From a virus, in IMG/VR virus record IMGVR_UViG_3300032265_002245, positions 1 to 30,771 of that record: a stretch of 30,771 nucleotides of DNA; one strand, written 5' to 3'. Made by a program: the position numbers and the translations under genes. Each line of letters opens with the position of its first letter. Within the stretch, counting starts at the first letter, position 1. Below the pieces are notes generated by a model, which saw only the letters and a list, made by a program, of their open reading frames with translations, made no database searches and was not told where the DNA came from. Shown piece by piece: positions 1 to 30,771 of the stretch.

Positions 1-162
1 GCTTATGCTTATGCTGCTGCTTATGCTGCTGATGCTGCTAATGCTGCTACTAATGCTGCTGCTGATGCTGCTGCTTATGCTGCTGCTGATGCTGCTTATT
101 ATGCTGCTGCTGATGCTTATGCTCATGCTGCTTATTATGCTGCTCGTGCTGATGCTGTTTAT
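1..162 (+). repeat. GCT-rich low-complexity triplet repeat
   Basis: The DNA is an irregular triplet array of GCTGCT units separated by TAT, GAT, AAT or CAT. It encodes an Ala-rich segment of the truncated gene at the window edge. Such arrays are prone to slippage in whole codons, so copy number may vary between isolates. Confidence 0.8.
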
Positions 163-255
163 GCTATCAATTGGGCAGAAAATACGAGCATCACAGATCT
201 ACAGTTACTTGACCTCTATCTCTCAGAGCAACTACTTGATATCGTAGGCGTGTAG
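1..255 (+). CDS. Ala-rich repetitive protein, C-terminal fragment
   Basis: This reading frame is open from the left edge and stops with TAG at 253-255, so it is the last 84 residues of a gene that begins outside the window. About the first 53 codons are almost entirely GCT (Ala) interspersed with TAT, GAT, AAT and CAT, giving runs such as AAYAAADAAYYAAADAYAHA. After that comes a normal-looking tail ending DLYLSEQLLDIVGV. Ala-rich helical repeats of this style occur in phage and bacterial hypothetical proteins, and no function can be assigned. Frame 1 is chosen because it continues into a non-repetitive, protein-like C-terminus. The frame shifted by one reads only Met and Leu and is a shadow. 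Confidence 0.7.
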   Translation, partial: AYAYAAAYAADAANAATNAAADAAAYAAADAAYYAAADAYAHAAYYAARADAVYAINWAENTSITDLQLLDLYLSEQLLDIVGV

Positions 256-307
256 ATTCCGATCCGAGGATCTCGTATCCTAACAGTACCTCGAAGGAGA
301 TGCGACG

Positions 308-703
308 ATGAGCGTGACGAAGAATATCCGTATAGTAACTAATGAAGACATCAAGAAGTACTACCCAATGGTGGAATCTTACATACGCAAGAACGTAATC
401 AAGAATTGGAGCGAGGCTTCTACAGCAAGATCCAAGCAAAACGTATCGCTAGGCAACACTGGTTTCACCATAGCTGATATTCGCCAATATCTCCTGATGG
501 AGATCGTAGCTGGTCTTCAGAAATACAATCCAGATTATAGGACGGCAGAGGGTTTGTCGGTTAAAGAATCGACGTTCATCTTCACGCATCTACATAATCG
601 TGGCGGACAATTTTTAAAGCGTGTAACTAGAAAACGATCGGGTTATGGTTTTTGGATGACTCAGATCGAGAAAGCATTAGGCGATGTAAAGGAAGAAGCA
701 TGA
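308..703 (+). CDS. Small sigma-70 region 2-like protein
   Basis: A 131-residue protein starts at ATG 308, about 8 nt after a strong AAGGAG site. Residues ~55-115 (ADIRQYLLMEIVAGLQKYNP, then an F-x-THLHNRGGQFLKRVTRKR stretch) have the helical pattern of sigma-70 region 2: acidic/Leu helix, 'KYNPD' turn, aromatic residue, then a basic helix. Small factors of this type (T4 gp55-like late sigma) recruit RNA polymerase to phage late promoters. The T4 protein is longer (~185 residues), and I see no clear region 4. If the call is right, it may serve the TATAAATA-like elements upstream of - strand genes. Alternatively it is an unrelated small basic DNA-binding protein. The next gene overlaps its stop (ATGA). 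Confidence 0.5.
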   Translation: MSVTKNIRIVTNEDIKKYYPMVESYIRKNVIKNWSEASTARSKQNVSLGNTGFTIADIRQYLLMEIVAGLQKYNPDYRTAEGLSVKESTFIFTHLHNRGGQFLKRVTRKRSGYGFWMTQIEKALGDVKEEA

Positions 704-846
704 ACATTGTTGAGACTATGAGCACTGGACTATCTGCTACCGTACCGATGTGGTTGTACCTAAGTATGCTGACGATACTGACGATAAGCAACCTAGTGCT
801 ACGCTTCCAGATCAGGAAGCTCGGCAAGGGTCGACAAACCCCCTAG
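700..846 (+). CDS. Small single-pass membrane protein
   Basis: A 48-residue protein starts at ATG 700, overlapping the preceding stop as ATGA. An AGGAAG site lies just upstream, suggesting translational coupling. Residues ~12-34 (ATVPMWLYLSMLTILTISNL) are one hydrophobic helix, followed by a basic tail (RFQIRKLGKGRQTP). This predicts an inner-membrane protein with a cytoplasmic C-terminus. Function is unknown. The frame is open upstream to 652, but the overlapping ATG fits the spacing better. Confidence 0.6.
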   Translation: MNIVETMSTGLSATVPMWLYLSMLTILTISNLVLRFQIRKLGKGRQTP

Positions 847-869
847 GTACAAGATCCCAAAGGGAGTAT

Positions 870-1268
870 ATGTTTATGAGCACAACCATAACAGGCGCGC
901 TGTGTGTTCATTTTGAGACAGGTTCAGAAGGCACGTCTTGGATGCTTATGGAAGACGATAAGACCGGCTGGGACGGCGCCCACTACATCAGGAACGGCGA
1001 CCACCTGGTAGTCGAGATTCTGCTAGATGGCGGATCAACCGTTCTCCTAGACAAGAAGCTAGAGATGGTTAATACTGCCGGCGCGCTGAAGCACTTCTAC
1101 CTGAAGCAGTACGTCAAGATTCACGAAACCGGTTTACAGCAGCTCAGCTTCGCAGGCGTGTGGATGCACTACCTGCCAGTGAACGTTGACCTCGGCCTTT
1201 GGTACCGGATCTTCTACGAGCTAAACGACACGCAGGCCATAAAGGCCACATTGACACGGAGTAGATGA
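870..1268 (+). CDS. Conserved phage hypothetical protein
   Basis: A 132-residue protein. ATG 870 is chosen because AAAGGGAG lies directly upstream; the frame is open further upstream, but that part overlaps the preceding gene and looks unlike protein. The sequence has the layout of a small conserved phage family: an N-terminal strand followed by a 'SEGTSW.ML.DD' motif, 'GAHYIRNGDHLVVE' in the middle, and a C-terminal 'AGVWMHYLPVNVDLGLWYRIF' with conserved aromatics. I know no characterised function. It lies two bases before the dCMP-type thymidylate synthase homologue and is probably co-transcribed with it. Confidence 0.75.
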   Translation: MFMSTTITGALCVHFETGSEGTSWMLMEDDKTGWDGAHYIRNGDHLVVEILLDGGSTVLLDKKLEMVNTAGALKHFYLKQYVKIHETGLQQLSFAGVWMHYLPVNVDLGLWYRIFYELNDTQAIKATLTRSR

Positions 1269-1269
1269 G

Positions 1270-2052
1270 ATGTTCACGTACCTAAACATACACGACGCGT
1301 ACCTAGGAACGGTCGAGGACGTTTTGAACGACCCGGACCACATCTGCGCTCCACGTGGCCAGAAGATCTTAGAGAAGGTAGACTACCAGTTCAAGGTACT
1401 GCATCCGGTTGCCGAACCGATCGTCACCAAGGACCCAGAGCGCAACCGTATCATAGCTGACTACACCGCCAAGGAGATGGCACTCTACAATTCCTGCTCA
1501 AACCAGGTCGAAGACTTCGCCAAGGCCTCTAAGTTCTGGGAGAAGATCGCCAACCCAGACGGCACCATCAACTCGGCCTACGGTAACCTGATCTGGCATA
1601 AACCCAGCCAAGGCAATCCGCTTTTTGAGCGCTGGGTCAATCCCCATGCAGACCACGATAGGTTCCGCACCCCATGGGAATGGGCTAAGCAGTCCCTCGT
1701 CGCCGATAAGGATACCCGTCAGGCGGTAATGGCTTTCGCCCTACCCGAACACCGCTGGGTAGGCAACAAGGACCAGGTCTGCACCCTTCACGGCAACTGG
1801 CTGATCAGGGATGATCGTCTTAACTTATCGATAGTTATGAGGGCAAACGATATTTCTAAGGGGTTGGTCTATGATCTTTCTTGGTTCGTTTCCTTGATGG
1901 ACAAGATGCTGGAGGAGCTGAAACCCATATATCCAGACCTTAAAAAGGGTACATATACCCACACCGTTCACTCGATCCACATCTACGAGCGAGACATCCC
2001 CCAGATGAAGAAGATGCTTGGTATAGACCAATACCGTGGTATAAACCAATAG
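1270..2052 (+). CDS. Thymidylate synthase-fold enzyme, predicted dCMP (hydroxy)methylase
   Basis: A 260-residue protein with thymidylate synthase landmarks: YGNLIW (104-109), DTRQAVMAF with an Arg (150), the nucleophile Cys171 in VCTLHGNW, R191-A-N-D194 with G198, and H237-x-Y239 in SIHIYERD. These correspond to E. coli ThyA R126/127, C146, R166/D169/G173 and H207/Y209. The position equivalent to ThyA Asn177, which selects uracil, is Asp202 (KGLVYDLSW). In T4 gp42-type enzymes Asp there selects dCMP. The protein therefore probably transfers a one-carbon unit from methylene-THF to dCMP, giving hydroxymethyl-dCMP or methyl-dCMP; sequence alone does not tell which. A dCMP deaminase lies 4.5 kb downstream on the same strand. 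The ATG follows the preceding stop by one base. Confidence 0.82.
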   Translation: MFTYLNIHDAYLGTVEDVLNDPDHICAPRGQKILEKVDYQFKVLHPVAEPIVTKDPERNRIIADYTAKEMALYNSCSNQVEDFAKASKFWEKIANPDGTINSAYGNLIWHKPSQGNPLFERWVNPHADHDRFRTPWEWAKQSLVADKDTRQAVMAFALPEHRWVGNKDQVCTLHGNWLIRDDRLNLSIVMRANDISKGLVYDLSWFVSLMDKMLEELKPIYPDLKKGTYTHTVHSIHIYERDIPQMKKMLGIDQYRGINQ

Positions 2053-2086
2053 TTCGCATATCGAAGATCAACCAACTGGAGAAAAA

Positions 2087-2845
2087 ATGAGAAAGATCAT
2101 CAGTAGTTTGCTAGTGACCTTAGTCGCTTTTAGTACCACAGTCAACGCCGCGCCGCTAGGGAGCGTAGTTCTGGCAAGTAAGACGCACTACGAAATCCCT
2201 AAGGGCGACCACACTATCTACGTTACCGGCGTGATCAACGGAGCGTCTTTTACAACCGCGAACAAGATCGAGCGTTTGTCGGCGGCATCAAGCGATGACA
2301 TCAACCTGTTCATCAACTCACCTGGTGGCATGGTAGCAGTCGGTCTTCAGATCATCCAGGCCATGGATATCGCGCGGGCACGCGGCGTTAAGATCACATG
2401 CTCGGTAGGCATTCTAGCAGCCAGCATGGCATTTCAACTATTGCCGCACTGCGATAAGCGGTATGCCATGAAACATTCATTGTTGCTATTTCATCCAGCA
2501 CGTGCTCAAATCCAGGGTGGAGTAACGGCCGAAGAGGCGGCAATGATTGCCCAAGAATTACGACGCGTAGATTACCGTGCAAACCTAGAAAATGCCGCCA
2601 TGATGGGTAGTCCTAGTCCAAGGTGGTTGGAGGTACATCACCGCAACGAGACGCTGTGGGAGGCACAAGATCTAGTGGCTGAAACTAAGAATAACTGGTT
2701 GACTCTAGTAGATGTGCTCAGCGTTCCGGGTGGAGCTTTTAACCTAGAAAATGAAGGTGGCGCAAACGATCGGGCTAACCCTGCAGTTCATAACTATCTG
2801 AAGTTCGAGTTTGACGGCAAGCCATGGATCATAGTGAACATCTGA
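2087..2845 (+). CDS. Exported ClpP/SppA-superfamily serine protease-like protein
   Basis: A 252-residue protein starts after a GGAG site. It begins with a typical signal peptide (MRKIISSLLVTLVAFSTTVNA; likely cut near residue 21). The mature part has the ClpP/crotonase-like core: INLFINSPGG (72-81), a helix, then VGILAASMAF with a candidate nucleophile Ser113, and LLLFHPA with a candidate His136. These match 'INSPGG', 'GQAASMGA' and 'HQP' of ClpP. The acidic member of the ClpP triad is not obvious; the expected region reads HHRNETLWEAQDLV. ClpP normally acts in the cytoplasm with an unfoldase, so an export signal suggests a stand-alone periplasmic peptidase or envelope role. The C-terminal ~50 residues lack a clear family match. 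Confidence 0.72.
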   Translation: MRKIISSLLVTLVAFSTTVNAAPLGSVVLASKTHYEIPKGDHTIYVTGVINGASFTTANKIERLSAASSDDINLFINSPGGMVAVGLQIIQAMDIARARGVKITCSVGILAASMAFQLLPHCDKRYAMKHSLLLFHPARAQIQGGVTAEEAAMIAQELRRVDYRANLENAAMMGSPSPRWLEVHHRNETLWEAQDLVAETKNNWLTLVDVLSVPGGAFNLENEGGANDRANPAVHNYLKFEFDGKPWIIVNI

Positions 2846-2846
2846 G

Positions 2847-3155
2847 ATGTACAGTTCCGTAGAAAATGGTAGAACATCTTCTCTGTGCCGATGGATGGCA
2901 GACCACGTCGGCGCAGATAGCTTAGTGTTACTAAGATTCGGTGAGGTCGTCCAGGTGGTGATGAAGTTCGGCGACCAGTACTGTAAGACGTCTTTTGTTC
3001 AACCTAAGTACGGTTCAACCGGTGAGGTCTTGTCCCACCTATTCAAGATACGCGACGAGTTCTTTCTTCTTGGAATGCACAGCATCACGCAGGAAGAAGG
3101 TATAAAACTGATCGAAAAGATAGACAGTTTAGATCAACTCGTCACGGTTAGGTAA
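2847..3155 (+). CDS. Hypothetical protein
   Basis: A 102-residue protein that I do not recognise. It starts one base after the preceding stop. It alternates short strands (DSLVLLRFGEVVQVVMKFGD) with a helical C-terminal half, fitting a small alpha/beta fold. No signal peptide, membrane segment or metal motif is visible. Gene order suggests co-transcription with the flanking small genes. Confidence 0.6.
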   Translation: MYSSVENGRTSSLCRWMADHVGADSLVLLRFGEVVQVVMKFGDQYCKTSFVQPKYGSTGEVLSHLFKIRDEFFLLGMHSITQEEGIKLIEKIDSLDQLVTVR

Positions 3156-3158
3156 GAC

Positions 3159-3668
3159 ATGGGCACAGATATCCATTGCTTTCTTGAAAGAAAGACCTCA
3201 AAAGGGTGGGCGGTAGATCCAGGTCACCTCAGAGACAGGGACATGGGTGATCCGCTAGAGATAGCATCTCTTGCCGGCAGAAACTACCATCTATTTGGTA
3301 TAGTTGCCGGAGTCAGATCTAATGCTAAACCAATCAAACCGCCTAGAGGGTTCCCAAAAGACGCCTCAGAAGAACTAACTCGCGTCTACCAGCGAAACCC
3401 ATGGTACCACACGGCGACATATCTTACTCCAAGAGAGCTTCAAGCCGCTCTAAATCGGTACAAGCGAGAGTATAGTGTTCTGTATGCAGAACAACTTATC
3501 GATCTAACTGACGAGATACCAGAGCAGGACGCTTTCTCGCGCTACGGTACAAGCGATGCGGTGCTTCGATATATCCGATCCTATAAAGAATCCGAGAAGG
3601 TAGACAACATACTGTTATCTTCAAAAAAGAACACTAGGTTTAGAATAGTGATCTGGTTTGATTCGTAA
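3159..3668 (+). CDS. Conserved phage protein with MGTDIH N-terminus
   Basis: A 169-residue protein beginning MGTDIHCFLERKTSKGW, followed by NYHLFGIVAGVRSNAKPIKP with PRGFPKDAS, then 'WYHTATYLTPREL'. This order (MGTDIH start, 'R.Y.LF..LAGVR', 'P.RG.P.D.S', then an H-containing segment before 'LT..EL') is a recognisable conserved phage and bacterial hypothetical family. I know no experimentally assigned activity. The conserved Asp/His residues at the N-terminus (D4, H6) could bind metal, but that is a guess. It follows the previous stop closely. Confidence 0.7.
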   Translation: MGTDIHCFLERKTSKGWAVDPGHLRDRDMGDPLEIASLAGRNYHLFGIVAGVRSNAKPIKPPRGFPKDASEELTRVYQRNPWYHTATYLTPRELQAALNRYKREYSVLYAEQLIDLTDEIPEQDAFSRYGTSDAVLRYIRSYKESEKVDNILLSSKKNTRFRIVIWFDS

Positions 3669-3677
3669 AGGAGCAGA

Positions 3678-4079
3678 ATGAGTACGTCGGATGGTTTCGT
3701 ACCTCATATAGAAGAGATGGATCTTAGCAAATTGTACGACCGTGTTTTCATCGTAGCAGTGTCAACCGGTCCTCGCGATGACGGCAGGATGTTGACATCG
3801 ACCATGCATGGCCCATACGATTTTGACGAGATGGTCGGCGAGGTTGGGAGGATGTGGGCGTCTGATCAGAACAATGCGAAAGTCTATTCTATAGAAAAAG
3901 ATCACTCTAAGAGATCGAAATGGTTAGATGCCAAAACCATCGATTACATTCAGGAAAAATACGCGGACATTCTTTTATTTAGAATAATCGGCTCGGATAG
4001 CGATAAGAAATACACTACAGAAGCCGGAATAGTTCAAGATAAAATGCCCGCATTTGATATCGACAAAACTATTGAGTAG
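3678..4079 (+). CDS. Hypothetical protein
   Basis: A 133-residue protein starting after a strong AAAGGAG site (3668-3674). I see no known motif. The N-terminal half (KLYDRVFIVAVSTGPRDDGR, then a 'MHGPYDFDEMVGEVGRMW' segment) has a strand-turn-helix pattern. The C-terminus is charged. No membrane or signal sequence is present. Confidence 0.6.
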   Translation: MSTSDGFVPHIEEMDLSKLYDRVFIVAVSTGPRDDGRMLTSTMHGPYDFDEMVGEVGRMWASDQNNAKVYSIEKDHSKRSKWLDAKTIDYIQEKYADILLFRIIGSDSDKKYTTEAGIVQDKMPAFDIDKTIE

Positions 4080-4083
4080 CAAT

Positions 4084-4263
4084 ATGTCTATAAAAAAACT
4101 ACCTGATAGCGTGATCTTCACCGCACTGTTTATCATGCTGCTATCTACGGCGCTGGCAATATGTGTCATCTACATTATTAGATCTGTGATCAGATCTGTG
4201 GTCGAAAAACTACACCCGTCCTCGGTGGAGTCTGAGACAAAAAGCATGGAAAGTCTATTATGA
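4084..4263 (+). CDS. Small membrane protein, possible holin-like partner of the transglycosylase
   Basis: A 59-residue protein from ATG 4084, five bases after the preceding stop; an in-frame upstream start at 4054 lies inside the preceding gene. It has one long hydrophobic stretch (~residues 9-32, VIFTALFIMLLSTALAICVI) flanked by Lys residues, then a charged tail. Its stop overlaps the start of the lytic transglycosylase gene (ATGA at 4260-4263). Small one-helix proteins beside cell-wall hydrolases are often holins or spanin-like, but nothing here proves it. The Shine-Dalgarno match is weak. Confidence 0.55.
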   Translation: MSIKKLPDSVIFTALFIMLLSTALAICVIYIIRSVIRSVVEKLHPSSVESETKSMESLL

Positions 4264-5012
4264 AAATATACGCGACAATGCTGATGCTGATTGTGGCAAC
4301 TAACGCGAAGGCTTCTTTTGAAGAACCTTCTTGCTTACAGCGCAATATCGACTTCTGGGAGGCTATTTATACGAAGTATGACGCAGATACAGCATTGGTA
4401 TTCGAACCAGATTCCATGAATATAATTGAGATAGTTCGCGGATTGCCTGAAGATCCCGCCAAGCGGCGCACAGCCATCAAGCGGATCAAGAAAAATCACG
4501 ATAGTGAAGATGCTCGCATACAGACCGGAATCTCTTCTAAATTTCTAGAGGGTTTAGATGGCTACGTAAGATATCGAAAAATAGTTCTAAAAGAGTTAAA
4601 GAAGCGCCATCTCCCCTTGGAGATAGTTGCCCTACCCCACGTGGAATCTAGTTACAATCCCTTAGCGAAATCTAAGGTTGGTGCCATGGGGATGTGGCAA
4701 GTTATGCCCGCAACAGCTAAATTGATGGGATTCAACGCTAAACGGTTAAACGAACCGGTATATAACACTATGGTTGGTCTCTCTATATTAGAAAATAATT
4801 TCAACACATTGCACTCTTGGCCGCTCGCCATTACCGCCTACAATCATGGGCTTTACGGGATAGAAAGAGCCGTGAAGATGACGGGCTCAACGGATATATG
4901 TCAGATCATAAGTAAGTATGATGGCCCCAGATTTGGGGTATCTAGCAAAAACTTTTATGCTAGCTTTTTAGCCGTACTCCGAATCCTACGGACAAAGGGA
5001 TTGTTGCAGTGA
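4260..5012 (+). CDS. Exported lytic transglycosylase (SLT/MltD-like)
   Basis: A 250-residue protein with a short signal peptide (MKIYATMLMLIVATNAKA, predicted cut after residue 18) and a SLT-type lysozyme-like domain at ~115-245. The landmarks are in order: HVESSYNP with catalytic Glu129, GAMGMWQVMPATA (141-153) and AITAYNHG (190-197). Enzymes of this family cleave the MurNAc-GlcNAc bond of peptidoglycan and form a 1,6-anhydro product. The export signal places it in the periplasm, so it could act in lysis through the host Sec system or in local wall remodelling. It overlaps the upstream small membrane gene by ATGA and the downstream ThyX-like gene by GTGA, suggesting tight translational coupling. 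Confidence 0.87.
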   Translation: MKIYATMLMLIVATNAKASFEEPSCLQRNIDFWEAIYTKYDADTALVFEPDSMNIIEIVRGLPEDPAKRRTAIKRIKKNHDSEDARIQTGISSKFLEGLDGYVRYRKIVLKELKKRHLPLEIVALPHVESSYNPLAKSKVGAMGMWQVMPATAKLMGFNAKRLNEPVYNTMVGLSILENNFNTLHSWPLAITAYNHGLYGIERAVKMTGSTDICQIISKYDGPRFGVSSKNFYASFLAVLRILRTKGLLQ

Positions 5013-5569
5013 GCGAGATTGGAAGAATTCCAGTGCTAGACAAGGGTTATGTGCAACTTAGATGTGCTGCACCTAGCGGTCTAGAACTCGATAAGATAAG
5101 ATCTGAGATCTATCGCGGCAACTTCAACCCAACGCTGATAGAGATGACCCAAATATACTTAAACGTCAAATGCCCCTACTTTCTGCTTATACCGCTGATT
5201 TCATCTGGAATACGAGCAATTTCCTTGCCATTGATGCCAATGGATGCCTACGTTCCAGCGTTAGACTCAGTTAAATCTGGGAACGTAAGCATCGACAAAG
5301 ACATAGCAGAATCAATGGCGATCACCATCGATTCGTTGATGTTAAATCAGAAAGCATATGTAAAAGATGGTTGTAATTCGTTCGTGGCATCCATCACCAC
5401 GCCGGTGGCGGCCTATTGGAATGGCGTGATGTATGGTTCTCTTAAAGACTGGTTAAGATTTTGCAAAGTGCCTGGCTTGCACCCCCTGGTAAAAGAATAC
5501 CAAATGTCGATATCAAATGCGATTTCGATCGAATACAAAAACCTAGAGGAATTGAACGGACGAGCGTGA
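5009..5569 (+). CDS. Degenerate ThyX-like protein (flavin-dependent thymidylate synthase fold)
   Basis: A 186-residue protein starting at GTG 5009, about 8 nt after AAAGGGA and overlapping the preceding stop (GTGA). It follows the layout of ThyX: an N-terminal 'VLDKGYVQL' strand, a segment 'TQIYLNVKCPYFLLIPL' in place of 'F.FHVK.PIFVARQW', and a C-terminal 'YWNGVMYGSLKDWLRF' in place of 'FYWT.N.RSL.HFL', followed by a helix. The ThyX signature RHRx7S is absent (the region reads ISSGIRAIS), and the 'HAQWEIR' segment is reduced to HPLVKEY. ThyX proteins are usually 220-250 residues. It is probably not a working thymidylate synthase. It may be a repurposed nucleotide-binding or structural relative. 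Distant similarity judged by eye; moderate confidence. Confidence 0.5.
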   Translation: MSEIGRIPVLDKGYVQLRCAAPSGLELDKIRSEIYRGNFNPTLIEMTQIYLNVKCPYFLLIPLISSGIRAISLPLMPMDAYVPALDSVKSGNVSIDKDIAESMAITIDSLMLNQKAYVKDGCNSFVASITTPVAAYWNGVMYGSLKDWLRFCKVPGLHPLVKEYQMSISNAISIEYKNLEELNGRA

Positions 5570-5784
5570 TGGCAAGAGGTAGATCGCCTAAAAATAAAGA
5601 AGAACCGAAGAAATCAGACAACGTCGAGGGTTTTTACTGGACTGACATGACGTACACCTGTCCAGTACGAGGCAGGGTTACCGAGAAGATAAAGGTAAAA
5701 AAACTTAAATCCCAAGAAACTCCAAAGACAATACCAAATTACGAGCTAGAGATCCTTAAGGAGGATGTGGACGATGTCGAGTAG
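5569..5784 (+). CDS. Small basic hypothetical protein
   Basis: A 71-residue protein from ATG 5569, overlapping the preceding stop by one base (TGATG). It is rich in Lys/Arg at the N-terminus (MARGRSPKNKEEPKK) and acidic at the end (EILKEDVDDVE). The middle contains a single Cys in TYTCPVRGRV. No family is recognised. The frame is open further upstream, but that part lies inside the ThyX-like gene and is a shadow. Confidence 0.55.
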   Translation: MARGRSPKNKEEPKKSDNVEGFYWTDMTYTCPVRGRVTEKIKVKKLKSQETPKTIPNYELEILKEDVDDVE

Positions 5785-6508
5785 AGTGAATCTGCCCAAT
5801 AAGTACGAACTGCTGAAATCTGCTGGTATCAGCTCAAAAACCTTTGACTCTCTGCCAAGAGACGTGGCTTTCTTCATAGAAAGATGCTTGATCCTAGGTA
5901 TACCAAACAAGTCAAATTGTCCATTTAAGCCTGGCGATGTTGTCATCAAGAAAGGACACAACGGAAATTTGATATCAGACAGTTACGGTATTGTCAGGAA
6001 GTGGGTTGTCACGGAGTGTCCATTCGGGGTTGTTATAGGTCGAATTATCGCAGGTAAGAGCAAGTTGGGTTCAGAAGAAGTCCTTAACAACCCTACAAAG
6101 TTCAACAACCATACGATAGAGATGGACCAAGACTATCTGGATAGTCTTATATTAGACCACGCCAGCTACGATCCATTTGAAAAATTATCTAAAAGCATAG
6201 CGATTCGGCGTAAAGCTGCGAAATACAACAAATCCATCTCTCAGAGAATCTTGACCGTCGACGAGACTGTTACGTTTCTTTGCTCTCTGAAGCAGGGGGA
6301 TAAAATCTGGAGCGCATCGACCCCGTTGGAACTAACCACCAATCCAAATTTAGACGGTGTAGTATTCTTTAAATACAAAGAACCACAAGGATTTCTTCTG
6401 ATAGAAGGTAAGGGTTCGGAGTTAAAAACAATGAGTACCGCCCACATATGGGGAAAGCTTGTAACCATTAAGAAACCATATTCAATTTGGAAAGTCCTCC
6501 AGATATGA
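5774..6508 (+). CDS. Hypothetical protein
   Basis: A 244-residue protein. ATG 5774 is preferred over the in-frame ATG 5765 because the AAGGAGG site at 5758-5764 is 9 nt before it, whereas 5765 directly abuts the site. I see no catalytic motif. The segment CPFKPGDVVIKKG, followed later by YGIVRKWVVTECPFGVVIG, suggests a small SH3-like beta barrel in the N-terminal half, which is a common fold in nucleic-acid-associated proteins. The C-terminal half is also strand-rich. It overlaps the preceding gene by 11 nt and the dCMP deaminase start by ATGA. Confidence 0.65.
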   Translation: MSSRVNLPNKYELLKSAGISSKTFDSLPRDVAFFIERCLILGIPNKSNCPFKPGDVVIKKGHNGNLISDSYGIVRKWVVTECPFGVVIGRIIAGKSKLGSEEVLNNPTKFNNHTIEMDQDYLDSLILDHASYDPFEKLSKSIAIRRKAAKYNKSISQRILTVDETVTFLCSLKQGDKIWSASTPLELTTNPNLDGVVFFKYKEPQGFLLIEGKGSELKTMSTAHIWGKLVTIKKPYSIWKVLQI

Positions 6509-6951
6509 GACCAACCCAGCTGCAATTCTATATGGCAATGGCTGAAGTAGCCGCCTCTAGGTCTCATGATGCTGAGACAAAGGTTGGCTCAGTGCTGATA
6601 AAGCCTGATACAGGCGCCGTAATAGCTACTGGTTGCAATGGATTTGTCCGAGGCGCTAACGATGCCACGTTGCCCGATGTTAGGCCCGAGAAGTACGACT
6701 ACATCGTGCACAGCGAGACCAACTTGATCGCGAACTGCGCTAGGCACGGGATATCGACGGAAGGATGCTTCGTGGTATGCACGCTCACACCGTGCAAATC
6801 CTGCATGAGGATGCTATGGCAATGCGGGATAAATCGCGTAATATCAAAGTCTAGATACAAAGACTTTGATCAGATTCTTTCCATGATAGATCTGTCTGTC
6901 GGCATATCTTCCAACGAAGGGTTGATAGATCTAACGTATGGCAGCAAATAG
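6505..6951 (+). CDS. dCMP deaminase-like zinc enzyme
   Basis: A 148-residue cytidine/deoxycytidylate deaminase. The zinc site is visible as H69-S-E71 and TPCKSC (C97 and C100). The general acid/base Glu is E71, though the usual HAE reads HSE. An upstream segment AETKVGSVLI and CNGFVRGAND fit the dCMP-deaminase branch. The enzyme would convert dCMP to dUMP for thymidylate synthesis and balance the pool used by the dCMP methylase-type enzyme upstream. ATG 6505 overlaps the preceding stop as ATGA; an alternative TTG start at 6487 would add six residues and seems less likely. Confidence 0.83.
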   Translation: MRPTQLQFYMAMAEVAASRSHDAETKVGSVLIKPDTGAVIATGCNGFVRGANDATLPDVRPEKYDYIVHSETNLIANCARHGISTEGCFVVCTLTPCKSCMRMLWQCGINRVISKSRYKDFDQILSMIDLSVGISSNEGLIDLTYGSK

Positions 6952-7429
6952 AATCAAGGTTCTATTCGTCGGATCAAATCCTGGACTCAGTAGTCCAGAC
7001 GACACCCCATTCCATCCCAGCTCTAGATCCAGAAGGACGCTAGATAGCTGGACCAAGGGGTTGGATATAGATACCTCTTACGTGAACGTGTGCGACTTCA
7101 AGACGCCTAACAATAGACCTCTGAAGCAAAGCGAGATCCAAGATGCCTTACCAGGCTTGATATTAAAGGTTTCTATTTATTCAAACTATCGAATAGTCGC
7201 AGTGGGCAAAACTGCATCTAGAGCATTGGGGATGGCAAATATAACCAAATATCACACCGTACCTCACCCGAGCGGTAGGTGTCGACTATTAAACGACGAA
7301 CAATTCGTAGCAAACGCTGTAAGCGCTTTGATTTATTTCATAAAAGGGTATAATAATGATACGCACGCGACATCAACCTGCAAGCCGATGTCAGAGTTTG
7401 GTACGCCTCAATCTTTGCAGAGATCCTGA
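6938..7429 (+). CDS. Uracil/mismatch DNA glycosylase-superfamily protein (MUG-like)
   Basis: A 163-residue protein. Motif A is VLFVGSNPGLSS (8-19), very close to the GINPGLSS of mismatch-specific uracil-DNA glycosylase (MUG/TDG family 2). Motif B is HPSGRCR (110-116), close to NPSGLSR. A conserved AVGKTASRALG lies between them. Members remove U or T (and some damaged or modified pyrimidines) from mispairs with G. In MUG the catalytic residue is the Asn in motif A; here N14 is in that place. The final ~25 residues look like extra sequence with no family match. It overlaps the dCMP deaminase by 14 nt. Substrate cannot be decided from sequence. Confidence 0.65.
   Translation: MAANRIKVLFVGSNPGLSSPDDTPFHPSSRSRRTLDSWTKGLDIDTSYVNVCDFKTPNNRPLKQSEIQDALPGLILKVSIYSNYRIVAVGKTASRALGMANITKYHTVPHPSGRCRLLNDEQFVANAVSALIYFIKGYNNDTHATSTCKPMSEFGTPQSLQRS
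7328..7354 (+). promoter_or_regulatory. Putative sigma-70-type promoter
   Basis: A perfect -10 hexamer TATAAT lies at 7349-7354, preceded by TTGATT at 7328-7333 with a 15-nt spacer, shorter than ideal. It sits inside the 3' end of the MUG-like gene. Transcription would start near 7361 and run into the GC-rich gene-free stretch and the small genes beyond. Confidence 0.35.
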
Positions 7430-7681
7430 AGCCAGACTAGGGCGCTTATTCGAGGGTGAGAGGAAGTCAGGCCCTCATTTTTAAAATGACAACGCGGGAC
7501 GGCGTGGGAAGCTGGGGAATGAAGCCAAGGAGAAACGCAAGTTGCTCGGGCCTGGCCCCTGGAGACACGCGCTGGTACCTCGGCAGGGTGGAAGACCGAG
7601 GAGGCCTAAAAATATTCACCTGGTTGGTGTCGCGACCAACTCCCGCACTTAAGCTTAAAACCCCAGACGAAGGAGTTAGAT
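7430..7681 (+). ncRNA. GC-rich gene-free stretch, candidate structured RNA
   Basis: No convincing gene lies in these 252 bases. By my count 7491-7610 is about 64% G+C, clearly richer than the flanking genes. Several stems can be drawn: GTTGGT 7623-7628 with ACCAAC 7635-7640 (6-nt loop), CCTCGG 7578-7583 with CCGAGG 7596-7601, GGCCT 7549-7553 with AGGCC 7602-7606 enclosing the previous stem, and AGGGC 7439-7443 with GCCCT 7471-7475. A promoter-like site lies just upstream. The last bases hold the AAGGAG site for the next gene, so it could also be a long structured leader. It matches no RNA family I know. The one open frame here (GTG 7456) gives a non-protein-like sequence that overlaps the next gene. 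Confidence 0.35.
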
Positions 7682-8029
7682 ATGAATATCGGAACGATCT
7701 TTAACAAGAAGTACTACAGTAAAGCTCACACCGGTTTTCAGCGCAGCGTTAAATTCACGCTAGCCTCGACACGCGATCGGTTTCCAACAGTCACCGCTAG
7801 CCGTCTTGATGTGAACGCTGCACGTCACGATAGCGTTACATTGCTCTTAACCTCTAAAAGTGCCTTAAGCAAAGGCACCGGTAACACGTACACAATAACC
7901 TTCCGTCTTAATCGCTACTCGTCGAATACAAACGCCACGTTCATTGCGGAGAACTGGCCTAAAAAACTTCGCAAACCCAAAGTTGGATCTCCCGTGGAGT
8001 TTGCGATTCTTAATATCGAGACCCTTTGA
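7682..8029 (+). CDS. Hypothetical protein
   Basis: A 115-residue basic protein starting 7 nt after an AAGGAG site. It is strand-rich with many Thr/Ser/Asn (e.g. GTGNTYTITFRLNRYSSNTN) and has Lys/Arg throughout, suggesting a small beta-rich protein, possibly nucleic-acid binding. No known motif is seen. It follows the GC-rich stretch, which would form its mRNA leader. Confidence 0.65.
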   Translation: MNIGTIFNKKYYSKAHTGFQRSVKFTLASTRDRFPTVTASRLDVNAARHDSVTLLLTSKSALSKGTGNTYTITFRLNRYSSNTNATFIAENWPKKLRKPKVGSPVEFAILNIETL

Positions 8030-8062
8030 TATTAAAGCTTACGCGTTTTTGGGAGTTTCGCC

Positions 8063-8545
8063 GTGAATATCTTCTTTACATCAACCGATCCAATCGAGTG
8101 CGCTATCACTCTAGACGACAAGCGTCTAGTCAAGATGCCGGTCGAATCGGTACAGATGTTGTCATCGGCGATATATAGACATGGCGGAACTCCCGTTTAC
8201 CGCGTGGCGTGGACGAAGCATCCATGTACGCTTTGGTCTGGTGACTCTAGAGAAAATTTTGAATGGCATCTAGCGCACCTAAGGGCGATGAATGAGGAAT
8301 TTAAATTCAGATACGGCAAGGATCACGGTTCTTTTCTTGCAGGCTATCAGGTTCTTAAGGATCAGCTCGGTTGCCTGGCCAACCGTGGAATTACGCAGTT
8401 TCCTAACTGCAGTCTCAAAAAAGAGATGAGCGACGTTATCCTAGCCTATCGGTTGACGATGGTAGAGAAATGGAAAAACGATAAGTGTCCACCGAGATGG
8501 ACCAACCGTGAACGACCACAGTGGTCTTTAGATCCCGCGGTATAA
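8063..8545 (+). CDS. Conserved phage hypothetical protein (MNIF..DPIECAITLDDKRLVKM family)
   Basis: A 160-residue protein from GTG 8063, with GGGAG 7 nt upstream. The pattern MNIFFTSTDPIECAITLDDK, then RLVKMPVESVQMLSSA, 'KHPCTLW' and 'FRYGKDHGSF' is a recognisable family found in many phages. Conserved His, Cys and Asp residues suggest an enzyme, but I know of no demonstrated activity and do not assign one. GTG is chosen because the family normally starts at this MNIF. Confidence 0.75.
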   Translation: MNIFFTSTDPIECAITLDDKRLVKMPVESVQMLSSAIYRHGGTPVYRVAWTKHPCTLWSGDSRENFEWHLAHLRAMNEEFKFRYGKDHGSFLAGYQVLKDQLGCLANRGITQFPNCSLKKEMSDVILAYRLTMVEKWKNDKCPPRWTNRERPQWSLDPAV

Positions 8546-8565
8546 CAGACGCACTGAGGGTAACA

Positions 8566-8745
8566 ATGTTCGATAAACTTAAAGAACGAATGAGCAAGCT
8601 CGCTCAAGAAGCAGAGGATCTGGTGAACAGAAGATCCGATCTTGAAAACGAGATAGAGACGATAAACGTGAGATTAGCTCATATCGTTGGTGCTATGCAA
8701 GAATTAGAATCAATCTATAAGGAAATTGAAGATGGCAGAGAATAA
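8566..8745 (+). CDS. Small coiled-coil protein
   Basis: A 59-residue protein from ATG 8566, 5 nt after GAGGG. It is nearly all heptad-like helix (KLKERMSKLAQEAEDLVNRR onward), predicted to form a coiled coil. A longer in-frame start at 8521 lies inside the preceding gene and is rejected. It overlaps the next gene by 14 nt. Function is unknown. Confidence 0.6.
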   Translation: MFDKLKERMSKLAQEAEDLVNRRSDLENEIETINVRLAHIVGAMQELESIYKEIEDGRE

Positions 8746-9154
8746 AAAGAAATCGCTTAAAAAGACAACAAAAGCTTCTAAAACTTCAAAGAAGAAGAAG
8801 TTGGCAAAAATTGTGACTACTACTAGTAAGTCTTCTAATAAGAAGAGCGCTAAGAAACAGAAAGTAAACCGTCCGAGCAAAAAATTAAAATCGGCTTATT
8901 CGCTGGCGTATGCAGCTGATACTCCCGCCACAGCTGTAGTTCTTGTGTCGGATACTTCCGATGTGTCGTCTCTGACGGATGCAGTCGTTACGTCAGCGGA
9001 TCACACCGCTGCGCAACTGGATGCATCCAGCGCATCGACCGACCCAATCGATAATGATAAGGTCGATCTATCCAGTACGGCTAGGATGTCTGTTGGAGTA
9101 AGTATTTGCATCGCAGTTGTTGTTGCTGTAGCGCTCTTGACTAAGTGTTTTTAA
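8732..9154 (+). CDS. Lys-rich protein with C-terminal membrane anchor
   Basis: A 140-residue protein from ATG 8732, 8 nt after TAAGGA. The first 53 residues contain 21 lysines in a Ser/Thr/Ala background, like histone H1-type or other nucleic-acid-binding tails. The middle is Ala/Thr/Ser/Asp-rich and probably disordered. Residues ~117-137 (MSVGVSICIAVVVAVALLTK) form a single membrane helix ending in KCF. This predicts a tail-anchored inner-membrane protein with a basic cytoplasmic domain that could hold DNA or RNA at the membrane; that role is inference. It is the last + strand gene before a hairpin terminator. Confidence 0.65.
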   Translation: MAENKKKSLKKTTKASKTSKKKKLAKIVTTTSKSSNKKSAKKQKVNRPSKKLKSAYSLAYAADTPATAVVLVSDTSDVSSLTDAVVTSADHTAAQLDASSASTDPIDNDKVDLSSTARMSVGVSICIAVVVAVALLTKCF

Positions 9155-9156
9155 TA

Positions 9157-9184
9157 AAAAAGCCTCTCGAAAGAGAGGCTTTTT
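9157..9184. terminator. Bidirectional intrinsic terminator
   Basis: The 8-bp stem AGCCTCTC/GAGAGGCT with a GAAA loop is extended by A/T pairs into a 12-bp stem. It has a T-run on one side and an A-run on the other. It therefore works as a rho-independent terminator from both directions, between the convergent + strand block (ends 9154) and - strand block (ends 9203). Confidence 0.93.
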
Positions 9185-9202
9185 CTTCTTATTATCAGAA
9201 GA

Positions 9203-9508
9203 TCACTCTGCTCTTAACGCAACGTATAGATCGCCTATGACGGCTGCACCAGTTGATAGAACGTTAGTGGGAAGCGTTCCCGCTGCGGTAACAATGTCGA
9301 ATATAGCCCCGCCGGTCGTACCTTGCTTAATACGAACAACGATATCACCAACTGCTAGTTGCGGAAAGTCTGTTGTTGTCGAGGTGTGGGTTGCCACGAC
9401 TGCCATGACAATCGCGTGAGAACCAAGTGCAGCCAGAAGCTCAGTCTGAGCAGCGCCACTGGCCAAAGCTATCTTCAATACATTCTTTGATTTATTAGAT
9501 AATATCAT
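9203..9508 (-). CDS. Small structural-type phage protein
   Basis: A 101-residue protein. The start at 9508 is chosen for its AAAGGGAA site; the longer in-frame start adds residues across an AT-rich leader. The N-terminus (MILSNKSKNVLKIALASGAA) resembles small proteins found beside tail-fibre genes in other phages. The rest is strand-rich (AVGDIVVRIKQGTTGGAIFD). It is probably a minor virion protein, but this rests on position. A 14-bp palindrome (AATACTATAGTATT, 9546-9559) lies in its leader. Confidence 0.6.
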   Translation of the reverse strand: MILSNKSKNVLKIALASGAAQTELLAALGSHAIVMAVVATHTSTTTDFPQLAVGDIVVRIKQGTTGGAIFDIVTAAGTLPTNVLSTGAAVIGDLYVALRAE

Positions 9509-9571
9509 TTTAATTCCCTTTATTGAATATGACGTTATGCTCAGCAATACTATAGTATTAATATATCAGAT

Positions 9572-9991
9572 CTAGCGCTTAAGAAGATTGTAGGCGAATG
9601 ATATCAGCGCCATAAGTCCACTAAGGATGCCACCAAACTTCAAGAGACCAGCAACAATGGCTTGGCGATCGTGAATGTGGCGTTCTACGGGCTGTAATCT
9701 CGAGTCTATCTTCTCACTGATATTCTTTAACTCATTGATATTCATCTCGTTTATTTCAGTTCTGCGCATATGTTCGATCAGTGACTCAGTATTCTTCTCG
9801 AGTGTTTGACTAATTCTCGTCATCTCATTAGTTAGTTGCTTATCTACCATAGACTTCTCAGTTATATCTTTTTGTATTGAGTACATTGAAGTCTCTAAAT
9901 TATTGATTCGTTTACTGGTGTCTTGGACAATATCCTTTACAAATTCAAGGTCACCCCCCGTGATGCTTACAATTTCATCGTCCTTTTTCAT
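9572..9991 (-). CDS. Coiled-coil protein with C-terminal membrane helix (XhlA-like layout)
   Basis: A 139-residue protein from the ATG at 9991, with GGAG 7 nt upstream; a TTG four codons earlier overlaps that site and is less likely. Residues ~10-105 are a long amphipathic coiled coil, and ~114-137 (IVAGLLKFGGILSGLMALIS onward) form one membrane helix with a short basic end. This layout matches haemolysin XhlA-type proteins that assist holins, and also some tail chaperone-like or signalling proteins. It lies at the end of the late block, where lysis genes could be placed. Function not proven. Confidence 0.6.
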   Translation of the reverse strand: MKKDDEIVSITGGDLEFVKDIVQDTSKRINNLETSMYSIQKDITEKSMVDKQLTNEMTRISQTLEKNTESLIEHMRRTEINEMNINELKNISEKIDSRLQPVERHIHDRQAIVAGLLKFGGILSGLMALISFAYNLLKR

Positions 9992-10163
9992 AGCAATCTC
10001 CAAGTATCAACAATTATGAAACTATTAGTCATTACAAAATTTGTGATAACGTCATTCATTAATATCTCTATGAGATTAGCTTAATTATTTAATCGTTTTA
10101 AATGATTATTTAACGTCGTTCAAACATATAAACTTGATTGGTCAAGATCTTGTGCTCTAAGAA

Positions 10164-10206
10164 TAATTTGGGATAATGGATCTAAAAGATCCATTATCCC
10201 AAATTA
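10164..10206. terminator. Perfect 20-bp inverted repeat behind the multicopper oxidase gene
   Basis: Arms 10164-10183 and 10187-10206 pair perfectly over 20 bp with a 3-nt loop, four bases after the stop of the - strand gene at 10211. On the - strand it is followed by only a weak T-rich stretch, so it may be an imperfect terminator, an mRNA 3'-end stabiliser, or a protein-binding palindrome. The rest of 10004-10163 is AT-rich and shows no gene. Confidence 0.6.
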
Positions 10207-10210
10207 ACAA

Positions 10211-13200
10211 TTAGTGTTTATGTGAACCAAATGGAGCTTGCGTATACCCTGGTTTTACAACTTCAAAATGCTGCATCATACCCATATCTTGATCATCTAA
10301 CAAATGGCAGTGCATAAGGAACAGACCTACATAATCTTCATACTTTGTCCGGAGACGAATCTCGCCTCTTGATCCAGCGTTAGCTTCATCTTTTACAACC
10401 TGATTATTTGGATCTTCTTCGAGGGTTCCCACTGGCGTAGTAGCAGTATCCTCAAATTGTACACCTGAAATTGCAATCTCATTTGCATAAGAACTATATG
10501 CAGTATTGCTTCCCGGTGCAGGATTTACGACATTGTTTGCTCCAAATTTCGCATCCCGATAGCCCATAATCTGGAAGTAGAAGATATGCACATGGAACCC
10601 GTGAATTACGTCCGAAAGGTTTTCAACGATGTATTCTTCGCTGGTATTCAAATAAGCAACAGGACGAGTAAAGTCAGAATACGGCGAACCGTTCATATAC
10701 GTTGACATGCTTCCCATTCCTGCAATCCCGCGTCCATGAATCGCAAACGAGAAATGCCTTCTTCTTGAAATGTATCCTTCCAAAGCATCAGTAGGCAGTT
10801 CTATATTATGGTAATAATAATGGTCTGTTAGAACTTCTACGATTTCAAGAGGGGCATTGCCTGTCGAAGCATTGCTTACCGTTGAATTTTTCCACAGATC
10901 GTAAGTAAAATCGTAAGTTCCAGAAGCTGGCAGGGTAGTGGTAGAACCTGGAAGATTACTGATTACAAATGTAGCCGCGTCTGTTGGCGAAATTTCGGAT
11001 ATGACATACTCAACACTATTAATCCGTAATTTAACACCAATTTCCAAATGATGGGGAGAATCATCTGGCATCACCACTGTAGCTGAGCTACCATCAGTGG
11101 TCACTGATGCACCTGTAATTGTCCATTCAGTAGGTTTTCCAGCAAAGACTTGCGCATGAGTTTCTGTGGTCAAATACTGCAAATCAGAATGATCTTCATC
11201 TTTTGATATTGGGCTGTCTAGTCCAAACTGTGGCAACAAAGTTCTATCAAGAAGTTTTGCAACGTGATTTGATGCCGATGAATCTAACGATCCATCGTAT
11301 TTTAACGAAGCAATTTGAACAGGGGCATCCAATTTATCAAAAAGTTCGGTTTCAGAAACCGGCAGTGTATAGATTGGATATACATCGCCGCTCGACACGG
11401 ATACTCCAGACTTCGGAATTGCAAAAAACTCAAAACGCTGGCCTGGAATTATGATTACATAATTCAATCGCTGACCCGCTGGGTTCATGACAAAATCTGG
11501 ATCAAGCGGAACGGCATTAATTGTTCCAGTTGGCAGTTGTGGAATACCGTCTTTTCCTACAATCACGATATCGTGATCTTTTACAGCAATACGGAAAAAG
11601 GTGATGCCCGTCATGTTAACCATGGAGAATATTTTTAGCTCACCTGTTTTTGCAGAATAAACCGGACGTTTTTGACCATTAACTGCCGGCACCCACCGCA
11701 CATCAACCGGGATACAACTAGGTGTAGCCATCGAACTATTTGTATGAACATGGGGAACATTCCCTTCAAGAGCAGCGCACGAGCAAATGCACTTAGGATC
11801 TAGGTTGTCCCGATAATATGGACTTAAATCTTTTGGCTGAACAGAAGAGACTTTTTGTCCATCAGCAGATGGGGTAGCATGTGGGTCATACATATCAAGA
11901 GGCAAATTAGAAACATAATCAACCCAAGTGAGTTCGTTGTGGCCATTTAAATTATCGGCCCACTGAATCCTTTGCAAAGCAACAAACTCACGCTCTACGC
12001 CGGCTGCTTTTAGACGGTTTTGATATGGACCTTCAATCATAATCAGTCCAGCAGCACCACGGCCAACGACGTTCATTGAGCCGCCATGACCATGGGGGTG
12101 ATACCATTGTAGGCCACCAAAATGGCTATCAGGAATTTCGTAGAGATACCGAAGCTTTGAACCTGACTTGACCGAACGCATCACGTTATCGCCGAACATG
12201 TCTGCTCTGACATGGAAGCCATGTGTATGCAAATTTGTTTGGTTACGCTGCATTACATGACTCATCCAAATCGTGTTTGCATCGATTACAGCTTGATCGG
12301 TATTTTGATTTGACTCAGTAGTGTAAGCCCTATCGTCAATGTGAGCATGTAAGGCTTCCATGCGCTGCATACCACCATCCGACCATGGCTCAATCTCGCT
12401 GAGATCTTCTACTTCATTTTTAAACTCTACTGCAATTCTGTCACCCGGCTTTGCGGTCAACAAAGGACCAGGGATGACACCGTTGAAATTTGCTGTTCTG
12501 GTCATAATATGACCAAGGGCAAACGCATCATCGGTGTTCAATTCCAGCGTGACGTTCAACAAGTCGTTAGGGATATTAGGATCTGTAGAGTACGATGGCC
12601 AAGACATACGTCCTGCGTTTGTGCTAGAATCAAACGGCGCTGGTTTCTTTGCGGGTTCGCCAGAATGTTCAATGTACGGATTTTCAGCTTCTGGAAGAGA
12701 AGAACCTTTGTCGGTTTCTGACAAAGTGATCTTGCCTTTTTCAACCCACTGTCCATCCAATCTTCTATATTCAGTAACCAACTCGCCTTGAGCGTTAGTC
12801 CCAAGTCTCCACGAATCGTGTTCGCCTGAACCAAGATATAGCTTGCCACCTTTAGTTCTGTTGCCAACCCGGACTTTTTGTTCGTCAAGCGCCTTCTTGT
12901 TGTCAATCAAAATACCAGTTTCGCAGCTAAGATTGATGTTGTCAGAAGTATTCCAGGCGTTATTGGCATAATCGTATAGCCAGAAATGGTCCCGGAAGCC
13001 CTTGAGAACAATACCGCCAAAACTAGCGTCAAGATCTCCAACGGTTGACGGATTAGCTCCACCGTTCAAGACAAGGCGCTTGCTATCGACAACCGAAGCT
13101 TTATGGGTTTCTGCTGGAACAAATTGCTGAGCAGGATCAGTACTTCCCAGCAAAACAGGGCGGCATTGGGTGAAGTCGCCCGATGCTAGGCCGCTATAAC

Positions 13201-13339
13201 CTAAATCTAACCAAGGCTTAGTGCCATCTCCAATTTTAAATTTTGAAGTATCTGTTTCAATGCCAACTTCACCGGCCTCAAGAACCGGATTTTGGCTGAC
13301 CCAATGTTCACTAACACCATGTTTTAGTAGTATTTTCAT
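10211..13339 (-). CDS. Virion-type multicopper oxidase (tail-fibre N-terminus plus laccase-like domains)
   Basis: A 1042-residue protein starting at ATG 13339, ~9 nt after AGAAGG. Residues ~1-210 are phage virion-like: EAGEVGIETDTSKFKIGDGT (21-40) is a typical fibre motif, followed by strand-rich sequence ('HFWLYDYANNAWNTSDNINL'). Residues ~258-1030 are a three-domain multicopper oxidase. The motifs are HTHG (H371, H373), WYHPH (H414, H416), HGFHVH (H913, H916, H918) and HCH (H1010, C1011, H1012) followed by GMM (M1021). All eight histidines for the trinuclear copper site are present. The type-1 site has H913, C1011 and M1021, but the second His of HCHxxxH is Asp1016. A strand-rich insert (~736-815) resembles phage decoration modules. 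Such enzymes oxidise phenols or metal ions using O2. No signal peptide is visible, as expected for a virion protein. Activity is uncertain because of D1016. Confidence 0.85.
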   Translation of the reverse strand: MKILLKHGVSEHWVSQNPVLEAGEVGIETDTSKFKIGDGTKPWLDLGYSGLASGDFTQCRPVLLGSTDPAQQFVPAETHKASVVDSKRLVLNGGANPSTVGDLDASFGGIVLKGFRDHFWLYDYANNAWNTSDNINLSCETGILIDNKKALDEQKVRVGNRTKGGKLYLGSGEHDSWRLGTNAQGELVTEYRRLDGQWVEKGKITLSETDKGSSLPEAENPYIEHSGEPAKKPAPFDSSTNAGRMSWPSYSTDPNIPNDLLNVTLELNTDDAFALGHIMTRTANFNGVIPGPLLTAKPGDRIAVEFKNEVEDLSEIEPWSDGGMQRMEALHAHIDDRAYTTESNQNTDQAVIDANTIWMSHVMQRNQTNLHTHGFHVRADMFGDNVMRSVKSGSKLRYLYEIPDSHFGGLQWYHPHGHGGSMNVVGRGAAGLIMIEGPYQNRLKAAGVEREFVALQRIQWADNLNGHNELTWVDYVSNLPLDMYDPHATPSADGQKVSSVQPKDLSPYYRDNLDPKCICSCAALEGNVPHVHTNSSMATPSCIPVDVRWVPAVNGQKRPVYSAKTGELKIFSMVNMTGITFFRIAVKDHDIVIVGKDGIPQLPTGTINAVPLDPDFVMNPAGQRLNYVIIIPGQRFEFFAIPKSGVSVSSGDVYPIYTLPVSETELFDKLDAPVQIASLKYDGSLDSSASNHVAKLLDRTLLPQFGLDSPISKDEDHSDLQYLTTETHAQVFAGKPTEWTITGASVTTDGSSATVVMPDDSPHHLEIGVKLRINSVEYVISEISPTDAATFVISNLPGSTTTLPASGTYDFTYDLWKNSTVSNASTGNAPLEIVEVLTDHYYYHNIELPTDALEGYISRRRHFSFAIHGRGIAGMGSMSTYMNGSPYSDFTRPVAYLNTSEEYIVENLSDVIHGFHVHIFYFQIMGYRDAKFGANNVVNPAPGSNTAYSSYANEIAISGVQFEDTATTPVGTLEEDPNNQVVKDEANAGSRGEIRLRTKYEDYVGLFLMHCHLLDDQDMGMMQHFEVVKPGYTQAPFGSHKH

Positions 13340-13363
13340 ATTTATGAAACCTTCTAGAAATAA

Positions 13364-13390
13364 ATTTTAAAGAGCAAACTAGTGTGTCAA
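13364..13390 (-). promoter_or_regulatory. Putative promoter for the multicopper oxidase gene
   Basis: On the - strand a consensus -35 TTGACA (13385-13390) is followed after 15 nt by TAAAAT (13364-13369), one mismatch from TATAAT. The spacer is short. It lies in the 65-nt gap between the tail fibre and oxidase genes, so the oxidase may have its own transcript. Confidence 0.4.
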
Positions 13391-13404
13391 ACAGTAATAG
13401 TTAC

Positions 13405-16400
13405 TTAGACTGTGCCGCCATTAATAACCGATATTACTTCAACGCCTCCTGATACTGGGTTAATGGTAGAAGGAATTATGCTTAAGTATCGGCACAACAC
13501 TCGATCACCTTCTTGTGCACCTTCAGATTGACCAACTGCAAAAGAACCCGTGAAAGTTAAACTAATTTTTCCATCTTGGAAACTTGTCGTATAATCTTCA
13601 CCTTCGCAAAGGAATAGACGACCTACAAAACACATCAAAGAGCCTGAAATAAACGTATTTACAGGAGTAAATTCCACAAATCCATTAGTAACATCAATAG
13701 AAGTCAAGGTAATAGAAGCTGTTTGAGGACGATAAGAATCAATTTCAGCTTTTAGTGCAGAATCCGAACTTGCGCGACTAACTGCTTCTGCACCTAGCGC
13801 AGATTCAATTGCAGTATCGGCAGCAGTTCTTGCTGAATTTTCCGCATTAATATTAGACTGAAGTACGGATTCAGCAGCTTCAGCGCGGCTAACTTCCGCA
13901 GCTAAATCAGATGTCAAAGTAACTTCTGCAGCTTGGGCACGGCTAACTTCTGCAGCCAAGCTGCTAGAGATTGCACCTTCGGCAGCTTGAGCGCGGGATG
14001 CCTCAGCGGCAATAGCCGAGTTCTCACCAGAGGTTGCTGCAGCCACAGTGTCATCGACATACTTCTTGTTAGCAGTGTCAGTATCTGCAGTAGGAGTGGC
14101 TACGCCAGATAGCTTGTTACCGCCAAAGTTGACGTTATACTGCAGGAATGACTGGTCAATATAGCCATCGTTAGTGGTTTTGATGGTACGCAGGTTGCCG
14201 CCTGGGACAAATTCTGCATCAAGAGAAGAATATATGGAGGCAACATCTGCATCGGCAAGTTGGTTGTTAAACAACGCCAGCTTGTCCATCGACCCATTAA
14301 ACCCCTGCCCAATCCGGATTTTAAAACCGCTATTGATCATTTGATAGTTTGCAATGGTGTCCGAAGTCTGCGAATTTAGCACACCATCAATATACAATTT
14401 AGTCCCGGCGATGCCCCAGCTTACAAGAATATGGTGCCAATTATTATCACCAATATTAACCATTTGAGAGGCAAGATTGCCATTTGGCCAATTGTAAAGA
14501 AGAACATCACTGCCATTCATGTTAAGCGCAGGACCGTACTGTCCGTTATCGGCACTCATTGTCCACACAACACCATATGAACCACTTGTTTTGATCCAGA
14601 CAGATACTGAGAAGTCGGTTGGGCTGGTTTTCCACCCATCTAGTGTGTGAACCGAGGAGGCGAACGCAGTGCCATCAAAAGATATTGCGGTTCCCGTGGC
14701 GGTTGCCCCTGGTAGACCGTAAATAATGTTTCCTGATGAAATTAGGTAGTTAGAACCAGCAGAATCAATAAGATTACCTTCAAGTTCGTCAAATTTCCAA
14801 ACCGACTTATAGTTCCAAATATTGCCAGAACCTTGTCCTGCAATTCTTTCAGAAAGAGGCGATTCTAGCTTCCATGTAGTTCCGTCATAACGAATTAAGT
14901 CACCGGCGCCAGCACCAGAAGCCGAAACATCTTGAAGTCCAGAAGCCAGTGTTAAATGGCTAAGCCTTGTGCCTTGTTGGCTAACAGTATTATTTAGGGT
15001 ATTTAGGTTGCTGCTTACGTTGTTTACGTTGTTGTTTACGCTGTTAATTTGAGCATCAACGTAATATTTGTTAGATGCATCGGTGCTTGCGGAAGGAGGA
15101 AGAACTCCGGATAGAATGTTACCGCCGAGGTTCAGGTTATACTGCAAGAAAGATGTGTCTAACTGACCAAGATCATTGGTACGCAAAACTCCAGTTGGCG
15201 ATCCAATGATTGCTAAAGAGTAGACATAAGCCTTGCCTTGATTTCCTGGGGCACCAGCCACAAGATGATCTGAGCCAAGCGAAACTGACATGCCCAGACC
15301 AGCGTAGCTTTGTGCATCAGAAGCAACAATTTTAGATCTTTGGCTCAAAGTTCCAGAACTTACGGTGTAAACGTAAACTGCACCATCATTGCTATTGGGA
15401 GTGGTTGACTGGCTTCTAGCTCCGACCGCAGCGATTGTACCATCTGGACTAAGGGCAACAGACCAGCCAAACTGGGAGTATGACTGTTTATCACCAGCTA
15501 TAACCTCTTGTTGCTGCGTATAACTTCCGGGCGTACCAGTAAACACAAAGGCAGCACCGTTGTTGTAACTGTTCTGACTAGAATGATTGTATGCACCGAC
15601 GATGACAGTGCTTGCATCGCCGCTAATGGCTAATGAGCTACCAAAATAGTCATAGTAACCTGAGACGCTAGGCTCTAATTTTTGAGCTTGCGTCCAAGTA
15701 GATCCGCTTCTGGTGTAAACGTAAGCAGAACCTTGGCCCCCAGCACCATTTGGGTTTTGATAAGGCGCACCTGCGACTACAGTATTACCATCATGGCTGA
15801 TGGCCACTTCATAGCCAAGTAGTTCGTAGTATTGAGCGTCACCTGGAACAAGGTGAGCTTCTTCAGCATAAGAAGTGCCAGTCTTTTTATAGACAAAGAT
15901 ACTTCCAGTGCCATTGTTCTCATTAACCGCACCAACTACAACTGTACTAGCATCACCGCTTATTCTGATCGAGTAACCAAACTGCTGATACCAAGCTGCA
16001 TTACTTGGTACAAGTTCTTGAGCTTGCGTCCAGGTAGACCCACTTCTGGTAAACACATATGCCGTGCCGCTAGTAGTGTTATCTTTATTTTGGTTATAGG
16101 CTCCAACGGCAAGCGTATTACCATCGTCGCTTAGGCTTACTTCGCGACCAAAGTACATGTAATAATTAGCATCTGAGGCAAGAAGTTTGGCTTGTTCTGT
16201 CCAAGTTCCATTTGACTTAGTGTAAACATGAACAGCGCCATCCGAGTAAAGGTTACCATTTTCTTGGTAAGCGCCAACGGCCATGGTTGTACCATCGGCA
16301 CTAATAGCAACATAGCCAAACTGGCTTCCATACTGAGGAGCGGTTAGCTCTTGCTCTAAACTAGCATAGCTTAAAGAACCAACGCTGATAGGAGCAACAT

Positions 16401-18693
16401 TTTCCCATTTACCAGCTGCAGCACTCCATTGAACAAGGTCTTTATCAGCCTTGTTTGCAATCATTACATCAGCCAAACCGTCAAGGTTCGGGCTTACGTT
16501 TTGAATTGCTAAGTTAATAGCAGCGACAGCTGCTTGACGAGCGGAAATTTCTGCGTCAATATTGCTTTGTAGGCTTGCTTCAGTAGCTTGAGCACGGCTT
16601 TGCTCCGCAGAATCGGCAGCTTCGCGAGCCAAAGCTTCCGCCTCGATACTCGACTGAAGGCTAGCTTCAAAGTCTTGAGCACGAGTGATTTCGTTATAAA
16701 TATTTGACTGTAGTGTTGCTTCAGCGGCCATTGCGCGACTGGATTCAGAACCAATAGCGGCTTGTAGGCTGGCCTCAACAGTTTGAGCGCGACCTATCTC
16801 ACCCGTCACTTGATTTGCCAAGTCAATATCTGCAGCTTGACGCTGTTGCGACTCGACATCAATATCTGAACGTAGTGCTGCTTCAGCAGCCATAGCTCGG
16901 CTTTGTTCAGCCGATTCTGCAGCTTGAGCACGAGAAGCTTCAGAGCCAATTTCACCAGCTATAGTAGTGGCAAGATTGGGATCATTGGCAAGAGACTGAG
17001 CCAATTTATTAAGGGTATCGAGTACAGCAGGAGCCGAATCAACTACTGCGGCAACCTTGGTATCGGTATAGGACTTGGCATCATTTAATGCCTGAGCTTC
17101 AGCAGCTTGTGCCCGTAGTGCTTCCGCATTAACAGCACCAGCCAAAGAAGTTTCAGCAGCTTGGGCGCGAGAAGTCTCTGCGGCAACGCTGCCGCTCAAA
17201 GAATTTTCAGCGGCCTGAGCACGCAATGCTTCAGAAGAAATCAAACCAGTGAGAGTGGTAACGTCAGTTTGACGCGAAACAGCCTCAGCTGCGATTGCAG
17301 CTTGGCGGTCAGAAGCTTCCTGAGCTAAGCCGGAAGCAAGACTAGCTTCAGCAGCTTGAGCACGACTGGTTTCAGCCATCAAACTCGAAGAGATTTGATC
17401 ATCAGCTGACTGACGAGCAGATGCTTCGCTAGCCAAATCAGAAGACAAACCAGCTTCGGCAGCTTGAGCGCGGGATGCCTCAGCGGCAATAGCGGCGTCT
17501 CTAGCTGATGCCTCAGCGGCAACAGCTGCTATGCGAGCACTTGCTTCACTGCTTACGCTGGAAGCGAGGCTTGCTTCGGCAGCTTGAGCACGACTGGTTT
17601 CAGCATCGACAGCAGCTTGACGAGCGGAAGTTTCAGAGAAAACAGCAGCTTGACGAGAAGATGTTTCTGCGTCGATAGCAGTTTGACGAGCGCTAGCTTC
17701 AGCTGCGATTGCAGCGTCTCTAGCTGATGCCTCAGCCGCAACAGCTGCTTGACGAGCGGTTGCTTCAGAATCAATAGCTATTTGTAGAGCCTGGTCGGCT
17801 GCTTCACGAGCCGATTGTTCTGCCGACACTGCTATTTGACGAGCGGTTGCTTCAGAATCAATAGCTATTTGTAGAGCCTGATCAGCTGCTTGGCGAGCAG
17901 TAGCTTCAGTACTATCTGCCAAAGCTCTGTCAGTAGCTTCTTTAGCCAAATCGCTAGTTAATTGCAAATCGGCTGCTTCGCGAGCTTGGGTTTCAGCTGC
18001 GTCAGCTATTTGACGAGCAGCAGCTTCAGAGCCAATTTGGTTAGCTACAGTGGTGGCAAAATTAGGATCGTCACCAAGGGCGTCAGCGAGTTCTTTCAAA
18101 GTATCAAGTACCGCAGGAGCGCTTGCTATTAAGTCAGAAATCTTCTGGTCGGCGTAAGCTTGAGCGTCAGATTTAGCCTTAGCAATGCTACCTTCGCCGG
18201 AGCCTTCGATTACGTCTAAACGGCCACTAAGCGCTGATTCTGCAGCTTGTGCTCTTGAAGTCTCAACTGCCAAGTCGCTAGCTATGCCAGCTTCAGCAGT
18301 TTCAGCTCTCAGAATTTCGGCGGCTAAATCGCTAGCAATAGAAGCTTCAGCGCCTTGGGCTCTGGACACTTCGCTTGCAAGGTCAGTGGTAAGTTTGCCT
18401 TCAGCAACTTCTGCGCGGCTTTGCTCTGCTGCGTCCGCGGCTGCTCTAGCAGAAGCTTCAGCAGACGCTAAACCATCCACGTAAGATTTACGAGTAAGAT
18501 CATTAGCGGCTTGTGGATCTACCGAAATCTTCGGATTGACACTAAGATACCATTCATTCGCATTACTAAAATAAAAAAGGTCACGATCTGAGCCCGAATT
18601 GTCTACGGCGCGCAGAGTCTGACCATTTAGAAGTTGGAACTTTGTTCCGTCTATCGCATTATTCTCGATAAACTTCTTTTTAATCTGAGACAT
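13405..18693 (-). CDS. Giant tail fibre: coiled coil, beta-propeller and LamG domains
   Basis: A 1762-residue fibre-like protein, ATG 18693 after AGGGGA. Residues 1-70 are a short fibre N-terminus ending RKSYVDG. Residues ~70-740 are an Ala-rich repeat of SRAQAAEASL and SARQAA units, a long trimeric-type coiled coil, with two 'APAVLDTL..LA..L' hinges (~190 and ~550). Residues ~773-1160 contain seven FG-GAP-like repeats, each with an '..FG..V.IS.DG...VGA' core and 'VYT...G.W' strand, fitting a seven-bladed propeller. Two copies of a '..FLQYN.N.GG..LSG' plus 'A.KKYVDD' hinge follow (~1190, ~1530). Between them, ~1294-1493, is a LamG/concanavalin-type lectin domain (FSVSVWIKTSGSYGVVW; NNWHHILVSW). 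Ala-rich helix resumes to ~1650, and a strand-rich end domain follows. It probably binds host surface glycans. Confidence 0.9.
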   Translation of the reverse strand: MSQIKKKFIENNAIDGTKFQLLNGQTLRAVDNSGSDRDLFYFSNANEWYLSVNPKISVDPQAANDLTRKSYVDGLASAEASARAAADAAEQSRAEVAEGKLTTDLASEVSRAQGAEASIASDLAAEILRAETAEAGIASDLAVETSRAQAAESALSGRLDVIEGSGEGSIAKAKSDAQAYADQKISDLIASAPAVLDTLKELADALGDDPNFATTVANQIGSEAAARQIADAAETQAREAADLQLTSDLAKEATDRALADSTEATARQAADQALQIAIDSEATARQIAVSAEQSAREAADQALQIAIDSEATARQAAVAAEASARDAAIAAEASARQTAIDAETSSRQAAVFSETSARQAAVDAETSRAQAAEASLASSVSSEASARIAAVAAEASARDAAIAAEASRAQAAEAGLSSDLASEASARQSADDQISSSLMAETSRAQAAEASLASGLAQEASDRQAAIAAEAVSRQTDVTTLTGLISSEALRAQAAENSLSGSVAAETSRAQAAETSLAGAVNAEALRAQAAEAQALNDAKSYTDTKVAAVVDSAPAVLDTLNKLAQSLANDPNLATTIAGEIGSEASRAQAAESAEQSRAMAAEAALRSDIDVESQQRQAADIDLANQVTGEIGRAQTVEASLQAAIGSESSRAMAAEATLQSNIYNEITRAQDFEASLQSSIEAEALAREAADSAEQSRAQATEASLQSNIDAEISARQAAVAAINLAIQNVSPNLDGLADVMIANKADKDLVQWSAAAGKWENVAPISVGSLSYASLEQELTAPQYGSQFGYVAISADGTTMAVGAYQENGNLYSDGAVHVYTKSNGTWTEQAKLLASDANYYMYFGREVSLSDDGNTLAVGAYNQNKDNTTSGTAYVFTRSGSTWTQAQELVPSNAAWYQQFGYSIRISGDASTVVVGAVNENNGTGSIFVYKKTGTSYAEEAHLVPGDAQYYELLGYEVAISHDGNTVVAGAPYQNPNGAGGQGSAYVYTRSGSTWTQAQKLEPSVSGYYDYFGSSLAISGDASTVIVGAYNHSSQNSYNNGAAFVFTGTPGSYTQQQEVIAGDKQSYSQFGWSVALSPDGTIAAVGARSQSTTPNSNDGAVYVYTVSSGTLSQRSKIVASDAQSYAGLGMSVSLGSDHLVAGAPGNQGKAYVYSLAIIGSPTGVLRTNDLGQLDTSFLQYNLNLGGNILSGVLPPSASTDASNKYYVDAQINSVNNNVNNVSSNLNTLNNTVSQQGTRLSHLTLASGLQDVSASGAGAGDLIRYDGTTWKLESPLSERIAGQGSGNIWNYKSVWKFDELEGNLIDSAGSNYLISSGNIIYGLPGATATGTAISFDGTAFASSVHTLDGWKTSPTDFSVSVWIKTSGSYGVVWTMSADNGQYGPALNMNGSDVLLYNWPNGNLASQMVNIGDNNWHHILVSWGIAGTKLYIDGVLNSQTSDTIANYQMINSGFKIRIGQGFNGSMDKLALFNNQLADADVASIYSSLDAEFVPGGNLRTIKTTNDGYIDQSFLQYNVNFGGNKLSGVATPTADTDTANKKYVDDTVAAATSGENSAIAAEASRAQAAEGAISSSLAAEVSRAQAAEVTLTSDLAAEVSRAEAAESVLQSNINAENSARTAADTAIESALGAEAVSRASSDSALKAEIDSYRPQTASITLTSIDVTNGFVEFTPVNTFISGSLMCFVGRLFLCEGEDYTTSFQDGKISLTFTGSFAVGQSEGAQEGDRVLCRYLSIIPSTINPVSGGVEVISVINGGTV
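13977..17493. repeat. 40-nt exact repeat 3.5 kb apart in the fibre gene
   Basis: Identical 40-nt stretches lie at 13977-14016 and 17454-17493, encoding the same SRAQAAEA unit in the N-terminal and C-terminal coiled coils. The coordinates span both copies. Recombination between them would delete the propeller and LamG domains (about 3.5 kb). Confidence 0.85.
17751..17880. repeat. 43-nt exact direct repeat inside the fibre gene
   Basis: The same 43 bases occur at 17751-17793 and 17838-17880, an offset of 87 nt (29 codons), so the reading frame is preserved. This indicates recent duplication of a coiled-coil unit. Confidence 0.9.
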
Positions 18694-18719
18694 GCTTAAA
18701 TCCCCTAGTTGTTAGTGTA

Positions 18720-19121
18720 CTAGAAGTATTCTATCACAACTTGATCATCGATCTCAAGAAGACCATCTAAGCCCATGTTACCCCAGGAAATAATGTTGGG
18801 TGAGATCACGGTGAAATCGGCTGAATATATTTGAGCTGGACCACCCTGCGGAAAAATCTTAGTTTTTGAGGGATGTTGGATCTCTTTCGAGACCGTTATG
18901 GTCTTGGTCATCAAATTTAGGCCAGTTATCTTAATAGTTTCGGTGGCGGTAGAATCATTAAGCCGGATTATGCCGCCAGATTGTGCGATGTTTATGGTAT
19001 TGGTCGAAACGTTTAACCACAGCTGATTATCAGCGGGCTTAGCTGGATCGTCAGAGCGAATCTGTAGACCTTGTTCTATCACGGTCTCTTCTTGTCTAGC
19101 TATGTGAACTCTTTTAGCCAT
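18720..19121 (-). CDS. Virion structural-type protein
   Basis: A 133-residue strand-rich protein. The N-terminal part (EQGLQIRSDDPAKPADNQLW, then LNVSTNTINIAQSGG) is typical of fibre-attachment or baseplate proteins. The start overlaps the preceding stop as TAATG. Gene order just upstream of the giant fibre suggests a fibre-connector or minor tail protein. No specific function can be assigned. Confidence 0.7.
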   Translation of the reverse strand: MAKRVHIARQEETVIEQGLQIRSDDPAKPADNQLWLNVSTNTINIAQSGGIIRLNDSTATETIKITGLNLMTKTITVSKEIQHPSKTKIFPQGGPAQIYSADFTVISPNIISWGNMGLDGLLEIDDQVVIEYF

Positions 19122-19858
19122 TACACGCCACCAGACGAGATAACCAACTGATCATTACTAAAATATCTCCAACCCTGTCCATCGAAAAATACAGGTCTCT
19201 GCATGCCGCTGAGATCTCTAACAAAGATCCAAGGCATGGTGTTGCTTATACCCACGGGATTGGTGGGTAGATTGGAGATATCGTATACCGGTAGGTAATT
19301 TAACGCGAGCGAGTTTTGCTGCACCATGCTGAACAAAACTTGGTCTGTCTGATCTACAACCCTGAATGACGGAAGGGGCGTAGACGCCGAATCAGTATAG
19401 AACTCACCCGTCCTGCCATCAACGTTCAGGCTGAACATATACCCAGATGGACTGGTTAAAAAAATATGACTGATGCTTGCACCAGTGGTAGACGGCGGAT
19501 CTACCATGATTATCTCGCCTTGAGAATCTATCTCTATAGAGGCTATAGTTCCGTCATCGGCCTTAAAGTTCCAGTAAGTTAAGATGCTGGGATCATTGAC
19601 GCTCAGTAGCTCGGACGTCATGAGTCCATCGTCAGTAACTGCTATTTTCCATTTGCCGACAGGGCTAGGAAGTATGACCGATGTCGGTGCGGCGCCTATC
19701 CTAAAGGTTATGCTGCCATCCTGGTTCATCAGGTTGGAAATCTGAGTTAAGAACGCTAACTTATTAATTGCGTCTTGAATATTAAAGGCATCTAGACCAT
19801 TCTGCGACGATGAGAACGGTATGGATTGAGCTGTAGGCGAGAAGAACGTATTAAACAT
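19121..19858 (-). CDS. Virion structural-type protein
   Basis: A 245-residue protein, beta-rich with many Ser/Thr/Asn and short repeats of 'DG.I' type (DDGTIASIEIDSQGEIIMVD). It looks like a tail or baseplate protein. Start ATG 19858 overlaps the preceding stop (TAATG) with GGGAGG just upstream. It belongs to a three-gene cassette before the large fibre. No named homologue is recognised. Confidence 0.7.
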   Translation of the reverse strand: MFNTFFSPTAQSIPFSSSQNGLDAFNIQDAINKLAFLTQISNLMNQDGSITFRIGAAPTSVILPSPVGKWKIAVTDDGLMTSELLSVNDPSILTYWNFKADDGTIASIEIDSQGEIIMVDPPSTTGASISHIFLTSPSGYMFSLNVDGRTGEFYTDSASTPLPSFRVVDQTDQVLFSMVQQNSLALNYLPVYDISNLPTNPVGISNTMPWIFVRDLSGMQRPVFFDGQGWRYFSNDQLVISSGGV

Positions 19859-20607
19859 TACCCGACCTCCCAGACCCTGGCGTTAGCTGAACCACTAGAC
19901 GAGATTATCCAGATCTGCATACCTGTGGCCGCTGGAACATATACCATTTGATTTACGAAAACCGGAATACCATTGGCCGAAGTTACAGTATGATTGAAAC
20001 CCATATACAGATTTACATCTATGGGCATGATGAATATCCCCTTGCGGTTGACAAGGCTAGATGGTCCGCCGAGTGCCTGCGTTGCAACCGTTCCTGTCAC
20101 GATGATATTCTGTCCCTGCGCAGCACCTTGTAGCGAATCCGATACCTTAGCCTCGCTGAACGGGGTGAAATTAAGATTATCGACGGCTACGCCCATGCTC
20201 TTAGATTGCGAACCGGGATTCTTTACGAACTTCAGCACGTTTCCAGAATCATCGACGGGAACGACGCGACGCGCAACGATCGGTGCTTCTTCGTACGTAA
20301 AACGCTCGATATCTTGGGTAGGAACTGCTGGTCTTGGTTGCTCCGGCGCACTGATGGTTGCACTAGTGTCATAGGACGACAAGTCGATCCGCATGTTTGG
20401 GTTAGTGCCCTGTGGACCGATCGCCATCTGCGTGTCTGAGAATATAGCTTTCACCTCTGCCGCGATAGATGGCAGACTTGGACTAAGAACAACGACAAGT
20501 TGCTGCAACTTATAAGGCGAAGTAGACGATAGGGTGACGATGCCGTTCGTTGTGCCATTGACTACGAATGACTGAGTCGGTACTTCTTTCCAATACCTCT
20601 CTAGCAT
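19858..20607 (-). CDS. Virion structural-type protein
   Basis: A 249-residue protein. ATG 20607 is chosen because it lies one base after the preceding stop; the longer frame uses TTG and runs into the previous gene. The sequence is beta-rich: VNGTTNGIVTLSSTSPYKLQ at the N-terminus, and YMGFNHTVTSANGIPVFVNQ and 'MVYVPAATGMQIWIISS' near the end. It resembles phage tail or decoration proteins. It opens the cassette of three overlapping genes that leads to the giant fibre. Confidence 0.68.
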   Translation of the reverse strand: MLERYWKEVPTQSFVVNGTTNGIVTLSSTSPYKLQQLVVVLSPSLPSIAAEVKAIFSDTQMAIGPQGTNPNMRIDLSSYDTSATISAPEQPRPAVPTQDIERFTYEEAPIVARRVVPVDDSGNVLKFVKNPGSQSKSMGVAVDNLNFTPFSEAKVSDSLQGAAQGQNIIVTGTVATQALGGPSSLVNRKGIFIMPIDVNLYMGFNHTVTSANGIPVFVNQMVYVPAATGMQIWIISSSGSANARVWEVG

Positions 20608-20608
20608 C

Positions 20609-21436
20609 TTAATATCCCGTGTCTTCTTCTCTATCGCCAATAGATACAGAGTTAAAATTTTGAGCGATCTTACTCTGATAGTCTAATAATAACTCAAGCT
20701 CACGGTCAGTCGGTTGTCGAACCGCAACTTCTCTAGCTATACGCTGGATATCGATATCTGTAGGCGTTTTTTGCAACATGCTAGAGTACTTCTCTTTTAT
20801 GGCGGCAATACGCTCTTTATCTGTTGGTGCCGGCTTGTCGGCGTGCTTCTCTTTGATCTCTTTTATCTTTTGATTTAGTGGTTTATCTATTTTAGGTATC
20901 ATCTTTTCTTTCAACACCGTAAGATGATCGCCGGTTGAGTCTGTTTTGGCGGTATGTCTAGCTTTTATCTGGTCGAACCCTTCCTCTGTTTTCTTCGTGT
21001 CTTGTGGTTTTTTACCAGAAATATCAAGATCTTCTACCTGATCATGAGATATGATGCGGCCATCATTCAATGCGTAGGAATTATGTTGCTGAGAACCCAT
21101 ATCGAGCACGTCTTTCACATCATGGTATCCGGGCTCTTTTTTAATCTTTATTTTCCATGACTTAGGTAAATCTTGCTTTTCAAAAGTGAGAACATCCTGC
21201 TTGTTGATGGGTTCACACGAATCTTTTTCGTATGGTTTCTTGCCGGGCGTAGGTTTATAACCATCCCAGCATCTGCCATCCTTCTTAACCATTTCTTTAA
21301 GTTCTTTTAGCTGACGACCAGCTTCCTTTAATTGCTCTGGCCTTGAACCACTGCGAAGCGTATCTACAAGACGCCTGTGTTCTTCCACTAGCTCTGGCTT
21401 TGATTTATACAACGATTTCAGCAGTTCTTTCAGCAT
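20609..21436 (-). CDS. Lys/Glu-rich hypothetical protein with CWDGYKPTPGKKPY motif
   Basis: A 275-residue protein. The ATG at 21436 is chosen, 6 nt after AGGAG; the ATG two codons earlier abuts that site. Residues ~55-75 carry a CWDGYKPTPGKKPY segment followed by a second Cys (SCEP), a small Cys-Gly motif seen in other phage hypothetical proteins. Much of the rest is highly charged helix (LNQKIKEIKEKHADKPAPTD) and probably coiled or disordered. It overlaps the preceding gene by 7 nt. Its place among head-type genes suggests an internal or scaffold-like virion protein; this is inference. Confidence 0.65.
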   Translation of the reverse strand: MLKELLKSLYKSKPELVEEHRRLVDTLRSGSRPEQLKEAGRQLKELKEMVKKDGRCWDGYKPTPGKKPYEKDSCEPINKQDVLTFEKQDLPKSWKIKIKKEPGYHDVKDVLDMGSQQHNSYALNDGRIISHDQVEDLDISGKKPQDTKKTEEGFDQIKARHTAKTDSTGDHLTVLKEKMIPKIDKPLNQKIKEIKEKHADKPAPTDKERIAAIKEKYSSMLQKTPTDIDIQRIAREVAVRQPTDRELELLLDYQSKIAQNFNSVSIGDREEDTGY

Positions 21437-22215
21437 CTCCATCTCCTGAGCGCTAAAGCTTTTCTGGTGGGCTTTCCGTGCTTGTCTTTCATTGGCCCTT
21501 TAACACCGCCCATCCTAGCGCAAAATGATCTACGGCGCTTGGCTCGTTTACCCTTAGGGTTCTTCTCACCTACTGCGGTTTGCAACTTAGAATCAGGATT
21601 CTCCCGACGATAAGCTTTTACACCAGCCGCGGTCATGCCGCCCCTAGGGGATTTATGTTCTGCTTTTAAACCCTTGTCCAGGATTTCTTCGTAATCGCAA
21701 TAATTTAGATAGTTTACGATAGCTTTTTCTAAGGTTTCTGAAACATCTTCGTCAAAAACCACGTCCAGCGTGCCATCTGAATAAGATTCGAAATATACAT
21801 CGCTTTTCTTTAGTCCGGCTGTGTAATCAGTACTAGATCCCGAGATGTAACGCTGATACAGACGCAGAGCTTCACCCTTGTTACCGGTGGAATGCAGATG
21901 GTTGATATGAGCAGTCATCATCGCACGATCTGGGTGACCCTCGGGAATAACCCCGCCGTGACGTGCAGCAATGGTGTTCACGTCAGTTGGCGGACTCTTA
22001 GCTCCATCGGTCTTATTTACCTTAGACTGCTCAGCGAAACAATCGTCACAAAGCCATTTTCTAGTACTCAGAAACCTGGACTTTCCAGTATCCTTTTCTT
22101 TAATGATGTTGGCGATCGGTACTGATTTATATTTACTAATCAACTTATTGCAGTTAGATCCACTGCATTTGACAGCATCACTTTTTACCGATCCCTTATT
22201 TAAAACGTTGTTCAC
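21430..22215 (-). CDS. Zn-ribbon-like protein with phage C-terminal SPRGGMTAAGVKAYRREN module
   Basis: A 261-residue protein starting at GTG 22215 with AAGGTG just upstream. The N-terminus has a four-Cys set (C17, C22, C56, C59), fitting a zinc ribbon. The C-terminal ~75 residues (SPRGGMTAAGVKAYRRENPD, then 'KRRRSFCARMGGVKGPMKD' and 'KPTRKALALRRW') are a conserved phage module of unknown function (DUF6321-like by memory, not searched). The module is strongly basic, so nucleic-acid binding is plausible. It overlaps the next gene by 7 nt. Confidence 0.72.
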   Translation of the reverse strand: MNNVLNKGSVKSDAVKCSGSNCNKLISKYKSVPIANIIKEKDTGKSRFLSTRKWLCDDCFAEQSKVNKTDGAKSPPTDVNTIAARHGGVIPEGHPDRAMMTAHINHLHSTGNKGEALRLYQRYISGSSTDYTAGLKKSDVYFESYSDGTLDVVFDEDVSETLEKAIVNYLNYCDYEEILDKGLKAEHKSPRGGMTAAGVKAYRRENPDSKLQTAVGEKNPKGKRAKRRRSFCARMGGVKGPMKDKHGKPTRKALALRRWRC

Positions 22216-22276
22216 TTTGCACCTTATGGTCGCGAAATTATTTGCACGATTTTAAGATCTTTAGTAGCGGGTTTGT

Positions 22277-22822
22277 TCATAGTTTCTGACCTTGAATATA
22301 ATGAGCAACGTCTGAAAGCTGCTTAGCAGCTTCGGTGATCTTAGCTTTAACCCAATCAGGCGAATCTTCGGATGATTTCATAGACTTGCGTATCTCGTTT
22401 AGATGATGAGAGATTGATTCTAGTTGAGAGAACATCATCTCCGAATCATCGTCCTTAGCCATCTCGTTGACACCTTCGCCTCCCTTGCGCGGGTTACTCG
22501 GCGTCGGCATGTCAGGCGTCTCGCCTTTTACGACCTTTAGTCCCTCGGAAGGATGGGCGAGAACGTGGTTTGACATACCCAAAGCAAGATTCTGAGCACT
22601 CTTAGACTTATCGATCATGTGCTTGATGGACGACTTGTTGTGTGGCTGAGCACTAGAGCTATCCACGATATTGTGCGCATATTCCTTTGCCTTACCGTGA
22701 TCCTTCATCTTTGACACTTCGTTGACGTGGTTCATGGTGAATACAGAATGACCATGATCCAGTTTGGGTGCCGCTTTGCTAAGCGTCCACTGTCCGTTAG
22801 AGCTTTTAATCAGCTTTTCCAT
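22277..22822 (-). CDS. Virion-associated hypothetical protein
   Basis: A 181-residue protein. The first part is His/Lys-rich with HGHSVFTMNHVNEVSKMKDH. The C-terminal 'SPDWVKAKITEAAKQLSDVA' followed by HYI resembles the '(E/D)W...KIT.AADY' helix found at the end of small virion proteins in T4-like and other phages. The start overlaps the preceding gene by 17 nt. Probably a head or neck-associated protein; not proven. Confidence 0.65.
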   Translation of the reverse strand: MEKLIKSSNGQWTLSKAAPKLDHGHSVFTMNHVNEVSKMKDHGKAKEYAHNIVDSSSAQPHNKSSIKHMIDKSKSAQNLALGMSNHVLAHPSEGLKVVKGETPDMPTPSNPRKGGEGVNEMAKDDDSEMMFSQLESISHHLNEIRKSMKSSEDSPDWVKAKITEAAKQLSDVAHYIQGQKL

Positions 22823-23651
22823 CTTGCTTGCCTTTGTTCTTTAAATGTTCTAGTTTCGTCTTGAGTTCTTCTTCAAGATGCTTTAATCTTAACGCCTTCT
22901 CGTGCTTAGCATGCTCATACTCTAGATCTGCCATTCGCTTAGCGTGGTCGGTCTGGATCTCCGATTCACCCCTCATCCTGTCCATCTTGTGGTCGTGCTT
23001 TTCCTGGTCGCGTTGATTTTCTATATCAGCGGCTTTGGCTTCTGGTTGCTGAGAACCTGGAACATGACCATGCACGACGTAAGCGATCTCTGAGTCAGAG
23101 TATCCGTCCTGACGGAGAAGATCTATCAACTTCTCCTCGTCGTAGGAATCACCTTGATCGCCTGAGACTGAAGCATCTTGAGTGCCATCAGCGTCATCAG
23201 CATCTTTACTGCTACCATCTCTCGATAATGCTTCTGGCGGTATGGCATCTGACTTGTCATTTGCATCTGGATCTTCTATCTGAGACTGCTGCGCATCCTC
23301 ATCTGGTTGCTTTGGGTCTTGGTCCTGTTCTTGGTCTTGGTCTTGGTTGCCGCCGTCGTCTACGGCGTCGAGGAAAGCCTTGGAATGATCGATCTCGGCT
23401 TTAAGTAGTTCCCAGCGCTCTATCAGAGACTTCTTGAGTGGTTTACGAAGCGGCTCTTTACCGGGACCACGAGTGATAGAGCCATCTGGATTGGTTATCT
23501 CGTGAATCTCTTCCTTAGAGAGCCGGATGTCGTCGACGTCGCGGTCGTAGACCTTTCCCTTGACACCCTCTATCTGATAGGCATAACCATCATCGCACTT
23601 CTCGATGTCCCTTACGTTAAGCCATTTCTTTTTATGTAATATTTGTGTCAT
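22806..23651 (-). CDS. Acidic coiled-coil protein, scaffold-like
   Basis: A 281-residue protein. The ATG at 23651 is used; an in-frame GTG three codons earlier lies too close to the GAGAAG site. It has a short N-terminal domain, a long acidic low-complexity segment (DQDQEQDQDPKQPDEDAQ and similar, ~105-175), and a C-terminal charged coiled coil (LEYEHAKHEKALRLKHLEEE). This layout is common in phage scaffolding and prohead-core proteins, but no protease or capsid motif is visible. Its leader and start sit inside one copy of the 21-bp repeat flanking the GIY-YIG gene. Confidence 0.62.
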   Translation of the reverse strand: MTQILHKKKWLNVRDIEKCDDGYAYQIEGVKGKVYDRDVDDIRLSKEEIHEITNPDGSITRGPGKEPLRKPLKKSLIERWELLKAEIDHSKAFLDAVDDGGNQDQDQEQDQDPKQPDEDAQQSQIEDPDANDKSDAIPPEALSRDGSSKDADDADGTQDASVSGDQGDSYDEEKLIDLLRQDGYSDSEIAYVVHGHVPGSQQPEAKAADIENQRDQEKHDHKMDRMRGESEIQTDHAKRMADLEYEHAKHEKALRLKHLEEELKTKLEHLKNKGKQDGKAD

Positions 23652-23667
23652 TGTTATCACTTCTCAA
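23647..23667. repeat. 21-bp direct repeat, copy 1 (3' side of GIY-YIG gene)
   Basis: On the - strand it reads T, then TGAGAAGTGATAACAATGAC, identical to the copy at 24480-24500. It carries the stop (TGA), a GAGAAG ribosome site and the ATG of the next gene, so both junctions of the inserted gene keep working translation signals. Confidence 0.9.
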
Positions 23668-24484
23668 TGTATTCAAACGTTAGGCCCCTGCAGGTCCTAC
23701 CGGGCTGTGTTGCTGATCTAATGGATTTTGAAGAAACACCTATATCTTTAGCTGCGCAAGCCACAGAGTCGTAAACAACTCCAGTTTCTTTACACATAAT
23801 TTGTTTTCTGTGTGGTGAATTTAGGCACTGTTTATGTCTGTTTTCAGGAGCAGAGAAATATTCTTTTGCGTATTTTGACAAATTTGCTCTACGCTCCGGC
23901 GTAAACGATTTCTCAATACCTTCGCGGTGTTTACGTTTAAATTCTGGATCTAAAGATATTCTTTTAGCTGCAGCTGATTTTTTTGCCCTGCTTTCTTCTG
24001 AGTTCAAACTATCCATCATCTTGGCGCGAATATCTGGATCTTGCCATTGTTGTTTGGCTCTTTCTGAGGATTCGGCTTTATATTCTTTGGTATTGTGAGA
24101 CTCTTTGAATGCTTTAGAATTTTTCATAGAATTAGAAATTTTCTCTCTAATCTCTATAGTAAAACACTTTTTAAGCGCTTCACCAGAAATTCTTTCCGCT
24201 TTATCAGAAATATTATATCCTATATTTTTATCATAAGGTCTTAATTTATCTAAGTATTCTTGCTCGACTTTAATTAGTTCTTCTTCTTTGGTTTCTTGTA
24301 AAATCTCAAACTTAAAAACAGATATGTCGTATTTATCTGCTGCTCTTTGCAGATGTTTGCTGTGATGATCATTTCTTCTTAAATCAGATAAATGACACGA
24401 CCATCTAGACTCTATATGCTTACTTGATCCAATATAGATCTTGTCGTTTACTATGTTCGTGATTTTGTATATTCCGCAAGTCAT
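23657..24484 (-). CDS. GIY-YIG homing endonuclease (free-standing)
   Basis: A 275-residue protein. The ATG at 24484 is chosen because GAGAAG precedes it at good spacing; a GTG three codons earlier is too close. GIY (4-6) and YIG (17-19) motifs start the N-terminal nuclease domain, with R27 and a Glu-rich helix following. The middle is basic helical repeats (e.g. SSERAKQQWQDPDIRAKMMD), like NUMOD3-type DNA-binding elements, and the C-terminus has a NUMOD1-like segment (VYDSVACAAKDIGVSSKSIR). It would cut DNA at its own insertion site in phages lacking it and spread by recombination. The gene is AT-richer than its neighbours and flanked by 21-bp direct repeats, which marks it as an inserted gene. 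Confidence 0.88.
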   Translation of the reverse strand: MTCGIYKITNIVNDKIYIGSSKHIESRWSCHLSDLRRNDHHSKHLQRAADKYDISVFKFEILQETKEEELIKVEQEYLDKLRPYDKNIGYNISDKAERISGEALKKCFTIEIREKISNSMKNSKAFKESHNTKEYKAESSERAKQQWQDPDIRAKMMDSLNSEESRAKKSAAAKRISLDPEFKRKHREGIEKSFTPERRANLSKYAKEYFSAPENRHKQCLNSPHRKQIMCKETGVVYDSVACAAKDIGVSSKSIRSATQPGRTCRGLTFEYIEK

Positions 24485-24500
24485 TGTTATCACTTCTCAA
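24480..24500. repeat. 21-bp direct repeat, copy 2 (5' side of GIY-YIG gene)
   Basis: Identical to the copy at 23647-23667. Here it holds the TGA stop of the upstream structural gene (24497-24499), the GAGAAG site and the ATG of the GIY-YIG gene. The pair shows where the homing gene was inserted. Confidence 0.9.
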
Positions 24501-25327
24501 AACACGTCTATGATGAACTTTTTCAGGTAGTAGTTGCGCGCCGCATCTAGCTCTTGTTGTACCTGCTCTTTAAGGTCCGCTATTCTTCCAGTGAGAAACT
24601 GTACGCCCGGAGTACCGACACTTTGTGACGCACCGTCGAGGCCGATCCCGATCGAGCTGTACGGGAATATCAAGTGCCCAATTGCGCTCAAAACCATCAG
24701 CGCTGCCATCTTCTCGACTAGACCAGAGATCATTGCTGGAACCTTGTCAGACTCGAAACCAGCGCGATACTGCACGCGCACGGCACCGGGGAAATTGAAG
24801 ACGCCCATGGCGATCAAAGCCATCCACTGCGAACCCGCAAACGACGATAGCACGAAGCCTGACGTTGCCGTCCCCAAAACCGGGACCAAGCGGACAGCGC
24901 CTTCCTGCCCGTTGACGTAGACAAACTCGAGCGGAAACTCTACCAGCGGTGGCAGCGGCGTGCCGTTGCCGAAGCTTAACTGCACCGATTGTACGTTGAG
25001 GATCGGTGCGTTATTAAGCTTTACCCAAGCGTACTGCTGGGTCCATATCTCTCGGTCGTAGTCGTGCCTTTCATCAAAGTCCACCGGCGTGATGAAGATG
25101 TTCAGTTCGTGCTCGAGCTGTGAAACAGCCTTGATTATGTAATGGTTGATGGTCTCATCAGACATCGTCTGGCCGGTCAGCGCAGACTTTAACGGGATAC
25201 CAAACAAACTGGTGTCTTTAAGTGTCTGAGGCGTTGGGAGCGGTAGATAGCGGGTAACAGACGGCTGCTCCTGAGCACTGTTCATGAACGGAAACGGCGG
25301 GTTTAAGGGAGAGTTGGTTATGCTCAT
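24497..25327 (-). CDS. Head-tail connector/neck-type structural protein
   Basis: A 276-residue protein with start overlapping the preceding stop (TAATG). It contains a long alpha/beta segment: 'SQLEHELNIFITPVDF', 'DREIWTQQYAWVKLNNAPIL', 'GAVRVQYRAGFE' and a helical C-terminus 'GRIADLKEQVQQELDAARNY'. This pattern is conserved among head-tail connector or neck proteins of large phages. I recognise the pattern but not a named gene. Location among head genes fits this role. Confidence 0.65.
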   Translation of the reverse strand: MSITNSPLNPPFPFMNSAQEQPSVTRYLPLPTPQTLKDTSLFGIPLKSALTGQTMSDETINHYIIKAVSQLEHELNIFITPVDFDERHDYDREIWTQQYAWVKLNNAPILNVQSVQLSFGNGTPLPPLVEFPLEFVYVNGQEGAVRLVPVLGTATSGFVLSSFAGSQWMALIAMGVFNFPGAVRVQYRAGFESDKVPAMISGLVEKMAALMVLSAIGHLIFPYSSIGIGLDGASQSVGTPGVQFLTGRIADLKEQVQQELDAARNYYLKKFIIDVF

Positions 25328-26715
25328 TACGGTGCTTTCTTGGTTTGAAGCGCCATCTTGGCGGCGTCAGTGCCCTTTAGCCTGTCTAGCTGATCTGGTT
25401 TTGCCATTCGACGTATGATCGTTTTTGGCGCTGGTGCAGCCGGCTGTGGAGCTGTTGAGGCTTCTGGTTTTGGAGTAGGTGTCTGGGTAGCGGGGGTTTT
25501 TGGCTTATCGACTTCGGGCTTAAGGACGGACTCAACGAAGCGCCTGTGAGACGACGAGAACCTGGTAGACGGATCCCGTTGAGCAGATATCTTTTGACCT
25601 TCGTCCTCGTCTTCGCCGCCGAGTCCCATGTGCTCCGAGATAGCTCTGGCTGACATTGGCGCACTCGTCTCGACGTCATCTTCTCCGGTGGCAGATTCTA
25701 TGGGTGCGCCTCCGTGGACGAGATGATGTTTTATCTCCTCAACGTGCTGCTTGCGGGCTTCCTCGGCTTCTTTGTATTTTGATCCAATGTTCGCAACATC
25801 AACCAATGACTTCTCGTAATCCGGGTTGCTGTTCTTCCATTCTGATTTCCAACTCTGGATCTTTTTGTGACGTTCAAGTGGAGACAGACCTTTCAAATCA
25901 TCTGATGCCAAAAAGTCAGTATAGGCTTTGTGGTAGTTTGCTGTCTTCTCCCCGTGTGTCATCTTCATCTGATGCGCGGCGTATTTCACAGGTTGCTGCT
26001 CGGGTTGCGCGCCCTTGCCAGCGTGAGCTTCGTACTGCTCAAGACGTTGACGCGCGATGTCTTTTAACTCAGAAAGAACCTTATCAGATAGCATCGTGGG
26101 TCTTACGGTTGAGTGTTTAGCTTTGTCAAAACTACGATACTCTCCGCGACCAACACCGGTATTTGATATCAAATGCGCTGCCTCTCGAGGATGGTAGCCA
26201 TCATCAACGAGTTTTTGTATCTGAGACAGCTCTTCCGGAGAGTGATCTGGGTGTTGTTGCCAGTCCGCGAATTTAGAGACGCGCTTCTTATCGTCTGCCT
26301 TGTTTAGGTCTTCAGCTACCTGATTGCGAATGGCAGAAAGACCAGCGTACATCTCATCGAGATATTTTTTGTTCTTGACAAGCTTCATGCTAGCGCGAGG
26401 TTCTTTAGAAGCCCTGACGTCAGATATGTTTTGCTTCTGCTTCGGCGACACCAGTTTATCTTTATTTTCCCGCCACCAGGAATGCAGTACCTGATGAGCT
26501 TCATGCGGTATCGCTGTTTTTTTTCCTTGAGCAGAAAGAGCACGTTCAATTAGAACGTTCTTGTCCTCACCATCAACCTTGGACATCCCGCCCATCTGCT
26601 TAAAAACACCCATAACATACGCCCAGTTTCCAGATTGCCCCTGCTTAGCAGCAGAAGCTTTTGCATCTTTCCACTTCTTCTCTTGTGCTGGTGTTTTGAT
26701 GATACCCTTTGGCAT
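25327..26715 (-). CDS. Capsid-assembly-type protein with phage 'W..AK..A..QG.SGNWAYVMG.FK.M' N-terminus
   Basis: A 462-residue protein. Residues ~8-42 (TPAQEKKWKDAKASAAKQGQ, then SGNWAYVMGVFKQM) form a small helical motif seen at the start of several phage virion or scaffold proteins. The rest is Lys/Glu/Ala-rich, probably largely helical, with a Pro/Ala/Thr-rich tail near the end. No protease motif is visible. It may be a scaffold or internal head protein. Overlaps the next gene by one base (TAATG). Confidence 0.65.
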   Translation of the reverse strand: MPKGIIKTPAQEKKWKDAKASAAKQGQSGNWAYVMGVFKQMGGMSKVDGEDKNVLIERALSAQGKKTAIPHEAHQVLHSWWRENKDKLVSPKQKQNISDVRASKEPRASMKLVKNKKYLDEMYAGLSAIRNQVAEDLNKADDKKRVSKFADWQQHPDHSPEELSQIQKLVDDGYHPREAAHLISNTGVGRGEYRSFDKAKHSTVRPTMLSDKVLSELKDIARQRLEQYEAHAGKGAQPEQQPVKYAAHQMKMTHGEKTANYHKAYTDFLASDDLKGLSPLERHKKIQSWKSEWKNSNPDYEKSLVDVANIGSKYKEAEEARKQHVEEIKHHLVHGGAPIESATGEDDVETSAPMSARAISEHMGLGGEDEDEGQKISAQRDPSTRFSSSHRRFVESVLKPEVDKPKTPATQTPTPKPEASTAPQPAAPAPKTIIRRMAKPDQLDRLKGTDAAKMALQTKKAP

Positions 26716-26727
26716 ACCGGGTAATCC

Positions 26728-27837
26728 TTATTTAAGCGAATCTAATAAATCGTGTAGATGAGATGGTAACTTTGATTTAGCATCTTCTACCGCAGCTGAT
26801 GCTGGTTCTGTCTTGGGCCGCCGAACTACAACTGGATTCTCTGCTGCAGGTTTTGCGAATTGACCAAGATGCTCAGGCAATGGGGAACCCTTACTTGTTG
26901 ATTGCGGTATCTCGGCCCTCTTGCTTCCAGCGTGAACCGCGGGTCCTGGCTGTAGTCCGCGAGACTCACGCTGACCAGATGATATCAGGTCTTGCTGATG
27001 TTCTAGATGATGGCCAATATGGGGAGATGACATATAGGCATCGCGTTCGTTGAGGTATTGATTTTCGCGTTCGGGTGTTCGAGACTTCACTGATTCAGAG
27101 TAATGCTGAAGAATTGGATGCTGATCAAAGGGATGGTTCTTCTTGCCGTCGTGCACGTTCTCTATGTCTTCAATAGGAATAAACTTGCCGTTAATCTTGG
27201 TGTGCTCCATCGGATATGGACCCACATGACCATGCTTAGTGGTCTCGGCAGAATACGCGGCGTGAGGATCATTTTGTAGAAATGACCAATCGTTGCCTTT
27301 GGGTTGAAATGAGAAACCAACCGTATCGTTAACAAATTGATGCGGTAGTTTCTTGCCTCGTGTTACCGGATTATCTTTAGCATACTCGGGATCGCGCGCC
27401 ATACGCTGAGCGAACGTCTCAGATCTAGAACCATGCGTGCGCTCCCATGGCTTCACGTCAACTGTCTCGGCCTGAAGCTTACCGTGAGAATGTGGTTGCA
27501 CCTTGTGGATCATATCTAATATCTTGAAGAACTGCGAAGCGTGATCGTTGGCGGTCTTGCTGTCTCCAGATCCAAGAGCAGCCTTGTATCGTGAAGCATG
27601 ATGACCCAGTGCCTCTCTGATCATGGATGGTTCTAGTTCTGGATCCATCTCGGTGCCGAAATCTCGGATAGCTAGGTTTGCATGCGATCCCGCACTGCGA
27701 TTAGTCGCCATCTTCTGAAGAGATTCTAACAACTGATCAGCCAGAACTTCGTCTGCCGCCATCTTGATGAGCGTGCGCAGCGACTCGTCGTCTGTTTTGC
27801 GCAGCAATAGCTCTTTAAAAGACTTTAGATCGTTCAT
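26728..27837 (-). CDS. Hypothetical structural-type protein
   Basis: A 369-residue protein. ATG 27837 is chosen, one base after the preceding stop; the longer frame begins with GTG inside the previous gene. The first ~70 residues are helical (MNDLKSFKELLLRKTDDESL). The rest is rich in His, Pro, Ser and charged residues and looks largely disordered. No known motif. Position in the head-gene run suggests a virion or scaffold role only. Confidence 0.62.
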   Translation of the reverse strand: MNDLKSFKELLLRKTDDESLRTLIKMAADEVLADQLLESLQKMATNRSAGSHANLAIRDFGTEMDPELEPSMIREALGHHASRYKAALGSGDSKTANDHASQFFKILDMIHKVQPHSHGKLQAETVDVKPWERTHGSRSETFAQRMARDPEYAKDNPVTRGKKLPHQFVNDTVGFSFQPKGNDWSFLQNDPHAAYSAETTKHGHVGPYPMEHTKINGKFIPIEDIENVHDGKKNHPFDQHPILQHYSESVKSRTPERENQYLNERDAYMSSPHIGHHLEHQQDLISSGQRESRGLQPGPAVHAGSKRAEIPQSTSKGSPLPEHLGQFAKPAAENPVVVRRPKTEPASAAVEDAKSKLPSHLHDLLDSLK

Positions 27838-27838
27838 C

Positions 27839-28150
27839 TTATGGCCTATCAATCTCGACACCGAGCTGAATATAGCAATTACCGCTAACAGTCAGGGTCA
27901 CGGTATCTTTGTGATCTGAATTTGTGCCGCGACCTACGTTAAGGATCAGGATCTCTGCAGAGTCCATGGTTGCGGCTAGCAGTGAATCCAACGATACGGT
28001 TAAACCAGCCGTGGTCGACCTGATACGAACTGCACAGTACTTAGGGATCTCGAACGTGGTTAGACCTGATCCAGATTTAATCTCTTGGTAAACTAGACCA
28101 ACTTCGGACGTGCGGGTTGCACCAGTGGTGATATTTATCGCTCTTGCCAT
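27839..28150 (-). CDS. Small beta-rich structural protein
   Basis: A 103-residue protein with a GGAG site upstream of ATG 28150. It is nearly all beta strand with Thr/Ser-rich loops (TTGATRTSEVGLVYQEIKSG; TVTLTVSGNCYIQLGVEI), as in phage head decoration or head-completion proteins. It opens the head gene run and follows a consensus TATAAT element. Confidence 0.65.
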   Translation of the reverse strand: MARAINITTGATRTSEVGLVYQEIKSGSGLTTFEIPKYCAVRIRSTTAGLTVSLDSLLAATMDSAEILILNVGRGTNSDHKDTVTLTVSGNCYIQLGVEIDRP

Positions 28151-28178
28151 CTAGGCTCTCCATGGTTAAACTGTTGTC

Positions 28179-28184
28179 ATTATA
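28179..28184 (-). promoter_or_regulatory. Putative -10 element for the head gene run
   Basis: TATAAT reads on the - strand as part of TTGGTATAATG, an extended -10. No good -35 is present; its place is taken by a tandem 12-mer (AACTTCCGAAAT, then AACTTCGGAAAT). This suggests a factor-dependent or activator-controlled promoter. Confidence 0.45.
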
Positions 28185-28189
28185 CCAAT

Positions 28190-28212
28190 TTCCGAAGTTA
28201 AACATTTCGGAA
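28190..28212. promoter_or_regulatory. Inverted repeat TTCCGAA/TTCGGAA overlapping the promoter
   Basis: Arms at 28190-28196 and 28206-28212 pair over 7 bp with a 9-nt centre. On the - strand it follows the glycosyltransferase stop and precedes the -10 element of the next gene, so it may be an operator or a weak terminator hairpin. Confidence 0.45.
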
Positions 28213-28220
28213 GTTGTGCT

Positions 28221-29147
28221 TCACGACTTAAATGCACCTACATCTTCTAAAGCTGCGATAAACTTCTCGCTGGTCATCTTGGTTACGCATTCCGCAAGCT
28301 CTAATCCTCTGGGGCATTTATTGAAGTTCCAGAAGTTAAGTGACCAATCTGATTCGCAAAAATTGCATGGTAAGTTCGGGATCACCGGAGCTGTTTTAGC
28401 TAAACCCCTATAGGGTATGCGATTTACCGAGTTAACGGTCGTAAAGCCGCAAACCACCGGAACACCGGTGGTGAACGCTAGGTGCACGGGACCACTATCC
28501 ATGCCGACGATCGCGCGAGCTTGCCCCATGATAGCGGCGAGCTCGCTCAACGAAGTCTGATCTCGAAGATCCACGCCAAAACCAGGGTAGTCGAAATCCG
28601 AGATAGCTAAGTTATTCTTCCAGATACTCATTGCACCCCGACGACCAACGTAAATTGGAGTCAGCCCCTTAGAGGCAACGTACTCGGCTATCTTGAGAAT
28701 CTCAGAGGGTAGAATAGTACGCTGCTTATCACGGTAGGTGGTTATGATTATTACTGATTTAGAGAAATCTATGCCGTAACGAGAGATGTCTACTGGCCTT
28801 AACGGAATGTATCTAAGGATATCATCCGACAACACCCGAGCTAACAGGTTTATTGAACCGTAGTGCGTGAGCTTCATCCTTGATGGAGTGAGCTTACACA
28901 CCTTGCCGCCGGGTCCTGGTGGATTCAGGTAGCGGATGGCAAAATCTGGTGGATACTTGTCGTCGTAATTGATTAGTTTATCATCGGGCACGAAGTGAAA
29001 TATCTCGCGGAAGTCTGAAAAGACTGCGACCCGGTAATCAGCGATACGATGAAAATGCTGGATGGCATACTTCACCGAAGGTGCGGCCGCGATGAGATCG
29101 CCGACGGCGGCGCTGTTTAAGGCATATATAGTCTTGTCACCTAACAT
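28221..29147 (-). CDS. Glycosyltransferase family 9-like (heptosyltransferase superfamily)
   Basis: A 308-residue protein with AAGGGG just upstream of ATG 29147. Two Rossmann-like halves are visible. The N-terminal 'SAAVGDLIAAAPSVKYAI' matches the 'S.GD.....P....L' strand-loop of ADP-heptose:LPS heptosyltransferases. The C-terminal 'GVDLRDQTSLSELAAIMGQA' and 'IVGMDSGPVHLA' (213-224) match the family's nucleotide-sugar motif. It has four Cys near the end (C261, C264, C278, C287) that could bind a metal. Heptosyltransferases modify LPS, but in a phage late block the acceptor could be DNA, a virion protein or the host surface. The neighbouring kinase fusion is 35 nt upstream. Confidence 0.8.
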   Translation of the reverse strand: MLGDKTIYALNSAAVGDLIAAAPSVKYAIQHFHRIADYRVAVFSDFREIFHFVPDDKLINYDDKYPPDFAIRYLNPPGPGGKVCKLTPSRMKLTHYGSINLLARVLSDDILRYIPLRPVDISRYGIDFSKSVIIITTYRDKQRTILPSEILKIAEYVASKGLTPIYVGRRGAMSIWKNNLAISDFDYPGFGVDLRDQTSLSELAAIMGQARAIVGMDSGPVHLAFTTGVPVVCGFTTVNSVNRIPYRGLAKTAPVIPNLPCNFCESDWSLNFWNFNKCPRGLELAECVTKMTSEKFIAALEDVGAFKS

Positions 29148-29173
29148 CTATTCCCCTTGATAAATACTGGGAT

Positions 29174-29181
29174 GATTTATA
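29174..29181 (-). promoter_or_regulatory. T4-late-like element upstream of the glycosyltransferase
   Basis: TATAAATC on the - strand, one base off the T4 late consensus TATAAATA, lies 26 nt before the glycosyltransferase ATG. It overlaps the end of the upstream gene and could drive a late transcript. Confidence 0.3.
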
Positions 29182-29182
29182 C

Positions 29183-30409
29183 TTAGATGTCAATAGTTTG
29201 CAGGTAGGCCAATACTTGGCTAGAAGTACCCGAGAATATGCCGTATTTCTTGCTGCGGCTTCTTATCGCGCTAATCCTCTTCGTGGCGGAGTCTGTAAAA
29301 ACTCCACCTCTTTGCATAAGTCTAGCTCGTATGACGGATTCCTCCTCGATGATGAACACCGGGCGGATGTTGAACATATCCGAGTGTCGCCTTATGAAGG
29401 TGGATATTTTTATAGGTGGGTCGTATAGTTTAGGTTTACCAGACGACTGTTTCAGAAGCTCGAGGTGCTTAGACTTAGAGTTCTTATCGTAAGATACGTA
29501 GGTGAATTTATCCAATAACTGCTCGCACACCCAGGACTTGCCTGAGCCGGAGACGCCGGAGACGAGATAAACTGTGGGGCGAGAATCTAGTGCGGGAACG
29601 AGCGATTGATCTAAATACTTAAAAGTACGACCGCCCGCCGTCTTATAAATTCCTTTTATTTGCTTTATTATTGCCGAAGTCCCATTTAATTTATGAAATT
29701 CAGCAGCGGATTTAATGGATTCAAACTGGTTTCCGAGATCGTCTACGATTCTTTTTTGCTGACGCTTATGGGCGGCTTGTAGTTTTGCTTTAGTCTCAGG
29801 CCTGAGAAGTGCTTCTTTTACTTTATCAGATATTAAACTCTTATGAGAGTCTGTCATTATTTCTTTAGCTTTTATAGAGGCCACAATTCTGTTGTCCTCA
29901 GATTGCCATCTTTTATGCTGGCCACTAGAGATTTTATCTCTGTAAGCCGGATCTTTCCAGGCTTCCTTTGTTTGATTTGACCTTTGTTTACTCAAACTAT
30001 CTACAATGCAACGACTCTTATGAGAGTCTGACATTTTTTTCTTGGTTTCTTTAGATAAACTTTTACCAAGTTTTGCTTTTGACATTTTTTGTAGAGTTTC
30101 ATCATTAAAAACACACCCAGTAACTCCACCATCCATTAAATTGTAGCCATTGGGTGCTAAAGAATTATATTCATTAATATATTTTTTCTCTAGTTCATCT
30201 AGTTCGCTTTGAGAAGAACATACTGCAATAACAGTAAAAGTGAAATTCTCTTTACCATATTTTGAAATCGCTAAACTTATTAAAGGCGGATTTTTAAGAT
30301 TCTTTTTAAGGTGACAATGTGACTGCCAACGTCGCTCAACTCTGCTTTGAGTAGTTTGGCCAACATAATACTTATTGTTTAAGTTGTTTTTTATTAAGTA
30401 TATAAACAC
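29183..30409 (-). CDS. GIY-YIG nuclease fused to P-loop nucleoside/polynucleotide kinase-like domain
   Basis: A 408-residue protein. I prefer GTG 30409, with GTGGAG 5 nt upstream and the GIY motif at the very N-terminus (MFIYLIKNNLNNKYYVGQ); an ATG at 30469 would add 20 unlikely residues. Residues 1-95 are a GIY-YIG nuclease, ~100-220 basic NUMOD3-like repeats, and ~220-268 a NUMOD1-like helix-turn-helix (FESIKSAAEFHKLNGTSAII). Residues ~277-408 are a P-loop kinase-like domain: YLVSGVSGSGKSWVCEQL (Walker A, 285-292), a 'FIIEEESVIRARLMQRGG' helix with catalytic-type Arg, and FSGTSSQVLAYL. The nuclease part is markedly AT-rich and the kinase part is not, so the two halves have different origins. 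Confidence 0.8.
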   Translation of the reverse strand: MFIYLIKNNLNNKYYVGQTTQSRVERRWQSHCHLKKNLKNPPLISLAISKYGKENFTFTVIAVCSSQSELDELEKKYINEYNSLAPNGYNLMDGGVTGCVFNDETLQKMSKAKLGKSLSKETKKKMSDSHKSRCIVDSLSKQRSNQTKEAWKDPAYRDKISSGQHKRWQSEDNRIVASIKAKEIMTDSHKSLISDKVKEALLRPETKAKLQAAHKRQQKRIVDDLGNQFESIKSAAEFHKLNGTSAIIKQIKGIYKTAGGRTFKYLDQSLVPALDSRPTVYLVSGVSGSGKSWVCEQLLDKFTYVSYDKNSKSKHLELLKQSSGKPKLYDPPIKISTFIRRHSDMFNIRPVFIIEEESVIRARLMQRGGVFTDSATKRISAIRSRSKKYGIFSGTSSQVLAYLQTIDI

Positions 30410-30441
30410 AAAAACTCCACGAGCAGTTAGCGCCCATAAAG

Positions 30442-30449
30442 TATTTATA
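30442..30449 (-). promoter_or_regulatory. T4-late-like promoter element TATAAATA
   Basis: An exact TATAAATA on the - strand lies 33 nt before the GTG of the GIY-YIG/kinase gene and after the upstream terminator. In T4 this octamer alone defines late promoters read with gp55; here its use depends on the sigma-like protein at 308. Confidence 0.4.
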
Positions 30450-30480
30450 CATATAATGTGCCAAAACAAAGCAAAGAAAA

Positions 30481-30502
30481 GGGCACCGTATAAACGGTGC
30501 CC
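30481..30502 (-). terminator. Intrinsic terminator
   Basis: A 9-bp perfect stem GGGCACCGT/ACGGTGCCC with a 4-nt loop is followed on the - strand by TTTTCTTTGCTTT. It terminates the truncated - strand gene that enters from the right edge. Confidence 0.85.
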
Positions 30503-30525
30503 TAAACGAATCTAACTAACTGATA

Positions 30526-30771
30526 TCAATGACCAACGTTCTTCATGACGCCATTGAAGCGGGGGGCGTAAATAAACAGTGCTCCGTACATGAGCAGCAA
30601 GAATTCGAGCGCCGTAGTCACTACCGCCAGGTTCATTTTTGCAAGCGGGGCAAGTTGTTTGAACTTCATCGTTTCTGCGCTGAGGTCCAGCAGGAACGCT
30701 TCGCCGAGACCTGGGCGCTTGTTACCAGCATCAACGATCGCTGCAGAACCGACCTTGTAGTTGCCGATAAA
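30526..30771 (-). CDS. Membrane protein, C-terminal fragment
   Basis: This frame is open from the right edge to a TGA at 30526-30528, giving the last 81 residues of a gene that starts outside the window. The N-terminal part is soluble-looking (FIGNYKVGSAAIVDAGNKRP). Residues ~46-68 (MNLAVVTTALEFLLLMYGAL) form a membrane helix, followed by FIYAPRFNGVMKNVGH. It is followed by a strong terminator. No family is recognised. It is absent from start-based gene finding because its start is missing. Confidence 0.7.
   Translation of the reverse strand, partial: FIGNYKVGSAAIVDAGNKRPGLGEAFLLDLSAETMKFKQLAPLAKMNLAVVTTALEFLLLMYGALFIYAPRFNGVMKNVGH

Follow-up and report, generated by a model that had tools for sequence, protein, structure and literature searches.

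The multicopper oxidases (MCOs) known from viruses are free enzymes, presumed to benefit the infected cell. Published genes of this kind (PMC9859776, PMC11849493, PMC6563490, PMC9270025) include MCO1 of viruses of ammonia-oxidizing archaea (AOA). In bacteria, the three-domain MCOs represented by structures 2xu9 and 3zx1, CueO and CotA share a common fold, recognized by the Cu-oxidase_2 and Cu-oxidase_3 profiles, and a set of 12 copper ligands. The same fold also occurs with an altered copper site in SufI/FtsP, a cell-division scaffold in which 10 of the 12 ligands have been lost (PMC2661564).

Phage particles carry enzymes of other kinds; those described to date mostly degrade sugars or peptidoglycan. 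Many phage fiber proteins begin with Mtd_N, a domain also found at the start of the major tropism determinant. Here we describe a phage protein that joins this anchor to an MCO. Each of the two parts is known, but their combination is new and the copper site is unusual; the open-access literature that we searched described neither an MCO on a phage fiber anchor nor a virion-borne MCO.

Domain architecture of the fusion protein

The DNA we analyzed, referred to here as the window, is a 30,771-nucleotide stretch of viral sequence (IMG/VR record IMGVR_UViG_3300032265_002245). The open reading frame that the initial annotation had placed at 10211-13339, with no strand given, proved to be real and lies on the minus strand. 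Three Pfam families exceed their curated cut-offs in its 1042-residue product, namely Mtd_N, Cu-oxidase_3 and Cu-oxidase_2, and the protein divides as follows.

10211..13339, minus strand: gene for the Mtd_N-linker-MCO protein P0001, 1042 aa, ATG start
13220..13303, minus strand: Mtd_N tail-fiber anchor, residues 13-40 (Pfam PF18454, 2.1e-7)
12590..13183, minus strand: linker specific to the phage proteins, residues 53-250 (76% identity across the three phages)
12026..12247, minus strand: Cu-oxidase_3, cupredoxin domain 1, residues 365-438 (Pfam, 3.8e-10)
11714..11791, minus strand: Cys-rich insert (Cys517, Cys519, Cys521, Cys542; His530, His532), with all six residues the same in each phage protein
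10781..11137, minus strand: insertion seen only in the phage proteins, separating cupredoxin domains 2 and 3 (approximately residues 735-853)
10256..10660, minus strand: Cu-oxidase_2, cupredoxin domain 3, residues 894-1028 (Pfam, 1.5e-10)

We searched 2.9 million viral contigs (IMG/VR) and 50,697 phage records (INPHARED) for relatives. IMG/VR yielded two that are full length, on contigs L001 (33.1 kb) and L002 (38.8 kb), and the window protein is ~64-66% identical to both. An assembly chimera can be ruled out, since the same fusion occurs in open frames on three contigs at this level of divergence. All three proteins start with a fiber-type anchor (Mtd_N at 2.1e-7, 1.4e-12 and 1.8e-7), and several PHROG tail families match residues 1-52. 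The N-terminal Mtd_N and a late-gene position are features shared with phage fiber and receptor-binding proteins of the Bordetella phage Mtd type, and minor tail proteins of Arthrobacter phage Shambre1 match residues 2-98 in two pieces (43%). The difference from these proteins lies in the C-terminal head, which here is an MCO.

A fiber-type N-terminus of ~210 residues had been proposed initially. The recognizable fiber domain is present but occupies only about residues 1-50; residues 53-250 form a linker that weakly matches PHROG 6002, annotated as "virion structural protein" (3.5e-4 with the window protein, 4e-5 with that of L002), and that was found in no other phage record searched. Modeled alone, the N-terminus and linker reached a mean pLDDT of 39, a very low confidence that made the model too poor for structure search.

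The assignment of the C-terminal part to the copper oxidases was borne out by profiles and by structure modeling. The two Cu-oxidase families (PF07731 and PF07732), above cut-off in the window protein, score above it in the L001 and L002 proteins as well; the middle-domain family PF00394 gives only below-cut-off matches, in L001 and L002. The NCBIfam models for CueO and PhsA match weakly, far under their equivalog cut-offs. An AlphaFold2 model built from a 22-row alignment had a mean pLDDT of 47 overall and of about 70-86 in the MCO core. This core matched Thermus laccase 2xu9 (Z 32.3, 422 residues), Campylobacter McoC 3zx1 (Z 30.2), CueO (Z 29) and SufI (Z 29), with matches to laccases and CueO-type three-domain MCOs spanning Z of about 28-32. 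Together, the profile and fold evidence rules out a chance motif match, and we regard an MCO fold on a fiber-type protein as well supported.

The phage protein nonetheless departs from 2xu9, 3zx1, CueO and CotA in several respects: its fusion to Mtd_N and the linker, its lack of a hydrophobic signal peptide, the Cys-rich insert, the insertion of ~110 residues, and the replacement of the histidine in HCHxxxH by aspartate. Cellular relatives are 23-27% identical, and those we aligned are missing the Cys-rich insert. For the insertion that separates cupredoxin domain 2 from domain 3, all tail-type matches are weak, including that to PHROG 25393 (0.0096). As judged from the sequences, these two additions suggest long residence in phages.

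Copper ligands and the type-1 site

We assigned copper ligands by alignment with cellular MCOs. The four motifs quoted in the initial annotation (HTHG, WYHPH, HGFHVH and HCH...GMM) were all located, in this order.

12218..12229, minus strand: copper motif 1, HTHG, residues 371-374 (His371, type 2; His373, type 3)
12092..12106, minus strand: copper motif 2, WYHPH, residues 412-416 (His414 and His416, type 3)
10586..10603, minus strand: copper motif 3, HGFHVH, residues 913-918 (His913, type 1; His916, type 2; His918, type 3)
10274..10312, minus strand: copper motif 4, HCHLLDDQDMGMM, residues 1010-1022 (His1010, Cys1011, His1012, axial Met1021)
10292..10294, minus strand: Asp1016, at the type-1 copper His position, Asp in all three phage proteins

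Despite an overall identity of ~23-27% to cellular MCOs, 11 of the 12 copper ligands are kept. All eight histidines of the trinuclear cluster (371, 373, 414, 416, 916, 918, 1010 and 1012) are present and invariant with cellular MCOs, and the type-1 Cys, one type-1 His and the axial Met are also shared with 2xu9, 3zx1, CueO and CotA. The exception is in motif 4, where HCH and GMM are present as first quoted but the ellipsis between them conceals a substitution. The motif reads HCHLLDD...GMM, not HCHxxxH...GMM, and the type-1 His position, five residues past the Cys, is held by Asp1016. Of the standard type-1 set of His, Cys and His, the protein retains His913 and Cys1011, and its second His is Asp1016; we therefore do not file it as a laccase. 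The earlier description as a laccase-like oxidase is weakened by this site, which carries Asp in three of three phage proteins. Sequencing error is ruled out by the identical residue in all three contigs.

In every cellular relative whose motif 4 was seen, the counterpart of position 1016 is His. The neighboring Asp1015 aligns with the acidic Glu498 of CotA. In a motif survey of 398 genomes from one phylum, the pattern HCHx3Hx3GM had matches in 153 genomes, and HCHx3Dx3GM had four matches, all outside MCO reading frames. A type-1 ligand set of Cys, His, Asp and Met was not found in the MCOs inspected, and a non-exhaustive look at the literature found no described HCHxxxD MCO family. Among relatives of 64% identity, ligand conservation alone would not prove copper loading.

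Gene neighborhood and exchange between phages

The MCO gene had been placed after a giant fiber gene in the late block, an arrangement that we confirmed and found repeated in three environmental phages that are largely unrelated.

13405..18693, minus strand: giant fiber gene upstream of the MCO gene, 1762 aa, with SRAQAAE coiled repeats, FG-GAP repeats and a LamG domain

The FG-GAP repeats of the giant fiber protein fall in seven stretches. In each of the three contigs, the gene immediately upstream of the MCO gene encodes a coiled SRAQAAE fiber (31-38% mutual identity), and the MCO gene lies among fiber genes of the late block; in L002, terminase and portal genes are a few kb away. The MCO-linked coiled fibers of L001 and L002 are shorter than the giant fiber of the window.

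The three contigs have almost no proteins in common besides the fiber and the MCO, to which the window and L001 add a glycosyltransferase of family 9 (GT9). This heptosyltransferase-like enzyme (window 28221-29147, L001 4397-5365; 48% identity) is the sole other clear gene that those two contigs share. At the DNA level, L001 and L002 have only the MCO gene in common (90.8% over 3059 bp, from the start codon to near the stop), with no other shared DNA at E 1e-4. Because sharing is confined to this gene, we conclude that it moves between otherwise unrelated phages.

The two copies are also unevenly diverged. Counted at residues identical in L001 and L002, synonymous differences amount to 0.55-0.59 at the two ends and 0.16 in the middle. 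The ends (residues 1-52 and 946-1042) differ synonymously at 63 of 112 codons, as against 132 of 822 in the middle (Fisher p 7e-19, a value that is optimistic because the segment borders were picked after viewing the sliding-window profile). The simplest reading of this mosaic pattern is that the middle part recombined between two resident copies, in which case both lineages would already have had the fusion. Synonymous divergence accompanied by few amino-acid changes points to purifying selection.

By tblastn, the fusion is absent from the 50,697 INPHARED records; those that matched did so either through Mtd_N only or through a conventional MCO gene, copper-resistance CopA being one example. 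In IMG/VR, pattern and relative searches found no fusion beyond L001 and L002, leaving a small comparison set of three phage sequences. The other viral MCO ORFs we inspected are stand-alone, of about 490-730 residues, with canonical HCHxxxH and, where the start could be placed, signal-like N-termini. Matches to the L002 terminase, the window thymidylate synthase and the L001 TnpB were too distant to name a host.

Several neighboring features of these contigs are of separate interest. GIY-YIG homing-endonuclease-like genes occur within the late block of the window at 23657-24493 (recognized by eye only) and at 29183-30469, the latter with a C-terminal ATPase-like part. The late region of L001 contains an IS200/IS605-type element (2588-4192; Y1 transposase and TnpB) and, among its structural genes, a DnaJ protein with a J domain and C-terminal domain (5362-6165). 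A late-block gene of the window (21430-22215) ends in DUF6321, known from several PHROGs of unknown function, and a low-complexity, alanine/tyrosine-rich coding stretch (AYAYAAAYAADAANAA...) occupies the contig edge at 1-255. The two gene blocks of the window converge on a strong inverted repeat of 12 pairs, bordered by runs of A and T (9157-9184), which is probably a shared terminator. Among the genes covered by a general scan there was no reverse transcriptase, the enzyme that would accompany an Mtd protein, with its variable and template repeats, in a diversity-generating retroelement.

Candidate roles of the fusion protein

We directly observed the domain content, the recurrent gene order, the ligand set and the exchange between phages; location in the virion, from the N-terminus and gene order, is inferred, as are copper loading and a role at the host surface. 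The reading that we favor, and to which we assign an even chance, is that the protein forms a copper-bound, host-contacting fiber head with an altered type-1 site and is not a general laccase. It would be a modular component of the tail fiber, or adsorption apparatus, whose Mtd_N end would attach, together with the linker, to the coiled giant fiber encoded just upstream or next to it, with the three-domain MCO head displayed outward. Given the retained ligands, copper would be held at least at the trinuclear cluster. Replacement of the exposed type-1 His by Asp may leave the type-1 center weaker, re-tuned or accessible to an external ligand; of that site the head retains Cys1011, His913 and the axial Met1021. 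Azurin lacking its exposed His can accept outside ligands, and by analogy the type-1 site here could be open instead of absent. The head would then act as a copper-loaded binding module touching the host surface or surroundings, with oxidase chemistry that is at most altered or narrow, and it would be as a host-contact module that it is traded among unrelated phages. A point against this reading is that a fiber assembled in the cytosol would need to gain copper after lysis. If the favored reading is true, a fiber-anchored MCO head traded between unrelated phages would mean that phages employ a redox-metal protein where they touch the host. The fixed His-to-Asp change offers bioinorganic chemists a natural variant of the type-1 site.

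The best-surviving alternative, which we consider possible but doubtful, is an active displayed oxidase, the idea put forward in the initial annotation. Here, an Asp-ligated type-1 copper would take electrons from a low-potential donor, for instance phenols, Cu(I), Fe(II) or Mn(II), and pass them via His-Cys-His to the trinuclear site, where O2 would be reduced at the host surface. Aspartate is able to ligate Cu(II), and the retention of the trinuclear histidines, Cys1011, axial Met1021 and Asp1015 (in the place of CotA Glu498) would suit such a route. However, the His position now held by Asp1016, equated by HCHxxxH spacing with His455 of the fungal PM1 laccase, is the one reported to take part in concerted electron-proton transfer from phenols (PMC10741624), and loss of this counterpart argues against plain laccase activity. 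The analysis gave no evidence for the initial suggestion that the protein acts on phenolic or metal-containing layers of the host envelope. The survey of 398 cellular genomes from one phylum also contained no Asp-form MCO. A virion-borne redox enzyme more specifically, with a fiber-tip oxidase whose Cys/His/Asp/Met type-1 site would serve O2 chemistry on the surface of the host as the phage adsorbs, we judge unlikely.

Less probable again is that the MCO fold serves as a mere binding scaffold or adhesin in the style of SufI/FtsP, without catalysis and with any copper being structural. SufI shows that an MCO fold can be used without being an enzyme (PMC2661564), the type-1 site of the phage protein is damaged, and exchanged binding heads are common in tail-fiber genes. 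Yet near-total ligand loss of the SufI kind is not seen here: SufI keeps 2 of 12 ligands, whereas the phage protein keeps 11, including the eight trinuclear histidines, which would be unexpected if copper were irrelevant. The intact trinuclear set therefore argues against a dead scaffold.

Very improbable, finally, is a cargo or auxiliary metabolic gene that acts in the infected cell and not in the virion, for example in host copper handling: free-standing viral MCOs do exist, such as MCO1 of AOA viruses (PMC9859776, PMC11849493) and the stand-alone IMG/VR proteins, and they likewise place an MCO domain in a viral contig, but those inspected are described as auxiliary metabolic genes and have signal-like N-termini, whereas the present protein lacks a signal peptide, is in frame with a fiber N-terminus and the phage linker, and has a fixed place after the fiber gene in three contigs.
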